Assembly: GCA_017518225.1 (NCBI GenBank) | Contig: JAFWVV010000030.1 | Location: 1 to 60,642, forward strand | DNA length: 60,642 nt | Origin: Oscillospiraceae bacterium | GTDB lineage: Bacteria > Bacillota > Clostridia > Oscillospirales > Oscillospiraceae | Reading direction: 5' to 3' | Shown: positions 1-60,642 of the stretch, piece by piece | Layout: the number at the start of each line of letters is the position of its first letter | Numbering within the stretch: the first letter of the stretch is position 1 | Notes under the pieces: generated by a model | What the model was told of the DNA's origin: nothing | Seen by the model: the letters and a program-made list of their open reading frames with translations, nothing else | The model's database searches: none | Position numbers and translations under genes: made by a program

Positions 1-548
1 GCGATGATTGCGTCCAGATTGTCCAAAATGAACTGCTGGGCCTGCTGATCATAGACCACGGCGGTATAATCTCCGTTTTGCCCGCTGCGCTGCTGCGTAG
101 AAATGCCCAGCTTCCAGCCGGCTTCTGTCGGTCGCTTGTTCTTGTTGCCGCTTGGGGCTTCTTCCTCGAACAGCAACCCGGATTGCAGCAGAAACTTGGT
201 AATACTGGTGGTTTTCAGCTTCTGCATGGTGCTCAGATCCACCAGCTCATTGAGCCGCTGCGCAATTTGGCTGGCGCTGAGCGGCCACTCGTCAAAGGCG
301 TAGCGGCTGCGCGCCTCGTAGGGCAGCGCGTAGGCCGCAAGCTCTCCCTTCTTCGGGGGAGCGCCGATCACACCGCCGTTTTCGATCACCTGCCGCAGCA
401 CGTCTGCCACGTAAAACAGGCAGCGGGAAATGCGGACATTGTTGATGATCTCCCCCTCCGGCACCTCCCGACCCGTCAGCGGGTCGATGCCCTTTGCCAG
501 CTTGTCCAGATAGTCCTTGGCGTGCTGCATGATTTCCAGCTCTGTCAT
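1..548 (-). CDS. Hypothetical protein, winged-helix-like, 3' end outside window
   Basis: The minus-strand reading frame starts at 548 with MTELEIMQHAKDYLDKLAKG and runs off the left edge, so the C-terminus is missing. A GGGAGG ribosome binding site lies 8 bases before the ATG. The visible part has an N-terminal helical segment and a later stretch (SASQIAQRLNEL ... NKNKRPTEAGWKLGI) that reads like a small winged-helix or DNA-contact module. I recall similar short proteins of unknown function in gut Clostridia but assign no function. It starts 17 bases after the stop of the ATPase/nuclease gene on the same strand, so the two are probably co-transcribed. Confidence 0.75.
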   Translation of the reverse strand, partial: MTELEIMQHAKDYLDKLAKGIDPLTGREVPEGEIINNVRISRCLFYVADVLRQVIENGGVIGAPPKKGELAAYALPYEARSRYAFDEWPLSASQIAQRLNELVDLSTMQKLKTTSITKFLLQSGLLFEEEAPSGNKNKRPTEAGWKLGISTQQRSGQNGDYTAVVYDQQAQQFILDNLDAII

Positions 549-565
549 TTTCTGATCCTCCCGTT

Positions 566-2428
566 TTACTCTATGCAAATCTCAACGTTTTTGCCGCTGA
601 AGGCAGCTCCGTATTTGAGGATTTGCTTCACACCGTGAGTACGCAGCTCGGTCTCGTAGTGCTTTTCATTGATTTGCCGGATCGCGCTCTGCGCCAGCTT
701 CTCCAAGGCCTGCCCATCTGCGCCTTCTGTCCATTTTACCTCAATCAAGATACCGGGCAGATTGTTTGTCTTCGGCATAAGCTGAATATCAAAGCGTCCC
801 TCGCCGGATTCCCGGTTCGAAGTGATATAGTAGCGGTTATCCATCATGGCGCAAAGGCCGAGCAGCAGTCCATGATAAAAATCCTCGTGAGAGGTATCGA
901 AAGAACTGACCGATTGCAGCAGAAGCTGACGCATCTGTTTTTGCAGCAAATCGACATTGCCGGAATAGATCGCCTTCTGGATGGCAATGGACATAGACTG
1001 CGGAATAAACACGCTGAGCTTATCCAAGATCTCTTTCTTATAAACGAAAGCAATTTCCTGATTGGGCAGGGCAACCTCGCACAGAGCGCCCTCTCCCAGC
1101 GGCGGGACAATGCTGACCAGCTTCAGATAGCCGGTAACCAGCAGGAAGCTATAGACGGAAGAAGGATCGCTGCCGATCTGCGGATAAATGACGCCGGTGT
1201 TAATATAGGCGGTGATCGGTTCTCCACGCAAGAGGGCATACAGCTCCTCATACAGGTCTGTTGAAGCTGCGGCCAAGACCTCTCCAATCACATCGTTGGA
1301 GCTGGTGGATACCCAGTAAGCTTGCAGCTTACACTTTCGCTGAAAGTAGTTGATCACCGACCAGGGATTGAAGATGTCGCTCTCTCCAAAACGATAGCCG
1401 TCATACCACTCGCAGAGCTCGCTGTAGTTACCGCCCGCATCATAGTAGGCGGCCATCTGCTTTACCTCGTCGTGGGTAAAGCCGAAATATTCGCTGAAGT
1501 TGTTATCCATAATGGAATACACCGAAAGATTGTTCAGCCCACTGAAAATGCTCTCCTTGGCCACACGAAGAATCCCGGTGAGGAAACCGAAGGTCAGATG
1601 GCTGTTGTCCTTCAGCCCGCCGGAGAAGAGGTTTCGCATAAACAGGATGACCTGATCGTAAAAATCACGGGTATGACCCTGCTGGATCGGGGTGTCATAT
1701 TCATCGATAATGATGATCGGCGCGATCTTGTGATGCTCATGGAGCATCCGTGTCAAGGTCAGCAGAGCTCCGGATAGATCCAGATCGCTCGCTGTGCGCT
1801 CCATGATGCGGCGGAAATACGCCTTGTCCACTTCGTTGCAGGCTTCTGTAGTCAGCAGTTCCTCATGGCGCGCAAACTCGCTGCCGATGATCTCGGCCAG
1901 CTTCTGAAGCGTCTCCTGCCATGTCTCGCATTTGACATCCTTGAAGCTGAGGAAAATCACGGGGTATTTCCCTTGATAAGCCTGATATTTCTCTCCCTGC
2001 TTCCAGATCGCCTTGCCCCGGAAATAGACAGAGGTATCTTCGTCAGTCTTCTCAAAGAAGGTTCGCAGCATGTCCATATTCAGGGTCTTGCCAAAGCGCC
2101 GCGGACGGGTAAACAGTGCCACCTGCGGCCGCTCATCCAGGAACTCCTTGATCATCAGGGTCTTGTCCACATAGTAGTACTCCGTTGACGCGACCCGGTA
2201 GTCGGAAATACCAACCGGGAGAGGCAGCTTGGATTTACTCGGTGCTTTCTTGTAGGCGCCGGTGCGCACACGCCCATCAACCGGCTTTTCCGCATCGGCT
2301 GGGATATACCATGTTCCACCCGCTTTGAAGGCGCCTGGGATCTTGCCGCTGCGGCACATACCGGTTACGCTGCGCTCCGTTAAGCCCCAGCGTTCTGCAG
2401 CTTCTTTCACAAGAATTCCTTCTGGCAT
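566..2428 (-). CDS. HTH + AAA-ATPase-like + PD-(D/E)XK nuclease-like protein
   Basis: This 620-residue protein has three parts. Residues about 5-50 (VKEAAERWGLTERSV ... GTWYIPADAEKP) look like an excisionase/MerR-type helix-turn-helix. From about residue 72 it matches the AAA-ATPase-like family (PF09820), with a P-loop RPRRFGKT at 108-115 and Walker B IIIIDEYD near 238-245. The C-terminus holds a PD-(D/E)XK-like motif, GRFD at 544-547 and ILIEVKW at 560-566 (PDDEXK_9, formerly DUF1703). The family is abundant in gut anaerobes and its function is unsettled; nuclease activity is inferred. The added N-terminal HTH suggests DNA binding. The start has an AGGAGG site. The promoter region carries three copies of a 21-22 base repeat that the HTH could recognise. 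Confidence 0.85.
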   Translation of the reverse strand: MPEGILVKEAAERWGLTERSVTGMCRSGKIPGAFKAGGTWYIPADAEKPVDGRVRTGAYKKAPSKSKLPLPVGISDYRVASTEYYYVDKTLMIKEFLDERPQVALFTRPRRFGKTLNMDMLRTFFEKTDEDTSVYFRGKAIWKQGEKYQAYQGKYPVIFLSFKDVKCETWQETLQKLAEIIGSEFARHEELLTTEACNEVDKAYFRRIMERTASDLDLSGALLTLTRMLHEHHKIAPIIIIDEYDTPIQQGHTRDFYDQVILFMRNLFSGGLKDNSHLTFGFLTGILRVAKESIFSGLNNLSVYSIMDNNFSEYFGFTHDEVKQMAAYYDAGGNYSELCEWYDGYRFGESDIFNPWSVINYFQRKCKLQAYWVSTSSNDVIGEVLAAASTDLYEELYALLRGEPITAYINTGVIYPQIGSDPSSVYSFLLVTGYLKLVSIVPPLGEGALCEVALPNQEIAFVYKKEILDKLSVFIPQSMSIAIQKAIYSGNVDLLQKQMRQLLLQSVSSFDTSHEDFYHGLLLGLCAMMDNRYYITSNRESGEGRFDIQLMPKTNNLPGILIEVKWTEGADGQALEKLAQSAIRQINEKHYETELRTHGVKQILKYGAAFSGKNVEICIE

Positions 2429-2468
2429 ACGATTGCCTCCTGTAAATGAATGTCTGTCTTTATTATAT

Positions 2469-2538
2469 CCACAAACGGAAGAATGTCAAACGCAAACGGA
2501 AAAATATCAAAAAGAATTTGACATTTTTCTGTTTGCGG
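2469..2538 (-). promoter_or_regulatory. Promoter with three-copy repeat operator
   Basis: On the minus strand TTGACA and TATAAT are separated by 16 bases just upstream of the HTH-ATPase-nuclease gene. Three copies of a motif close to TTTGAYATTYTTCCGTTTG surround it. Two are in the same orientation (2469-2490 and 2491-2511) and one is inverted (2517-2538). The first overlaps the -35 to -10 interval, as expected for a repressor site. Binding by the gene's own HTH is inference. Confidence 0.6.
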
Positions 2539-2628
2539 AAATGTGTTGTTGGATTTTCTTCTTTTCCGTGTACGCCATGCCCCTTCTTGGATATGCATGG
2601 TAAAGTGTTCGTTTTCCGTCAATATGTA

Positions 2629-2805
2629 CTACTCCCACCCCATCCGTTTAGCCAAATCCAACATAGAAAAGCTGAATTGTTGCCAGGGTTCCAATGTCGT
2701 CTGTGACGGGTCGCCCTCGCGGATGTGCATGGTGCGTCGGATTTCTTTGGGGATAACGACGCGGCCGAGGTCGTCGATGCGCCGTACGATTCCGGTTGCT
2801 TTCAT
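2629..2805 (-). pseudogene. Truncated AbrB/SpoVT-type regulator
   Basis: The frame begins MKATGIVRRIDDLGRVVIPK, the signature N-terminal swapped-hairpin domain of AbrB/SpoVT transition-state regulators, behind an AGGAGG site 8-9 bases upstream. After EIRRTMHIREGDP the family normally continues with LEIYTDREGEVIFKKY. Here it changes abruptly to SQTTLEPWQQFSFSMLDLAK and stops after 58 residues. The dimerising second half of the domain and any C-terminal GAF-like domain are gone. I read it as a gene cut by a deletion or insertion, though a short product is still encodable. Confidence 0.7.
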
Positions 2806-2901
2806 ATAGTAAAAACCTCCTGCGTTTCTATCTGTTGACAGAGATAGTATTTGCAGGAGATTTTTTTGTTATGCAGAATAAGAGGCGGGAAAGAATCGCG
2901 C

Positions 2902-4524
2902 TTATTCCATGTAATGCATATCGAGCATATCGCGCATTTCGTAATACAGATCCGACTGGCGCCAGCCGTCATCCGTGGCGTGTGCGACGCTGGTGTTGAC
3001 CTCGGTGTTGGACAGCGCCTCGTGCAGCGCCTGATATTGCTCGGGGCTCCATGCGCCGATTTTTGAGGCCCAGAGGCGCTTGAGCCAGGTCATTTGCATT
3101 AACAGCTCCGGGTTTTTCAGCTTGCACAAAACAACATTCAGATCCTGCAGCTTGTCCATGTGCAGCAAAAGCGACACATCGTCAAATTTGCTGAGAAACA
3201 GCTCAAGGTATTCAAGCTCGTGCAGATCCACCAGCGGCGAATAGTCCCGGACGATTACGTCTGCCAGCACGAGAATGCGCAGCTTGGGCATGCAGCGCAG
3301 GAAGGAGACGTCGGTCATGCGCATGTGTCCGAGATCGAGGCACTCCAGATCTACCAGATATTTCAGCTCTTTGGCCTGTGTGTCATAAAAGGGCTTATTC
3401 ATGTCGTAGCCGTATTTATAGGGGATAAAGGCCTTAACGTCGGTGCGCACAAAGCCCGCGCCCATGGGGATCGCCCAGATAAAACGGGTTTCCGGATGGC
3501 GCTGCCACAGCGCGTCCATATCCTCGCTGGCAATGCCGCAGCAGCACATTTCCACGCGCTCCAATCCGTAAAAACAGGCCAGCGCATCTTCTACGGCCTG
3601 CGTGGAGTCCATCGGGATATCGTTGAGGATCAACTCTGTTGCAGTGCTGGAGGTCTCCACGCCGCACAGGGAAAAACGCCAGTCGACGATGACGGCCGGA
3701 TAGCGCGCTTTCAGCGCCAGCAGCGGTGTGTTATCCGCGGCAAGACCCGAAAAGGAAAGCGCCCGGAGCTGCGGCAGACAGGCGAGTGCGTCCAGCGCCT
3801 CCGGCGCGTCCGCGATCGGCAGGGTCAGTTGCTCGGCATCGCCGGGAACACGCTCGCTGCCGATCATCACGCAATAGTCGACCGCCAGCGACGGTCGCGC
3901 CTGCTGCAGCGCAAGGATCGAAGCGTAGTCGCGGCAGGCTGTGGCGTCCACGGTCTGCAGAGCGGGCAGATCGTCCAGCAGCGTGAGCAGCTGCGGGAGG
4001 CTCTCGTCGTCCACGCGGACAGACGCAGCGTCGCCCGGCAGCAGTTCGCCGCCGAGCGTGACGCAATACTGCACGTCCAGATCCGGGCGGAGACGGCGCA
4101 GCTCGCGCACCGCGTCCGCGTCCGGGCAGTCGCGCGCGTCGACGGTCTGCAGCGCCGGGAAATCGCGCAACCGCTCGATCGCCTCCGGCGAGAGCCGATC
4201 CAGCGTCAGCGCCGTGGATTCGCTGTCCAGCCGCTCGCCCTGCAGGGGAACGAGCCAGCGGATCTGGCAGTTCGGCAGCGCAGCGGACAGCCGCTCAAAG
4301 TCCTCCGGCGACAGCGCGGCGGCGCGCAGATCCAGCGCTTCCAGCGTGGGCAGCCGCGCCAAGTCCTGCGCCTGCGGCGGCGCGGCGCCGCGCCAGACAA
4401 GCTGTCTGGCGCGACAGGAAACGAGCTGCCCGCCCAGCAGCGTATAGCGCCGGCTGAGAAAAAAGCCTGCCACAATCAGTGCCGCGAACAAAACGAGAGA
4501 AATCAGCAGTTTTTTCTTTTTCAT
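2902..4524 (-). CDS. Membrane-anchored leucine-rich-repeat-like protein
   Basis: This 540-residue protein starts MKKKKLLISLVLFAALIVAG, a positively charged N-terminus followed by one hydrophobic segment with no lipobox, so it is probably a signal anchor with the rest outside the cell. The body has irregular leucine-rich units such as LPTLEALDLRAAALSP, FPALQTVDARDCPDADAV, LPALQTVDATACRDYASI and LECLDLGHMRMTDVSFLRCM. These fit an LRR solenoid (residues about 50-500) rather than an enzyme. No catalytic motif is visible. Neighbours give little help: it is transcribed with the ABC-F gene upstream across an 85-base gap. A role in protein binding at the surface is inference. Confidence 0.7.
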   Translation of the reverse strand: MKKKKLLISLVLFAALIVAGFFLSRRYTLLGGQLVSCRARQLVWRGAAPPQAQDLARLPTLEALDLRAAALSPEDFERLSAALPNCQIRWLVPLQGERLDSESTALTLDRLSPEAIERLRDFPALQTVDARDCPDADAVRELRRLRPDLDVQYCVTLGGELLPGDAASVRVDDESLPQLLTLLDDLPALQTVDATACRDYASILALQQARPSLAVDYCVMIGSERVPGDAEQLTLPIADAPEALDALACLPQLRALSFSGLAADNTPLLALKARYPAVIVDWRFSLCGVETSSTATELILNDIPMDSTQAVEDALACFYGLERVEMCCCGIASEDMDALWQRHPETRFIWAIPMGAGFVRTDVKAFIPYKYGYDMNKPFYDTQAKELKYLVDLECLDLGHMRMTDVSFLRCMPKLRILVLADVIVRDYSPLVDLHELEYLELFLSKFDDVSLLLHMDKLQDLNVVLCKLKNPELLMQMTWLKRLWASKIGAWSPEQYQALHEALSNTEVNTSVAHATDDGWRQSDLYYEMRDMLDMHYME

Positions 4525-4609
4525 GACTCGCCTCGCAAGCTTTTTTATCAGTGTAACACACGCAGGCGCATTTTGCCACAGCTTTTCTGCATCCGGCGCG
4601 GCCGGATCC

Positions 4610-6145
4610 TCAGCGAAGCTTCTCCAGCCCGTTTTCCGTCAGCCGATAGACCGTGTCGCAGACCTCGTCGATGTATTTCCGGTCGTGCGAGACGCTGATG
4701 ATCGCGCCGGGAAAGGCGCGCAGCATGGCGCGGATCTCCGGGCCGGAGAGCGGGGAGAAGTTGCGTGTCGGCTCATCGAGCAGCAGCACGTCCGTCTCCG
4801 TCAGGCCGAGGCGCAGCAGGAGGAGCTTGGCCTTCTGCCCGCCGGAGAGCGCGCGGATCGGCCGCTCCATCTCCTGGGTCGTGACGTGCATCGCGCCGAG
4901 ATAGGTACGCGCCTCGGTGATATCCTCTTTTTTGCCGGAGGGCGCGAGAAATGCGACGGGCGTCGCCTCCGGCGGCAGCAGCTCGTCATAGTTTTGCGGC
5001 ATGACGCACACATGGAGGTTCTCCCGCGCCGCGAGCTCCTGTGCGATGTGCCGGAGCAGGGTGCTTTTGCCGGCGCCGTTTCGCCCGATGATGCCGATTT
5101 TCTCCGGCCCCTGCACGCGCAGCGCCACCTCGCGCGCGAGCAGCCGCCCGCCGTCCGGCGTCCAAAGCTCCGGCAGCTCCAAGTCCAGCACGCTGCGTCC
5201 GGCGGGCAAGGGGCGCTGGTAATTGAGACGAATGTTGATCGCGTCCTCGCTGACCGGAATCTCCGTCATCTCCGCGTGCTCGCGCTCATAGCGCCGCTCC
5301 ATGGCCTTGACGGCGGCCATCTTCTTTTTCAGCAGGCGGGCCGTGGAGGGATCCTGGCGCGTGATCGTGTTCTGCGCGTACTCCACGCTCTGCTGGATGC
5401 GCCGGAACTTCTCCATCGCCTTTCGCTCCTCGCGCCGCTCGCTATAGGCCATCTGCCGCTGTTTGTCAAAGCTGCGCCGCCGCTCGGCGACGAACTGCGC
5501 GTAGCCCATGTCGGCAACGCTCCAGCGGCTGACGGACTTGCGGTGCAGCTGCTCGAGCAAAATGATCTTGTTGGCGGTGTTTTCGATGAGCGTCTCGTCG
5601 TGGGAGATGAAAAGCACGATGCCGGGGAAGTCCCGGATGCAGCGCTCCAGCCACTCGAGCGTCTCGATATCGACGTCGTTGCTCGGCTCGTCGAGCAGCA
5701 GAACGTCCGGCTCATGCAGCAGCAGCCGCGCAAGCTGCACCTTCACACGCTCGCCGCCGGAGAGGCTGCCCATGCGCTGCTCGCTGGTGTAGAGCGCGGC
5801 GGGAAAACCGAGCGCCCGGGCGATGCGGCGCAGCTCGCCCGGCGGCGTGTCCCAGAAATCCCCGTCCGCGTTGAAATAATCGCAAACGCTCAGCTCGCGA
5901 TCCTCGTGCGCAAGCTCCTGCGGCAGATAGCCCGGTCTGCCGTCGCACACGCGCGAGCCCTCGGCCTCGAGATAGTCCGCCACCAGCGCCGGGTCGTAGA
6001 TCCAGCGCAGAAGACTGGATTTTCCGTTGCCCTCCTCGCCGATGATGACGGCCTTGTCCCCGGCGTTGAGCGTCAGGGAAAAATCCTGCAGCAGCACGCG
6101 CAGATCGAGCCGATGGGTAAAAGTCAAATTTCTGATGTGTAACAT
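4610..6145 (-). CDS. ABC-F family ATPase (ribosome-acting type)
   Basis: Two ABC ATPase modules in one chain of 511 residues with no membrane segments define an ABC-F protein. The first has GEEGNGKSSL, LSGGERVKVQLA and VLLLDEPSNDVD; the second has GRNGAGKSTL, LSGGQKAKLLLL and VLLLDEPTRNFSP. The inter-domain linker (about residues 215-285) is rich in R, K, E and M, as in the P-site tRNA-interaction motif of this family. Members act on the ribosome and some confer resistance to 50S antibiotics; the size and the attenuator-like leader favour that subgroup, but the substrate cannot be read from sequence. The ATG follows a GGAGG site directly after the leader terminator. Confidence 0.88.
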   Translation of the reverse strand: MLHIRNLTFTHRLDLRVLLQDFSLTLNAGDKAVIIGEEGNGKSSLLRWIYDPALVADYLEAEGSRVCDGRPGYLPQELAHEDRELSVCDYFNADGDFWDTPPGELRRIARALGFPAALYTSEQRMGSLSGGERVKVQLARLLLHEPDVLLLDEPSNDVDIETLEWLERCIRDFPGIVLFISHDETLIENTANKIILLEQLHRKSVSRWSVADMGYAQFVAERRRSFDKQRQMAYSERREERKAMEKFRRIQQSVEYAQNTITRQDPSTARLLKKKMAAVKAMERRYEREHAEMTEIPVSEDAINIRLNYQRPLPAGRSVLDLELPELWTPDGGRLLAREVALRVQGPEKIGIIGRNGAGKSTLLRHIAQELAARENLHVCVMPQNYDELLPPEATPVAFLAPSGKKEDITEARTYLGAMHVTTQEMERPIRALSGGQKAKLLLLRLGLTETDVLLLDEPTRNFSPLSGPEIRAMLRAFPGAIISVSHDRKYIDEVCDTVYRLTENGLEKLR

Positions 6146-6157
6146 AGATCCTCCGAA

Positions 6158-6193
6158 AAAAATAAGATCCGTCTGCCCTGGCGCAGACGGATC
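6158..6193 (-). terminator. Leader terminator (putative attenuator) before ABC-F gene
   Basis: On the minus strand an 11-bp stem GATCCGTCTGC / GCAGACGGATC is followed by TTATTTTTTT and ends right at the ribosome binding site of the ABC-F gene. A factor-independent terminator in a 5' leader, rather than after a gene, is the layout of transcription attenuation known for several antibiotic-inducible ABC-F genes. Confidence 0.75.
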
Positions 6194-6400
6194 CCGTTTC
6201 TCTGATCAAAAAACAGCCTTGCCGGACGCCCAAAAAAACGGGCGGACAACAGCGATCGAGAGGACGCTGACCCGATCCGGCGCACACAGACAAAGCCCTC
6301 CTGCAGAAGGCTTTTCCAATAGCTGCCGAAATCCGATCAGATCTTGCTCATTCTCTCGCAAAGGCTCCTTTCATGCTTTGTTTTTTTATTATATCACGAG
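6194..6400 (-). promoter_or_regulatory. ABC-F leader: promoter, possible micro-ORF, hairpins
   Basis: Reading the minus strand, a TATAAT -10 lies near 6390. An AAAGGAG motif (6363-6369) follows, then a possible micro-frame MSKI-stop or, from 6374, MKGAFARE-stop. Two further hairpins follow: AAAGCC...GGCTTT around 6293-6317 and GCCCG-T7-GGGC around 6228-6244. They precede the leader terminator and could form alternative pairings. The specific switching mechanism is inference. Confidence 0.5.
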
Positions 6401-6457
6401 CCGCAGGGAAACGCAAGCGAAAACACGCGAGCGGCGGCCGTTCGCGCTTTGCGCACA

Positions 6458-6478
6458 TCTTAATCAATTCTTAATCCA
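6458..6478 (+). promoter_or_regulatory. Direct TTAATC repeats upstream of response regulator
   Basis: TTAATC occurs at 6460-6465 and 6471-6476, an 11-base period typical of OmpR/PhoB-type regulator sites. It lies about 60 bases upstream of the response regulator start, so autoregulation is plausible but unproven. Confidence 0.45.
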
Positions 6479-6533
6479 TTGGGGGCTTTTATCTTAAAGC
6501 TTTTTTTGATACGATACGGGCGAGGTGAGACAG

Positions 6534-7271
6534 ATGCCAAACATTCTGGTTTGCGACGACGAGAGAGATATCGTCGCGGCGCTGACGATCTATCTGCAGG
6601 CGGAGGGCTATGAGGTTGTCCCGGCCTGCGACGGGCGCGAGGCCTTATCCGCCCTGCGCGGACAGGAGATCCAGCTCGTGCTGCTGGACGTGATGATGCC
6701 CGCGATGGACGGGATCTCCGCCCTGGCGCAGATCCGCAGGGAGAGCAATGTCCCGGTCATTTTGCTGACGGCGAAAAGCGAGGACAGCGACAAGGTGCTG
6801 GGGCTGAATCTTGGCGCGGACGACTATATCACGAAGCCCTTCAATCCCGTGGAGCTGCTGGCGCGTGTGCGTTCGCAGCTGCGGCGCTATCTGCAGCTCG
6901 GCGGCGGGAAAAGCCGGCCGGATGCGCTTTGCCTGGGCGGCATCGAGCTGGACGACCGGACGAAAAGCGTCACGCGCGACGGGGAACCGGTCGGCCTGAC
7001 GCCGCGGGAGTTCGATATCCTGAAATTTTTGCTGCAGCACCCCGGTGAGGTCTTTTCGCCCGGCGAGATCTACCGCCGCGTCTGGAACGAGGAGCCATAC
7101 GGCGCGGAGAGCACCGTCGCCGTGCATATCCGGCACCTGCGCGAGAAGCTGGAGATCACGCCCGCACAGCCCCGCTACATCAAGGCGGTCTGGGGGCAGG
7201 GCTACAAGATAGAGAATGCGGATTTCGGAATTCGGAGTTCGGGATTGGAAGGAGAGAAAAAGAATGAATAA
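6534..7271 (+). CDS. OmpR/PhoB-type response regulator
   Basis: The protein begins MPNILVCDDERDIVAAL and has a receiver domain with acidic pocket DD at residues 8-9, phospho-acceptor D52 in LLDVMMP, and the switch segment ILLTAKSED ... GADDYITKPF. A winged-helix effector domain follows (LTPREFDILKFLLQHPGEVF ... VAVHIRHLREKL). I chose ATG 6534 because GAGGTGA sits at the right distance; a GTG at 6525 would place the start on top of that site. Its last 8 bases overlap the kinase gene, so the pair is one two-component system. The C-terminal tail after WGQGYKIEN is unusually long and low in complexity. Confidence 0.9.
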   Translation: MPNILVCDDERDIVAALTIYLQAEGYEVVPACDGREALSALRGQEIQLVLLDVMMPAMDGISALAQIRRESNVPVILLTAKSEDSDKVLGLNLGADDYITKPFNPVELLARVRSQLRRYLQLGGGKSRPDALCLGGIELDDRTKSVTRDGEPVGLTPREFDILKFLLQHPGEVFSPGEIYRRVWNEEPYGAESTVAVHIRHLREKLEITPAQPRYIKAVWGQGYKIENADFGIRSSGLEGEKKNE

Positions 7272-9246
7272 GCTCAAGGGAAGTCTCGCGGCGAAGATCG
7301 TCGCGATCGTTTTGCTGGCGGCGAGCTGTCTGGCGCTGTTGGGCGCCGGACTCGGCGTGGCCTTTTTGGAGGAGCACGACGCCTATCGGAGCGGGAGCGC
7401 GGAGAACGCGCGTGAGCGGCTGATCGACGAGGCGCTCGACCAGCAGATGTTCAGGCTGATCGAGGATATCTGCTCGCGGCGGAGCGTCGGCGACGCTCAT
7501 GCCCGGGAGCTGCGCTTTGCGCTGATAGACAGGGACGGAAACATCCTCTCCGAAAATCCGCGCCCGAACGAAACCGTGCTGCACAGCGTGATTTTCGATG
7601 TGTACGATATGTACGACGGGCTCTATTATTACAGCGACGCCGAGCCGCTGACGGCGCTCTCGCGCAGCCGGGACTGGTCGCCCGCACCGACACCGGCTCC
7701 GCTGCCGCAGGGCGCGGCCGGGGAAAATACGGCGCCGGCGGCAAGCGGCACGCGCGTCTATCAGATTCGCATGGACTGGACGGACAAGAACGACAGCGGC
7801 CGGCTTGCCGCGTCGCTGCGCTGGTACGAGAGCCTGTTTCCCTGGCGCTATGCGCTGATTGCCGTCGCCATCGGCGCATTCGCGCTGGCGGCGCTGCTGC
7901 TGGTATTTCTGCTGGCCGCCGCCGGCCACCGCGACGGCAGCGGCGTCGTGACGCCCTGCTTTGTGGAAAAGATCCCGGTCGATCTGCTGTTTCTTCTCTG
8001 CGGCACCGGCGCCGGTCTGCTTTTGGGCGCGGCCGGAACGGCGGCGAGCTTTGAAGCGCACACGGTCAGTCTGCTGGGCACGGGGCTTTGCCTCGTCTGC
8101 GCGGGGCTGCTGACGCTGCTGTTTCTGATGAGCGCGGTCGTGCGCCTCAAGCTGGGGCGCTTTCTGGACGATTGCATCTGCTGGCGTGTGCTGCGCTGGG
8201 TCGGCAGAGGGCTTCGCGCGCTTTGGCGCATGCTGTGGAGGCTGCTCGGGGCGATCCCGCTGGTCTGGAAATGGATCCCGGTGTTTGCGGCGCTCATGTT
8301 CGTGGACTTTTTGCTGACCTTTTCCTTCCGCAGGGATGGCGATGTGCTGGCCTTCATCAAGCTGCTGCAGTGGGCGCTGCTCGCGGCGGCGCTCCTGTAT
8401 CTCGCGCTCTGCTTCCAGCGGCTTCGCAAGGGCGCAAAAGCCATCGCCGCAGGGGAGGAAAACGTGGTCATCGACGAAAAGTACATGATCGGCGACATCC
8501 GGGAACACGCAGAGGATCTGACGCATATCCGCGACGGACTGGGGCGCGCGGTGGACGAGCGTATGAGATCCGAGCGGCTTCGCACGGAGCTCATTACCAA
8601 CGTCTCCCACGACATCAAAACGCCGCTGACCTCGATCATCAACTATGTCGATCTTCTGGCCAAGGAGGAGCTGCCCGGCGAAAAGGCGCAGGGCTATGTC
8701 GAGGTGCTGCAGCGGCAGTCTGAGCGGCTGAAGAAGCTGACGGACGATCTCGTGGAGGCCTCCAAGGCCTCGACGGGGAATCTCCCCACATATCCAGAGC
8801 GGCTGGAGCTGGGCGTGCTGGCCGATCAGCTCGCCGGAGAATACGGGGAAAAGCTGACGGACAAGGGGCTGGAGCTGCGCGTGACGAGGCCGGATACGCC
8901 CGTCTATGTGCAGGCCGATCCCCGCCATCTCTGGCGCATGCTGGACAATCTCATGGGCAATGTCCTCAAATATGCCCAGCCCGGCACACGGGTCTATCTG
9001 GATCTGGAGCGCTACGGCAAGCGCGCGGTGCTGCGCCTGCGCAACATCTCCGCCGCGCCGCTGAACCTGCGCCCGGAGGAGCTGACCGAGCGCTTCGTGC
9101 GCGGCGACGCCTCGCGCAGCACCGAGGGCAGCGGTCTCGGCCTTGCCATCGCCGCGAGCCTTGCCAAGCTGCAGGGGATCCAGATGGAAGTGAGCGTGGA
9201 CGGAGATCTCTTCAAGGTGGTATTGAGCTTCCGGGAAAGCGAATAA
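7264..9246 (+). CDS. Membrane sensor histidine kinase
   Basis: This 660-residue kinase has a TM helix near residues 10-35, an extracytoplasmic segment of roughly 150 residues, then about five more TM helices between residues 195 and 390. The cytoplasmic part contains the H-box NVSHDIKTPLTSI with His449, followed by an ATPase domain with the N-box (LDNLMGNVLKYA) and G-box (GSGLGLAIA). The polytopic middle distinguishes it from simple two-TM VanS-type kinases and suggests that the membrane region senses the signal. The ATG at 7264 has a GGAAGGAGA site and overlaps the regulator gene. The signal is unknown. Confidence 0.88.
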   Translation: MNKLKGSLAAKIVAIVLLAASCLALLGAGLGVAFLEEHDAYRSGSAENARERLIDEALDQQMFRLIEDICSRRSVGDAHARELRFALIDRDGNILSENPRPNETVLHSVIFDVYDMYDGLYYYSDAEPLTALSRSRDWSPAPTPAPLPQGAAGENTAPAASGTRVYQIRMDWTDKNDSGRLAASLRWYESLFPWRYALIAVAIGAFALAALLLVFLLAAAGHRDGSGVVTPCFVEKIPVDLLFLLCGTGAGLLLGAAGTAASFEAHTVSLLGTGLCLVCAGLLTLLFLMSAVVRLKLGRFLDDCICWRVLRWVGRGLRALWRMLWRLLGAIPLVWKWIPVFAALMFVDFLLTFSFRRDGDVLAFIKLLQWALLAAALLYLALCFQRLRKGAKAIAAGEENVVIDEKYMIGDIREHAEDLTHIRDGLGRAVDERMRSERLRTELITNVSHDIKTPLTSIINYVDLLAKEELPGEKAQGYVEVLQRQSERLKKLTDDLVEASKASTGNLPTYPERLELGVLADQLAGEYGEKLTDKGLELRVTRPDTPVYVQADPRHLWRMLDNLMGNVLKYAQPGTRVYLDLERYGKRAVLRLRNISAAPLNLRPEELTERFVRGDASRSTEGSGLGLAIAASLAKLQGIQMEVSVDGDLFKVVLSFRESE

Positions 9247-9260
9247 GGGTAAAAGAAGAA

Positions 9261-9290
9261 CGGAACCGGCGCAGTATGCGTCCGGTTCCG
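9261..9290. terminator. Bidirectional terminator
   Basis: A 9-bp stem CGGAACCGG / CCGGTTCCG with an A-rich left flank and T-rich right flank separates the convergent kinase and tadA genes. Confidence 0.75.
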
Positions 9291-9294
9291 TTTG

Positions 9295-9741
9295 TTATCG
9301 TCTCTCTTGAAAAAAGCCTTGCAGCAGCGCGGCGCTTTCGGCACGCCGGATGCCCTCCGTGACGCGGGGCTGGTGTCCAAAGCGCTCGAAAAACAGATCG
9401 ATCACGCTGCCGCAGGCGCCGGTCTGCGCCTCGCGCGCGCCGAAGATCAGCGCGCCGACGCGGGCGTTGATGATCGCCCCGGCGCACATCGGGCAGGGCT
9501 CGAGCGTCACGTAGATGCGGCAGCCGTCCAGCCGCCAGTCGCCGCGCGCGCGGCAGGCCTCGCGGATCGCCTCGATCTCGGCGTGGGCGGTGGCGTCGCC
9601 GTTTTCCTCGCGGCGGTTGCGGCCGCGGCCGATGATCTGACCGGCTTCGTCCACGATGACGCAGCCGACCGGCACGTCCCCGGCGCTCGCCGCCTCGCGC
9701 GCGAGCGCAAGCGCCTCGTCCATATAGCGTTCGTGTTCCAT
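9295..9741 (-). CDS. tadA: tRNA-specific adenosine deaminase TadA
   Basis: The 148-residue protein carries the zinc deaminase motifs HAEIEAI (His and catalytic Glu) and PCPMC (two Cys ligands), plus YVTLEPCPMCAGAI and FGAREAQTGACGS, typical of TadA. The enzyme converts wobble adenosine 34 to inosine in tRNA-Arg(ACG). I start it at MEHERYMDEALAL (9741) because GAGGAG lies 7 bases upstream; a longer frame would overlap the lipoprotein gene. It follows the lipoprotein gene by 10 bases on the same strand, so the two are probably co-transcribed. Confidence 0.93.
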   Translation of the reverse strand: MEHERYMDEALALAREAASAGDVPVGCVIVDEAGQIIGRGRNRREENGDATAHAEIEAIREACRARGDWRLDGCRIYVTLEPCPMCAGAIINARVGALIFGAREAQTGACGSVIDLFFERFGHQPRVTEGIRRAESAALLQGFFQERR

Positions 9742-9751
9742 AGGCTGCTCC

Positions 9752-10792
9752 TCAACCCAGAATTTGTCCGCCAATGAAGCGAAGCTCCTCGCCCGCGGCG
9801 TTCACCAGCACGAAGCAGCGCAGCCGCCCGTCGGCTTCATAGGCTGCGTCGATCCGCTGCGCCTCGTCCAGATAGTCGCAGAGCCGGTAGCCGCTGTAAC
9901 CGCAGTCGACGCCCTCGCTCTCGCCGGGGACGAGCAGGCGCTGTGCCCAGCTTCGCTCGGCGGGAAAGTAGCGCAGCAGCCACTGGCCGCTCTGTACGAT
10001 CAGCTCCGCCTCGCCGGAGATGGCGGGCGCGTCATAGCGGCGCACCGTGCCGTCGTTGAGATCGACCGTGGCGAGCACCTGTCCCTCGCGGTCGTGCTGG
10101 GAATACCAGAGCGTCGCGCCCAGGCGCAGCGGCGCATAGGACGCGGCGGCGGTGAGCTGCCGCTGCGCGCCGTCCCAGAGCTGCCAGCACAGGCAAAAGG
10201 CCTCGCCCTCGCTCTGGTAGACGATTCCCTCCGGCATCGACCATGCATAGTCGCAGGGCGCGTCGATCAGCAGCTCCTCGCAGCTGCCGTCGAGCGCGGC
10301 GCGGCAATAGCGATGCTCCGCGTCGGTGTAGTAGAGCGCGCCCTCGTAAATTTGCAGGCTGTACCACGGCCCCTCGGCAAGCGCCTGGCGGGCGCGGGAT
10401 TTCAGGTCGTAGACCTGCGGCTGACCCTCGTGGAGAAAATACAGCCGCTCGCCCTCGATGGCGAGATACTCCGGCACACAGTTGTCGGAAAGGATCTGAA
10501 ACTTCGACGGGCGGCCGTTTTTCAGCGTATAGGAGGCCAGAACCGGGCGATGTCCCTCGTCATAGTCCAGCCCGTACATGCTTTTGCCGTCGATGAGCCA
10601 GCGGTTGCGGCACATGAAGCGGCTCATGGCCGCCGTGTCCGCATCGGAAAAGGGCTGCAGGCGCAGCACCGAGGGCTCGGCGGTCTTCGCGGCGGGCGCT
10701 TCGCTTGCCGGCGGCAGCTGCGCGTCCTGCGCGCAGCCTGCGAGCAGGAGCAGCAGGATGCAAATGGTAAAAATCAAAAGTCGTTTTTTCAT
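9752..10792 (-). CDS. Lipoprotein, DUF5050-like beta-propeller
   Basis: The N-terminus MKKRLLIFTICILLLLLAGC is a lipoprotein signal ending in lipobox LAGC, so the mature 320-residue protein should be lipid-anchored outside the membrane. The body contains repeated short units around Tyr/Trp/Leu pairs (EYLAIEGERLYFLHEGQ, YSLQIYEGALYYTDAEH, ATLWYSQHDREGQVL) like the beta-propeller of DUF5050 proteins. No enzyme motif is seen. The start at 10792 fits the signal peptide but has no Shine-Dalgarno match; a 12-bp hairpin ends 12 bases before the ATG. Its role is unknown. Confidence 0.75.
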   Translation of the reverse strand: MKKRLLIFTICILLLLLAGCAQDAQLPPASEAPAAKTAEPSVLRLQPFSDADTAAMSRFMCRNRWLIDGKSMYGLDYDEGHRPVLASYTLKNGRPSKFQILSDNCVPEYLAIEGERLYFLHEGQPQVYDLKSRARQALAEGPWYSLQIYEGALYYTDAEHRYCRAALDGSCEELLIDAPCDYAWSMPEGIVYQSEGEAFCLCWQLWDGAQRQLTAAASYAPLRLGATLWYSQHDREGQVLATVDLNDGTVRRYDAPAISGEAELIVQSGQWLLRYFPAERSWAQRLLVPGESEGVDCGYSGYRLCDYLDEAQRIDAAYEADGRLRCFVLVNAAGEELRFIGGQILG

Positions 10793-10804
10793 GGTTGATA
10801 AAAT

Positions 10805-11019
10805 GAGGGCAAAGCGCGTTCGCTTTGCCCTCTGACTGTAGATAAAGTCGTGCGGCAAGGGAAAGAACTGCAAGGGGAGAGCGCAGAGAGGGGGCGGGAG
10901 CCCCCTTTCTGCGTACAATCTATGCAAAAACGGGAACTTCTTGAAAGATTCCGTTTTTGCTTTTCAAGCTGTCGACACTATGTCGACAGCTTGAGGGCAA
11001 AGAGTTTATCTTTGCCCTC
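10805..11019. repeat. Ladder of five consecutive hairpins
   Basis: Five strong inverted repeats sit head to tail in 215 bases between pta and the lipoprotein gene. They are 10805-10832 (12-bp stem, 4-base loop), about 10882-10914 (14-bp stem with one G-U, GGGGGC/GCCCCC core), 10924-10960 (GCAAAAACGG/CCGTTTTTGC), 10965-10995 (14-bp perfect stem TCAAGCTGTCGACA, 3-base loop) and 10993-11019 (11-bp stem). The first and last share the arm GAGGGCAAAG. Some could terminate pta transcription, but one terminator would be enough. No gene is visible in the interval. Confidence 0.8.
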
Positions 11020-11035
11020 ATGTTCGTGTGTTTTT

Positions 11036-12034
11036 TTATGCGAGAGCCGCGGTGATGATGGACATCTGATAGACTTCCTCGGCGTCGCAGCCGCGGCTGA
11101 GGTCGTTGATCGGCGCGTTCAAACCCTGCAGGATGGGGCCGTAGGCCGCGAAGCCGCCCAGACGCTGGGCGATCTTGTAGCCGATGTTGCCGGACTGGAT
11201 CTCGGGGAAGATGAAGGTGTTGGCATAGCCGGCGACGGGGCTGCCGGGGAACTTGAGCTGACCGACGACGGGGGAGACCGCCGCGTCGAACTGCATTTCG
11301 CCGTCGATGTTGAACTCCGGCGCCATCTCCTTGGCGGCGGCGGTGGCGTTGCGCACGAGATCGACGTTCGCGCCCTTGCCGGAGCCCTTGGTGGAGTAGC
11401 TCAGCATGGCGACCTTCGGGTCGATGCCAAAGACCTTGGCGGTTTTGGCGGTCTCAACGGCGACCTCGGCCAGCTGCTGGGCGGCGGTGAGCACGACGTT
11501 GCCGTCCTTGTCCAGCTTGTCCTGGTAGTCGATGTTGATGGCGCAGTCGCCCATGCAGATCATTTCCTCACCGCGCACGAGAATGAAGCAGGAGGAGACG
11601 AGGTTCGCGCCCTTCTTGGTCTTGACGAGCTGCAGCGCGGGACGCACGGTGTCGGCGGTGGAGTAGGTCGCGCCGCCCAGCAGCGCGTCGGCCTTGCCCA
11701 TCTTGACGAGCATCGTGCCGAAGTAGTTGCCCTTGGAGAGCGCTGCGCGGCATTCCTCGGCGCTCATCTTGCCCTTGCGCAGGGCGACCATGGTCTCGAC
11801 CATCTCGTCCATGCCCTCGTAGGTCAGGGGATCGAGGATCTCCAGCCCCTCAATGTCGAAGCCGCCCTTGGCAGCGGCAGCCTTGACCTCGTCCACCTTG
11901 CCGACGAGCACGGGGGTCAAAAAGCCGCCCTTTTTCAGGCGCGCCGCGCTCTCCAGAATACGGGCGTCATGGCCCTCGGTGTAGACGATCTTGCGGGGAT
12001 TGGCCTTCAGGATCTCGATCAGGTTTTCAAACAT
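11036..12034 (-). CDS. pta: Phosphate acetyltransferase
   Basis: The 332-residue protein matches short-form Pta throughout: KIVYTEGHDARILESAARL at the N-terminus, [31 protein letters not shown] in the middle, and AMLSYSTKGSG and PVAGYANTFIFPEIQSGNIGYK in the C-terminal half. It interconverts acetyl-CoA and acetyl phosphate in the cytoplasm, and with acetate kinase yields ATP. No ackA is adjacent. A GAGGAGGAAAC site precedes the ATG. Confidence 0.95.
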   Translation of the reverse strand: MFENLIEILKANPRKIVYTEGHDARILESAARLKKGGFLTPVLVGKVDEVKAAAAKGGFDIEGLEILDPLTYEGMDEMVETMVALRKGKMSAEECRAALSKGNYFGTMLVKMGKADALLGGATYSTADTVRPALQLVKTKKGANLVSSCFILVRGEEMICMGDCAINIDYQDKLDKDGNVVLTAAQQLAEVAVETAKTAKVFGIDPKVAMLSYSTKGSGKGANVDLVRNATAAAKEMAPEFNIDGEMQFDAAVSPVVGQLKFPGSPVAGYANTFIFPEIQSGNIGYKIAQRLGGFAAYGPILQGLNAPINDLSRGCDAEEVYQMSIITAALA

Positions 12035-12102
12035 CTCTGTTTCCTCCTCGATGATGATTTCAAAAGAGTAAAATATAAAGGGTAAAGGGTCTCAACAGTT
12101 CT

Positions 12103-12131
12103 ACTCTACCACGCCGCCGTCGATTTTTCAA
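12103..12131 (-). promoter_or_regulatory. pta promoter
   Basis: On the minus strand TTGAAA (12126-12131) and TAGAGT (12103-12108) are 17 bases apart, about 70 bases upstream of the pta ATG. Confidence 0.6.
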
Positions 12132-12190
12132 GATTTTTCAACAGAAAGGACCGCTTTCGCGCGTTCACGAATATTTTATATTCTATCCGC

Positions 12191-12218
12191 TTGTTTTTTT
12201 GTTCATTCCTGTTATAAT
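12191..12218 (+). promoter_or_regulatory. Promoter of DUF1858 gene
   Basis: TTGTTT (12191-12196) and TATAAT (12213-12218) are 16 bases apart, upstream of the DUF1858 gene and divergent from pta. Confidence 0.6.
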
Positions 12219-12263
12219 ACAGACGAATATTCAGGGCCAGTGCGGCCGGAAGGAGATAGACGA

Positions 12264-12467
12264 ATGGAGATCACGAAAGAGACTTTGATCGGCGAAATGC
12301 TGAAAGAGGATATGGGCATCGCTTACGTGCTGATGCAGTGCGGCATGCACTGCGTGGGCTGCCCGGCTTCGGCGGGCGAAAGCCTGGAGGAGGCCTGCGC
12401 CGTCCACGGTATGGACGTAGACGAGGTGCTCAACCAGATCGAGGCCTACCGCGCCAGCGTAAAATAA
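12264..12467 (+). CDS. DUF1858 domain protein
   Basis: A 67-residue protein, MEITKETLIGEMLKEDMGIA, followed by the cysteine cluster CGMHCVGCPAS and an acidic helix, matches DUF1858 (hybrid-cluster-protein-associated disulfide domain). Free-standing copies are common in anaerobes; a redox or sulfur-relay role is suspected but unproven. The ATG follows GGAAGGAG. It has its own promoter and terminator, so it is monocistronic. Confidence 0.88.
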   Translation: MEITKETLIGEMLKEDMGIAYVLMQCGMHCVGCPASAGESLEEACAVHGMDVDEVLNQIEAYRASVK

Positions 12468-12490
12468 TTCACTGCCATAATGCCATCATA

Positions 12491-12534
12491 ACGCGCCCCG
12501 GTCGGTATGATCTCCGACCGGGGCGCGTCATTTT
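12491..12534. terminator. Terminator after DUF1858 gene
   Basis: A GC-rich stem of about 15 bp (ACGCGCCCCGGTCGG / CCGACCGGGGCGCGT) is followed by CATTTTGAC. Confidence 0.8.
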
Positions 12535-12620
12535 GACTAAAAGCCTCGCAGCGTTTATGCCCGCAGGGCGAAATCCCTCTCACCGGAGAGCCCGGCGAAG
12601 CGGGTCTACGGTGAAGCGGG

Positions 12621-12683
12621 TTATCGGTTGCTCGGTCCGGGATCCTCGTCCCCGAAGATCAGATCGTCGACGTCTTTTTCCAT
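12621..12683 (-). CDS. Possible 20-residue small protein
   Basis: A minus-strand frame encodes an acidic peptide of 20 residues, MEKDVDDLIFGDEDPGPSNR. A strong GGGAGGG ribosome binding site lies 6-8 bases before the ATG. It follows the metallophosphoesterase gene on the same strand by about 30 bases. The good initiation signal is the only support, and nothing in the sequence suggests a function. Confidence 0.4.
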   Translation of the reverse strand: MEKDVDDLIFGDEDPGPSNR

Positions 12684-12712
12684 CTTTATCCCTCCCTGTG
12701 ATGTGCATACCT

Positions 12713-13561
12713 TCATTGTATGCGCGCGCTCTGTCCGCTATGCAAGATAATCACCGCAATTTCCGGCCGATTGAAAAACCGCGGCAGCGGCGAGGCATTG
12801 CCCAGACCGCGCGAGACGAGCATGGGATAGCGTTCCCCCGCATAGACGCCGGATTCATAGCGTGCCCCAAGGCGTCGATCGGTGCCAAAGAGCCCGCCGA
12901 GCAGCGGCAGGCGCACCAGACCGCCGTGGGCGTGACCGCAGAGCACGAGATCCACCGGCAGCGCCGGGTATTTTTCCAGATAATCGTTGCGGTGCGCCAG
13001 CCACAGCACGAAATCCTCCGGGTAGTCCCGGCGCAGCTGTGCGGCGAGCTCGTCCGGCCGGGGCATGTCCGCCGGGCCGTTTGGATCCTCAACGCCCGCT
13101 AAAATCAGCTGCGAGCCGTTCCAGGGCAGCGACAGATAGCGGTTTTCCATGCGCAGCACGCCAAAGCGGTCGAACAGCCGCCGCAGACCGGGCAGAGCGC
13201 CGCCCGCCCAATCGTGATTGCCGCTGACCCAGGCGATGGGCGCTTCGCCCTGCAGAAGGCGCAGCAGCTCTTCGGTGGATGAAATCTCCTCCGGGCTGTC
13301 GGCAAAGTCGCCGCAGAGGACGATCAGATCCGGCCGCTGGGCGAGCGTCAGGCGGGCCAGACGCTCGTTGCCTCGTCCGAAGCGAGCCCCGTGCAGATCG
13401 CTCAGAAGCACGATCCGATAGCCGTCCAGCGCCTCCGGCAGCGTGGAAAAGTTCAAAAAATAGCGGCAAACCTGCAGATGCCAGCGACTGTCCGCCGTCA
13501 ACGCTGCTGCAGCCAGAAGTCCCAGCAGTGTCCGCCGCCACAGCCTTTTTTGCTGTTTCAT
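12713..13561 (-). CDS. Membrane-anchored metallophosphoesterase
   Basis: The 282-residue protein has an N-terminal hydrophobic segment (RRTLLGLLAAAALTA) and the calcineurin-like motifs in order: LLSDLHGARFG, CGDFADSPE, GNHDW and CGHAHGG. This matches the YkuE/YaeI type, which acts on lipid-linked or surface phosphodiesters; the substrate is not evident. The start at 13561 (MKQQKRLWRR) has a GGGAGG site. It is divergent from the foldase gene, with a 169-base gap carrying that gene's promoter. Confidence 0.88.
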   Translation of the reverse strand: MKQQKRLWRRTLLGLLAAAALTADSRWHLQVCRYFLNFSTLPEALDGYRIVLLSDLHGARFGRGNERLARLTLAQRPDLIVLCGDFADSPEEISSTEELLRLLQGEAPIAWVSGNHDWAGGALPGLRRLFDRFGVLRMENRYLSLPWNGSQLILAGVEDPNGPADMPRPDELAAQLRRDYPEDFVLWLAHRNDYLEKYPALPVDLVLCGHAHGGLVRLPLLGGLFGTDRRLGARYESGVYAGERYPMLVSRGLGNASPLPRFFNRPEIAVIILHSGQSARIQ

Positions 13562-13639
13562 GCGATACCTCCCGGCTTTTTCTTCAGAGTAGCATGAGTC
13601 CCCGGTCGAAAAAACGGGAAACTTTTGTGTGCTTTTGTC

Positions 13640-13668
13640 TTGAAACGTCGAGGCATTTGCGCTATAAT
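13640..13668 (+). promoter_or_regulatory. Promoter of PpiC-like foldase gene
   Basis: TTGAAA (13640-13645) and TATAAT (13663-13668) have a 17-base spacer, about 60 bases before the start codon. Confidence 0.75.
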
Positions 13669-13730
13669 AACAAAGTCTATCTGCCTGTGAGGGCAGATGC
13701 GCACAGTTCAATGGAAAAAGGATGAAAACA

Positions 13731-15299
13731 ATGAGTGCATCAACAAAAAGAAAGAACCGCCAGGCCGCGATCGAGGCCGGCACTTACAAGAAGCATACGG
13801 CACAGCAGGAGCGTGAGGCCAAAAACGCCCGCGAGCGCCGCAACGTCTTTTTCGCCTGCGCGGCGGTGGCTGTGCTGGTGATTGCGGCGATTTTGCTGAA
13901 TCTGATCCCCGATCTGCGCGAGAAGAAAGAGCTCAAACGCTACATGGAGGGAACGGCCGTCACGGTCGGCGAGCGCAGCTACAGCCCTGCCGAGGTCGGC
14001 TATCTCTATGCCAATCAGTACAACAACGCAGTCAACAACTATTATGCCATGTCCTACGGCCTGAACACCGACAACGGCCCGCAGGGGCTCGCCGGGCAGG
14101 CATACACCGGCCCCGAGATGGAGGGCAAGAGCTTTGACACCTGGCGCGACTACTTCCTTGACGCGGTGTACGAGCGCCTGAGTCAGACGCAGACCATGCT
14201 GGCCTACGCCAGGGAGCAGGGCATCGAGCTTACGGAGGAAGAGCAGCAGGAGATCGAGAGCAATATGGCAAGCTACCAGCTCTACGCAGCGCAGTACGGC
14301 TATTCCAACGTCGACCAGTTCCTCTCGCTCAACTTCGGCAAGGGCGTCACGCTGGACACCATCCGCAGACTGGACACCGAGAGCACGCTGGCGTCCAAAG
14401 CCTATGATGCCTACGTGGACAGCCTGAGCTTCAGCGAGGCGGAGCTGGAGGAGGAATATGCATCCTTCGGCGGGGAAATGGATACCTACAGCTATGCGAG
14501 CTATCTTGTCCGTCCGGAGAAGGAAGAGGGACAGGAAGAGGCCACCGAAATCGCCAAAATGGAGGCCAAGGCCACGGCCGACGCGATCGTCGCCGCCTAC
14601 AAGGATCATGCAGATGAGAACGATCCCTATGAGCGCTTCCACGACTACATCGAGGAAGAGCTGGGCGATCACGCCACGCTTTCGGAGAACATCTCCGGAC
14701 AGTATCTCAGCAGCATCTACGCCGACTGGCTCATGGGCGAGCGCAAAGCGGGCGACATCGTGCAGATTCCTGACGGCGACAACTATTATATCGTCCTGTT
14801 TTTGGATCATGAGGACGCCAGATATCCCACCGCGAACGTCCGCCACATTCTGATTCAGGCGCAGGCCGATGAGAACGGCGACTGGAGCGACGAGGCGCTG
14901 GAGGAAGCCAAGGCCGAGGCCGAGCGCATTCTGGCTGAATGGGAGGCCGGCGAGAAGACCGAGGAGAGCTTTGCCGCGCTGGCCGAGCAGTATTCCGAGG
15001 ACAGCGGCTCCAACACCAACGGCGGCCTGTATGAAAATATCTATAAGGGTCAGATGGTACAGGAGTTCAACGACTTCTGCTTTGCCGGTCACCAGCCCGG
15101 CGACACCGCGATTGTCTACGGCACGAACGGCGGCTATGCCGGCTACCACGTGATGTACTACGCGGGAGAGGGCGAAAACTACAGCGATCTGCTGGCGAAG
15201 GACGCGCTGACGAACGAGGCGGTCGAGGACTGGCTTGATAACTCCGGCTTTAGCGCCGTGCCCGGCGCGGAAGAAGCGCTGGTTGACCCGGTTCAGTAA
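13731..15299 (+). CDS. Membrane-anchored PpiC/SurA-type foldase
   Basis: The 522-residue protein starts MSASTKRKNRQAAIEAGTYK with a charged cytoplasmic tail, then one TM helix (about residues 37-56, VFFACAAVAVLVIAAILL). The extracytoplasmic part has a SurA-like helical region (residues about 120-240) and a parvulin domain near residues 360-490 (ARYPTANVRHILIQ ... FAALAEQYSEDSGS ... GGYAGYHVMYY). It probably assists folding of secreted proteins. I prefer ATG 13731 over ATG 13722 because AAGGA is better spaced. Family relatives also start MSAS. Confidence 0.85.
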   Translation: MSASTKRKNRQAAIEAGTYKKHTAQQEREAKNARERRNVFFACAAVAVLVIAAILLNLIPDLREKKELKRYMEGTAVTVGERSYSPAEVGYLYANQYNNAVNNYYAMSYGLNTDNGPQGLAGQAYTGPEMEGKSFDTWRDYFLDAVYERLSQTQTMLAYAREQGIELTEEEQQEIESNMASYQLYAAQYGYSNVDQFLSLNFGKGVTLDTIRRLDTESTLASKAYDAYVDSLSFSEAELEEEYASFGGEMDTYSYASYLVRPEKEEGQEEATEIAKMEAKATADAIVAAYKDHADENDPYERFHDYIEEELGDHATLSENISGQYLSSIYADWLMGERKAGDIVQIPDGDNYYIVLFLDHEDARYPTANVRHILIQAQADENGDWSDEALEEAKAEAERILAEWEAGEKTEESFAALAEQYSEDSGSNTNGGLYENIYKGQMVQEFNDFCFAGHQPGDTAIVYGTNGGYAGYHVMYYAGEGENYSDLLAKDALTNEAVEDWLDNSGFSAVPGAEEALVDPVQ

Positions 15300-15342
15300 A
15301 ATCAGCAAAAATCTGAAAAGTCAGAAAAGTCGAAAAAAATAC

Positions 15343-15371
15343 TTGCCAGACGCGATGGTCTGTGCTATAAC
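15343..15371 (+). promoter_or_regulatory. rpmE promoter
   Basis: TTGCCA (15343-15348) and TATAAC (15366-15371) are 17 bases apart. A leader of about 60 bases follows before rpmE. Confidence 0.7.
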
Positions 15372-15439
15372 TTACTTTGCGCCTTGTAACTATGCCCGTG
15401 CGGCACAATCAAGGCAGCCTTAGACGAGGAGAAAACACC

Positions 15440-15640
15440 ATGAAAGACGGCATCCATCCGAACTATCAGCCGACGACCATCCGCTGCGCCTGCGGCAACG
15501 TGATCGAGACCGGCTCCACCAAGCAGGGCATCAGCATTGAAATCTGCTCCAAGTGCCACCCCTTCTTCACCGGCAAGCAGAAGCTGGTCGACACCAGCGG
15601 CCGTGTGGATAAGTTCAACAAGAAGTACGGCATTAAGTAA
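15440..15640 (+). CDS. rpmE: 50S ribosomal protein L31
   Basis: The 66-residue protein [20 protein letters not shown] ... is L31 of the zinc-binding (C+) type: the CAC and CSKC pairs supply four cysteines. It is an accessory protein of the large subunit central protuberance. The GAGGAG site and the family start agree on ATG 15440. It stands alone with its own promoter and terminator. Confidence 0.97.
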
Positions 15641-15657
15641 GATACGCAATCATAAAG

Positions 15658-15697
15658 TAAAAACCGCGAAGCGACACGCTTCGCGGTTTTGCTTTTT
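15658..15697. terminator. Bidirectional terminator between rpmE and rsmE
   Basis: The stem AAACCGCGAAGCG / CGCTTCGCGGTTT is followed by TTGCTTTTTT on the plus strand and is preceded by an A-rich flank. It lies between convergent genes. Confidence 0.85.
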
Positions 15698-15710
15698 TGC
15701 TATTGTGAAT

Positions 15711-16442
15711 TCAGCTCAAATTTCCCGTGGCGTACATCAGCGCCGTGACGGCGACGACGGGCGCGGTTTCGCAGCGGAGGATGCGCTCGCCCATCGAGCA
15801 GATATGCAGCCCGGCGATCCTGGCGAGCTTCGCCTCAAATTCCGCAAAGCCGCCCTCCGGCCCCGTGATGAGCGCGGCGCTTTGTACGGTCTTATTGGCC
15901 TCGAGCACGGCGTTGAGCGCCTCGCGCTCGCCGGTCTCGTACAAAAACAGCCCCAGATCCTTCTTCACCGCCACGTCCAGCGCCCCGGCGAAATCGCCCG
16001 CCCAGCCGACCCGGGGGATGATTCCGCGCCCGGACTGCTTGGCGGCCTCCTCGGCGATGCGCTGCCAGCGCTCCAGCTTTTTCTCCGGCTTGTCCGGCCG
16101 CGCCACACAGCGATCCGACTGGAAAAACAGGATCTCGGAGGCGCCCGCCTCGACACATTTCTGGATGATATAGTCGGTCTTGTCGCCCTTGGGCAGGCCG
16201 CAGAGCACCGTGACGGCGACGCTCGGCTCGGCCGGGCAGGGAACGACCTCGATCACCTCGGCCTCGACCTGCTCCTTGTCGGCGTAGACGAGGCGGCACT
16301 TATAGTCCGTGCCCTGCCCGTCGCAGAGAATCACGTCCTCGCCCGGGCGCAGGCGCAGCACGCGCACATGCTCGGCGTCCCGGCCGCGCAAAACCGCCAT
16401 GCCGCCGGCGAGATTGGTGCCGGCAATGAAAAATCTTGGCAT
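15711..16442 (-). CDS. rsmE: 16S rRNA (uracil-1498-N3)-methyltransferase
   Basis: The 243-residue SPOUT-type methyltransferase shows the RsmE landmarks: MPRFFIAG at the N-terminus, HVRVLRLRPGED in the PUA-like part, KGDKTDYIIQKCVEAGASEI, IGPEGG-type ITGPEGGF, and the knot segment SMGERILRCETAPVVAVTAL. It methylates U1498 in the 30S decoding region. A GGGAGG site precedes ATG 16442. PrmA, its frequent partner, is not next to it here. Confidence 0.94.
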   Translation of the reverse strand: MPRFFIAGTNLAGGMAVLRGRDAEHVRVLRLRPGEDVILCDGQGTDYKCRLVYADKEQVEAEVIEVVPCPAEPSVAVTVLCGLPKGDKTDYIIQKCVEAGASEILFFQSDRCVARPDKPEKKLERWQRIAEEAAKQSGRGIIPRVGWAGDFAGALDVAVKKDLGLFLYETGEREALNAVLEANKTVQSAALITGPEGGFAEFEAKLARIAGLHICSMGERILRCETAPVVAVTALMYATGNLS

Positions 16443-16556
16443 TGATAAGAGCCTCCCGTCTGCTCTGTTTTCTTTTTCTCATTATCTCATATCTCACACC
16501 GCTTTGCAAGCCTTTGCATAGGATGGTGCGGGCAAATGGAGAGAGGAGCGAGAAGA

Positions 16557-16799
16557 ATGCGAGAGCAAGCATGGGGAAATCTCAATCATTTTGAGCGCGT
16601 CTGGCGGCGTGTGACCGGCGGCGCCGACCGCAGGCCGCCTGCACCGTGGATGCCGCCGCCCCCGCCGCCAAGGCCGGGGCCTGGCATGCCGCCGCCCCCG
16701 CCCCCACCGGGGCCGGGCATGCCGCCGCCCCCACCGCCGCTGATGCCGAAAAAAAACAGGCGCTGCTGCCATCAGCGTTTTGGGCCGCGCCCCTGGTGA
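16557..16799 (+). CDS. Small polyproline protein
   Basis: This 80-residue basic protein starts MREQAWGNLNHFERVWRRVT and then consists of runs of six or seven prolines separated by short Gly/Met spacers (MPPPPPPPGPGM type repeats), ending in a Cys/Arg-rich tail (KKNRRCCHQRFGPRPW). The start at 16557 follows a GGAG site; an upstream ATG at 16536 lacks one. Translation of such proline runs would need EF-P. I do not recognise a family. The strongly skewed C-rich DNA leaves some doubt that it is expressed. Confidence 0.55.
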   Translation: MREQAWGNLNHFERVWRRVTGGADRRPPAPWMPPPPPPRPGPGMPPPPPPPGPGMPPPPPPLMPKKNRRCCHQRFGPRPW

Positions 16800-16819
16800 G
16801 CGGAAACGAGTAAAAATCG

Positions 16820-16847
16820 ATCCCCCGCCGCGTTTACGGCGGGGGAT
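16820..16847. terminator. GC-rich hairpin, possible terminator
   Basis: The 11-bp stem ATCCCCCGCCG / CGGCGGGGGAT follows the polyproline gene. It has no clear T-run on the plus strand. Confidence 0.55.
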
Positions 16848-16874
16848 TATCATGCGCTGCTTCTGAAAAAAGGC

Positions 16875-16937
16875 TTGACAGCCGCGACGGTTTGTGTTAT
16901 CTTAACTGTGCTAATGAAAATAATACAGTTAGTACAC
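16875..16937 (+). promoter_or_regulatory. Promoter and candidate GntR operator
   Basis: TTGACA (16875-16880) and TATCTT (16898-16903) are 17 bases apart. Directly after the -10 lie AACTGT (16904-16909) and its complement ACAGTT (16925-16930), plus GTGCTAA / TTAGTAC arms. The position over the transcription start fits repression by the GntR protein encoded next. Confidence 0.65.
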
Positions 16938-16952
16938 AAGGAGGCGCTGCCG

Positions 16953-17318
16953 ATGATTCCAATCAATTACCGCGATCCGCGGCCGATCTACGAGCAGGTA
17001 AAGGACGGCTTTCGCCGCCTGATCCTGAACGGGGTGCTGCCGCCGGACAGCAAGCTGCCCTCGGTGCGGGAGCTGGCGGGACAGCTCGCCATCAACCCCA
17101 ACACGATCCAGCGCGCCTACCGGGAGCTGGAGGCCGAGGGCTGCATCTGCTCGGCGCCGGGGCGGGGCAGCTTCGTCTGTCAGATCGACGCGGCCAAACT
17201 CACCCGGCAGAGAGAACTGACCGAAGCTTTGAAGGGCGCGGCGCGCGAGCTGCGCGCGCTGGGGCTGGATGAGCAGACGCTGATCGCGATGATCAAGGAG
17301 GAGACAAGCCATGATTGA
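16953..17318 (+). CDS. GntR family regulator, YtrA type
   Basis: The 121-residue protein has the GntR winged helix (PIYEQVKDGFRRLI ... LPSVRELAGQLAINPNTIQRAYRELEAEG) and only a short C-terminal helix, as in the YtrA subfamily that controls adjacent ABC transporters. AAGGAG precedes ATG 16953. It overlaps the ATPase gene by 8 bases. An inverted repeat at its promoter suggests autoregulation. Confidence 0.93.
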   Translation: MIPINYRDPRPIYEQVKDGFRRLILNGVLPPDSKLPSVRELAGQLAINPNTIQRAYRELEAEGCICSAPGRGSFVCQIDAAKLTRQRELTEALKGAARELRALGLDEQTLIAMIKEETSHD

Positions 17319-18204
17319 AACGAGAGAACTGGTCAAGAGCTTTGAGGGCTTTCACGCGCTGGACGGGCTGAATTTGTCCGTGCCTGCGGGCGCGGTCTAC
17401 GGGCTGGTCGGACCGAACGGCGCGGGAAAATCCACGCTGATCCGCCATTTGACGGGCATCTACCGGCAGGACGGCGGAGAGGTGACGATCGACGGGCAGC
17501 CGGTGTACGAAAACCCGGCGGTCAAGGCGCGCATCGCCTATATCCCGGATGAGATCTTCTATTACAACCAGGCCAGCATCCGCGATATGAAAACCCTGGC
17601 GAAAAGCGAGTTTCCACGCTTTGACGAGGCGCGCTGGAAAGCCCTGGGGCAGATCTTCGAGCTGGACGAGCGCGCGCCGATGCGCAAGCTCTCCAAGGGC
17701 ATGCAAAAGCAGGCGGCCTTCTGGATCGCCTTGAGCCAGCGCCCGGACTTTATCATCCTGGACGAGCCCGTGGACGGCCTCGATCCGGTGATGCGCCGGC
17801 GCATCTGGAGCGCGCTGATGGCCGATGTGGAGGAGAGCGGCACAACGGTGCTGGTGTCCTCGCACAATCTGCGCGAGCTGGAGGACGTGTGCGACCACGT
17901 GGGCATCATGAAAAGCGGAAAAATGCTGATCGAGCGCTCGCTGAGCGAGCTGCAGGACAATCTGGTGAAGATCCAGCTGGCCTATCCGGACGGCGGCGCG
18001 CTGCCGGAAGGGCTGGAGATCCTGCATCAAAGCAGCACCGGGCGGCTGCAGCAGCTCATTCTGCGCGGCAGCGCGGTGGAGCTGCAGGCGCGTATCGCGG
18101 CGACAAATCCGCTGTTTTTGGATCTGGTGCCCTTGAGTCTGGAGGAGATCTTTATTTACGAACTGGGAGGTGTCGAGCATGAAATCGCGAACGAAGTTCT
18201 TTGA
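17311..18204 (+). CDS. ABC transporter ATP-binding protein
   Basis: The 297-residue ATPase has Walker A GPNGAGKST, a signature LSKGMQKQ (the usual GG is KG, common in this subfamily), Walker B IILDEPVDGLD and the switch His in LVSSHNLREL. It follows the GntR gene with an 8-base overlap and overlaps the permease gene by 26 bases. The substrate is unknown; YtrA-controlled transporters often respond to cell-envelope stress. Confidence 0.93.
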   Translation: MIETRELVKSFEGFHALDGLNLSVPAGAVYGLVGPNGAGKSTLIRHLTGIYRQDGGEVTIDGQPVYENPAVKARIAYIPDEIFYYNQASIRDMKTLAKSEFPRFDEARWKALGQIFELDERAPMRKLSKGMQKQAAFWIALSQRPDFIILDEPVDGLDPVMRRRIWSALMADVEESGTTVLVSSHNLRELEDVCDHVGIMKSGKMLIERSLSELQDNLVKIQLAYPDGGALPEGLEILHQSSTGRLQQLILRGSAVELQARIAATNPLFLDLVPLSLEEIFIYELGGVEHEIANEVL

Positions 18205-20056
18205 TCGGGGGATCGCCCGCAATTTCCTGCGCCGCTTCTGGCCGCTCTGGACGGGCTATCTCGTGCTGATCCTTTTGCTGCTGCCAGCGGCGCTGCCAAA
18301 CAATCTGCGCTATGTGACCGAGGGCTTGCGCCCCGTGCTGGATCGAACCGTGCTGGAAAGCGGCCGTTCTATGGTCGGTCTTGCTTTCTTTGTGGGCGTC
18401 GCCGTGGCGATGGCGATGTTTCACTATCTTTATCAGACGCGAAGCTGCAGCCTCATGCACAGCCTGCCGCTGCGTCGCGAGACTCTGTTTTTCACGGCCT
18501 ATCTGACGGGGCTTGTGCCGCTGCTGCTGGCCGATCTGCTGGCGGCGGGCGTGACGGCGCTGCTGTATATGCCGGGCGGCTATGTGACAGGCTGGGCGCT
18601 GTTGCGCTGGCTGGCGCTGAGCGCGCTGGGTAAGCTTGTGTTTTATAACTTCGCCGTGTTCTGCGCGATGCTCACCGGCAATTTGATCGTGCTGCCTGCG
18701 GTCTACGCGGTGCTGAATTTCACGGCCTTTGTCGCCGAGGGCTGCGTGTGGGAGCTGCTGGAGGATTTGGTCTACGGCGTCAGCGGCGTGCGCGGCTCGC
18801 TGTTCTGGCTGTCGCCGCCGGTGGCGCTGGTAGAGAAGCTGTGCGTGAGAGAGCTGACACAGTTGGTCGATGGTCAGATCGTCTATGTGGAGGACGTCTA
18901 TTGCGTCACGGGCTTTGGGCTGCTTGCGATCTATGCGGCGGTAAGCCTGCTGCTGTTGGGCGTGGCCTTTTGGCTCTATCGACGCCGCCAGATGGAGACG
19001 GCGACGGATGTGGTGGCCGTTCCCGTGCTCAAGCCGGTATTCAAATACTGCCTGAGCTTCGGTACGGCGCTGGTTTTCGCAACCGTGGTCAACAGCCTTG
19101 TTTTCCAGTATCAGGTCAGCGGTTGGACGCTGGCGGGGATTCTGCTGCTCTTACTGCTGATCGGCGCCTTGATCGGCTATTTTGCCGCCGAAATGCTGAT
19201 CCGAAAGACCCTGGCGGTTTTTCGCGGGCATTGGCGGGGCTATGCGGTCGTCGCCGCCGTACTGACGCTGCTGCTCGTGGTGACGGAGGCGGACGTCGTC
19301 GGCTTTGAAAAGCGCCTGCCCGATCCGAAAGAGGTGCAGCAGGTCTATCTCAACGGCTCGGTATCGCTGGAAGAACCGGAGAATATTGCGGCCGTTATCG
19401 AGCTGCACCGGCATTTCATCGAGGAAAAGCAGCGGCTGGAGGAGGAAAACGGCGGCTATGAGCTGAGATTGGACTATTTTCTGGACAACGGGAAGGTGCT
19501 TCAGCGTCGGTATACGATGCTGCTGGACGAAGAGCTGGCAGGGGAGATCGGACAGGAGTGGATGGCGCTGCTCAACTGCCCGGAGGCCGTGCAGAATCGT
19601 CTGCAGCAGCGGATGAATCGCTATATGCGGACAAATGGGGAGCTTGTGAAAGCATCCATAGTGATTTCCGGCGGCACGGTCTATCGCCTGCGCATGGACG
19701 ATTACAACGGCGTGGTCTGGGAGCCGGCGGCGGAGCTGAGCGCCGCGCAGACGCAGGCGCTTTACGAACAGGGCGTGCTGGCCGACGCGAGAGAGAGCCG
19801 GATCGGACGGGTGTATTTCTACGACGAGGCCGATGCGAGCATTATGAGCAATCTGATCATCAGCATTGAGCTTCGTGAAGAAAACCTTAAGGGTGACGGC
19901 GTCTATGCTGCCGACATCGTCAACCTGAACGTGGAGATGGGCTCGACCGAGACATTGAAATATCTGCGCGAGGAGCTTGGATTGGAGGCTGTCTCGCAGG
20001 CCGAGGCCGGGCTGGGCGAGTACGGCCACGTTGCCAACGGCGGCTTCTGGTGGTAA
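18179..20056 (+). CDS. ABC-2 type membrane protein with large external domain
   Basis: The 625-residue protein starts MKSRTKFFDRGIARNFLRRF. It has about six TM segments in residues 20-290 (GYLVLILLLLPAALP, VGLAFFVGVAVAMAM, LAIYAAVSLLLLGVAFWLY) and further ones around residues 290-380. An acidic soluble domain of some 240 residues follows (from about 385) with no second helix bundle. It is the partner of the upstream ATPase. I chose ATG 18179 for the GGGAGG site 8 bases upstream; a GTG at 18170 is possible. The soluble tail may bind the substrate or a surface partner. Confidence 0.85.
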   Translation: MKSRTKFFDRGIARNFLRRFWPLWTGYLVLILLLLPAALPNNLRYVTEGLRPVLDRTVLESGRSMVGLAFFVGVAVAMAMFHYLYQTRSCSLMHSLPLRRETLFFTAYLTGLVPLLLADLLAAGVTALLYMPGGYVTGWALLRWLALSALGKLVFYNFAVFCAMLTGNLIVLPAVYAVLNFTAFVAEGCVWELLEDLVYGVSGVRGSLFWLSPPVALVEKLCVRELTQLVDGQIVYVEDVYCVTGFGLLAIYAAVSLLLLGVAFWLYRRRQMETATDVVAVPVLKPVFKYCLSFGTALVFATVVNSLVFQYQVSGWTLAGILLLLLLIGALIGYFAAEMLIRKTLAVFRGHWRGYAVVAAVLTLLLVVTEADVVGFEKRLPDPKEVQQVYLNGSVSLEEPENIAAVIELHRHFIEEKQRLEEENGGYELRLDYFLDNGKVLQRRYTMLLDEELAGEIGQEWMALLNCPEAVQNRLQQRMNRYMRTNGELVKASIVISGGTVYRLRMDDYNGVVWEPAAELSAAQTQALYEQGVLADARESRIGRVYFYDEADASIMSNLIISIELREENLKGDGVYAADIVNLNVEMGSTETLKYLREELGLEAVSQAEAGLGEYGHVANGGFWW

Positions 20057-20073
20057 AGGCTTGGGAAAAAACA

Positions 20074-20104
20074 CCGGGGATTTGACGTCATGCCAAATCC
20101 CCGG
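20074..20104. terminator. Bidirectional terminator
   Basis: The stem CCGGGGATTT / AAATCCCCGG is followed by CTGTTTTCTGTTTTC and lies between the convergent ABC operon and peptidase genes. Confidence 0.8.
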
Positions 20105-20125
20105 CTGTTTTCTGTTTTCGCCGTT

Positions 20126-21883
20126 TTACAAGCCCAGCACCTCGCGGGCAAGCGCGGCAATGGCGCTGATGCGCCCGGCGTCAAAGGGGCTCTGGAAGCC
20201 GCCTTCGTCCACAAGACCCATGAGCCCTGTGAAATCACGCTCCAGCGAGGAGAGATAACGCTCCGTGCCCGCGCCGCTTTGCGCCTGCTCCAGCGCGTAG
20301 ATCTGCATGGCAAGGTCGTTGGAAACGGGATAGCTGACGACGTAGAAGGGCTGTTCAAAAAAGTGGACGATGTCCACCCAGCTCAAGGCGTAAAAGGCGT
20401 CGTAGTAGCCGTCGTAGTAGCCGTAGTCGACGGCGGTACGGCGTGCGATTTCGTTGATCGCTTCTGCATTGAGATTTTCTGCGCCGAGGGCGTAGACCTC
20501 ATGCTCAAAGGCGGCGAAGGAGGCCTGCTGTACGTACATTTCCACGGTGTCGATCATCTTGACGCGCGCGAGGTTTTCTACCTCGTCCTCGTCGAGCTGC
20601 TCGCGCAGCTGTGAGAGCGTCAGATACTCCATCGCCTGTGAGTAGACTTCGGCGAGGTCGATGGTCTCATAGGCGTTTTCGTTGACGTAGGCGTCGCAAT
20701 AGTGGCCGAACTCATGCGCGAGACTGAGGATGTCGTCGCTGCTGCCGTCGGCGTCGAGAAACAGGAAGGGCGCCTCGTAGTCGGATAAATAGGTCTGGAA
20801 GGACATATTGGCCTTGCGCGCATCGACGGACAGATCGCAAAGCTCATAGTCCGTCATGAAACGAAAAGCATCCGCCACTTTCCCGCCGATATTCTCGGCT
20901 GCGCTGCCGATCAGCTCGCGCAGCGTCGCCTCGCTTACGCGCCCGATCCAGACCTGATTGGGGACGGCGCTGACGGCCAAATCCCGGTAAAGCGGGACGA
21001 GCTCCTGCCGGATATCCTCCAGATAGAGCGCCGCCTGTTCGCTCGTGTAGTCGCGCTCATAGCCGTAGAGATACTGCATTTGCTCGTAGCTGTCGTAGCC
21101 GAGCAGCGCCGCCTGCTGCTCACGGTTGGCAATCAGGCGGATGAAGAGATCGGCGTAGCGTTCGTTGTACTGCTCGTAGTAGGCGGTGACCGCCTGGTTA
21201 TAGGCGCTGCCGCTGAGGGTCTGGATCAGCTCGTTGATCGAGCGTTCTTTGCCGCGCCATTCAATGACCGGATCGGCCGACAAAGCGCGATATTCGGCGA
21301 TCAGCGCGCTCTCGGCCTGCATCAGCGCGACCATTTCGTCGCTGTAGACGGACTGGCTCCTGTCGCTGTACTGCTCGACAAAGCCCTCCCAGAAATACTT
21401 TTGCTCCAGCGTTTTCGCCATGGGGGAGGCGGCGCAGGTATAGTACAAGTTGTCAATCGCCTGCTGCAGGGATGCGTAGTTCTCCGAGCACCAGAGGTAT
21501 TCCTGCGCGTAGTATTCGTCGTTGAGATTCTGACAGCAGCGGATATCTGCGATCACGTACATGGTATCAAAATGATAGTAAAAGTCGAAGCACTCATCCA
21601 GCAGCGCCTCCACCTCGCGATAGGGCTTTTTGGCGTTCATGGCCTGCGCCGCGCGTTCGATGCGCGCCTCCAGCTCCGACAGCGCCGGGCGCTCGTAGGG
21701 CATATCGCGAAAGCGCGGCATGCTGTCCTCGTCGCGTTCGATTGTCTCGATGCGCTTTTGCGCCAGACCGATGCGCGCCATTTGTTCGTCCAGCATGTCG
21801 GGCAGGGAGGAATAGCGGCTGCAGCCGGTGAGCAGCAGCAGACACAGCAGCGACGCCAGCAGCGCGGATAAGCGTTTTTTCAT
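20126..21883 (-). CDS. M3-like zinc peptidase lipoprotein
   Basis: The 585-residue protein begins MKKRLSALLASLLCLLLLTG followed by Cys, a lipoprotein signal, so it should face outward. The zinc motif HEFGH (in LAHEFGHYCDAYVNE) and a downstream Glu in EVYSQAMEYL match gluzincin peptidases of the M3 oligoendopeptidase type. The helical N-terminal half and length are also consistent with M3. Most M3 enzymes are cytoplasmic, so a lipid-anchored one is less usual. The start at 21883 is chosen for the signal peptide, with AAAGGA upstream. Confidence 0.85.
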   Translation of the reverse strand: MKKRLSALLASLLCLLLLTGCSRYSSLPDMLDEQMARIGLAQKRIETIERDEDSMPRFRDMPYERPALSELEARIERAAQAMNAKKPYREVEALLDECFDFYYHFDTMYVIADIRCCQNLNDEYYAQEYLWCSENYASLQQAIDNLYYTCAASPMAKTLEQKYFWEGFVEQYSDRSQSVYSDEMVALMQAESALIAEYRALSADPVIEWRGKERSINELIQTLSGSAYNQAVTAYYEQYNERYADLFIRLIANREQQAALLGYDSYEQMQYLYGYERDYTSEQAALYLEDIRQELVPLYRDLAVSAVPNQVWIGRVSEATLRELIGSAAENIGGKVADAFRFMTDYELCDLSVDARKANMSFQTYLSDYEAPFLFLDADGSSDDILSLAHEFGHYCDAYVNENAYETIDLAEVYSQAMEYLTLSQLREQLDEDEVENLARVKMIDTVEMYVQQASFAAFEHEVYALGAENLNAEAINEIARRTAVDYGYYDGYYDAFYALSWVDIVHFFEQPFYVVSYPVSNDLAMQIYALEQAQSGAGTERYLSSLERDFTGLMGLVDEGGFQSPFDAGRISAIAALAREVLGL

Positions 21884-21956
21884 GGGCTTTTGCGTCCTTT
21901 CCAAAGACTTCTTTCAGTTTATCATATTTCGGGTAAAAGGAAAAGCAGAAAATCTA

Positions 21957-21985
21957 TTGAATTCGAGAGAGCATTCCCCTATAAT
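21957..21985 (+). promoter_or_regulatory. Promoter of Mn-pyrophosphatase gene
   Basis: TTGAAT (21957-21962) and TATAAT (21980-21985) are 17 bases apart, 55 bases upstream of the start codon. Confidence 0.7.
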
Positions 21986-22039
21986 ATCAGTATCATACGG
22001 ACAAACAGAGGGGAGCCCCCAAAAAAAGGAGCGTGCTTG

Positions 22040-23650
22040 ATGAGCGACATTTTTGTGACCGGACACCGCAACCCGGATACCGATTCCATCGTGGCGTCCA
22101 TCGCCTATGCCAGCCTGCGCAATTCCCTTGGCGACCGGGAATACCGCGCCGGGCGTCTCGGCGCGGTCAACGACGAGACGCAAAAGCTGCTGGATCGCTT
22201 CGGCTTCGAGGCGCCCACGCTGATCAAAAACATGCGCACGCAGGTACGGGATCTGGACTATGACCGCCCGCCGGCGCTCAACCGTTCTGTAACCATGGAT
22301 CTGGCCTGGCACACCCTGCGCGACAGCCAGCTGACCGCCGTGCCCATCACGCAGGATGACGGGACGCTGTTCGGCATGCTCTCCGCCGGGGATATCGCCG
22401 CCTATGACATGCAGACCATCCAGGTCAACCGCGTGGAGGACGTGCCGCTGTTTAACCTCTTGAGCGTGCTGGAGGGAACGCTGGTCAATGAGTACGGGGT
22501 GTCTGCCAGTACCGTGACGGGCGAGATTTTTATTGCGCTGCCGCAAAACTATGACGATCCGGCGCTGGTCAATCCCGAGAGCATCCTGATCTGCGGCAGC
22601 CAGCCCGAGGTCATTGAGCGCGCGATTGCCGCGGGCGTCGGCTGCCTGATCGTCTGCCGCTCGGACATCCGGCAGGAATGGATGAACTGCCGGAGCGGCA
22701 CCTGCATCATCTCTACGCCCCTGTCCGCGCGCCGCGCCAGCCGCATCATCTATCAGGCGCTGCCGGTGGAGCGCGTGTGCGAGAAGAAAGAGATCGTGGC
22801 CTTCCATCTGGGCGACTATCTGGACGACGTGCGCGAGATCATGGCCAAGAGCCGCTATCGCAGCTATCCCGTGCTGGATGAGAACGACCGCGTCGTCGGC
22901 ACGATCTCCCGCTATCACCTGCTCAACCCCCGGCGCAAGCAGGTCGTGCTCGTCGACCACAACGAGCTGGCCCAGTCCGTGCCCGGGCTGGATCAGGCGG
23001 ATATTCTCGAAATTATCGACCACCACCGGCTGGCCGACATCCAGACCCGCCAGCCCATCCGCATGCGTAACGAGCCCGTGGGCAGCACCAACACCATCAT
23101 TACCGCCATGTATCAGGAAAACGGCGTGATGCCCTCGCCCAAAATGGCGGGGCTGATGGCCGGGGCGATTTTGTCCGATACGGTGCTGTTCAAATCGCCC
23201 ACCTGCACCAAGCGCGATATTGCCATGGCCGAGCGTCTGGCACACATCGCGGGGCTCAATCTGGACGAGCTGGGACACAGTCTATTCTCCTTCGGCGGCT
23301 GGGACAAGAGCGCCGAGGAGCTGCTGTGCGCCGACTACAAGCAGTTCCACATCTCCGGGCAGAACCTTGCCGTCAGCCAGATCACCTGCGACGACTCCGC
23401 GCAGCTGCTGACGCGCAGAGAAGAGTTTTTGCAGGTGATGCGCAAGCTGAAAAAGGAAAACGACTTCGACATGATCATCCTGATGATCACGGACGTGCTG
23501 ATGGAGGGCTCGCATCTGCTGTATATCGGCAGCGACGAGATCATTCAGCAGGCCTTTTCCGTGCAGCCGAAGGATCAGCAGGTCTTTTTGCCCAAGGTGA
23601 TGAGCCGCAAAAAACAGATCATCCCGATGCTCACCGCCCTCTGGGGATAA
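22040..23650 (+). CDS. Manganese-dependent inorganic pyrophosphatase with CBS/DRTGG insert
   Basis: This 536-residue DHH-family protein starts MSDIFVTGHRNPDTDSIVAS, with the first metal motif GHRNPDTDS. A long regulatory insert follows (about residues 70-300) with two CBS modules and a DRTGG-like segment (YGVSASTVTGEIFIALP). The DHH motif is at VDHNELAQS/IDHHRLAD, and the DHHA2 C-terminal domain follows. Enzymes of this layout hydrolyse pyrophosphate and are tuned by adenine nucleotides through the CBS pair. A TTG codon sits just before ATG 22040, but the AAAGGAG site and the family start support the ATG. Confidence 0.92.
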   Translation: MSDIFVTGHRNPDTDSIVASIAYASLRNSLGDREYRAGRLGAVNDETQKLLDRFGFEAPTLIKNMRTQVRDLDYDRPPALNRSVTMDLAWHTLRDSQLTAVPITQDDGTLFGMLSAGDIAAYDMQTIQVNRVEDVPLFNLLSVLEGTLVNEYGVSASTVTGEIFIALPQNYDDPALVNPESILICGSQPEVIERAIAAGVGCLIVCRSDIRQEWMNCRSGTCIISTPLSARRASRIIYQALPVERVCEKKEIVAFHLGDYLDDVREIMAKSRYRSYPVLDENDRVVGTISRYHLLNPRRKQVVLVDHNELAQSVPGLDQADILEIIDHHRLADIQTRQPIRMRNEPVGSTNTIITAMYQENGVMPSPKMAGLMAGAILSDTVLFKSPTCTKRDIAMAERLAHIAGLNLDELGHSLFSFGGWDKSAEELLCADYKQFHISGQNLAVSQITCDDSAQLLTRREEFLQVMRKLKKENDFDMIILMITDVLMEGSHLLYIGSDEIIQQAFSVQPKDQQVFLPKVMSRKKQIIPMLTALWG

Positions 23651-23671
23651 GATATGCCGTAGAATCCATAG

Positions 23672-23730
23672 AAAAGCACGAGGGTTGGTTTTGCGTGTTC
23701 CGGACACGCAAAACCAACCCTCGTGCTTTT
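23672..23730. terminator. Very long hairpin terminator (27-bp perfect stem)
   Basis: The left arm 23672-23698 (AAAAGCACGAGGGTTGGTTT...) pairs without mismatch to 23704-23730 around a 5-base loop, and TTTTCCTTTT follows. It lies between the convergent pyrophosphatase and GH3 genes. It far exceeds the stem length a terminator needs. Confidence 0.85.
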
Positions 23731-23735
23731 CCTTT

Positions 23736-24929
23736 TCAGGAGAGCGCCTCGCCGGGAAGAAGTCCCAGCGACGCCTTCCAGCGCAAAATGCGCTCGACGG
23801 AGGCGTTGAGACGCGGCAGTCCGATCTGTTCCGCGTCAAAGGCCTCTTGCAGCGCTTTGAGCGCGGCCTCGTAGTCCGAGCAGCAAAGCAGGTCGTTGCC
23901 GGCGAGAAAGGCTTCGACAACCGGCTCCGGGCCGGTCTCGCCGCCGACGGCCGCCATGCCGAGATCGTCGCTGAGAATGACGCCGGAAAAATCCAACTTT
24001 TCCCGCAAAATGCGGTGTACCGGCCAGGAGAGGGAGGCGGGATGCTCGGCGTCCATGCAGACGACAATGTTGTGGCTGACCAGCACCGCCTCCGCCCCGG
24101 CCTCGATCCCGGCGATAAAGGGAAGAAACGCCCCTTCGGTGAAGGCGATCATCGGCCGCTCGTCGCGCGCGGCGCCCTGATGGGTGTCGGCGCTGCCGCC
24201 GTAGCCGGGGAAATGCTTGAGCACCGCGCCGACGCCCTCCCGGCGCATCACGGACACGACGGATGAGACATAGTCGGCCGTCTCGGCGGGATCGGTGGAG
24301 GCGCAGCGGTCGAAGATATAGTTGCTTTTGTCCAACGGCACGTCGGCCACCGGGGCGAGATTGACGTTCAGCCCCAGATCCAGCAGCAGGCGGGATTTTT
24401 CCTCCGCGTCGCTCTCGACCAGCGCCAGTCCGCCCTGTGCGATCAGCGCACGCGGGGAGGGAAAGGGGGTGTTTCGCAGCAGCTTTTCGCTGCTGACGCG
24501 GCAGACGCTGCCGCCCTCCTCGTCCACGGCCAGCAGCAGCGGCAGGGAAGAAGCCTCCTGCAGCGCGGCGGTCATGGCGCGCACCTCGTCCGCGCCTTTC
24601 CCGGCAAAGGCGTCGGCGTAGAGGCAGATCCCGCCGGGGGAATGCGCGGCGGCTGTCTCCGCCTCGCTCGCGTCGTGGCAGCAGAAAAGCAGCAGCTGCG
24701 CGAGCTTTTCCTCCGTCGTCATGCGCTGCAGCAGCAGCTCGACGGGGGCGGCGCTTGGTATTGGCGTTGCCGTGGGCGCGGGCGTCTGTACGGCGGCAGG
24801 GCTTGGCGCCGCCGTCGCTTCCGCCGTGGGCTGCGGCACGGATTCTTCCGCCTCGCGCGGCGCGCCGCAGCCGGCGAGTGTGAGCGCCAGCGCAAGCAGA
24901 AGACACAGAGCAACAAGGTAGCTTTTCAT
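23736..24929 (-). CDS. GH3 beta-N-acetylhexosaminidase-like lipoprotein
   Basis: The 397-residue protein starts MKSYLVALCLLLALALTLAG followed by Cys, a lipoprotein signal. A Pro/Thr/Ala linker (about residues 35-70) precedes a GH3 catalytic domain. NagZ-type motifs are visible: VDEEGGSVCR, KHFPGYGGSADTH with the catalytic His in DTH, and SDDLGMAAV with the nucleophile Asp. It probably trims GlcNAc-containing muropeptides or glycans outside the membrane. GGAGG precedes ATG 24929. The TPAPTATP-type linker resembles the stalk of the surface protein at 53.8 kb. Confidence 0.88.
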   Translation of the reverse strand: MKSYLVALCLLLALALTLAGCGAPREAEESVPQPTAEATAAPSPAAVQTPAPTATPIPSAAPVELLLQRMTTEEKLAQLLLFCCHDASEAETAAAHSPGGICLYADAFAGKGADEVRAMTAALQEASSLPLLLAVDEEGGSVCRVSSEKLLRNTPFPSPRALIAQGGLALVESDAEEKSRLLLDLGLNVNLAPVADVPLDKSNYIFDRCASTDPAETADYVSSVVSVMRREGVGAVLKHFPGYGGSADTHQGAARDERPMIAFTEGAFLPFIAGIEAGAEAVLVSHNIVVCMDAEHPASLSWPVHRILREKLDFSGVILSDDLGMAAVGGETGPEPVVEAFLAGNDLLCCSDYEAALKALQEAFDAEQIGLPRLNASVERILRWKASLGLLPGEALS

Positions 24930-24995
24930 AGAGACCTCCAGGCGGGGGTGCACAAGGATTTGCGGATTTTTTTCATATTATATCACAATAAAACA

Positions 24996-25023
24996 GAAAA
25001 TGCCGTCGAAAGACGGCATTTTC
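24996..25023 (-). terminator. deoD terminator
   Basis: The stem GAAAATGCCGTC / GACGGCATTTTC is followed on the minus strand by TGTTTTATT. It ends the deoD transcript. Confidence 0.8.
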
Positions 25024-25052
25024 AGAAAGATTAAGTTTCGGGGAAACGACGC

Positions 25053-25787
25053 TTATCCAAGCGCCGCCATTTTTACGGCGGTGTCCAGCGCGATCTCCAT
25101 CATCGCCGTAAAGGAATTCTGGCGATCCTCGGCGGAGAGGTTGTCCTCGGGGCGGTAGATGTGGTCGGAGATGGTGCAGATGCACAGCGCGCGCTTGCCC
25201 GCGTAGGCGGCGTTGGTGTAGAGCGCGGCGGACTCCATCTCAATGGCGAGCACGCCCATCTGCTTCCACTGGTCGTTTTTGGCGCAGCCCTCGGGCAGAT
25301 AGAAGGTGTCGGAGGAGAGGAGGTTGCCCACGCGCATCGTCACGCCGTGCTCCTTTGCCGCTTCCACAGCCGTGGAGAGCAGCGTGTAGTCGGCGATGGG
25401 CGCGAAGGTGGAGGCTTCGCCCAGACCGAAGTTTCTGGCATAGTTGGAATTGGTGCAGGCGGCCTGTCCGGCGACGATCTCGCGCAGCTTCACGTCGTCC
25501 TGCAGCGCGCCGGCCGAGCCGATGCGGATGATGTTTTCCACCTCATAGAAGTTAAACAGCTCCCAGCTGTAGATGCCGATGGACGGCATACCCATGCCGG
25601 AGGCCATCACGGTTACGGGAACGCCCTTCCAAGTGCCGGTGTAGCCCTGCACGCCTCGGACGTTGTTGACGAGGACGGGATCGGTCAAAAAGGTCTCGGC
25701 GATGAACTTGGCGCGCAGCGGATCGCCGGGCATGAGGACGGTTTTTGCAAAATCTTCGATTTTACCGGTGTTGTGGGGAGTCGGCAT
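25053..25787 (-). CDS. deoD: Purine nucleoside phosphorylase DeoD
   Basis: The 244-residue protein is a hexameric-type phosphorylase: MPTPHNTGKIEDFAKTVLMP with MPGDPLRAK phosphate loop, RIGSAGALQ, the purine/ribose site EMESAALY and CTISDHI. It splits purine (deoxy)nucleosides with phosphate in the cytoplasm. It is divergent from udk-tdk, giving a nucleoside salvage locus. Confidence 0.95.
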   Translation of the reverse strand: MPTPHNTGKIEDFAKTVLMPGDPLRAKFIAETFLTDPVLVNNVRGVQGYTGTWKGVPVTVMASGMGMPSIGIYSWELFNFYEVENIIRIGSAGALQDDVKLREIVAGQAACTNSNYARNFGLGEASTFAPIADYTLLSTAVEAAKEHGVTMRVGNLLSSDTFYLPEGCAKNDQWKQMGVLAIEMESAALYTNAAYAGKRALCICTISDHIYRPEDNLSAEDRQNSFTAMMEIALDTAVKMAALG

Positions 25788-25837
25788 GTTGAGTGTTCCT
25801 CCTGTTGTTATTTTGCTTGGTTTTTCCTATAAACTTT

Positions 25838-25896
25838 ATTATATGAGCAAAAAGGGAAAAAGTCAAATTGAAACGCGGCAAACTCTGTGATATGAT
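25838..25896. promoter_or_regulatory. Back-to-back promoters of deoD and udk
   Basis: The minus-strand promoter is TTGACT (25861-25866) / TATAAT (25838-25843) with 17 bases between. The plus-strand promoter is TTGAAA (25868-25873) / TATGAT (25891-25896), also 17 bases. The two -35 boxes are one base apart, so polymerases would compete for the site. Confidence 0.75.
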
Positions 25897-25934
25897 ATAA
25901 AAGATAAAGAGAAATCCGGCAGGAGGATAAAGAG

Positions 25935-26579
25935 ATGAGCGAGAACCAGATCATGATCATCGGCATCGCCGGCGGCACCGGCAGCGGCAAGACCACCATT
26001 ACGCGCCGCCTGATCCAGAGCTTCGGCAGCGAGGTTTCCGTGATCCACCACGACAACTACTACAAAGAACACCACGACATGCCCTTTGAGGAGCGCGCCA
26101 AGCTCAATTACGACCACCCCAACGCCTTTGACACGGAGCTGCTGATCGAGGCGCTGCGCGAGCTCAAGCGGGGACACAGCATTACCTGTCCCGTCTACGA
26201 CTATGCCATCCACGACCGCACGGATAAGACCCTCGTTGTGCATCCCACCCGCGTCATCGTGGTCGAGGGCATTTTGATCTACGAGAGCAAAGAGCTGTGC
26301 GAGCAGATGGATATCAAGCTCTATGTGGACACCGACGCGGACGTGCGTATCCTGCGCCGCATCGTGCGCGACGTGCGCGACCGCGGGCGCAGCCTGGACA
26401 GCGTCATCAATCAGTATCTGAGCACCGTCAAGCCCATGCATGAGCAGTTCGTCGAGCCCAGCAAACGCCGGGCGGATATCATCATTCCCGAGGGCGGGCA
26501 CAACCGTGTGGCGCTGGAAATGGTGATGGAGCGCGTGCGCGCGCATCTCAACCGGACCAGGGAGGGCGCGCATGGCTAA
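25935..26579 (+). CDS. udk: Uridine kinase
   Basis: The 214-residue kinase shows P-loop GGTGSGKTT, substrate segment HHDNYYKEH, NYDHPNAFD, PVYDYAIHDR and the lid arginines RILRRIVRDVRDRGR. It phosphorylates uridine and cytidine to UMP and CMP. An AGGAGG site precedes the ATG. It overlaps tdk by 8 bases. Confidence 0.96.
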   Translation: MSENQIMIIGIAGGTGSGKTTITRRLIQSFGSEVSVIHHDNYYKEHHDMPFEERAKLNYDHPNAFDTELLIEALRELKRGHSITCPVYDYAIHDRTDKTLVVHPTRVIVVEGILIYESKELCEQMDIKLYVDTDADVRILRRIVRDVRDRGRSLDSVINQYLSTVKPMHEQFVEPSKRRADIIIPEGGHNRVALEMVMERVRAHLNRTREGAHG

Positions 26580-27147
26580 ACTCTATTTTAAATACGGCGC
26601 GATGGGCTCGTCCAAGTCCGCGCAGGCGCTCATTACGCAGTTTAACTATGAGGAGCTCGGCATGAGCGTTTGGCTGATCAAGCCCAGCGTCGACACCCGC
26701 GACGGCGCGGACGTTATCCGCAGCCGCATCGGGCTGGAGCGGCATGCCGAGGTCATCACTCCGGAGCAGGATATCCGCGAAGCCTATCGCCGCTCCGGCA
26801 AGCGCGATGTGATCATCGCCGACGAGGCACAGTTTTTTACTCCGGCTCAGATCGACCAGCTGCGCGAGCTTGTGGACGAGGAAGACCTGCCGGTGCTGTG
26901 CTTTGGCCTGCGCACCGACTTTCTGACGCAGTTTTTCCCCGGCTCCCGGCGGCTGATGGAGCTGGCCGACTCGATCACCGAGATCAAGACCGTCTGCGCC
27001 TGCGGACGCAAGGCCACGGTCAACGCCCGCATCGACGGCAGCGGGCGCATCGTCACCGAGGGCGAGCAGGTGCTGCTCGGCGGCAACGACAGCTATGTGG
27101 CGATGTGCCACCAGTGCTGGAAAAAGAAAATTCGCGAACAGCGATAA
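26572..27147 (+). CDS. tdk: Thymidine kinase
   Basis: The 191-residue type II thymidine kinase has phosphate loop GAMGSSKSAQ, the catalytic Glu in IIADEAQFF, and a zinc site from CACGRKA and CHQCW near the C-terminus. It overlaps udk. Its last 77 coding bases and the 21 bases beyond are duplicated at 33.4 kb, and the reading frame here is complete. Its natural terminator hairpin is only half present downstream of this copy. Confidence 0.95.
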   Translation: MAKLYFKYGAMGSSKSAQALITQFNYEELGMSVWLIKPSVDTRDGADVIRSRIGLERHAEVITPEQDIREAYRRSGKRDVIIADEAQFFTPAQIDQLRELVDEEDLPVLCFGLRTDFLTQFFPGSRRLMELADSITEIKTVCACGRKATVNARIDGSGRIVTEGEQVLLGGNDSYVAMCHQCWKKKIREQR

Positions 27148-27168
27148 AACCTGAAAGCGGCCCCGGCG
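27071..27168 (+). repeat. Direct repeat, left copy (tdk 3' end)
   Basis: These 98 bases match 33393-33490 with only two differences, both near the tdk stop codon (the last codon encodes Arg here and Gln in the right copy). The repeat covers the last 77 coding bases of tdk and the first arm of a following hairpin. Confidence 0.9.
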
Positions 27169-27209
27169 GCAATCTGGTGTGGCTAACACAGAAAGAAAGC
27201 GGTGATGTT

Positions 27210-27878
27210 GTGTTCTCAGTACTCGTTATGGAAGATGATAAAACTATAAACAAGCTTCTTTGCAGCATTATCAAAAAAAGCGGCTACGCAGTAGATTCTG
27301 CCGAGAATGGGATTGACGGGCTAAATATGGCGGTATCCAAAGACTACCATATTATACTTATGGATTTAATGCTCCCTATGAAAACCGGTGAGGAAGTGCT
27401 AAAGGAGCTGCGCAACGTCAAGGATACCCCCGTCATCGTTATCTCAGCAAAATCAGAGGTTTACAGCAGGATAGAATTATTAAAGATTGGTGCGGACGAT
27501 TATATCACAAAACCGTTTGACATCGATGAAGTTATGCTTCGCATACAAGCAGTTCTCCGCCGGACGGAAGCTCAGTCCCCTGAACAGCTTGTCTTTAAGG
27601 ATATACGCCTTGATACCGAAGCGAAGCGTGTATATGTCAAAGAAAGCGAAATCACCTGTACCGTTACGGAATATTTGATCTTGGAGCTGCTGTTGAAAAA
27701 TCCCAAAACGGTGTTTTCCAAGCGGAGGATTTATGAGAGCATTTCGGGCGATATGTATGTAAGTGACGACAATACCATGAATGTACATATCAGCAATCTC
27801 CGAAAGAAAATTGCCAAATTTACATCGGAGGAATACATCGAAACGGTATATGGAATCGGCTATCGCTTGGTAAATTAA
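27210..27878 (+). CDS. OmpR-type response regulator (cassette)
   Basis: The 222-residue regulator has receiver residues ED at 8-9, phospho-acceptor D52 in LMDLMLP, VISAKSE, GADDYITKPFD, and a winged-helix effector (TVTEYLILELLLKNPKTVFS ... MNVHISNLRKKI). I start it at GTG 27210 (MFSVLVMEDD) because relatives begin with this strand; an ATG at 27228 would cut into the receiver. Base composition is AT-richer than tdk. Ahead of the ABC genes and a kinase, it should control that transporter. Confidence 0.88.
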   Translation: MFSVLVMEDDKTINKLLCSIIKKSGYAVDSAENGIDGLNMAVSKDYHIILMDLMLPMKTGEEVLKELRNVKDTPVIVISAKSEVYSRIELLKIGADDYITKPFDIDEVMLRIQAVLRRTEAQSPEQLVFKDIRLDTEAKRVYVKESEITCTVTEYLILELLLKNPKTVFSKRRIYESISGDMYVSDDNTMNVHISNLRKKIAKFTSEEYIETVYGIGYRLVN

Positions 27879-27953
27879 GGTTTTCTTTAGATTTGCTGAA
27901 GAAAGATTGCGGAATTGTATGTCATTATAAATGCGAAAAGGAGGTTTGCTTAT

Positions 27954-28877
27954 ATGGAAAATGTTATCCTGCAAACGAATGGAATTACCGTAAAATACGG
28001 TAGCTTTTTCGCTCTTGACAATGTGAGCATACAATTAAGAGAAAAACACATCTACGGCTTTATCGGCGAAAATGGTGCGGGAAAGACCACGCTGATGAAG
28101 GTGTTGACAGGTTTACTCTACCCTACAAGCGGCGATTTCTCCTTGTTTGGTAAAACCGATCCTGCCGACATATTAAAGATGCGCCGTCGTATCGGAAGCA
28201 CTATAGAGGCTCCCGCGCTTTATCCAGAATACTCCGCATGGAGAAACCTTGAACTGCAACGCATTCTAATCGGAAATCCTGACAAGGGAATCTGTGATAA
28301 GTTGCTGAGTACGGTTGGTCTTAGCGATGTCAGAGATAAAAAGGTAAAAAAATTCTCTATGGGTATGAAACAGAGGCTCAGTATTGCAATGGCCTTAATC
28401 AACAAGCCGAAATTGCTGATCCTTGATGAACCCATCAATGGTCTTGATCCCAAAAACATATCAGAACTGCGTAAGTTGCTGAAAAGGCTGAACGAGGAAA
28501 ACGATGTAACTCTGTTCATATCCAGCCATATTTTGAGCGAACTGTATCTGCTTGCCACCGATTACTATATAATTCATAAGGGCAGGATTCTCGAATCGCT
28601 GACACACGAGGACTTGGACGAGAAATGTCGGCAGTATATAAGAATTAAGACAAGCGAATTACCGAAATGTATAACCGTCATTGAAAATGCGATTAATGAC
28701 GTTGAGTACAAGGTTGTTGATGAAGAAACAATGCATCTCTTCTCCTATGCCGAAAGGTCAGAGAGTTTAGCAAAGCTGCTTATGAACAATCAGATTGTTG
28801 TAAAAGAATTATCGGTTGCCGAGCAAAGCTTGGAAGAATACTTTCTTGCTGTTACGGGAGGTGGAAAGCATGCGTAA
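27954..28877 (+). CDS. ABC ATPase, bacitracin/lantibiotic-immunity type
   Basis: The 307-residue ATPase has Walker A GENGAGKTT, signature FSMGMKQR, Walker B LLILDEPINGLD and switch FISSHILSEL. The Q-loop IGSTIEAPALYPEYSA is typical of the BcrA/LanF subgroup that exports or expels peptide antibiotics. AAGGAGG precedes ATG 27954. It overlaps the permease gene by 8 bases. A peptide-antibiotic substrate is inferred from subfamily and context. Confidence 0.88.
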   Translation: MENVILQTNGITVKYGSFFALDNVSIQLREKHIYGFIGENGAGKTTLMKVLTGLLYPTSGDFSLFGKTDPADILKMRRRIGSTIEAPALYPEYSAWRNLELQRILIGNPDKGICDKLLSTVGLSDVRDKKVKKFSMGMKQRLSIAMALINKPKLLILDEPINGLDPKNISELRKLLKRLNEENDVTLFISSHILSELYLLATDYYIIHKGRILESLTHEDLDEKCRQYIRIKTSELPKCITVIENAINDVEYKVVDEETMHLFSYAERSESLAKLLMNNQIVVKELSVAEQSLEEYFLAVTGGGKHA

Positions 28878-29565
28878 TCAAATGATTATCGAGAGATATA
28901 AGGCTGTACGTTTTTATATCATTTACATTGCGGCTCTCGTCCTTGTGGTAGCGGGATTTCTTCATGGCTTGATAAAAATACCGAAAGATCTGAACACATC
29001 AGCGGTATTCTCTAATTTGGTGTGCGACACTTCCTTTATCTTCATCCTGTCTCTTGTAGCCGCATGGTTTGCTGGAAATGATTTCCTGAACCGAACAATC
29101 CACAATGAAATTAAGGCTGGTTATAGCAGGATTTCTGTAATAATTACACGAACAATTACAACCGTTTTTATGGGATTACTGCTGCACTTGGCATATATTG
29201 CGGCAAGCTTGCTCGGTTTTGTCATAAAAGCGGGATTTGACAGCAGCGTATTCACTGTTGTAAATCTTAGCTGGTTGCTGGTAGTGATGTTGCAGATTTG
29301 TGCCAATATTTGCATCGTTATGTTTATTGTGTTCGCCCTCAAAAAAGTTACTTCGGGAATTGCTGTAACCGTTATTTTTGCCATTGTATCCTGCAATATT
29401 CTTAGGAACTTTATCAGCGATAGCGTGTTTAGGCTGACTCCGTTTAGTCTTGCGCAGACAAGTGACAGCCAAACTCTTATTTTGTCCGCTGCCGTTGCGG
29501 CAGTAATGATTGCTGTTTCAATGTTGGCAACGCACCTTGTTTTTAGAAGAGCCGAAATCAAATAA
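28870..29565 (+). CDS. ABC-2 permease (cassette)
   Basis: The 231-residue protein starts MRNQMIIERYKAVRFYIIYI and has about six TM helices with short loops, as in BcrB/LanE/LanG-type permeases. It overlaps the ATPase gene, so translation is coupled. Only one permease follows this ATPase, unlike LanFEG, so it may act as a homodimer. Confidence 0.85.
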   Translation: MRNQMIIERYKAVRFYIIYIAALVLVVAGFLHGLIKIPKDLNTSAVFSNLVCDTSFIFILSLVAAWFAGNDFLNRTIHNEIKAGYSRISVIITRTITTVFMGLLLHLAYIAASLLGFVIKAGFDSSVFTVVNLSWLLVVMLQICANICIVMFIVFALKKVTSGIAVTVIFAIVSCNILRNFISDSVFRLTPFSLAQTSDSQTLILSAAVAAVMIAVSMLATHLVFRRAEIK

Positions 29566-29580
29566 GGAGATGATACAGCG

Positions 29581-30459
29581 GTGGAAATTATAATCATTAT
29601 CATTCTTTCTGCCGCTGTATGCGTATTTGCGGCAAAGCTTTTCAGATTAAAACAAAGGATATATTCTGTGTCAAAACAGCTCGATAACGATAATAACTCG
29701 CTTATTACGATACAGCTTGGCGACGACGAGCTGGAAACATTGGTGCAAAAGATTAACCTTATGATCGAGAATGACCATGAGGCGAAGGTCGAAATTAACA
29801 AGGAGCAAGCCGCACTGAAACAGGCGATTGCAGATATATCTCACGACATACGAACGCCGTTGACATCAATAGTTGGCTATCTTCAACTTGCACAAAGAGC
29901 ATCAGAAAATGAAGAGCAGCGGACGAACATAGATATTGCCCTTGAACGCGCAAGGTACTGTAGTATTCTCGTAAACGACTTCTTTGAGCTGTCAATCATT
30001 GATGCAAACGGCTGCGAGCCTGTGATGGAAAAAGTTGATGTGAATGATCTAATCTGTGAGCTGATCCTCGCTAATTACCCCAACTTTGAAGCCAAAGGCA
30101 TCACCCCCCGTTTTGAGGAGGCAGGGAAACCTGTGTATGCACAGGCGGACAGAAAAATGCTGACAAGGGTTCTGCAAAATCTGATTTCCAACGGAATCAA
30201 ATACAGCAATGGAGCGCTTGACTTTATTCTGACATCAGATGATGCAGTGCATATTTCTGTATCGAATTCCGTAGGCAATCAAGAGATTGATACGGAGCGA
30301 CTATTTGACAAGTTTTACCGGGCAAACCGGGCAAGGACAGCAGATGGAGCGGGAATTGGCCTTTATATATGCAAGCAGTTTGTTCAAGCCATGGGTGGAA
30401 GTATTTCTGCGAGCATTCATGATGGCAGATTGACAATATCCATTTCCATCAAGTCATGA
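29581..30459 (+). CDS. Short-input histidine kinase (cassette)
   Basis: The 292-residue kinase starts at GTG (MEIIIIIILSAAVCVFAAKL) behind AAGGAG. It has one N-terminal TM helix and no extracytoplasmic domain, then H-box ISHDIRTPLTSI with His88, N-box VLQNLISNGIKYS and G-box DGAGIGLYI. Kinases like this often sense through a neighbouring transporter or within the membrane. It pairs with the regulator at 27210. A diverged 118-base copy of its residues about 28-66 occurs at 33184-33301. Confidence 0.88.
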   Translation: MEIIIIIILSAAVCVFAAKLFRLKQRIYSVSKQLDNDNNSLITIQLGDDELETLVQKINLMIENDHEAKVEINKEQAALKQAIADISHDIRTPLTSIVGYLQLAQRASENEEQRTNIDIALERARYCSILVNDFFELSIIDANGCEPVMEKVDVNDLICELILANYPNFEAKGITPRFEEAGKPVYAQADRKMLTRVLQNLISNGIKYSNGALDFILTSDDAVHISVSNSVGNQEIDTERLFDKFYRANRARTADGAGIGLYICKQFVQAMGGSISASIHDGRLTISISIKS

Positions 30460-30522
30460 AGAAACTGTCAGAGGAATATGTTCCTTAAGGCCATGTTTTC
30501 AGCATCTTACCTGCCGAAAACT

Positions 30523-30597
30523 ACCACTTACCCCAAAAGTCCAGACAAAGTTAAAAGTACCCCTTATAATACAATTGCAGCAGGAAGTGAGGTGAAA
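30523..30597 (+). promoter_or_regulatory. Promoter region of first LytTR operon
   Basis: TATAAT at 30565-30570 lies 31 bases before the LytTR start. Upstream, CTTACCCC and AGTACCCC recur about 30 bases apart, around AAAGTTAAAAG. LytTR proteins bind paired direct repeats, so this is a candidate site for autoregulation. Confidence 0.45.
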
Positions 30598-30600
30598 TGT

Positions 30601-31038
30601 GTGAAAGTAGAAATTAAGCTGACAGAACACGAACATGATCCCTATGCCGTTATCTATGCAGGAGAGATAACGCCGGCGATCAGAAATGCGGTAATACTGC
30701 TCGAACAGGAGAGCCCTAATGTGATTTCCGTGGTGGACAATGAACGCATTATCGTTTTGCATCCTGAAGAAATTACTATGATCCGAGTGGAAAACGAGAA
30801 AACAGCCGTATATGCAAAGGCAAAGCGATATGAAAGCGGTAAAAGGCTATATGAGTTTGAGGAAATACTCGGAAACAGTTTTATGAAAATCTCCAAATCG
30901 ACAGTTGTGAACCTAAAACACATCGAATACGTCGAGCCGACATTGGGCGGTCTTATGCTTCTTGTTCTGAAAAACGGCTGTAAAGATCACATTTCACGAA
31001 AATATTGGCCTGCTTTCAAAAAGCATTTGGGATTATAG
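30601..31038 (+). CDS. LytTR-domain DNA-binding regulator (AT-rich copy)
   Basis: The 145-residue protein has an N-terminal ferredoxin-like half (VKVEIKLTEHEHDPYAVIYA) and a C-terminal LytTR domain (ITMIRVENEKTAVYAKAKRY ... FMKISKSTVVNLKHIEYVEP). It lacks a receiver domain. I start it at GTG 30601, 6 bases after GAGGTGA. It is followed at 12 bases by DUF3021, the standard pairing in Bacillota. In LytTR regulatory systems the membrane partner restrains the DNA-binding protein; that this applies to DUF3021 is inference. Confidence 0.88.
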   Translation: MKVEIKLTEHEHDPYAVIYAGEITPAIRNAVILLEQESPNVISVVDNERIIVLHPEEITMIRVENEKTAVYAKAKRYESGKRLYEFEEILGNSFMKISKSTVVNLKHIEYVEPTLGGLMLLVLKNGCKDHISRKYWPAFKKHLGL

Positions 31039-31050
31039 GAGGTACAATCC

Positions 31051-31488
31051 ATGAAAAATGTATTCAAAAAGATCTGTTCCGGAATCGGAATGGGCTGCTT
31101 TGCATTTGTCGCTATGCTTTTCGTCGCATCTGCTATCGCGGGAGACGCGAACACGTTCTTTACAACAAGAAACGGAGCAGAATGGTTACAACTTGCAGTC
31201 TGCTTTATAGCGATATCAATCGGCTTTTATGTTCCAACGCTGGTTTATGAAAATGAAAAAATGGCGATGTGGTTTCGAACGCTGATTCACATGTTAATCG
31301 GTACCGTCGTATATCTGACTACTGCCTATTTCGCCGGCTGGATGAAGGCTGGCTTGGGGGCTACAGTGGTATATATTTCTCTGGCATTGGTAGCCGCCGG
31401 AGCGTTTTGGTCGATCTTTATGAGCATTTCAAAGATTCAGGCGAAAAAGATCAATGAAAAAATCAAGGAGAAGCAGCAGAGCGAGTAA
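31051..31488 (+). CDS. DUF3021 membrane protein (AT-rich copy)
   Basis: The 145-residue protein MKNVFKKICSGIGMGCFAFV has four TM helices (residues about 10-30, 47-65, 75-95 and 103-123) and a charged C-terminal tail, the DUF3021 plan. AGGAGG precedes the ATG. Sitting between LytTR and ABC genes, it probably senses the membrane or the transporter and controls LytTR. Confidence 0.87.
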   Translation: MKNVFKKICSGIGMGCFAFVAMLFVASAIAGDANTFFTTRNGAEWLQLAVCFIAISIGFYVPTLVYENEKMAMWFRTLIHMLIGTVVYLTTAYFAGWMKAGLGATVVYISLALVAAGAFWSIFMSISKIQAKKINEKIKEKQQSE

Positions 31489-31527
31489 ATCTAAGCTACT
31501 TCTCGGAGGCGGGATAAGGAGGATTAT

Positions 31528-32448
31528 ATGATTAGAGTCGAAAACCTGTTCGTAAAATACGGCTCATTATGTGCCGTATCCGGCGTTTCTCTCGCCATCA
31601 AGGATGGTGAAGCGTTTGGGATAATTGGGCGTAACGGAGCCGGAAAAACAACGCTTATTGAAGCGATGGAAGGATTGCGGAAAAGGACAAGCGGAAAAAT
31701 CGATATAAATGGGATTGATCCATCAGATTCCAGGAAAAAAGAAGAATTATACCGTATGATTTCTGTTCAGCTGCAAAGCACAAATTATCCGGATAAAGCA
31801 AAGGTCGGTGACTTATGCAAGCTGTTCGGAGCGTTCTACAACAATACAATAGACTATCGTGAGCTGCTAAAGAAATTCGGCCTTCTTGAAAAGTTTAATA
31901 AGCCTGTCAGCAGCTTATCTGGAGGGCAAAAGCAGAAGTTGTCTATTCTGCTTGCACTTATATCTCGTCCTAAGATTGTTTTTTTAGATGAGCTAACAAC
32001 AGGGCTGGATGCAGATGCGCGGCACGAATTATGGAAATACTTAAAGGAATTAAAAAGTGATGGTGTTACAATCATCCTGGTTTCTCACTATATGGACGAT
32101 GTTGAAATGATTTGTGATCGCATTGGCGTGATGAGCAACGGTCAACTTATCCATGTCGGCACAAGAGATGAACTAACAAACGCATCGGGACTTGCCCGCC
32201 GCGTTACTTTTACTTGTAGTGCTGATATACTCACGTTGATAACTGACATGCCTGGAGTTGTTCGCGCCGAGTGTATTGGCGACCAATATACGGTTGTTGC
32301 CTGCGATGAAAACTTCCCAGAAAAGTGTGCTGATTATTTCGACAACAGGAATATCTTGTACAAAGATTTTGTGGTAAGTCGTCCAACATTGGAAGATGTT
32401 TTCCTTCGATTGATTAATGAAAATAACGGAGGTGATTTGAATGGGTAA
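31528..32448 (+). CDS. ABC ATPase of first LytTR operon
   Basis: The 306-residue ATPase has Walker A GRNGAGKTT, signature LSGGQKQK and Walker B IVFLDELTTGLD, where the usual DEP is DEL. The C-terminal 90 residues extend past the ATPase fold, as in DrrA-type exporters. AAGGAGG precedes the ATG; the permease gene starts 8 bases inside its end. Confidence 0.9.
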   Translation: MIRVENLFVKYGSLCAVSGVSLAIKDGEAFGIIGRNGAGKTTLIEAMEGLRKRTSGKIDINGIDPSDSRKKEELYRMISVQLQSTNYPDKAKVGDLCKLFGAFYNNTIDYRELLKKFGLLEKFNKPVSSLSGGQKQKLSILLALISRPKIVFLDELTTGLDADARHELWKYLKELKSDGVTIILVSHYMDDVEMICDRIGVMSNGQLIHVGTRDELTNASGLARRVTFTCSADILTLITDMPGVVRAECIGDQYTVVACDENFPEKCADYFDNRNILYKDFVVSRPTLEDVFLRLINENNGGDLNG

Positions 32449-33184
32449 AACACTATCTCTTTTTATGTTTGAACTTAAGTTGTTTTTCAAGAACATAACA
32501 AACCTCATATTTGTTTTGTTCTTTCCCAGTTCAATGATACTCCTTTTTGGCAGTGTTTTTGGGAACGAACCGAGTGAAATGTTTGGGGGATATGGAACAA
32601 TTGATGTATCTGTCCCTGCCTATATATGCATGATTGCTGCCGTGACCGGTCTTATGAGCCTGCCAATAACTCTTTGCACATATAGGCAGAATAAAGTGCT
32701 TAAGCGTTTGCGCGCTACAACACTAAGCCCCTTAAATATCATTGGAACACAGTTCGCCGTCAACTTCGCAATGACGGTAATAGGAATAGGGTTGCTCATA
32801 ATCATCGCCTTAGCCGTATTCCATTTTCAACTGATGGGCTCAGTAGTCGTTGTTGCGTTATTGAGTGCTTTAGTTATTTGCTGTGTTTTTAGTATTGGGC
32901 TGTTGATTGCAAGTGTTTTCAAAAACGCAAAAACAGCAACAGCCATTGCTAACATTATCTATTTTCCGATGATATTCCTTAGCGGCGCTACCATCCCTAT
33001 TGAACTTATGCCCGAAGCGGTACAAAAGGGTGCTAATATTCTGCCGCTGACGCATGCGGTGAATGTTCTAAAAAGTGCTTGGCTGAACAAGCCTTTCGCA
33101 GAATACTCTGTATCCTTCTTCATTCTCTTGGCTATCTTTGTTGTGTGCAGCCTACTATCCGTTATTTGTTTTAAGTGGGAATGA
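32441..33184 (+). CDS. ABC-2 permease of first LytTR operon
   Basis: The 247-residue protein MGKTLSLFMFELKLFFKNIT has six TM helices and the ABC-2 signature region (IIYFPMIFLSGATIPIELMP ... LPLTHAVNVL) of DrrB-like exporters. The stop codon abuts a fragment of a kinase gene with no intervening terminator. This suggests that a deletion fused the permease end to older DNA. Confidence 0.88.
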   Translation: MGKTLSLFMFELKLFFKNITNLIFVLFFPSSMILLFGSVFGNEPSEMFGGYGTIDVSVPAYICMIAAVTGLMSLPITLCTYRQNKVLKRLRATTLSPLNIIGTQFAVNFAMTVIGIGLLIIIALAVFHFQLMGSVVVVALLSALVICCVFSIGLLIASVFKNAKTATAIANIIYFPMIFLSGATIPIELMPEAVQKGANILPLTHAVNVLKSAWLNKPFAEYSVSFFILLAIFVVCSLLSVICFKWE

Positions 33185-33301
33185 TATTCTGTGTCAAAAC
33201 AGCTTGATAACGATAATAACTCGCTCATTACGATACAGCTTGGCGACGATGAATTGGAAACGGTGGTGAGAAAGATCAACCTTATGATCGAGAATGACCA
33301 T
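33184..33301 (+). pseudogene. Histidine kinase gene fragment
   Basis: These 118 bases match 29661-29778 of the cassette kinase with scattered differences and no gaps. They encode the region just after the TM helix and before the H-box. The number of differences means it derives from a related kinase or an old duplication. It begins at the last base of the permease stop codon. Confidence 0.85.
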
Positions 33302-33313
33302 AATGGAACTTGA

Positions 33314-33407
33314 TGGGAATCAGGCAATACGCTGCCGGACACGTGACTGCTGCTGCCGCTCTGCGACGCGCTGGGCACTACGGCGGACCGGCTGCTGCTC
33401 GGCGGCA
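33314..33407 (+). pseudogene. XRE regulator gene fragment
   Basis: These 94 bases match 36825-36918 of the intact XRE gene (part encoding WENGDTLPDTALLLPLCDVL) with about eight changes, including one that makes a stop codon (GACACGTGA). It ends in CTGCTGCTCGGCGGCA, a stretch shared by the XRE gene and tdk, where it switches to the tdk fragment. Confidence 0.85.
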
Positions 33408-33490
33408 ACGACAGCTATGTGGCGATGTGCCACCAGTGCTGGAAAAAGAGAATTCGCGAACAGCAATAAAACCTGAAAGCGGCCCCGGCG
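33393..33490 (+). repeat. Direct repeat, right copy (tdk 3' end)
   Basis: This is a 98-base copy of 27071-27168 with two differences, encoding LLGGNDSYVAMCHQCWKKRI followed by REQQ and stop. Downstream, CAG/CTG and GGCCGC arms complete a hairpin (about 33476-33523) whose second half is missing at the left copy. This right side therefore probably retains the original tdk downstream sequence. Confidence 0.85.
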
Positions 33491-33611
33491 CCTGTATATG
33501 CAGCCGTCGAGGCCGCTTGGTCGTATGCGGCGTACCGCTTGGTGCGTCAGCACTTGCGCGGGGCTTTCAAATCCGTTAAGCTGTGACCACATCAAAAAAT
33601 GGAGGAACAAT

Positions 33612-34190
33612 ATGGACACGACGAAGCGGAGAGAAGCTATGGCCGGGCTGCGTGCGCTCAAGCGCGAGGCAGGGGAGGAGCAGAAAAAGGGGCTGCCGTT
33701 TATGCTGGCGTCGGTCGTGCTATGGGGTGTGTTTTTGCTGGTACAATGGACGTGCAAGGAAATCACGATCCAGAATCTGTACACCTTTCTGTGCTCCTGT
33801 CTGTTGATGCCGCTCGCATTTTTGTTCTCCAAGCTTTTGAAAGCCGATATTTTCAAAAAAACCGACAACCCGATCAACAAGCTGGGTTTCCTGTGCACGA
33901 TGAACCAGATGCTTTATATTCTCATCGCGATGTGGGCCTTCAGCAAAAGCCCGGAGAACATGCTGATGATCTATGCGATGATTTTCGGCGCGCATCTGCT
34001 GCCCTTTGCATGGGTCTATGACTGCAAGCCCTATATAGCCGCGTCGATCGTCGATACGCTTGGCGCGCTTGTGACGGCGCAGCTTTGGGGCAATCGGGCA
34101 ACGGCACTGTTTTTTGTTATTGCGCAGGCGATGCTGTGCCTGGCTCTGCTGCGCGACCTTAGAAAGGGAAGGATGACGATTGAAGGTTGA
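33612..34190 (+). CDS. DUF7010 family membrane protein
   Basis: The 192-residue protein starts MDTTKRREAMAGLRALKREA, then GLPFMLASVVLWGVFLLVQW, and has about six TM helices; it fits the DUF7010 group of small membrane proteins of unknown function. GGAGG precedes ATG 33612. It overlaps the following LytTR gene by 11 bases, so the two are translationally coupled. This suggests DUF7010 belongs to the regulatory or transport unit. It is more GC-rich than the cassette to the left. Confidence 0.75.
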   Translation: MDTTKRREAMAGLRALKREAGEEQKKGLPFMLASVVLWGVFLLVQWTCKEITIQNLYTFLCSCLLMPLAFLFSKLLKADIFKKTDNPINKLGFLCTMNQMLYILIAMWAFSKSPENMLMIYAMIFGAHLLPFAWVYDCKPYIAASIVDTLGALVTAQLWGNRATALFFVIAQAMLCLALLRDLRKGRMTIEG

Positions 34191-34623
34191 CATCAAACAA
34201 GACCCGGGCGGTGAAGCGCTGTTCGTGGAGATCCATTGCCGGGAACTGACAAAGGAGGTGGCAAGGCTCGAGCGCTATATCCGGCGCTTTGGAGCCTTTG
34301 TTCCGGCGCGCGAAAACGGAGAGAGCGTTCAGGTGGACGCAGACAGCATCCTCTACATGGAATCCGTGGACAAAAAAACCTTTATCTACACCGACGATCG
34401 GGTTCTGTTGACGGAAAAACGGCTCTATGAGCTGGAGGAGATGCTGGATCGGGGAGATTTCTTTCGCTGCTCCAAATCGGTGATTTTGCATTTGAACAAG
34501 GTCGTTCGGCTTAAGCCGGAGCTTAACAGAAACATTCTCGCAACGCTTTCCAACGGCGAAAGGATCGTCGTGTCCAGAAGATATGCTGCGGCTCTCAAGG
34601 AGCTGCTGGGGATTGGAGGTTAA
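34180..34623 (+). CDS. LytTR-domain DNA-binding regulator (GC-rich copy)
   Basis: The 147-residue protein starts at TTG (MKVDIKQDPGGEALFVEIHC) behind GGAAGGA inside the DUF7010 end. The LytTR domain (ILYMESVDKKTFIYTDDRVL ... FFRCSKSVILHLNKVVRLKP) is a clear paralogue of the regulator at 30601 in size and layout but well diverged. It lacks a receiver domain. It is followed by a DUF3021-like gene after 3 bases. Confidence 0.87.
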   Translation: MKVDIKQDPGGEALFVEIHCRELTKEVARLERYIRRFGAFVPARENGESVQVDADSILYMESVDKKTFIYTDDRVLLTEKRLYELEEMLDRGDFFRCSKSVILHLNKVVRLKPELNRNILATLSNGERIVVSRRYAAALKELLGIGG

Positions 34624-34626
34624 GAC

Positions 34627-35091
34627 GTGGAGCAAGTGAAGACCATTTTGAAAAACATCCGGGACATGTTCGCGTTCAGCTTCGCCTGGCTGACGATGTG
34701 TGTGACCGCGCTCGCGCTGCTTGGCGGCGCGCAGAGCATCCGGGTGGATTTGCTGATGAAGCTGATGGCATTGTGCCTTTGGGGCGCGCTGTGCTTTGCG
34801 CTGTGCTTTCGCAGTGAGAAAATGCAGAAAAAGGGCTTTATGTTTTCTTTGAGTGTGTTTTATCTCTCGTTTCTCCCGGTGGAGATCCTGCTGTTTTATT
34901 TGATGGGCTTATTTCAGCACAAGGGGAGCCTTGCCGTTTGGTGCGGCTTTATTGCGATCATCAGCGCGTTGTATTTGATTTCTTTGGGGCTTGAACGGGT
35001 GTTTTTCAAAAGAAAGGCGGACTTATACACCGAAAAGCTGTGCCAATTCCAGAAAAGCTTCCGGGATCGGGAGGAAAAGGTGGAAAGATGA
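34627..35091 (+). CDS. DUF3021-like membrane protein (GC-rich copy)
   Basis: The 154-residue protein (GTG start, GGAGG upstream) begins MEQVKTILKNIRDMFAFSFA, has four TM helices and a charged C-terminal coil (KRKADLYTEKLCQFQKSFRD). It is positioned like DUF3021 between LytTR and the ABC ATPase. It overlaps the ATPase gene by 4 bases (ATGA). Confidence 0.8.
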   Translation: MEQVKTILKNIRDMFAFSFAWLTMCVTALALLGGAQSIRVDLLMKLMALCLWGALCFALCFRSEKMQKKGFMFSLSVFYLSFLPVEILLFYLMGLFQHKGSLAVWCGFIAIISALYLISLGLERVFFKRKADLYTEKLCQFQKSFRDREEKVER

Positions 35092-35807
35092 TTCGGGTGG
35101 AGAACATTACCAAAAGCTATGGCAAAAACACTGTGCTGGATCATATCAGCTTTGAAATTCCTGCCGGAGAGACGGTGGCGATTGTCGGGCCAAACGGAGC
35201 GGGAAAAACGACGCTGCTGGAGATTTTAATGACCTTGCGCAAGGCAGATTCCGGAACGATTCATATCATGGGGGAACGCCTTGACGAGCAGCGGTCGGTG
35301 GACAAAATTCGCAGTAAAATCGGCGTGATGCTGCAGGAGGGCGGCATGTATCAGTTTATCAAGCTGAAGGAAGCGCTGGAGCTGTTCGCGGCGTTTTATT
35401 CTGTGGATAAAGAAAAGATCGAGCGTTTGATTGCGTTTTTTGAGCTGCAGCCCTATTTGAATACAAAGTTCCACAAGCTGTCGGGCGGCTGGAAACAACG
35501 CTTTCTGCTGGCGATCGCTTTTCTGCACGATCCGGCTTTGATCTTTCTGGATGAGCCGACCACGGGACTTGACCCCAAGGCCACGCAGCTTGTGTGGAAA
35601 AAGCTCCGGGGCGGAGAGCAAAAGCGCAAAACGATCCTGGTTTCTACCCATTCCATGGAAGAGGTGGAGAAATATTGCGACCGGGTCATCGTACTCAAGA
35701 ACGGCAGGATCATAGAAAACGGCGCGCCGGCGGACATCAAGAAAAAACTGGATGTGGATTTCTTTTCCGATGCGTATTTTTGCCTGACAGAAGGAGGAAA
35801 CGAGTGA
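35088..35807 (+). CDS. ABC ATPase of second LytTR operon
   Basis: The 239-residue ATPase has Walker A GPNGAGKTT, signature LSGGWKQR, Walker B LIFLDEPTTGLD and switch LVSTHSMEEV. It is shorter than the paralogue at 31528, lacking most of the C-terminal extension. The ATG at 35088 overlaps the DUF3021 stop and the stop overlaps the permease GTG, so four genes are translationally coupled. Confidence 0.92.
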   Translation: MIRVENITKSYGKNTVLDHISFEIPAGETVAIVGPNGAGKTTLLEILMTLRKADSGTIHIMGERLDEQRSVDKIRSKIGVMLQEGGMYQFIKLKEALELFAAFYSVDKEKIERLIAFFELQPYLNTKFHKLSGGWKQRFLLAIAFLHDPALIFLDEPTTGLDPKATQLVWKKLRGGEQKRKTILVSTHSMEEVEKYCDRVIVLKNGRIIENGAPADIKKKLDVDFFSDAYFCLTEGGNE

Positions 35808-36550
35808 AACAATCCGTAAAAAGCATCGCAAAGCTGGTTCAATATGATCTGGTCATTTTTTTTCGAGAGCCCTTTTTCGCCCTGCCAACTTTATTGCTGC
35901 CCGGCTTCTTTTTCGTTGTCTATGCCAGCGCGTTTGGGCAAGCTCCGGCGGATAGAATCAGCTTCGGACGGTATATTCCTACGTATATGCTCCTCATCAG
36001 CTATCTGACGGTGTTCTTTCAAATCGGAACGCAGTATGTCACGGATAGGCAAAACGGCATTTTCAAACGCCTGTTGCTTTCACCGATCAGGCTGCTCCAT
36101 GTGGTGATCAGCTATTCAATCCGAGGTGTTTTGGTTTCGGTGCTGGGATTTTTTGAAATGACCGTGCTTGCCGGAGCCGTGCTGCGTATTCCCTTGAGCG
36201 AGAACATGCTGCGCGTCTTTTTCGTCTTCCTTTTGCTGGCGTCGGTTATGATGCTTTTGAGTATCAGCATCCATGGATTTATAAAAAACGCCAAAAATGT
36301 TATGCTGTTTAGCATCCTGTGTTTTCAGTATGTTTTTTTCTCGACCGGCATGATCATGCCGGTTGAGAAGATGCCGGCGGCGGTGCGCTTCTTCGTTTAT
36401 CTGAATCCGATTTATCACATGAACCAGGTGCTGATTTCCGCCTGGTATCAGACGCGGCAGTCTGCAGAGCACGTGCTGGCGCTGGCGGCATGGGTGATCC
36501 TGTGCTTGCTTTTTGTCCGTCTCCAAAAGGGCTTTGCCACGGATAAGTAA
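35804..36550 (+). CDS. ABC-2 permease of second LytTR operon
   Basis: The 248-residue protein starts at GTG 35804 (MKQSVKSIAKLVQYDLVIFF) behind AAGGAGG. It has six TM helices and the ABC-2 export region (STGMIMPVEKMPAAVRFFVY LNP). Size and layout match the permease at 32441. It closes the operon; a hairpin follows. Confidence 0.88.
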   Translation: MKQSVKSIAKLVQYDLVIFFREPFFALPTLLLPGFFFVVYASAFGQAPADRISFGRYIPTYMLLISYLTVFFQIGTQYVTDRQNGIFKRLLLSPIRLLHVVISYSIRGVLVSVLGFFEMTVLAGAVLRIPLSENMLRVFFVFLLLASVMMLLSISIHGFIKNAKNVMLFSILCFQYVFFSTGMIMPVEKMPAAVRFFVYLNPIYHMNQVLISAWYQTRQSAEHVLALAAWVILCLLFVRLQKGFATDK

Positions 36551-36564
36551 GGCCATAGGAATCC

Positions 36565-36594
36565 ACGCGGCGAGGAATGAAAGCCTCGCCGCGT
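36565..36594 (+). terminator. Terminator after second LytTR operon
   Basis: The 11-bp stem ACGCGGCGAGG / CCTCGCCGCGT is followed by AGCTTTG, 14 bases after the permease stop. The T-run is weak. Confidence 0.6.
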
Positions 36595-36713
36595 AGCTTT
36601 GACAGGGCGCTCAACTAAAAATAGAATTTTTTCAATTTTCCCGTTATTTACGAATGAGCGTTTCTGCCGTATGATAAAAGCGTCCGGGACAAATCATAAG
36701 GAGGAAATGGATC

Positions 36714-37241
36714 GTGGACGCTTTACAGATTGGACGCTATATTCAGAAAATGAGAAAATCGGCGGGCATGACGCAGAAGGAGCTGGCCGAGCGGCTGAAC
36801 GTATCCTTTCAGGCCGTGTCGAAGTGGGAAAACGGCGATACGCTGCCGGACACGGCGCTGCTGCTGCCGCTCTGCGACGTGCTGGGCACGACGGCGGACC
36901 GGCTGCTGCTCGGCGGCACGTTCGCCGCGCGCGACCGTCGGCTGATGCGCGTGGAGGATGTGGCGGAGGGCTTTCGCTGCATGGAGCGCATCGGACAGCT
37001 TTTCGGAGAAAACAGCACTTTTTTCACCGGTATGGTCGAGGGAATCAACGAAAATATGAACATCGACCTGCTGGGTTATCTGAAAGACCCCAAGACCCGC
37101 GAGGTGCTCTACGCCGAGGTGCTGATCCAGGGGATTCTCAAGGGGCGCAGCGTGGATATGGACGAAATCGAGGCGAGCTTTGAAAACAAAAAGATGGTCG
37201 AGACCATCCGGCGCTACGCCAACAAAGCAAAGGAAGAATAG
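36714..37241 (+). CDS. XRE family transcriptional regulator
   Basis: The 175-residue protein (GTG start, AAGGAGG upstream) opens with a helix-turn-helix, IGRYIQKMRKSAGMTQKELA ... VSFQAVSKWENGDTLPDTAL. It has a C-terminal helical domain with no recognised ligand motif (FFTGMVEGINENMNIDLLGY). Part of the gene (36825-36918) also occurs, mutated, in the scar at 33.3 kb, so this locus took part in the rearrangement. Its targets are unknown. Confidence 0.88.
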   Translation: MDALQIGRYIQKMRKSAGMTQKELAERLNVSFQAVSKWENGDTLPDTALLLPLCDVLGTTADRLLLGGTFAARDRRLMRVEDVAEGFRCMERIGQLFGENSTFFTGMVEGINENMNIDLLGYLKDPKTREVLYAEVLIQGILKGRSVDMDEIEASFENKKMVETIRRYANKAKEE

Positions 37242-37252
37242 CGTAAAAAAGC

Positions 37253-37276
37253 GGCGGACTGAACATTCAGTCCGCC
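37253..37276 (+). terminator. Hairpin after XRE gene
   Basis: An 11-bp perfect stem GGCGGACTGAA / TTCAGTCCGCC with a 2-base loop lies 12 bases after the XRE stop. There is no T-run, so terminator function is uncertain. The rest of 37277-37474 has no gene; it holds a TGTCGAA match (37406-37412), like a Spo0A box. Confidence 0.5.
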
Positions 37277-37474
37277 AAAGGGATTGTGTGGGATAAAGAT
37301 ATGAGCCGCGTCCTCCCGATGGGATTGAGAGGACAAATTGGATAAGCTGTGCGTTAAGCATAGCGCGTTTGTCTCGTTTTGTAAAGAGCGAGAAAAGACT
37401 TGTTTTGTCGAAGGTATATTTTTTTGAAAAATGGTCACAATAGTTCTGAAACCTTTATGAGAGGAGTCAGGAAC

Positions 37475-37687
37475 ATGATCATGGATCGTATCGCACTCGT
37501 CCTCGCCATTATCGGCGGGCTCAACTGGGGCAGCATCGGGCTGTTTCGCTTCGACCTCGTTGCGTGGCTCTTTGGCGGTCAGACCGCGACGGTCAGCCGT
37601 GTGATCTACACGCTGGTCGGTCTGGCGGCACTCTGGTGTGTGTCTCTGCTGTTTCGCAGCGACGCCATCACCGACGACGAGATTTAA
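37475..37687 (+). CDS. DUF378 family small membrane protein
   Basis: The 70-residue protein MIMDRIALVLAIIGGLNWGS IGLFRFDLV ... matches DUF378 (YuzA-like), with two TM helices and the conserved GGLNWG motif. GAGAGGAG precedes ATG 37475; an in-frame ATG two codons later is possible. Function is unknown across the family. Confidence 0.88.
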   Translation: MIMDRIALVLAIIGGLNWGSIGLFRFDLVAWLFGGQTATVSRVIYTLVGLAALWCVSLLFRSDAITDDEI

Positions 37688-37728
37688 GAAATAAGAGGCT
37701 GCTCGGTGCGGGCAGCCTCTTATTTCTT
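37686..37728. terminator. Bidirectional terminator
   Basis: A 17-bp stem AAGAAATAAGAGGCTGC / GCAGCCTCTTATTTCTT lies between the convergent DUF378 and DUF1294 genes and overlaps both stop regions. Confidence 0.85.
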
Positions 37729-38029
37729 ATCCCTTCCAAAAAAGCCAAAACAGCAGCGCAAGCTGTGCCAGCGCCAGCGCGGGAAAGCCCCAGACAAAGG
37801 TCCAGTGCCTGGTCTTGTGGCGAAAGACGCGCATGCCCAGCACGCCGCCGCAGGCGCCGCCGAGCAGCGCCAGCAGAAACAGGCGCTTTTCCGGCACGCG
37901 CCACAGCCCCTGTTTGGCCCGGTGTTTGTCGACGGCCATGGTGACGAATAAAATCAAGCTCAGCAAAAACAGCCAGCTCGGAAGCAGCAGACGGGGGTCG
38001 TGTTGAAAATACAGGATGATCTCTCTCAT
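37727..38029 (-). CDS. DUF1294 family membrane protein
   Basis: The 100-residue protein has three to four TM helices and the DUF1294 motifs: MAVDKHRAKQGLWRVPEKRL (D-K-x-x-A ... R-x-P-E) and LLGGACGGVLGMRVFRHKTR. The family is widespread and uncharacterised. The start overlaps the stop of the upstream metallophosphoesterase gene by 4 bases (TCAT region), so they are co-translated. Confidence 0.9.
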   Translation of the reverse strand: MREIILYFQHDPRLLLPSWLFLLSLILFVTMAVDKHRAKQGLWRVPEKRLFLLALLGGACGGVLGMRVFRHKTRHWTFVWGFPALALAQLALLFWLFWKG

Positions 38030-39120
38030 ATCAGCTCTCCAAAGTACCAGCCCGACACGCCCTTGTGCTTGACGAAATAGCCCCGGCTCGTCTCCTCCAC
38101 GACGCTCACCGCGTCGCCCGGCTCCAGCGGCAGAACGTAGTCCGTGCAGTCGTTACAGTCGGTGATCGGTTCGCCGGTAAACAGGTAGCGGGTCAGAATG
38201 TCCATCTCGTAGCCCGTGCGGACGTGGCGGCAGCGGGAAAACTCCTCGCCGCGCTGCAACACCTGCACCCGGCTGTCGCCCCAGCGGATGTAGTAGGAGC
38301 GCTCGCTCGCGGCCTGTGCGGTTTTGACTGTGCGCAGCGGGAAGGGATCATAGGCGACGAAGCCGAAATCCTCGCTGCCCTCATAGGGGATCAGCAGGGC
38401 GTTGAGTTGTCCGTCGTCCTTGAGCACACAGCCGCCGTCGATGGAGATGATGCGTGCGTCCCGGTCGACGATGGGGTTAGCGCAGACGGTGTCGCGCCCA
38501 TAGAGCATGACCGGCCAGTGCCCGGCGATCACCCACTTGTCAAAACGCCAGCCGCGACGCAAAAAGGCGTCGCAGTGCATAAGCTCTTCGGCGGTATGCG
38601 CGCGTAAAGGCTTGTCCGGGCGCATGCCGGCGTGGACGAAAACATAGTGCTCGGTCTCGATGGCGTGGGGGAGGCTGTCGAGAAAATCCCACTCCGCAGC
38701 GTAAAGCTGCCGCAGGCGCCGCTTGACCGCCGCAAAATCGTCCACCTCAAAGGGGTCGAGCGCGGCGGTGTTGCACATCTCCCATAAAAGTCCGCGTTTT
38801 TTTGTCAGGATATACTGGACGATCTGCTCGTCACTGTCCTCATGCTCATGAAAGACGTCGTTCCAGTGGTCGCAGTTGCCGAGCAGCAGATGGCAATTGC
38901 CCTGTCGCGCCAGCGCCATCAGATAGCGTAGCGTCGCAAGGCTCTCCGGCCCCTTTTCCAAAAAATCGCCGGCAATGACCAGCTCGTCGTCCGTGCCGAA
39001 AGCCGCCTTTTCCAGCAGCGCGCGCAGATAGGGGAGGTTGCCGTGAATGTCGGAGACGGCGAGAATACGCCGTCCGGGCGCGACGGAGAGTTTTTGGATG
39101 CGTGCCGCCTGCTCATACAT
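38026..39120 (-). CDS. Metallophosphoesterase with C-terminal SH3-like domain
   Basis: The 364-residue protein has the PPP-type phosphoesterase motifs AVSDIHGNLP, AGDFLEKGPES, GNCDHWN (Cys where GNHD is usual), VFVHAGMRP, AGHWPV and SIDGGC. They resemble diadenosine tetraphosphatase/PrpE-like Ser/Thr phosphatases. A C-terminal part (about 300-364, TDYVLPLEPGDAVSVVEETS ... KGVSGWYFGELI) looks like a bacterial SH3 fold. Its start overlaps the stop of the phosphatase-GNAT gene by 8 bases. The substrate is unknown. Confidence 0.82.
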   Translation of the reverse strand: MYEQAARIQKLSVAPGRRILAVSDIHGNLPYLRALLEKAAFGTDDELVIAGDFLEKGPESLATLRYLMALARQGNCHLLLGNCDHWNDVFHEHEDSDEQIVQYILTKKRGLLWEMCNTAALDPFEVDDFAAVKRRLRQLYAAEWDFLDSLPHAIETEHYVFVHAGMRPDKPLRAHTAEELMHCDAFLRRGWRFDKWVIAGHWPVMLYGRDTVCANPIVDRDARIISIDGGCVLKDDGQLNALLIPYEGSEDFGFVAYDPFPLRTVKTAQAASERSYYIRWGDSRVQVLQRGEEFSRCRHVRTGYEMDILTRYLFTGEPITDCNDCTDYVLPLEPGDAVSVVEETSRGYFVKHKGVSGWYFGELI

Positions 39121-40240
39121 AGCCCGGCCCTCCGATCCGCTTTTCCATCAAATACAGCCTGCCGCGGCTGCCCGGCTCGGCGCCGATGGCCTGAAAGCCC
39201 CAGCGCCGATAAAAAGCGCGTGCAGGCAGATTGTCCTCGGCGACGGTGAGGCGCAGCGCGCACCGGCCAAGCGCGCGGTAGCGCATGATCGCGCGCCCCA
39301 AAAGCTGAACGCCGATGCCGCGGTTGCGATAGTCCTCCCGCAGATACAAGAGGCTGATCCAGCCCCAAGCCTCGTCTGCGCCGCGCCGGGTGTCCAAATC
39401 CACAAGCCCCACGGCCTCGCCGTCCGCCCAAAGGCGCAGCACCGCGTTTTCATCGGCGCGGTGGTGCGCGTCGGCGGCGCGCAGATAGCTGTCCGCTGAA
39501 AACCCGGCGAGACTGCCGTGGGCGGCGCGCCAGGCGTCAGCATAACAGGAGATGTAAAAATCCGCTTCGCGCAGCGGGTCGATCGCCTCGGCGCGCAGGT
39601 CGGGCGCAGCGTCCCAGTCCGGCGCGTCTGCGGCGGGCAGGTGCGCGCAGTCGCCGAGACAGACGGGGGTGAAGCCGCCGTTTTGGTACGCTACCAACGA
39701 CACGGAGGTGTTGCCGCCGAGCGGCAGCCGGGCGGGATCGCCCGCGCCGATGCACAGCATTTTTGCCAGCAGACAGCGGATCGTGACGCCGTGGCTGACG
39801 ATGGCGACGGACTGCCCCTCGTGTGCGCGTAAAATCTCCTCCAGCGCCGCCCAGGCGCGCGCGGTCACGTCCGCGTAGCTCTCCGCGCCCGCCGGCTGCC
39901 AGCCGTCTTCGCGCTGCAGAAAACGCCGGATCGCCTCCGGCTGCTCATGACAAAGGTCGCCGAAGAAGCGCCCTTCCCAGACGCCGACGTTGATCTCCCG
40001 CAGCCGCGTATCCAGTTGCAGCGGCAGCGGGTGGGCGTCGAGCAGCGCCTCAGCGGTCATTTTTGCGCGGCAGAGGTCGCTGCTATAAATGGCGTCGAGC
40101 GGGATCAAGGCGAAGCGCTGCGCCAAATGCTGCGCCTGCCGCAGCCCAAGCGCCGTCGGCTCGCCGTCCCAGTCGCCTTGCATCAGCCGGAATAAATTGC
40201 CTTCCGCCTGTATGTGACGGATCAAATAAAGTTTCGTCAT
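39113..40240 (-). CDS. Histidine phosphatase-GNAT acetyltransferase fusion
   Basis: The 375-residue protein joins two domains. Residues 1-200 are a histidine phosphatase/phosphoglycerate-mutase fold: LIRHIQAEGN (the usual RHG is RHI here), SSDLCRAKMTAEAL, E in REINVGVWEG, and the second His in IVSHGVTIRC. Residues about 235-375 are a GNAT acetyltransferase: AVGLVDLDTRR, YLREDYRNRGIGVQLLGRA (acetyl-CoA loop) and ARAFYRRWGFQAIG. I recall similar fusions in Clostridia. The start at 40240 is set by the MTKLYLIRH beginning; the ribosome site is weak. Confidence 0.87.
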   Translation of the reverse strand: MTKLYLIRHIQAEGNLFRLMQGDWDGEPTALGLRQAQHLAQRFALIPLDAIYSSDLCRAKMTAEALLDAHPLPLQLDTRLREINVGVWEGRFFGDLCHEQPEAIRRFLQREDGWQPAGAESYADVTARAWAALEEILRAHEGQSVAIVSHGVTIRCLLAKMLCIGAGDPARLPLGGNTSVSLVAYQNGGFTPVCLGDCAHLPAADAPDWDAAPDLRAEAIDPLREADFYISCYADAWRAAHGSLAGFSADSYLRAADAHHRADENAVLRLWADGEAVGLVDLDTRRGADEAWGWISLLYLREDYRNRGIGVQLLGRAIMRYRALGRCALRLTVAEDNLPARAFYRRWGFQAIGAEPGSRGRLYLMEKRIGGPGYV

Positions 40241-40278
40241 AAATCGCACCCAAATCTTGACCGAATCAACAGAATGAA

Positions 40279-40300
40279 GTATAATAACTAAAGTTATTAT
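40279..40300. promoter_or_regulatory. Palindrome forming TATAAT on both strands
   Basis: TATAATAACT and its complement AGTTATTATA are separated by two bases between divergent genes. Each strand reads TATAAT, so it can be the -10 of both genes, or a repressor site. Confidence 0.5.
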
Positions 40301-40348
40301 AGCTTGCCCGCGCAATTTAGACAAGTCTAAAAAACGGGAGGGAACGAC

Positions 40349-40990
40349 ATGCCGCCAGAAGCGATCAACAGAAGAAAAGTGCGTGCCGCGGCGCTTGTCG
40401 CCGGCGACGGACAGATGCTGCAGGCGATTTTGGATTCCATGTATTTTAAGGAACTGCCAAACTTTGAGATGGCGGCGGTGATTTCGCCGGACAAGAGCGC
40501 CTATGCGATGACGCGCGCGCTGAACGCGGGCGTTCCGGCCTACGTCGTTGATCCGGAGCTGTTTCCCACGATGACCAGCCATAGCATGGCCGTCGCCAAC
40601 AAGCTGCGGGATATGGACATTGAGCTCGTGATCCTTGCCGGCTATGATCTGGCGCTTGGCGTGATCCCGTATCAGTTCAAAAACGCGATCCTCGGCATCT
40701 ACCCCGCGCTCTATCCCGCCTTTGAGGAGGTTGCGGGCGATATCCAGCGCGCCGTGCTCGAGCGCGGCGTCAAGCTCACCGGCGCGACGGCCTACTTTGC
40801 TGACAGCGACGGACGCGTCGGCGGCATTATCCTGCAAAAGGCGGTGGAGGTGTTGCCGGACGATGATCCCGAGTCGCTGCGCCGCCGGGTGATGGAGGAG
40901 GCGGAATGGAAGCTTTTGAGCCAGGCCATCGCCCTCTACTGTGCCGGAAAGCTGAAGATCCACGGCAAGCGTGTGATCGTCGAGCCGTAA
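40349..40990 (+). CDS. PurN-like formyltransferase-fold protein, probably not catalytic
   Basis: The 213-residue protein follows the glycinamide ribonucleotide transformylase fold: AALVAGDGQMLQAIL, IELVILAGYDLALG, and GATAYFADSDGRVGGIILQK. The catalytic loop of PurN, normally NIHPSLLPAF, is GIYPALYPAF here, so both the catalytic Asn and His are replaced (Gly, Tyr). The Asp-bearing loop is also altered. This argues against formyl transfer and for a paralogue with another role. GGGAGG precedes the ATG. No pur genes are adjacent. Confidence 0.8.
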   Translation: MPPEAINRRKVRAAALVAGDGQMLQAILDSMYFKELPNFEMAAVISPDKSAYAMTRALNAGVPAYVVDPELFPTMTSHSMAVANKLRDMDIELVILAGYDLALGVIPYQFKNAILGIYPALYPAFEEVAGDIQRAVLERGVKLTGATAYFADSDGRVGGIILQKAVEVLPDDDPESLRRRVMEEAEWKLLSQAIALYCAGKLKIHGKRVIVEP

Positions 40991-41011
40991 CAGCACGCAA
41001 GAACCAGAAAA

Positions 41012-41151
41012 GGGCGTGTTGCAAAATTAATAATTTCAAAAAATACTTGTCGTAAAAGTTACTGGGAGCCACAGATTTTGTGACTCCCAGTAACTTTTAT
41101 ACAAAATATCTTTTGCGATTTCGGCTAAAAACCTTATTTTGCAACACGCCC
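41012..41151. repeat. 140-bp nested inverted-repeat element
   Basis: The outer ends are a perfect 16-bp inverted repeat, GGGCGTGTTGCAAAAT (41012-41027) and its complement (41136-41151). Inside is a second long hairpin, AAAAGTTACTGGGAG... (41054-41073) with 41079-41099, one mismatch. It encodes nothing and is AT-rich against its surroundings. It may be a MITE-type element or serve as the bidirectional terminator of the convergent genes; no clear target duplication is seen. Confidence 0.7.
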
Positions 41152-41158
41152 CCTTACA

Positions 41159-42604
41159 TCAGCCTGCTTTTCGCCAGGTCGAGGGCAAAAAGAGGATCAG
41201 CATGGCGTAGATTTCCAGCCGTCCGCAGAGCATCGTGAAGCTCAAAACAATCTTGGACAGATCTGAGAAAATGCCGAAGCTGCCCGACGGGCCGATCAGG
41301 CTCAGACCGGGGCCGATATTCGACATGCAGGAGAGCGCGGCGGTGAAGTTTGTGGCGAAATCGTAACCGTCAAAGGAGATGATCGCCGTGCACGTGAGCA
41401 GCAGCAGCATATACAGCACAAAATAGCTGTACACGGCGGCGGTGGTCTCGCGGCTGACGCGCTGGCCGTCCAGCGCGACGCGATGGACGCTGCGCGGGCG
41501 CGCGATCTTACGCAAATCGGCCGCTGCGGTTTTGACCAGAAGCATCACGCGCGAGAGCTTCAGGCCGCCGCCCGTGCTGCCGGCGCAGCCGCCAATGAAC
41601 ATCAAGCCGACCAGCAGGGTCTGCGTAAAGCCCGGCCAGCGTGTGAAGTCCTCGGTGCCGAAGCCGGCGGTGCTGACGATGGTGGTGACGTTGAAAAAGG
41701 CGTGGCGCAGCGAGGTGGCAAGCGAGCCGTAGATCGGCCGGATTGAAAGCGTGATGGCCGCCACGCTGAAGATCAGAATGCCCCAATACCAATGCAGCTC
41801 TTCGCTCTTCAGAGCCTCCCGGGCCCGACCGATGAGGATCAGATAGAAGAGGTTGAAGTTGGTGCCGAAGAGAATCAGAAATACGCCGATGACGATCTCG
41901 ATGTAAACGCTCTGAAAAGAGCCGATGCTTGCGGCGCGCGTGGAAAAACCGCCGGTGCCGGCCGAGGCAAAGGCGTGCAGCAGCGCCTCAAAAAAGCTCA
42001 TGCCGCCGAGCCAGAGCAGCGCGGTCTCCAGCACGGTCAGTCCCAGATAGATGAGATAGAGAATCAGGGCGGTTTTGCGCGCTCTTGGTACCAGCTTGCC
42101 GACCGTCGGCCCGGGGATCTCGGCGCGCATGATATGCATCGAGTGGTCGCTGCTGAGCGGCAGCACCGCGAGGACGAAAACCAGCACGCCCATACCGCCC
42201 AGCCAGTGGGTGAAAATGCGCCAGAACTGTCCGGCATGCGAAAGCGCCTCCACGTCCGGCAGCACGGAGGCGCCGGTGGTGGAAAAGCCGGAGGCGGTCT
42301 CAAACACGGCGTCCACGTAGCGGGGGATATCTCCGCCCAGCACCAGAGGCAGCGCGCCGAGCAGACTCAGCACAAGCCAGACCAGCCCGACAGCGGCGAA
42401 GCCTTCGCGGGCATAGAGATCGGTGCGCCGGGGTTTGCAGGCAAAAACCATTGCCAGACCCAGCGCGAGCGCAATGGCTGCCGTCAGCAAAAAGGCGCCG
42501 ACGCGCTCATGATAAATCAGCCCAACGAGCGCCGGCAGCAGCAGCACGGCCGCCAGCAGCAGCAGTACCGCGCCAAGAATTCGTGCGATCATACGGAAAT
42601 TCAT
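41159..42604 (-). CDS. trkH: TrkH-type potassium uptake channel
   Basis: The 481-residue membrane protein has four TM-P loop-TM repeats with selectivity-filter segments such as ETASGFSTTGASVL, FASAGTGGFSTRAASI, VTTIVSTAGFGTEDFT and ALSCMSNIGPGLSLIG. It conducts K+ (or Na+/K+) under control of the TrkA protein encoded immediately upstream. The ATG overlaps the trkA stop by 4 bases. Confidence 0.93.
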   Translation of the reverse strand: MNFRMIARILGAVLLLLAAVLLLPALVGLIYHERVGAFLLTAAIALALGLAMVFACKPRRTDLYAREGFAAVGLVWLVLSLLGALPLVLGGDIPRYVDAVFETASGFSTTGASVLPDVEALSHAGQFWRIFTHWLGGMGVLVFVLAVLPLSSDHSMHIMRAEIPGPTVGKLVPRARKTALILYLIYLGLTVLETALLWLGGMSFFEALLHAFASAGTGGFSTRAASIGSFQSVYIEIVIGVFLILFGTNFNLFYLILIGRAREALKSEELHWYWGILIFSVAAITLSIRPIYGSLATSLRHAFFNVTTIVSTAGFGTEDFTRWPGFTQTLLVGLMFIGGCAGSTGGGLKLSRVMLLVKTAAADLRKIARPRSVHRVALDGQRVSRETTAAVYSYFVLYMLLLLTCTAIISFDGYDFATNFTAALSCMSNIGPGLSLIGPSGSFGIFSDLSKIVLSFTMLCGRLEIYAMLILFLPSTWRKAG

Positions 42605-43965
42605 CGTTCGCCCTCCAGGATCTGGTCAAGCGCCGTCAGACGTCCGGCCAGAGAGACGATCACCGCATGGTCGCCCGGCAGCAGAGCTGTGTTGCCGTCG
42701 GGGATCAGGCTCTTTCCGCTGCGGATAATCGCGCCAATGAGCACGTTTTTCTTTAGCTTCAGCTCCCGCAGGGGCTTGTGCGCCATGCGGGAATGCTCGT
42801 CCACGAGAAATTCCAGCGCCTCTGCCTTGCCGTCAGCCAGACGGTGAAGACTCTCCATGCCGCCGCCGCGGCTGGCGCTGAGTGCGCGCACGTAGCCGGT
42901 AAGCTGCTGCGCGACGAGCTCCTTGGGGCTGACGGTGCTGTCCAGTCCCGTGCCCTCAAGCAGACCACCGAACAGATCGCGGTTGAGCTTGGTGACGATC
43001 TTCGGCACAGCGCAGCTGCGGGCGAACAGGGAGACGATGATGTTGTCTCCGTCGTCGCCGGTGAGGGCAACAAAGGCGTCTGAGCGCGCAAGACCCTCTT
43101 CGTCCAGCACCTCGCTGCGCGTAGCGTCTCCGCACACGACAGAGGCGCCGGGGACGAGATCGCACAAAAGCTCACAGCGAGCGGCGTCCCGCTCGACGAT
43201 GGTAACGGCGATGCCGCTTTCCAGCAGCATACGCGTCAGGTACACCGCGACGCGCCCGCCGCCCATGAGCATGACGCTTTTGACCGGACGGCGATATTGG
43301 CCGATACGCGCGAAGAAGCGGCGCAATTCGGCGGTGCTGCCGCTGATGGACAGGCGGTCTCCGGCGCGCAGCGTAAAATCGCCGTGCGGAATCAGCGCCT
43401 CGCTGCCGCGCTCAACCATAACGACCAGCACCTTCGCGCCGATTGCGCCGGGCAGCTCGCGCAGCGTCATGCCGGCAAGCTTTCCGTCCTCCGGGATGCG
43501 ATGGTCAACGATTTCCACGCTTCCGTTGGAAAAGGTGTCCACGCGCACGGCGCTGGGGAAATGCAGCAGGCGCGAGATTTCCTTGGCGCACTCGTACTCG
43601 GGATTGACGATCAGCGAAAGACCCATGGTCTTTCGCAAAAAGGCGCCCTGATGCAGATATTCGGGGTCGCGGATGCGCGCGACGACGTGGCGTGCGCCAA
43701 GCCGGTGTGCGGTGATGCCGCAGATCATGTTGACCTCGTCCTTCTCCGTTGCGGCCAGCAGCAGCTCCGCACGGTCGACGCCGGCGGCCTGCAGCGTTTC
43801 GGGGTTGGCTGCGCTGCCCTGGACGCAGATCACGTCCAGCGCGGTGGAGATGCGCTCGATGGTTGCAGCACTCTGATCGATGACGGTAATGTCGTGCCCT
43901 TCGGCGGAGAGCGTTTCCGCGACAGAATAGCCGACCTTGCCGCCGCCGACGATAATAATGTTCAT
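42601..43965 (-). CDS. trkA: TrkA, potassium uptake regulator
   Basis: The 454-residue protein consists of two RCK units, each with a Rossmann fold (MNIIIVGGGKVGYSVAETLS and KSVMLMGGGRVAVYLTRMLL) and a TrkA-C domain (residues about 140-220 and 370-454). It binds NAD(H)/ATP and gates TrkH. AGAGGG precedes the ATG. It is first in the trkA-trkH operon. Confidence 0.94.
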   Translation of the reverse strand: MNIIIVGGGKVGYSVAETLSAEGHDITVIDQSAATIERISTALDVICVQGSAANPETLQAAGVDRAELLLAATEKDEVNMICGITAHRLGARHVVARIRDPEYLHQGAFLRKTMGLSLIVNPEYECAKEISRLLHFPSAVRVDTFSNGSVEIVDHRIPEDGKLAGMTLRELPGAIGAKVLVVMVERGSEALIPHGDFTLRAGDRLSISGSTAELRRFFARIGQYRRPVKSVMLMGGGRVAVYLTRMLLESGIAVTIVERDAARCELLCDLVPGASVVCGDATRSEVLDEEGLARSDAFVALTGDDGDNIIVSLFARSCAVPKIVTKLNRDLFGGLLEGTGLDSTVSPKELVAQQLTGYVRALSASRGGGMESLHRLADGKAEALEFLVDEHSRMAHKPLRELKLKKNVLIGAIIRSGKSLIPDGNTALLPGDHAVIVSLAGRLTALDQILEGER

Positions 43966-43994
43966 ACACGTACCCTCTTTCGTGCATATTCTTA

Positions 43995-44011
43995 AATGAT
44001 ATCATATCATT
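43995..44011. promoter_or_regulatory. Palindrome upstream of trkA
   Basis: AATGATAT-C-ATATCATT is an 8+1+8 palindrome 30 bases before the trkA ATG, overlapping where a -10 (TATGAT/TATCAT) would lie. It is a candidate operator for trkAH. Confidence 0.45.
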
Positions 44012-44108
44012 GTTTCGCGGATTTGTACAGAGTATCGCCATCTAATAATCTTGACCTTTTCTGGACATGCTGTTGGTAGAAAATGTTCAGAGAGGGAGGC
44101 GAGTGGCG

Positions 44109-45176
44109 ATGAGCGAGCGATCGCGGCGCTGCCTGGAGCTGCTCTTGTATGCGGCGACGGCGCTGCTCGGCGGCTGGCTGCTGCTGCGCTTTGCGCTGCC
44201 GGCGCTGGCGCCGTTTCTGCTGGCCTTTGCGCTGGCGGCGCTGATGGAGCCGGCGGTACGCGCGCTGTGCCGCTTGCGCGTCCGGCGCACAGCTGCCGCG
44301 GGCTTTACGACGATTGCGTTTTTGAGCCTGCTGCTTTTTGTTTCGGCGCGGCTGACCGCGCGGGGCATGACCGCCGTCAATGACTGGATCGGGATGCTGC
44401 CGGAATTGGCGGCGGCGATGGAGGAACGGCTGGATGCGCTGGAGCGCTGGCTGGAGCAGCAAAGCCAGACGATTCCGGGCGGGGCGGCGGTACTGGAGCG
44501 GGCGATCGAGGCGCTGGGCGAGGCGCTGGGGGCGATTCCCGGCGCGCTCTCCCGGCGGCTGCTTGACACGGCGGCTTTGCTGGCGCAACGCAGCGGCGAT
44601 CTGCTGCTGTTTGTATTCACCGCAGGACTGGGCAGCTTCTTCCTCTCTGCGGCTTTTCCGCAGGTCAAGGCTTTTTTGCGCGCGCAGCTCCCCCGGCGTT
44701 GGCTGCACCAGCTGCAGATTGTTTCGCAGGATCTCAAGCAGAGCTTCGGCGGCTTTTTGCGCGCGCAAGCATTGCTGGCGGCGATTACCTTTGCGGAACT
44801 GCTGCTTGCGTTTTGGCTGCTCGGTCTGCGCTCGGCGTTTCTGACGGCGGCGCTGACGACGCTGGTGGACGCGCTGCCGGTCTTCGGGGTCGGCGCGGTG
44901 CTGGTACCTTGGGCGGCGATCGCGCTGCTGCGCGGCCAGACGCAGCTGGGGATCGGGCTGCTGGTGAGCTTTCTGATCGTGAGCCTGCTGCGCAATCTTC
45001 TGCAGGCCAAGCTTCTGGGCGATCAGATCGGGCTTGATCCGCTCAGCTCGCTGCTGGCGGTCTACGCCGGGTGGCGGCTGTGCGGCTTTTGGGGCTTGCT
45101 GCTGTTTCCGCTTCTGCTGGTAACGCTCAAGCAGCTGCACGAGCGGGGGCTTCTGCGGCTCTGGCGCAGCGCGTAA
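44109..45176 (+). CDS. AI-2E/YtvI-type permease
   Basis: The 355-residue protein has TM segments at both ends with a coiled-coil middle (residues about 105-150) and the conserved C-terminal features of the AI-2E transporter superfamily, e.g. TTLVDALPVFGVGAVLVPWA and LRNLLQAKLLGDQIGLDPLS. The match is closest to sporulation protein YtvI, fitting a spore former, but the sporulation role is inference. I chose ATG 44109, 9 bases after GGGAGG, over GTG 44103. Confidence 0.85.
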   Translation: MSERSRRCLELLLYAATALLGGWLLLRFALPALAPFLLAFALAALMEPAVRALCRLRVRRTAAAGFTTIAFLSLLLFVSARLTARGMTAVNDWIGMLPELAAAMEERLDALERWLEQQSQTIPGGAAVLERAIEALGEALGAIPGALSRRLLDTAALLAQRSGDLLLFVFTAGLGSFFLSAAFPQVKAFLRAQLPRRWLHQLQIVSQDLKQSFGGFLRAQALLAAITFAELLLAFWLLGLRSAFLTAALTTLVDALPVFGVGAVLVPWAAIALLRGQTQLGIGLLVSFLIVSLLRNLLQAKLLGDQIGLDPLSSLLAVYAGWRLCGFWGLLLFPLLLVTLKQLHERGLLRLWRSA

Positions 45177-45202
45177 AAAACAAAATGGGAAAAGTTTTGC
45201 GC

Positions 45203-45231
45203 TTGTGCAATGACGGACACTGTGCTATATT
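45203..45231 (+). promoter_or_regulatory. Promoter of secreted protein-ABC operon
   Basis: TTGTGC (45203-45208) and TATATT (45226-45231) are 17 bases apart, about 55 bases before the start codon. Confidence 0.6.
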
Positions 45232-45284
45232 GGAAATAGAAGTTTGTGGACAAACAAAGATGGCACAGGAAAGGAGCAAGACCT

Positions 45285-46883
45285 ATGTTTGATCGAAAGA
45301 CTGAGGGAAAAAAACCCTCGCGTAAAATCGCAAGAATCATTTGCTGGAGCCTTGCCGCAGCGATGCTGCTGGCGCTGTTTGGCTTCGGAACGCAAAGCGC
45401 CGAGGCGTCCCTCGCACTGAGGACGGACGCCGCCCATCTGCAGGCGCAGACACGCCACAGCGCGGAGAGCAAGGCGAAGGAAGCCCAGAAGGAAGAGAGC
45501 TTTTTTGAGACGGAGCTGACGCTGACCATCGACCAGAAGGTGATGGGCGACGAGCTGCTTGACCTGATCGAGGACAGCCTCGGGATGGACATCGGCTGGC
45601 TGGAGAGCCTTGGTCTGTATGTCTCCGGCGGCGTCGAGGGACAGCTGCTGGGCGGAGAGATGATCGCCGTGCTCAACGGGAAGGATATCACCGGACTGAC
45701 GGGTCTTTTTGACCGCGAAAACGGCGAGATCTATCTGAATATCCCCGCACTGTGTGAAAAGGGATTCAAAACGACCATGGAAGAGCTGACGGGCGAGCCT
45801 ATGCCGCAGCTTGATTTGGAGACGTATCTGGCGGCGATACCGGATCAGGAGCTGCTGGGCAAGCTGTTTGAACGCTACTTTGGCATCATTGGCGAAAGTT
45901 TCGGCAAGGACGTGGAGATAGAGGAAAAGGACAGCGAAACGGTCATAGCCGGCGGCTTGGAAGGAAAGTATCAGGTGACAGAGATGAAGCTTGGCGGAAA
46001 AGCTCTGCTTGTGATGGCCGAGAAGCTTTTGACCGAGCTGCGTGACGACGCCGATGTGAAGGAGCTCTTCGCCTCGACGTCCGGGGTCGCCGGCCAGGAC
46101 GAAAGCGAGATGGAAGAGAGCTACCGGGAATTTGTCGAGGGGATCGACAAAGCTCTGGTGGAGCTGAAGGACGTCAAGCCTGAGGACGTCACGGTGGAAC
46201 TCAAGCTGACGGTATATATGAACGAGGAAGGAAAGCTGCGCGGCTTGGGTTTTGAAGTAAATGACGGCGAAGACATTCTGACAAAGCTGAACGCTGTGCT
46301 GGTCGTCAAGGGCAAGCAGTACGGGCTGAAGCTCGACCTGCTGGTCGATCAGGCGGCGGGCGACTCCTATATCACGCTGGACGGCGGCGGCGAGCTGGAC
46401 GTTCTCAAAAAGACGCTCAACGGCAAATTTGAGCTGCTCGTCCGGGCGGGCGAAGGCGCTGAAAAGGATGAAATGAAGCTGCTTGAGCTTGAACTGGACG
46501 CGGCGCTGACCGACGACGGCCTTCGCTATCAGCTCGACGTGACCCCGGCGGAGGCGCTGCTGGAGCTGGCCTTGGAGGATGAGGAGCTGCCGGCGCCTGT
46601 AGAGAAGTTTGTTCGCAGCCTGAGCCTGCGCTTGCGAGGCGAAGTGGGCGAAGAGAAGTTTGAACTGCTCACGGCGGTCTGCACGGACAAGAAGGAATGC
46701 CTCACTCTGTCGCTGAAGGGCGGCGCAATCCAGCCCTATGCGCTCGAAAAGCCGGCCGATGCGCTCTCTATGAAAGAGTGGCAGCAGAGTCTGGATTTCA
46801 ATCGGCTGTCAGAGCTGATCACAAAGCTGCGCGAGGCGGGCGCCCCGGCCGCGCTGCTGGACAGCATGGGCCTGGCCGCATAA
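45285..46883 (+). CDS. Secreted or anchored acidic protein, unknown family
   Basis: The 532-residue protein starts MFDRKTEGKKPSRKIARIIC, followed by a hydrophobic segment (WSLAAAMLLALFGFGTQSAEA) that looks like a signal peptide with an AEA cleavage site. The rest is strongly acidic, with repeated beta-like stretches such as VTVELKLTVYMNEEGKLRGL and DGLRYQLDVTPAEALLELAL. This suggests an elongated beta-rich fold of several similar units. I do not recognise it. Its stop is 3 bases from the ATPase gene, so it is probably an exported partner of the ABC genes. Confidence 0.75.
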   Translation: MFDRKTEGKKPSRKIARIICWSLAAAMLLALFGFGTQSAEASLALRTDAAHLQAQTRHSAESKAKEAQKEESFFETELTLTIDQKVMGDELLDLIEDSLGMDIGWLESLGLYVSGGVEGQLLGGEMIAVLNGKDITGLTGLFDRENGEIYLNIPALCEKGFKTTMEELTGEPMPQLDLETYLAAIPDQELLGKLFERYFGIIGESFGKDVEIEEKDSETVIAGGLEGKYQVTEMKLGGKALLVMAEKLLTELRDDADVKELFASTSGVAGQDESEMEESYREFVEGIDKALVELKDVKPEDVTVELKLTVYMNEEGKLRGLGFEVNDGEDILTKLNAVLVVKGKQYGLKLDLLVDQAAGDSYITLDGGGELDVLKKTLNGKFELLVRAGEGAEKDEMKLLELELDAALTDDGLRYQLDVTPAEALLELALEDEELPAPVEKFVRSLSLRLRGEVGEEKFELLTAVCTDKKECLTLSLKGGAIQPYALEKPADALSMKEWQQSLDFNRLSELITKLREAGAPAALLDSMGLAA

Positions 46884-46886
46884 GCA

Positions 46887-47564
46887 ATGGAAGCGGAAAT
46901 TCGGAACATCCATAAAAAATACGCACGAAAAGAGGTCCTTTGCGGGGCCTCCTTTCGTGCTGTCAGCGGCAGCTGCGTGGGCATTCTCGGGGCAAACGGC
47001 ACGGGGAAATCCACGCTGCTGCGCGTTTTGGCGGGCGCTGCGCGCGCCGAGCGGGGCGAATTTCTTTGGGACGGCGAAGACCTTTTGAAAAACAGCGCGC
47101 TGCGCCGCAAAACCGTCGCCTATGTGCCGCAGGGCACACCGCTCATTGAGGAGCTTTCCGCGCGTGACAATCTGCGTCTGTGGTATGAGCCGGAGGTGCT
47201 GGAGCGTTCGCTGGCAGAGGGTATGCTGCGCGAACTCGGTGTGAATGAGTTTTTAAACACGGTGGCCGGCCGTCTCTCCGGCGGCATGCGCAAGCGCCTG
47301 TCGATCGGCTGTGCGATCGCCCGTGAGCCGGCGATTTTGCTGCTCGACGAGCCGACCGCCGCGCTTGATATGCCGGGAAAGGATCGCATTCTACGCTATC
47401 TGGATGGCTTTCAGCGCGCGGGCGGTCTGGTGCTGATGGCCTCCCACGACCCCTGGGAGCTGGCGCTGTGCGACGCCTGGCAAATGTTGCGCGGCGGCGT
47501 GCTGGAGCCCTATGCCTATACCGGCGATCGGGAAACGCTGATGCGGGATTTGGAAACGCCATGA
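46887..47564 (+). CDS. ABC ATPase
   Basis: The 225-residue ATPase has Walker A GANGTGKST, signature LSGGMRKR, Walker B ILLLDEPTAALD and switch LMASHDPWEL. It begins 3 bases after the secreted-protein gene. The permease gene overlaps its stop by 4 bases. The substrate is unknown. Confidence 0.92.
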   Translation: MEAEIRNIHKKYARKEVLCGASFRAVSGSCVGILGANGTGKSTLLRVLAGAARAERGEFLWDGEDLLKNSALRRKTVAYVPQGTPLIEELSARDNLRLWYEPEVLERSLAEGMLRELGVNEFLNTVAGRLSGGMRKRLSIGCAIAREPAILLLDEPTAALDMPGKDRILRYLDGFQRAGGLVLMASHDPWELALCDAWQMLRGGVLEPYAYTGDRETLMRDLETP

Positions 47565-48787
47565 GAAGCTTTTTGGTTTACACAGGGCTGCAGCTCAAGC
47601 GAGCGCTGCGCCTGCTGCCGGGGATGCTGGCGATCTGCCTGCTGTTGACGGCGCTGGCGGCGCTCGGCGCGCTGCTGGTCTCCCGGCTCGGCGGAGATCG
47701 CGAGGCGGAAAAGAGCCCCGTGCGCATCGGCGTCGTGGGCGAGCTGGATCAGGGCTATCTCCGCGAGGGGCTGCAGATGCTGCAGAGCATGGATCCCTCG
47801 CGCTTTTCGCTGCGGCTGGAGCCGATGGCGGAGGACGAGGCGGCGGCCCTGCTGCGCCGGGGCGAGCTTGCCGGCTATGTGCGGGTGCCAGAGGATTTTG
47901 TCGAGCGCTGGACGCTTGGCGAGCACCCGCCGCTGATCTATCTGAGCAGGGGGGACGGCGTCGGCGCGCGGCTTGTGCGCGAAATCGCTGACACGGCGGT
48001 CTCGCTGGTGCTGGAGACGGAAAACGCGGTCTACGGCGCCCAAAATTTTGTCGCTGATCGCATGCCCGGGGAGAACCCCTATGCGATGGGCGACCGGCTG
48101 GTGCTTCGCTACGCGCTGCGTATCCTGGATCGCGAGCGCTTGTATGGGATTGAAATGGTGGAGACGCCCGAGGGGATCAGTCTGGCGGCACAGCTGCTCT
48201 GCGGTCTGGCGCTGTTGTTTGTGATGCTCTGGGCGATTTGCTGCGCGCCGCTCTTTTCGCGCCGCAGCAGAGAGCTGCAGCGTGTGCTTTCCGCACGCGG
48301 TCTGCGCGGCGGAGGGCAGGTGGCGTCGGAATTTGCGGCTTTTGTGGTGCTGCTGCTGGCGGCCGGCACATTCGTCCTGCTACTGGGGGCTTTACTGGCG
48401 CGGCGCTTTGACTTTGCCGTCCCCGAACTCGCGGCGCTTTCCAGGACAGCACGCCTTTTATTGCTGCTTCGCGCGCTGCCGGTGGCGCTGATGCTCTGCG
48501 CGCTGTCCTTCTTGCTCTACGAGCTGGCGCAGGGCGCCGTGGGCGGTGTGCTGCTGCAGTTTCTAAACGCACTGCTGCAGGGCTATCTGGCCGGCTGTCT
48601 GCTGCCTGCCTCCTTTTTTCCGGAGAAACTGCAGCGCTTTGGCGCAGGGCTTCCGGCGGGGCTCGGCCTGGCGCGCCTGCGTGCGCTGTTGCAGGGCGGA
48701 ACAGAGCCGTCTGTCGCAGTCTGGGGCTTGCTGCTGCTGTTTTTGCTGCTGGCCGCGGCGATCCGCGACAGACGCAGCCGAGCGTGA
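47561..48787 (+). CDS. ABC-2 type permease, first of pair
   Basis: The 408-residue protein has one N-terminal TM helix, an extracytoplasmic domain of about 160 residues (VRIGVVGELDQGYLREGLQM ...), and a cluster of TM helices from residue about 205. This is the ABC-2 (YhgE/NatB-like) exporter plan. The ATG overlaps the ATPase stop. Confidence 0.87.
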   Translation: MRSFLVYTGLQLKRALRLLPGMLAICLLLTALAALGALLVSRLGGDREAEKSPVRIGVVGELDQGYLREGLQMLQSMDPSRFSLRLEPMAEDEAAALLRRGELAGYVRVPEDFVERWTLGEHPPLIYLSRGDGVGARLVREIADTAVSLVLETENAVYGAQNFVADRMPGENPYAMGDRLVLRYALRILDRERLYGIEMVETPEGISLAAQLLCGLALLFVMLWAICCAPLFSRRSRELQRVLSARGLRGGGQVASEFAAFVVLLLAAGTFVLLLGALLARRFDFAVPELAALSRTARLLLLLRALPVALMLCALSFLLYELAQGAVGGVLLQFLNALLQGYLAGCLLPASFFPEKLQRFGAGLPAGLGLARLRALLQGGTEPSVAVWGLLLLFLLLAAAIRDRRSRA

Positions 48788-48802
48788 GAGAGGGGCGGAA
48801 GC

Positions 48803-49939
48803 ATGACGAAAGGAAAATGCTTTTTTCGCTGGTATGTGCTTTTGACCAAGCGGCTTTTGCGCCGTCCGGCTTATCTTGCGGTGTTGTTTTTGATCCCTCT
48901 GTTTGCGCTGAGCCTTCGCTTTTTCAGCCAAAGCGGCGACGTTGCGCTGTCTGTGGCGCTGGTGCTGGAGGAGCCCGTCTCTCCGTCGGCGGAGGCGGCC
49001 GCAATGCGGCTGGAAGAGCGCTCGCTGATAAACGCCGTGCGTATGGACAATGCGGAGCATGCGCGGGAGGAGCTGAAAGCTGGGCGCGTAGAGGCTGTCT
49101 GGCTGCTGCATTCCGAGTTGGAGGAGCAATACGTGCGCTTTGCCCGGCGCGGCCGCGCGAAGGCGGTCACGGTCTGGCAGCGGGAGGAAAATGTGCTGCT
49201 GTCCCTCGCGCGCGAAAAACTCTTTGCGGCGCTGTATCCGGAACTGTCCTTTGCGCTGTTTGAGGACTATCTTGACAAGGAACTGAAAGCGCCGTTGCCG
49301 GAGTCCGACGAGCTGCGGCGATACTATTTCAGCGGCACGACGGACGAGCGTATCCTGCGTTTTGAAACGCCGGAGGGCAAAGAACTCGACAAAGATCAGC
49401 CCGTGCTCACCGCGCCGTTACGCGGCGTGCTGGCGGTGCTGCTGACGCTCTGCGGTATGGCCTCCGGGCTCTACTGCTATGCCGATGAGCGCGAGGGACG
49501 CTTTGTCTGGCTTTCGGTGCGCGCACGGCGTTACATGCCGCTGTTGAGCCACCTGACGGCGATGCTTCCGGCGGCGCTGATGGTATGGGCCGCGCTGCTT
49601 TTATCCGGCACGGCACGAAACGCGCCCGGCGAGCTGCTGCTTTTGTTGGGCTATCTGCCCTCTGCTGCGCTCTTTTGCGAGCTGCTGCGCTGCCTCTGCC
49701 CGCGGGAGGAACATTACGGCGCGCTGATTCCGATTTGGATCGCGGCGATGCTGCTGCTGTGTCCGGTGTTTCTGGATCTGCGATTGCTGATGCCGCTGCG
49801 CGAGTTGCTGCCGCCGACGCGCTATCTGGCGGCGGTCTGGAGCGGCGCGCAGCGCTGGAAGCTGCTCTGGTATACGGCGGCGCTGCTGCCGCCGACGGCG
49901 CTGGCAATGTGGCTGCGGCAGACAAAGCGCGGGAGATAA
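48803..49939 (+). CDS. ABC-2 type permease, second of pair
   Basis: The 378-residue protein starts MTKGKCFFRWYVLLTKRLLR and has the same plan as the preceding permease: one TM helix, an external domain (residues about 40-195) and a TM cluster. The two are diverged relatives, so the exporter is likely a heterodimer served by the ATPase at 46887. It closes the operon. Confidence 0.87.
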   Translation: MTKGKCFFRWYVLLTKRLLRRPAYLAVLFLIPLFALSLRFFSQSGDVALSVALVLEEPVSPSAEAAAMRLEERSLINAVRMDNAEHAREELKAGRVEAVWLLHSELEEQYVRFARRGRAKAVTVWQREENVLLSLAREKLFAALYPELSFALFEDYLDKELKAPLPESDELRRYYFSGTTDERILRFETPEGKELDKDQPVLTAPLRGVLAVLLTLCGMASGLYCYADEREGRFVWLSVRARRYMPLLSHLTAMLPAALMVWAALLLSGTARNAPGELLLLLGYLPSAALFCELLRCLCPREEHYGALIPIWIAAMLLLCPVFLDLRLLMPLRELLPPTRYLAAVWSGAQRWKLLWYTAALLPPTALAMWLRQTKRGR

Positions 49940-49943
49940 AAAC

Positions 49944-49988
49944 AAAGCTTTCGGGGGGGGAGTCCGTGGACGCCCCCCCGAAAGCTTT
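49944..49988. terminator. Long GC-rich bidirectional terminator
   Basis: A 16-bp stem AAAGCTTTCGGGGGGG / CCCCCCCGAAAGCTTT lies between convergent genes; its right arm reaches the stop of the DUF6320 gene. Confidence 0.8.
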
Positions 49989-50689
49989 CAGAAAAAGAAT
50001 TTTTTGTGCAGCGACCGGCGCAGCGGCGGGCTCAGGGCGATCACGATCAGCATTAGCCCCAGAAGACCCAGCGCTGCCAGCGGATAGAGGGACCACCAGC
50101 GCATCGCGATGGAAAAACTGACGCGCAGCAGAAACTCAATCAGCAGACACAGCGCGCCAAGCGCAATCAGCGCGCCGCCGACAATATATAAGATCCGGTG
50201 CTTTTGCGCGCCAACAGCATAACGCAGCAGCACGATCACGGTCTCGACGATCAGCGCCAGCGCGCCGCCGACGGGGAAAGCGAAGGACAAAAACCAGTGT
50301 CCGCCGAAGTGCAGACAGAGATACAGACAATAGCAGAGCGCCGCTGCCGCAGCGAGCGGGAAAAAGACCACCGGGTTGGCGCGCTGGAACCAGTGCGGCA
50401 GGCAGAGGGCGACGTAGCCGGTCAGCAGCGCGCCGCCGACGATGCCGCTCCAGACGATCTCTCCGTTGAGCTTGAGATCGACCATCAGGCAGAGGATCAG
50501 AGGAATGGCGAACAAAAAACTCAAGATGAACAGCAGTCCGCTGTGGGCAAGCGTCTCCTCGCCGCTGCCGCGGGGATAGAGCGGCGCCTCCGCTTGCTCG
50601 GCAAGCTCCGGATGGTAGACGCGCAGGCCGCAAAGCGGGCATTTTTTGGCGCCCTGCTGCAGCTCTACGCCGCATTTGACACAGTACAT
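49988..50689 (-). CDS. Zinc-ribbon DUF6320-like membrane protein
   Basis: The 233-residue protein starts MYCVKCGVELQQGAKKCPLC, a zinc ribbon with two CxxC pairs. About seven TM helices follow from residue 50, as in DUF6320 proteins. I chose ATG 50689 because GGAG is 7 bases upstream; a GTG at 50695 is possible. It follows the condensation-domain gene by 12 bases, a pairing I recall from other Clostridia. Function is unknown. Confidence 0.82.
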   Translation of the reverse strand: MYCVKCGVELQQGAKKCPLCGLRVYHPELAEQAEAPLYPRGSGEETLAHSGLLFILSFLFAIPLILCLMVDLKLNGEIVWSGIVGGALLTGYVALCLPHWFQRANPVVFFPLAAAAALCYCLYLCLHFGGHWFLSFAFPVGGALALIVETVIVLLRYAVGAQKHRILYIVGGALIALGALCLLIEFLLRVSFSIAMRWWSLYPLAALGLLGLMLIVIALSPPLRRSLHKKFFF

Positions 50690-50701
50690 AGGCACACTCC
50701 T

Positions 50702-51988
50702 TTATCTGTCGTTGCTCTCGACGCGCACGGCAAAGCCCTGACGCACAAGCGTGGGAAACAGGCGGCTTTCCAGCTTCGGCTCCCGGCAATTGCGCACGAC
50801 GTTGAGATAGGTCTTGCCGCCGCAGCTCAGGCAGCTGGCGTTGTAGGGGGCGCTGGCCTGCGCGCCGAGGATAAACTCCGCCCGGCGCACCAGAGGCTGC
50901 ATCTCTTCGGGAAGCTCCAGCTGACCGAGATTGGAAAAGCTCAGGCAGGAGACGCTCTCGCCGATGCGGTCGAAGACCAGGCGCATGATGGGGTTTTTGA
51001 TAAACAGCGGCACGGCTTTAAGAAGGACGTTTCGCTCGTCGCGGACGTTGGGAGCAAAAATCGCCGCCATATTCTTCGGGGTGATGGCGAGCTTCATCTG
51101 GTGGTGGACGAGATGAAGCAGCTCGTCAAAGGAATAGTCGCCAAGGCGTGGATCGACGCCGATGTTGGCGACGGCGACGAAGTTTCTCAGACTTTCTCCG
51201 CCATAGAGCTGGCGGAGATTGACCGGGATCTGTATGCGAACGTTTTTTCTCCGTGTCCGCCGCGGCTGCTCCGCGGCCTGAATTTCCAGAATGGATTGCA
51301 GCAGCAACGCGCAGAGATAGGCCGTTACGCTGACGCCCTTTTCCTTGGCGCCTTGGTGCAGCGCAGCGCTGTCGAGCACGCCGCAGGTCTGGTGAAGAAA
51401 ACGGTCGGGCTCTGTTGTGCCGCGCAGGCGAAAAACCTTGCGGTCGTCGCGCGGCGCTGAGAGCGGTCCTGCATGCTCCTGAAAGGCGTCCGCCAGTTCA
51501 CCGTCCCGGGGCGCTTCGTCCGGATTCAAAACGCCCTTGACGCAGGGGATGTCAAGGCCGTGACGCAGACGCAGATATTCCGCTGCGAGACTTTTGGCAA
51601 AGACCATGCCGCCGGTACCGTCGGTGACGGCATGGAAAAACTCCACGGCGATGCGATCCCGGTAATAGAGGACGCGGATCGCGCAGCGCTGAACCTCGCG
51701 CATGCTCATCGTGCGCAGCGGACGATTTACGTCCGCCTGCACGGCCGGCGCTTGCGGCAGCTCTTCTAAATAGTACCAAAACGCACTGCGACGCAGCCGA
51801 ACGACCATCGAGGGAAAGCGCGGCGCGATGCGGTCGAGCGCCTGCTGCAGCAGCGCGGGATCGACGCTCTCGGTAAAGCTGAAGGAGATGCGAAAGGCGT
51901 TGCTCCAGTGCCTGCGCAGCGCGGCGGGGAAGATCAGCGCGGCGTTATCCAGCCGCAGCCAGCGCAAGGGGCGGGTGCTTGCTTCCAT
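50702..51988 (-). CDS. Condensation-domain-like acyltransferase
   Basis: The 428-residue protein resembles the NRPS condensation/alcohol acetyltransferase superfamily. The core motif HHxxxDG appears as FFHAVTDGTGGM, and the second half has IQIPVNLRQLYGGESLRNFV and the latch-like LSFSNLGQLELPEEM. It would join an acyl group to an alcohol or amine acceptor. AAAGGAG precedes ATG 51988. The neighbours (acyltransferase, PAP2 phosphatase) suggest a lipid product; no carrier protein is nearby. Confidence 0.82.
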   Translation of the reverse strand: MEASTRPLRWLRLDNAALIFPAALRRHWSNAFRISFSFTESVDPALLQQALDRIAPRFPSMVVRLRRSAFWYYLEELPQAPAVQADVNRPLRTMSMREVQRCAIRVLYYRDRIAVEFFHAVTDGTGGMVFAKSLAAEYLRLRHGLDIPCVKGVLNPDEAPRDGELADAFQEHAGPLSAPRDDRKVFRLRGTTEPDRFLHQTCGVLDSAALHQGAKEKGVSVTAYLCALLLQSILEIQAAEQPRRTRRKNVRIQIPVNLRQLYGGESLRNFVAVANIGVDPRLGDYSFDELLHLVHHQMKLAITPKNMAAIFAPNVRDERNVLLKAVPLFIKNPIMRLVFDRIGESVSCLSFSNLGQLELPEEMQPLVRRAEFILGAQASAPYNASCLSCGGKTYLNVVRNCREPKLESRLFPTLVRQGFAVRVESNDR

Positions 51989-52143
51989 GGGCGGGGCTCC
52001 TTTTCCGGTTGTTGACAGCGTTATCTTAACACCCCGCGTCGGCAATGTACAGCGCGGCGGGGCGATGGTAGAGTTCGCGAAAAGATGCGAGAGCGGCAAA
52101 GAGCCGCCCTCGTTTTTCGAGAGTAGGTGTTCAAGCGGTAGAA

Positions 52144-52824
52144 TCAGGCGCGACGTTGCAGCCGCGGCAGCCACCAGCTTTTTCCGTAGGCGATCGTCTC
52201 GGCCAGCAGCCCCAGCGGAATGGCGGCAGCGACGTCCAGCGCGGAGTGCTGCTTGACAAAGCAGACTGCGAGACAGACCATCAGCGTAAACAGGCACACG
52301 CCCCATTTTCCGGCTTGCGAGACCAGGCGATCCTTTAATACGGTAGAGCACACGCCGAAAGAATAGGCCGCGTGCAGCGAGGGGCAGACGCCGGTGCTGG
52401 TGTCAAAGGAATAGATGAAAGCCATCGTTTGGGTGAAAAGGTTGTCGCGTGTGAAGCTTTCAGGCCGCAAATCCTGCCGGCTGGGGAAGAGAATGTAGCA
52501 GATCATGGCCACAAGCTGCGTAACAAGGATGAATTTCGACAGACCGCGAAAGCTCTCTACGTCCACGAGCAGATAATAGAGCAGTGCGCCAAACACAAAG
52601 GCGTACCAGCCGACGTAGAAGACGGCGAAATATTCCACGAAGGGGATGCGATCATCCAGCGCACAATGGATGGGGTGGCAGCGCTCAACGGGGATGAGGT
52701 TTTCTGTGAGAAAATACAGCGCAAAATAGACGAGCCAGCCGCCCAGCAGCTTCAGATGGGAAAAACGCGGCTCGTTCAGGCGGCGAAGGGAAAAGCCGCG
52801 GTAGTCGACAAGCGTTCGCTTCAT
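52144..52824 (-). CDS. PAP2-family membrane phosphatase
   Basis: The 226-residue protein has about six TM helices and the PAP2 motifs 2 and 3 as CPSLHAAYS and FVKQHSALDVAAAIPLG. Motif 1 (KxxxxxxRP) is only loosely represented, as in inositol-phosphorylceramide-synthase-like members. It probably dephosphorylates a lipid phosphate or transfers a head group. It overlaps the acyltransferase gene by 4 bases, so the two are coupled. Confidence 0.86.
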   Translation of the reverse strand: MKRTLVDYRGFSLRRLNEPRFSHLKLLGGWLVYFALYFLTENLIPVERCHPIHCALDDRIPFVEYFAVFYVGWYAFVFGALLYYLLVDVESFRGLSKFILVTQLVAMICYILFPSRQDLRPESFTRDNLFTQTMAFIYSFDTSTGVCPSLHAAYSFGVCSTVLKDRLVSQAGKWGVCLFTLMVCLAVCFVKQHSALDVAAAIPLGLLAETIAYGKSWWLPRLQRRA

Positions 52825-53582
52825 GGCGTTTGTTCTCCTTGCGGGTGGTTGTGAGGGTAGTCCCGGCGCGGGATGTTCCGGTAGGGGACGACGGTGTGCA
52901 GCGGCTGCGCATCCGCCAGCGCCGTGATTGCTTCGGAAAGAGCGTTGCAGATGCGTTTGCGTTCGGTTTCAATCGGCGCGTCCGGGTCAAAGACGATGGC
53001 TTCGCCGAAAAACACGCTTCGCAGGCTTGGTGCAAGATACATCGGAACAAAGGACAGGCGCTTGCCGCTTTGCTTATAGTAGTAGCGCGCAAGGTCGATA
53101 AACTTATCCTGAAAAGCATAGAGAATATGATTGTATTTCTCGTTTTTCTCCGGGAAAATGACAAGGCTCTCGCCGCCATTCAACGCCTCCAGCGACAGGC
53201 GGAAGGTGTTTCTCAGGCGTATGTCGTGATAGACGGGGATGGTGTGGGCGTTGTTGAACAGGCAGATCGCCAGCGGGGTGATGAGCTTGCTCAGCAGCCG
53301 GTAAAAAGGAAGCGTCCAGCGCGGTTTGAAAGACCAAAAATCACGAAAGGCGTAAGCGGAGACTTCGTCGCGGCGCATCATCTCTCCGGCACACCAGGTC
53401 TCATGCGGGAAATCCAAACGCAGCTCGCTGGCGAGGGGGCCGTGGATCTGACTGTGGTTGCCGACAATGACACAGGGCTCGTCCGGGAGCCATCCCTGCC
53501 CGACCAGATGCAGCCTGGGAAAAAACAGATTGACGAAAAAATAAAGGATTCGGTACATCCATGAGGTTTTTTTGGGACGCAT
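52821..53582 (-). CDS. PlsC-like acyltransferase
   Basis: The 253-residue protein starts MRPKKTSWMYRILYFFVNLF. It has a PlsC-type core: motif I as GNHSQIHGP (His kept, the usual Asp of HxxxxD not evident), a basic/aromatic block, and motif III as VIFPEKNEKYN. Loss of the Asp leaves catalysis uncertain. An alternative upstream start at 53615 has no ribosome site. It is first in the acyltransferase-PAP2 pair, with the condensation-domain and DUF6320 genes following after 155 bases. Confidence 0.8.
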   Translation of the reverse strand: MRPKKTSWMYRILYFFVNLFFPRLHLVGQGWLPDEPCVIVGNHSQIHGPLASELRLDFPHETWCAGEMMRRDEVSAYAFRDFWSFKPRWTLPFYRLLSKLITPLAICLFNNAHTIPVYHDIRLRNTFRLSLEALNGGESLVIFPEKNEKYNHILYAFQDKFIDLARYYYKQSGKRLSFVPMYLAPSLRSVFFGEAIVFDPDAPIETERKRICNALSEAITALADAQPLHTVVPYRNIPRRDYPHNHPQGEQTP

Positions 53583-53789
53583 AAGGGAAGTCACACTCCT
53601 TTTCCACGCGACCATTACTATAGCACAAGAGAAATTGGAAAATGGGAAGGAATCGTAAACAATCCCAAATTTTTCCGACGACGCAAAATTCTAAAAATTT
53701 TTTAATTCCGACATTTAGGGATGGAAAAGCCGGGAAAAAACGGCTATAATGAAAAAAACAAAAAGAAAGCTCTGAGGGAGGAGCATACC

Positions 53790-55352
53790 ATGAAAAAAAC
53801 ACTGACCTTGCTTCTTGCGCTGCTGGTTTGCGTTACGGCGGCAGCATTGCCGGCCTATGCCACGGATCCGACCCCTGCACCTTCGGCAACGCCCGCGCCG
53901 ACAGCAACGCCCGAACCGACGGCGACCCCCGCACCGACGGCGACCCCCGCACCGACGGCGACCCCCGCACCGACGGCGACCCCCGCACCGACGGCGACCC
54001 CCGCACCTTCGGCAACGCCTGCGCCGACGGCGACCGTGACCATCACCAAGCATCCGCTGGGTGAAACGGTGAACAAGGGCGGCACGGCGGTCTTTGTCGC
54101 CCGCGCCGACAATGCGACGGCTATCATCTGGCGCATTGTCAGCAGCGATGCGAGCAACACCGTACAGGCGGCCGACGCGCACAGCTATTTCGGCGTGGAT
54201 GTGGAAGGCCTTGGTACGGAGCGTCTGACGCTCAGCAACATCCCGTTGACGATGGACGGCTGGCGCGTGGAGGCCAAGTTTGAAGGCCCCGGCGGCCCGG
54301 TGTATTCCAACGGCGCGCTGATCCACGTGAACAACACGCCGGAGAGCACACCGGCGCCGACCCCTGCGCCGACGGCGACGCCTGCGCCGGGCGCTACGCC
54401 TGCCCCCACGGCAACGCCTGCGCCCGGCGAGAAGGTGAGCATCACCAAGCACCCGACGGGTGAGACGGTGGATGAGGGCGGCATGGCGATCTTTGTCGCC
54501 CGCGCCGACAACGCCACGGCCATCGTCTGGCGCATCGTCAGCAACGACACGAGCAACACCGTGCAGGCGGCCGACGCGCGCAGCTATTTCGGCGCGACGG
54601 TCGAGGGGCTCGGCACGGAGCGCCTGGTCATCAGCGATATTCCCGCCTCGATGGACGGCTGGCGTGTGGAAGCCAAGTTTGAAGGCCCCGGCGGCCCGGT
54701 GTACTCCAATGGCGCGCTGATCCGCGTCAACGGCGCCCAGCTCAAGGAGCCGAGCATCTCCGCTCAGCCGAAGGGCCTGTCGCTGGAGACCGGACAGACC
54801 GGCACGCTGACCGTGTCGGCGGCGACGGCCAAGGGCACGCTGCGCTTCCAGTGGTACTCGAACACGGCCAACAGCAACGCCGGCGGCACCGCCATTGAGG
54901 GCGCGACCGCGTCCAGCTATACGCCGAAGGAGATCCCCGGCACGACCTATTACTACGTTACCGTTAAGAGCGTCGATAACGGCCGCGAGAGCCCGAACGT
55001 CGTCTCGGAGGCGGTTGCCGTAAGCTATCCGGCGGCTGCGGAGACGGAGGCGCCCGCTGAGAGCGAAGCGCCGGAAACGCAGGAGCCCGCGCCCTCGACG
55101 GTGCCGCTGGTGCCGGTGACCGACGCGACGACGGAGAGCGAAGCGCCCGCCGCTGAGACCGCAGAGGGACAGGGGCGCGACGAAGGCCGCAATGCGAGCT
55201 CCGCGGTGGAGCGCGCCGGTAAGGCGCTGAACGTGCTGACCGTCGTCGGCATCGTGCTGGCAGTTACCGCCGTGGCTGGCGGCGCCGCTGCGCTGGTGAT
55301 GCGCAATCGCGCCGGAGACGAGGACGAGGACGAAGACGACGAGGAAGAATAA
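53790..55352 (+). CDS. Surface protein with TPAPTA stalk, Ig-like repeats and TM anchor
   Basis: The 520-residue protein has a signal peptide (MKKTLTLLLALLVCVTAAAL, cleavage near AYA), then a Thr/Pro/Ala stalk (about residues 25-83). A first Ig-like domain starts TITKHPLGETVNKGGTAVFV; a second stalk follows, then a near copy of the same domain (SITKHPTGETVDEGGMAIFV). A third, different Ig-like domain (ISAQPKGLSLETGQTGTLTV) comes next, then an acidic linker and a C-terminal TM helix (VVGIVLAVTAVAGGAAALVM) with an acidic tail. It is probably an adhesin-like wall-spanning protein. A GGGAGGAG site precedes the ATG. Confidence 0.85.
   Translation: MKKTLTLLLALLVCVTAAALPAYATDPTPAPSATPAPTATPEPTATPAPTATPAPTATPAPTATPAPTATPAPSATPAPTATVTITKHPLGETVNKGGTAVFVARADNATAIIWRIVSSDASNTVQAADAHSYFGVDVEGLGTERLTLSNIPLTMDGWRVEAKFEGPGGPVYSNGALIHVNNTPESTPAPTPAPTATPAPGATPAPTATPAPGEKVSITKHPTGETVDEGGMAIFVARADNATAIVWRIVSNDTSNTVQAADARSYFGATVEGLGTERLVISDIPASMDGWRVEAKFEGPGGPVYSNGALIRVNGAQLKEPSISAQPKGLSLETGQTGTLTVSAATAKGTLRFQWYSNTANSNAGGTAIEGATASSYTPKEIPGTTYYYVTVKSVDNGRESPNVVSEAVAVSYPAAAETEAPAESEAPETQEPAPSTVPLVPVTDATTESEAPAAETAEGQGRDEGRNASSAVERAGKALNVLTVVGIVLAVTAVAGGAAALVMRNRAGDEDEDEDDEEE
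53880..54020 (+). repeat. 18-base tandem repeat coding for the stalk
   Basis: CCGACGGCGACCCCCGCA is repeated about five times almost perfectly, flanked by less regular copies containing CCTTCGGCAACG. It encodes the Thr-Pro-Ala-Pro-Thr-Ala unit. Perfect in-frame copies imply recent expansion and possible length variation. Confidence 0.85.
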
Positions 55353-55369
55353 AGCGAATACAGATCATA

Positions 55370-55408
55370 AAAAACCACGCCCCGGCTTTTGCCTGAGGCG
55401 TGGTTTTT
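55370..55408. terminator. Bidirectional terminator
   Basis: The stem AAAAACCACGCC / GGCGTGGTTTTT lies between the convergent surface protein and lepA genes. Confidence 0.85.
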
Positions 55409-55421
55409 GATTGGATGACGG

Positions 55422-57219
<1,798 letters not shown>

Positions 57220-57227
<8 letters not shown>

Positions 57228-57549
57228 GGGCATGATCTCCGTTCGCAAATTCTGTCAGGGCGAGCTCCGCGCGGTCGGTGACGCCGCGGATCTGTTCCAA
57301 AAAGGTCAGCGCCGCCTTCAGCGTGCTGGCGGGCGCATCGGGGCTGTCGTTGCGGCAGAGCAGATAGTCCGCCGTCACACCGTAATAGTCGCAGGCGCGG
57401 CAGACAAAATCCAGGCCGGGCTCACGCGCTCCGTTTTCATAGTGGCTGAGCAGCGCCTGGCTGATACCGAGCTCGGCGGCCACGGCGCGCTGGCTCAGAT
57501 TCCGCTGCCGGCGCAGGGCAGACAAGGTCTGGGCAAAGCTTCTCTCCAT
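57220..57549 (-). CDS. Small XRE-type regulator
   Basis: The 109-residue protein has a canonical helix-turn-helix, [37 protein letters not shown], and a short helical C-terminus. AAGGAG precedes ATG 57549. It overlaps lepA, so it is co-transcribed with it. Similar small XRE genes occur near sporulation genes in Clostridia, but its target is unknown. Confidence 0.9.
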
Positions 57550-57614
57550 GGATTTGTTCTCCTTGTGTGATAACAGCCTGTATTATATCGGAAAGCATGT
57601 AAAAAGGCAATATA

Positions 57615-57643
57615 AAAATCTCCCGGCAAGAACGGGAGATTTT
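57615..57643 (-). terminator. spo0A terminator
   Basis: The stem AAAATCTCCCG / CGGGAGATTTT has T-rich flanks on the minus strand and follows the spo0A stop. Confidence 0.8.
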
Positions 57644-57690
57644 GAGCAAAAAGATGGAAGGAGAGCGGGAGCGAAGATGCAAGTAAAGAT

Positions 57691-58479
57691 TTACATCCGC
57701 TGTTTTCTTTTGAGCGTGAGGCTGTCGGCGATCATGGCGATGAACTCCGAATTGGTGGGCTTGCCCTTGATGTTCGACACCGTGTAGCCGAAGAACTTCT
57801 GCAGCACCTCGATGTCGCCGCGATCCCAGGCAACCTCGATGGCGTGCCGGATGGCGCGCTCGACGCGGCTGGGTGTGGTCGAAAACTTTTTGGCAACCTC
57901 GGGATAAAGCACCTTGGTGACGGCGTTGATCATCTCCATGTCGTTGATGGTGAGGATGATCGCCTCGCGCAGATACTGATAGCCCTTGATGTGCGCGGGC
58001 ACGCCGATCTCGTGGATGATATCGGTCACGGCTGCCTCGAGATCGAGCGATTCGCGCCGCGAGGGGTCGCGCGGCGCTTCAAAGCCGAGTGCCGGGACGC
58101 CGCGCGCAGGTGCGGACAGAGCGCGGATGCGCTCAAGCAGCATCGGCAGCTCGCAGGGCTTCGGGATGAAGTAGTCCGCGCCGAGGGCGGAGCACTCCGA
58201 GACGATGCGGGTGCTGACAAAGCCGGACAGTACGATGGAGCGCAGCTTGACGCCGGTTTCCGGCAGACGGCGCAGCAGCTCAAGTCCGTCCATCTGCAGC
58301 AGCACGAGATCGGTCAGCAGCACGTCGGCCTTGCGCTCAGCGGCGAGCGACAGCGCCTCCACGCCGTTGTCTACGGCGGCAACGACCTCCATGTCGTCTT
58401 CCTGCGAGATCAGCTCGGTCAAGGAGCTGCGGAAATCAGGGTTGGCGTCGGCGATCAGAATGCGTGTTTTGGTTTCCAT
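57691..58479 (-). CDS. spo0A: Sporulation master regulator Spo0A
   Basis: The 262-residue protein has a receiver domain with phospho-acceptor Asp57 in [12 protein letters not shown] and switch Lys in IPKPCE. The C-terminal DNA-binding domain has the Spo0A recognition helices ([14 protein letters not shown] ... [30 protein letters not shown]). Residue 12 of the acidic pocket is Ala (IADANPDF), where Spo0A normally has a second Asp (ADDN). AGGGAGG precedes the ATG. Several TGTCGAA sites lie upstream, consistent with autoregulation. Confidence 0.96.
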
Positions 58480-58543
58480 AATTCAATCCTCCCTATGTTC
58501 GGCACGCGGCGTGCGCTGAATTATTTTACAAGAAAAACGCTCT

Positions 58544-58730
58544 TGTCGAAGTAAAATTACCACAAATGACACTCGCAAACAAAAGAATACTGTCGAATGT
58601 CGCGCAAATCTTGTTGACATAATATCGCACACTTCCGTTCAGGACAAGGAATTTCGACAAAATAAAAAGGAAATTTTTCGTGCTCGCCGTCTATTTTTGT
58701 CGAATATCCAGAAATTGACAAATATCGACA
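58544..58730. promoter_or_regulatory. spo0A promoter region with Spo0A boxes
   Basis: TGTCGAA or its complement occurs exactly at 58544-58550, 58591-58597, 58653-58659 and 58698-58704, with a near match ATCGACA at 58724-58730. A minus-strand promoter TTGTCC (58642-58647) / TATTAT (58619-58624), 17 bases apart, sits among them: one box just upstream of the -35, another just downstream of the start. No sigma-H promoter was clear. This accounts for the 293-base gene-free gap. Confidence 0.75.
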
Positions 58731-58737
58731 AAAGGCG

Positions 58738-58759
58738 CCCGCTGTCCGAAGACAGCGGG
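58738..58759 (-). terminator. Terminator of barnase-like gene
   Basis: The 9-bp stem CCCGCTGTC / GACAGCGGG is followed on the minus strand by CGCCTTTTG, 14 bases after the RNase stop. Confidence 0.75.
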
Positions 58760-58772
58760 ATTTGCCGGAAAA

Positions 58773-59330
58773 TCAGTAAAGCTGTTCGAAGCTGTCGTAA
58801 TGGTCGGCGGTGTAGAAGATGAGCCCGTCGTTAGAGAAAACGATGCGTTCTGTGCCGCGAGATTTGGCGCCGAGGGTGTTGACGTCGCATTCCGTCCAGG
58901 TTCTGCCTTTGGCGCTGGGAAGCAGCCCCTCGCGGTTGCCGAAGCGGTCGCCGCCGATGCATTTGCCGGGGCAATAGCGCTCCAGCGAGCCGCCCGTCCA
59001 TCCGGCGCGCTCGGCCTCGGCTTTGGTGATGAAGTTTGATGGCAGGTGGCCATAGCTGTGGATATAGAGCGCGAGATCTTCCTTTGTGGTATAGACCCCG
59101 TCCTCGTCGAGCGCGGTTTCTCCCGCGTCCGCGCCCGGCGACGCAGGGGCGTCGGGCGGCGTCATTTGTTGCCCGTGCGGTGTCTGCGTGACGACGGGGA
59201 TGGTGTCAAGCGTTCCGCCGCCGTCAGAGACTCCGGGCGTCTGGCTGTTGAAATATCCGCCGCGGCTGAGCAGAAACAGCGCCAGCAGCACCAGCGCGAA
59301 AATCAGAATCCGTTTTTTATTCAGTTTCAT
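58773..59330 (-). CDS. Barnase-like secreted ribonuclease
   Basis: The 185-residue protein starts MKLNKKRILIFALVLLALFL, one hydrophobic segment without lipobox, then a Pro/Gly/Thr-rich linker to about residue 75. The C-terminal 105 residues match the N1/barnase RNase family: LALYIHSYGHLPSNFITKAE, IGGDRFGNREGLLP, the catalytic Glu in WTECDVNTLG, the Arg in RIVFSNDGLIFYT and the His in ADHYDSFEQLY. All catalytic positions seem intact. No barstar-type inhibitor gene is visible on either side. Confidence 0.88.
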   Translation of the reverse strand: MKLNKKRILIFALVLLALFLLSRGGYFNSQTPGVSDGGGTLDTIPVVTQTPHGQQMTPPDAPASPGADAGETALDEDGVYTTKEDLALYIHSYGHLPSNFITKAEAERAGWTGGSLERYCPGKCIGGDRFGNREGLLPSAKGRTWTECDVNTLGAKSRGTERIVFSNDGLIFYTADHYDSFEQLY

Positions 59331-59360
59331 GGGAAAACCATCCTTTTATTATGGTGTGCG

Positions 59361-60089
59361 TCAGCAATCCAGACCCCAGCCCTTCATGGGCAGACGCTGC
59401 ATGGCGCCGAAGATTTTGCTCTTCATATCGGGGTACTGCGCGCCGAGCGCGGCGAGCAGCTGCTTGATTTCATAGCGCTTGCTGCCCTTGTCCTGCGGGC
59501 AGGGATTTTCCACTACGGGCAACTGCAGCGCCTCGCAGACGTTTCGCACCTTTTGCTCCCCGGCGTAGATCAGCGGGCGGATCTGCGTCACGCCGCTGCG
59601 GTCAAGGAAGGTCACGGGCTGGAAGCAGCTGATCCGACCCTCCATCAGAAGGCTCAGGAGAAAGGTCTCCACCGCGTCGTCGAAGTGATGCCCCAGCGCA
59701 AGCTTGTTGAGGCCGCGCTCCTTGAGGATGCCGTTGAGCGCGCCGCGGCGCATCTTGGCGCACAGCGAGCAGGGGTTGTCCTCCTGCCGCACGTCGAACA
59801 CGACCTCCTTGATATCCGTCTTGCGGCAGATATAGGGGATGCCGTGCGCGGCGCAGAGCTCCGCCACGGGCGTAAAGTCCATGCCCTCGAAGCCGAGCTC
59901 GATCGTCACGGCCTCCAGCTCGAAGGGCTTGGGATAATAGCTTTGCAGGTGCTTGAGCGCCAGCAGCAGAATCAGACTGTCCTTGCCGCCGGAAACGCCG
60001 ACAGCGACGCGGTCGCCGGCTTCGATCATGTGGTAGTCGTCCACGGCGCGTCGCACCGTACCGGTAAAATCATTGAGAATATTGTGCAT
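59361..60089 (-). CDS. TtcA-type tRNA sulfur-transfer ATPase
   Basis: The 242-residue protein has the PP-loop GVSGGKDSL, a CxxC pair in NPCSLCAKMRRG that would bind an iron-sulfur cluster, LALGHHFDDAVETFLLSLL and a third Cys in ENPCPQD. This matches the TtcA/TtuA family that makes 2-thiocytidine 32 in tRNA. The exact modification in Clostridia is not certain. GGAG lies 8 bases before ATG 60089; longer in-frame extensions lack a site. Confidence 0.9.
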   Translation of the reverse strand: MHNILNDFTGTVRRAVDDYHMIEAGDRVAVGVSGGKDSLILLLALKHLQSYYPKPFELEAVTIELGFEGMDFTPVAELCAAHGIPYICRKTDIKEVVFDVRQEDNPCSLCAKMRRGALNGILKERGLNKLALGHHFDDAVETFLLSLLMEGRISCFQPVTFLDRSGVTQIRPLIYAGEQKVRNVCEALQLPVVENPCPQDKGSKRYEIKQLLAALGAQYPDMKSKIFGAMQRLPMKGWGLDC

Positions 60090-60201
60090 ACGGTCACTCC
60101 AAAAAAATAAAAATGAAAAATCAGAATTTACGAGTATTCCGGAGAATTCAAGAGAAAAACGGAGATAATAAATCCAGAATTGATTTTCTTGCATTTTTCC
60201 G

Positions 60202-60230
60202 TTGACAGGCGGGCGCACCTGTGATATAAA
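60202..60230 (+). promoter_or_regulatory. rplM promoter and leader
   Basis: TTGACA (60202-60207) and TATAAA (60225-60230) are 17 bases apart. The leader that follows (about 100 bases) contains a small hairpin AAACCC-GGATTT-GGGTTT at about 60260-60278, a possible site for ribosomal-protein feedback. Confidence 0.75.
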
Positions 60231-60336
60231 AGGGGAGCGCGTTTCGATAGATACAGAAAAAACCCGGATTTGGGTTTATTGTAATATCGACCGCTCAAAA
60301 AGTCAAAACATTTCATCATATGGAGGCAAAGCGAAT

Positions 60337-60642
60337 ATGTCCACCACCATGCTCACCAAGGAGACCGTGACCCGCAAGTGGTACATCCTTGACGCAGCCG
60401 GCAAGCCCATGGGCAAGACCGCTGCTCTCGCCGCCGATCTGCTGCGCGGCAAGCTCAAGACCGACTACACCCCTCACGTTGACTGCGGCGACTACGTCAT
60501 CATCATCAACGCGAAGGACGCTGTTCTCACCGGCAAGAAGCTGGAGCAGAAGTACTACCGCACCCACTCCGGCTACCCCGGCGGCCTGAAGGAGACCCAG
60601 TACAAGACCCTGATGCAGAAAAAGCCCGAGCTGGCGATGCGC
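60337..60642 (+). CDS. rplM: 50S ribosomal protein L13, 3' end outside window
   Basis: The 102 visible residues, starting [20 protein letters not shown], show the L13 signature ([54 protein letters not shown]). TGGAGG precedes the ATG. rpsI normally follows and would lie beyond the window. Confidence 0.96.

Follow-up and report, generated by a model that had tools for sequence, protein, structure and literature searches.

We found that the 3' end of the thymidine kinase gene (tdk) recurs beyond an eight-gene cassette in the window, i.e., the whole 60,642-nucleotide stretch of Oscillospiraceae bacterium DNA that was analyzed (GCA_017518225.1, contig JAFWVV010000030.1), and that this second tail is joined to a fragment of an HTH regulator gene at a 15-base word common to both host genes. 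The explanation that we favor, with a probability of roughly 0.55, is that two versions of the tdk-HTH interval with different exporter sets underwent unequal crossover. Short-homology recombination between the HTH gene and tdk would account for the right joint with no recombinase required. The features concerned are listed in Table 1.

TABLE 1 Features of the tdk-HTH interval in window positions
Feature	Positions	Strand	Remarks
tdk, thymidine kinase, intact; 3' end forms the left repeat	26572..27147	+	Pfam TK; 88-89% protein identity in nearest relatives
Left copy of 98-base repeat (77 bases of tdk with stop, 21 after)	27071..27168	+	
22 bases at left junction	27169..27190	.	Similarity to L092 operon starts at 27191
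OmpR-type response regulator	27210..27878	+	Response_reg, Trans_reg_C; GTG start picked by comparison with L092 (family scan took 27228-27875)
ABC transporter ATPase	27954..28877	+	Best NCBIfam model is a lantibiotic protection subunit, under cut-off
Permease-like membrane protein	28870..29565	+	Named by position; homologues in L091 and L092
Histidine kinase	29581..30459	+	HisKA, HATPase_c
LytTR DNA-binding regulator without receiver domain	30601..31038	+	PF04397 alone
DUF3021 protein	31051..31488	+	PF11457
ABC transporter ATPase	31528..32448	+	Pfam
ABC-2 type permease (permease 2)	32441..33184	+	PF01061, PF12698
118-base histidine kinase gene fragment	33184..33301	+	108/118 identical to 29661-29778
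94-base HTH gene fragment	33314..33407	+	85/94 identical to 36825-36918
15-base word TGCTGCTCGGCGGCA	33393..33407	+	Common to tdk (27071) and HTH gene (36904); join point
Right copy, 98-base tdk tail	33393..33490	+	
Hairpin, complete only at right copy	33477..33518	+	Fold of 33464-33545
Second non-syntenic block: DUF7010, LytTR, protein without Pfam match, ABC ATPase, ABC-2 permease	33612..36550	+	
Intact HTH regulator gene	36714..37241	+	HTH_3; 68-75% protein identity in G033, G006, and G005

Tdk tail and junction patch

The two copies of the direct repeat, each consisting of 77 coding bases of tdk including the stop codon plus 21 bases, lie 6.3 kb apart and agree at 96 of 98 positions. The alignment confirms the recurrence of the tdk 3' end with two mismatches, as the sequence-only reading had described. 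Both mismatches (codons AAA/AGA and CGA/CAA) are non-synonymous, the longest exact run is 57 bases (27071-27127), and the own-genome match of the repeat (E value of 1.9e-42) excludes chance.

Direct repeats of at least 60 bases fall into five families in the window. A single repetitive gene near 54 kb accounts for two of them, and the remaining three converge on a patch at 33184-33490, in which the end of permease 2 is followed by the kinase piece, 12 bases, the HTH piece, and the tdk tail. The sequence-only reading had mentioned neither the kinase piece nor the HTH piece, nor the block to the right of the repeat. The HTH piece lies on the HTH gene's own strand; its match ends with TGCTGCTCGGCGGCA, with which the tdk match starts, and the sequence is that of the HTH gene upstream of the word and that of tdk downstream. 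Because the HTH fragment and the tdk tail overlap in the word, 83 bases of the repeat belong to tdk alone. No other exact match on the same strand between intact tdk and the HTH gene is as long as this word, the next longest being 12 bases. Words of this type are common in this GC-rich genome: 14 of the 15 bases lie in a 16-base stretch that recurs exactly at four other places, which counts against our best explanation.

The two gene fragments differ from their sources in different ways. In the kinase fragment, 10 changes in 9 codons separate it from the cassette kinase, and 7 of the 9 are synonymous; it differs at 10 of 118 positions from the cassette kinase and likewise at 10 of 118 from the kinase of the goat-rumen record L092, these two kinases differing from each other by 17. 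This suggests that the fragment would be a piece of a diverged working allele and not the product of decay of the cassette's own kinase. We dropped the reading of a copy of that kinase because most of the changed codons are synonymous and the fragment is equally near to L092. The HTH fragment carries its 9 changes in 94 bases in 5 codons, of which one is synonymous and one has become a stop, and it looks more like the result of decay or error-prone copying than of allelic divergence, so that a purely allelic origin of this piece is disfavored. The difference between the HTH pair (9/94) and the tdk tails (2/98) gave a Fisher P value of 0.03 in a comparison picked after seeing the data.

Cassette genes and composition

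The eight genes between the repeats form two modules, with domains assigned by Pfam: module 1 has the order response regulator, ABC ATPase, permease-like protein, and histidine kinase, and module 2 the order LytTR regulator, DUF3021 protein, ABC ATPase, and ABC-2 permease. The permease-like protein of module 1 had no match in Pfam or NCBIfam. No recombinase was found among the eight genes by Pfam, the first permease being the one without a Pfam match, and the earlier statement that none is encoded holds within that scope.

The cassette genes have a GC content of 0.41 to 0.44 and a GC3 of 0.41 to 0.52, whereas the GC3 of 22 native window genes, which we selected as the native pool, is 0.72 to 0.91. 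Codon usage of the cassette genes correlates with that pool at 0.14 to 0.52, compared with 0.74 to 0.97 for each native gene against the others. The proposal of a block of different base composition is thus supported, and codon usage along the interval is non-uniform. We take the eight-gene cassette to be horizontally acquired DNA that, to judge by the protein families, probably encodes two independent regulated ABC exporters. The foreign block, the intact tdk end, and the displaced hairpin also agree with the earlier view that the block parted tdk from its downstream region while the gene end was kept.

Lantibiotic-protection systems are of a kind in which a two-component system is linked to an ABC exporter. 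Module 1 resembles them in having regulator, ATPase, permease, and kinase in one operon and in the best match of its ATPase (TIGR03740), but the score of 213.9 is below the NCBIfam cut-off of 309.75. As for module 2, the accessible text on LytTR Regulatory Systems (PMC6193735) describes a LytTR regulator gene upstream of a gene for a DUF3021 or DUF2154 protein, with autoregulation through direct repeats. The likeness of module 2 to these systems is one of gene order, with the LytTR gene upstream of the DUF3021 gene (30601-31488) and ABC genes linked to them.

Hairpin and possible read-through

Folding of both copies bore out the claim that the hairpin is complete only beyond the right copy: the right copy gave -37.5 kcal/mol (z score of -2.91) and the left copy -19.3 kcal/mol (z score of 0.05). 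The hairpin has no U-tract, and the label of terminator is uncertain for that reason. The first exporter operon begins 62 bases past the tdk stop codon, behind the hairpin that is cut at the left copy, which makes read-through plausible; this operon may be read from the udk-tdk promoter. A promoter scan was uninformative, with 15 hits and no excess over the 16.1 in shuffles, and it found none in the L092 operon either. A promoter-like site was seen at 30542-30570, before the LytTR gene (30601-31038). Because the hairpin lacks a U-tract and the promoter hits are not above those of shuffles, read-through is something that we infer from the arrangement.

Second block and wider interval

The second block (33491 to about 36590) takes an intermediate position in GC (0.49 to 0.53), GC3 (0.63 to 0.71), and codon correlation (0.60 to 0.79), and the HTH gene next to it has native codon usage (correlation of 0.92). 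In 36 same-genus genomes, no match to the region from 33470 to 36590 exceeded 94 bases, and longer matches were found for the HTH gene only (G005, G006, and G033) and from 37242 on. Thus, the non-syntenic stretch runs from about 27148 to 37241 (10.1 kb), in which only the HTH gene at the right end is recognizable in relatives. The genes at 33612-36550, at about 50% GC, are perhaps a separate, older acquisition. Besides, the region 37242-43965 (DUF378 gene to TrkA) has the opposite orientation in G019, where it was read on a single contig (L094), and in G023, where it was read on two (L095 and L096), and the 10-kb non-syntenic block therefore sits at an inversion breakpoint.

Comparison with relatives

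A tdk match was present in 33 of the 36 same-genus genomes (partial in G014 and at 54% identity in G009), and none of the 33 had a second tdk tail; the second tdk match of G011 covers residues 1 to 20 at a contig edge. No empty-site relative keeping both repeats was thus encountered. For the cassette itself, the 36 genomes yielded nothing beyond short matches to domains, none of them above 102 bases. Since at most the five best first-look candidates were scored per genome and many genomes are incomplete, absence here means that a sequence was not found. Different DNA follows tdk in all 29 relatives that were read beyond this gene, none of which has a true empty site.

When the first 900 bases past tdk at these 29 loci (L002-L030) were clustered as DNA by single linkage, 13 groups resulted, six of them single; 13 is an upper count because diverged orthologues may split. 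An unrelated ABC ATPase gene (24 to 31% identity) follows tdk in 5 of the 29 loci, reversed in two of them. In G019, tdk is followed by a chloramphenicol-acetyltransferase-like gene (identified by reading) and then by TrkA, and G023 agrees on two contigs.

Relatives of module 1 were found in a goat-rumen Clostridia record (L092; 80% identical over 27191-30457) and a roe-deer Lachnospiraceae record (L091; 68%). In both, module 1 is a complete operon at another place, and neither stretch contains the second module or tdk. The same 80% match to module 1 was obtained in G676, a genome of the same order. For module 2, a donor search at an E value of 1e-20 gave at best 70% identity over about 540 bases in a class sample of 391 genomes (G438) and 66% in an order sample of 295 genomes (G581), both samples being parts of larger groups and including the window's own genome. 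Permease 2 had matches of 26 to 30% in two of seven chosen genomes. By reading of the open reading frame lists of G005, G006, and G033, the neighbors of the HTH gene do not resemble exporter modules.

Plasmid and phage sources were considered and rejected. Each piece matched in seven plasmid records made up just 1 to 2% of the query. Of seven phage records, four match the tdk part only, and the best, an unannotated faecal record, is 68% identical over 10% of the query (LytTR-DUF3021). In viral contigs, a pattern scan found no relative of permease 2 or the kinase, and three exact window words had 0 matches each.

Origin of the arrangement

We infer two versions of the tdk-HTH interval, one with the AT-rich cassette and the other with the 33491-36590 block, and an order of events as follows. 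The HTH gene of one version would have recombined with tdk of the other at the 15-base word held by both in the same orientation. As observed, this would place the two exporter sets one behind the other and leave a shortened copy of the HTH gene and an additional tdk tail, with tdk itself intact and the hairpin cut at the left copy. In favor of this reading are the convergence of three repeat families on the patch, the allele-like changes in the kinase piece, the shortness of all matches to either block in the 36 same-genus genomes, and the occurrence of module 1 as an operon elsewhere. The earlier suggestion that the mechanism may be homology driven is thus the best fit, as the HTH piece is joined to the tdk tail at the shared word. 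The kinase fragment falls outside what the HTH-tdk join explains and is a point against the crossover. No strain was seen that carries just one of the two versions.

The kinase fragment is one of three short pieces (118, 94, and 98 bases) that stand in a row within 33184-33490, as they would after a single replication-based event in which the template changed several times, from the end of tdk to cassette DNA, to a kinase allele, to the HTH gene, and back to tdk at the word. Such an event would also agree with the short exact homology at the last switch and with two whole-codon changes within the HTH piece. However, the kinase piece resembles a diverged allele and not a copy of the local kinase, and no microhomology was demonstrated at the other joins, where donor sequence is missing. 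We consider template switching unlikely.

A plain in-lineage tandem duplication fails because the two units differ in content; it would leave 33491-36590 twice, and this block is present once. Somewhat more doubtful than template switching is a duplication from the tdk end to the HTH gene, bounded by the two 15-base words, after which the cassette would have replaced the interior of the first copy. Both words (27071 in tdk and 36904 in the HTH gene) are on the plus strand, as direct repeats at the unit ends, and the order of downstream gene, word, and upstream gene at 33314-33490 is the novel joint that such a duplication would leave. Moreover, short GC-rich duplication joints are already published: the accessible part of PMC11111574, which cites Anderson and Roth 1978, describes bacterial tandem duplications of the short-homology (illegitimate) type and the capture of promoters by acquired genes. 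The present case is like those duplications in its novel joint at a short GC-rich direct repeat and in acquired genes that would lie behind a host promoter, but unlike them in that the two units differ in content. The second event would, however, have to delete the first copy of the 3-kb block almost completely, and the two copy pairs are unequally diverged. The unequal crossover needs one event, whereas duplication and later replacement need two.

Homology-facilitated illegitimate recombination, as described in the accessible text of PMC3240628, depends on homology at one end of linear DNA. The present case is similar in that foreign DNA is joined to host DNA without a recombinase, but differs in that no such homologous end is shown here.

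It is very improbable that the cassette is a decayed site-specific element that integrated in the tdk 3' end and lost its recombinase. The foreign composition, the variable position after tdk across the genus, and the exact restoration of the tdk end, with the gene intact and its second tail displaced by 6.3 kb, are what such an element would give. Nevertheless, no recombinase is among the eight genes, the second tail occurs in 0 of 33 same-genus genomes with a tdk match, and module 1 relatives are located elsewhere without a tdk tail. Furthermore, the left edge of the right repeat is not that of an att core: it is a word shared with, and lying beside, a fragment of another host gene. As this edge is set by the tdk/HTH word and the HTH piece is fused there, the proposed likeness to elements that use a gene 3' end is unsupported. 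Short-homology recombination between two host genes can thus mimic the scar of a gene-end attachment site, a trap for calling elements from flanking repeats alone. Equally improbable is a chimera of assembly or library. The draft state of the genome (84 contigs, 86% complete) and the joins being seen in one strain only speak for it, but the longest exact run of 57 bases in the tdk repeat and the HTH-tdk word of 15 bases are short for a k-mer misjoin and the copies differ at real positions.

With regard to unequal crossover, we raise one broader idea, of which we are doubtful: in this Clostridia genus, the interval from tdk to the next native gene might be a place where regulated exporter sets are swapped and, by unequal crossovers at short GC-rich codon strings between strains with different sets, stacked in a row without a recombinase. 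If true, such bacteria would have a recombinase-free route to gather exporter sets behind a housekeeping operon. The parts and event types are all of known kinds, and nothing categorically new was found.

Elsewhere in the window, the gene at 53721-55352 encodes a threonine-proline-alanine repeat protein and has a 300-base internal duplication (78% identical). The region 566-2428, on the minus strand, encodes a 620-residue protein that by reading is AAA ATPase-like with a nuclease-like C terminus, and the GC content around it is about 0.50 to 0.55, compared with about 0.6 over most of the window.
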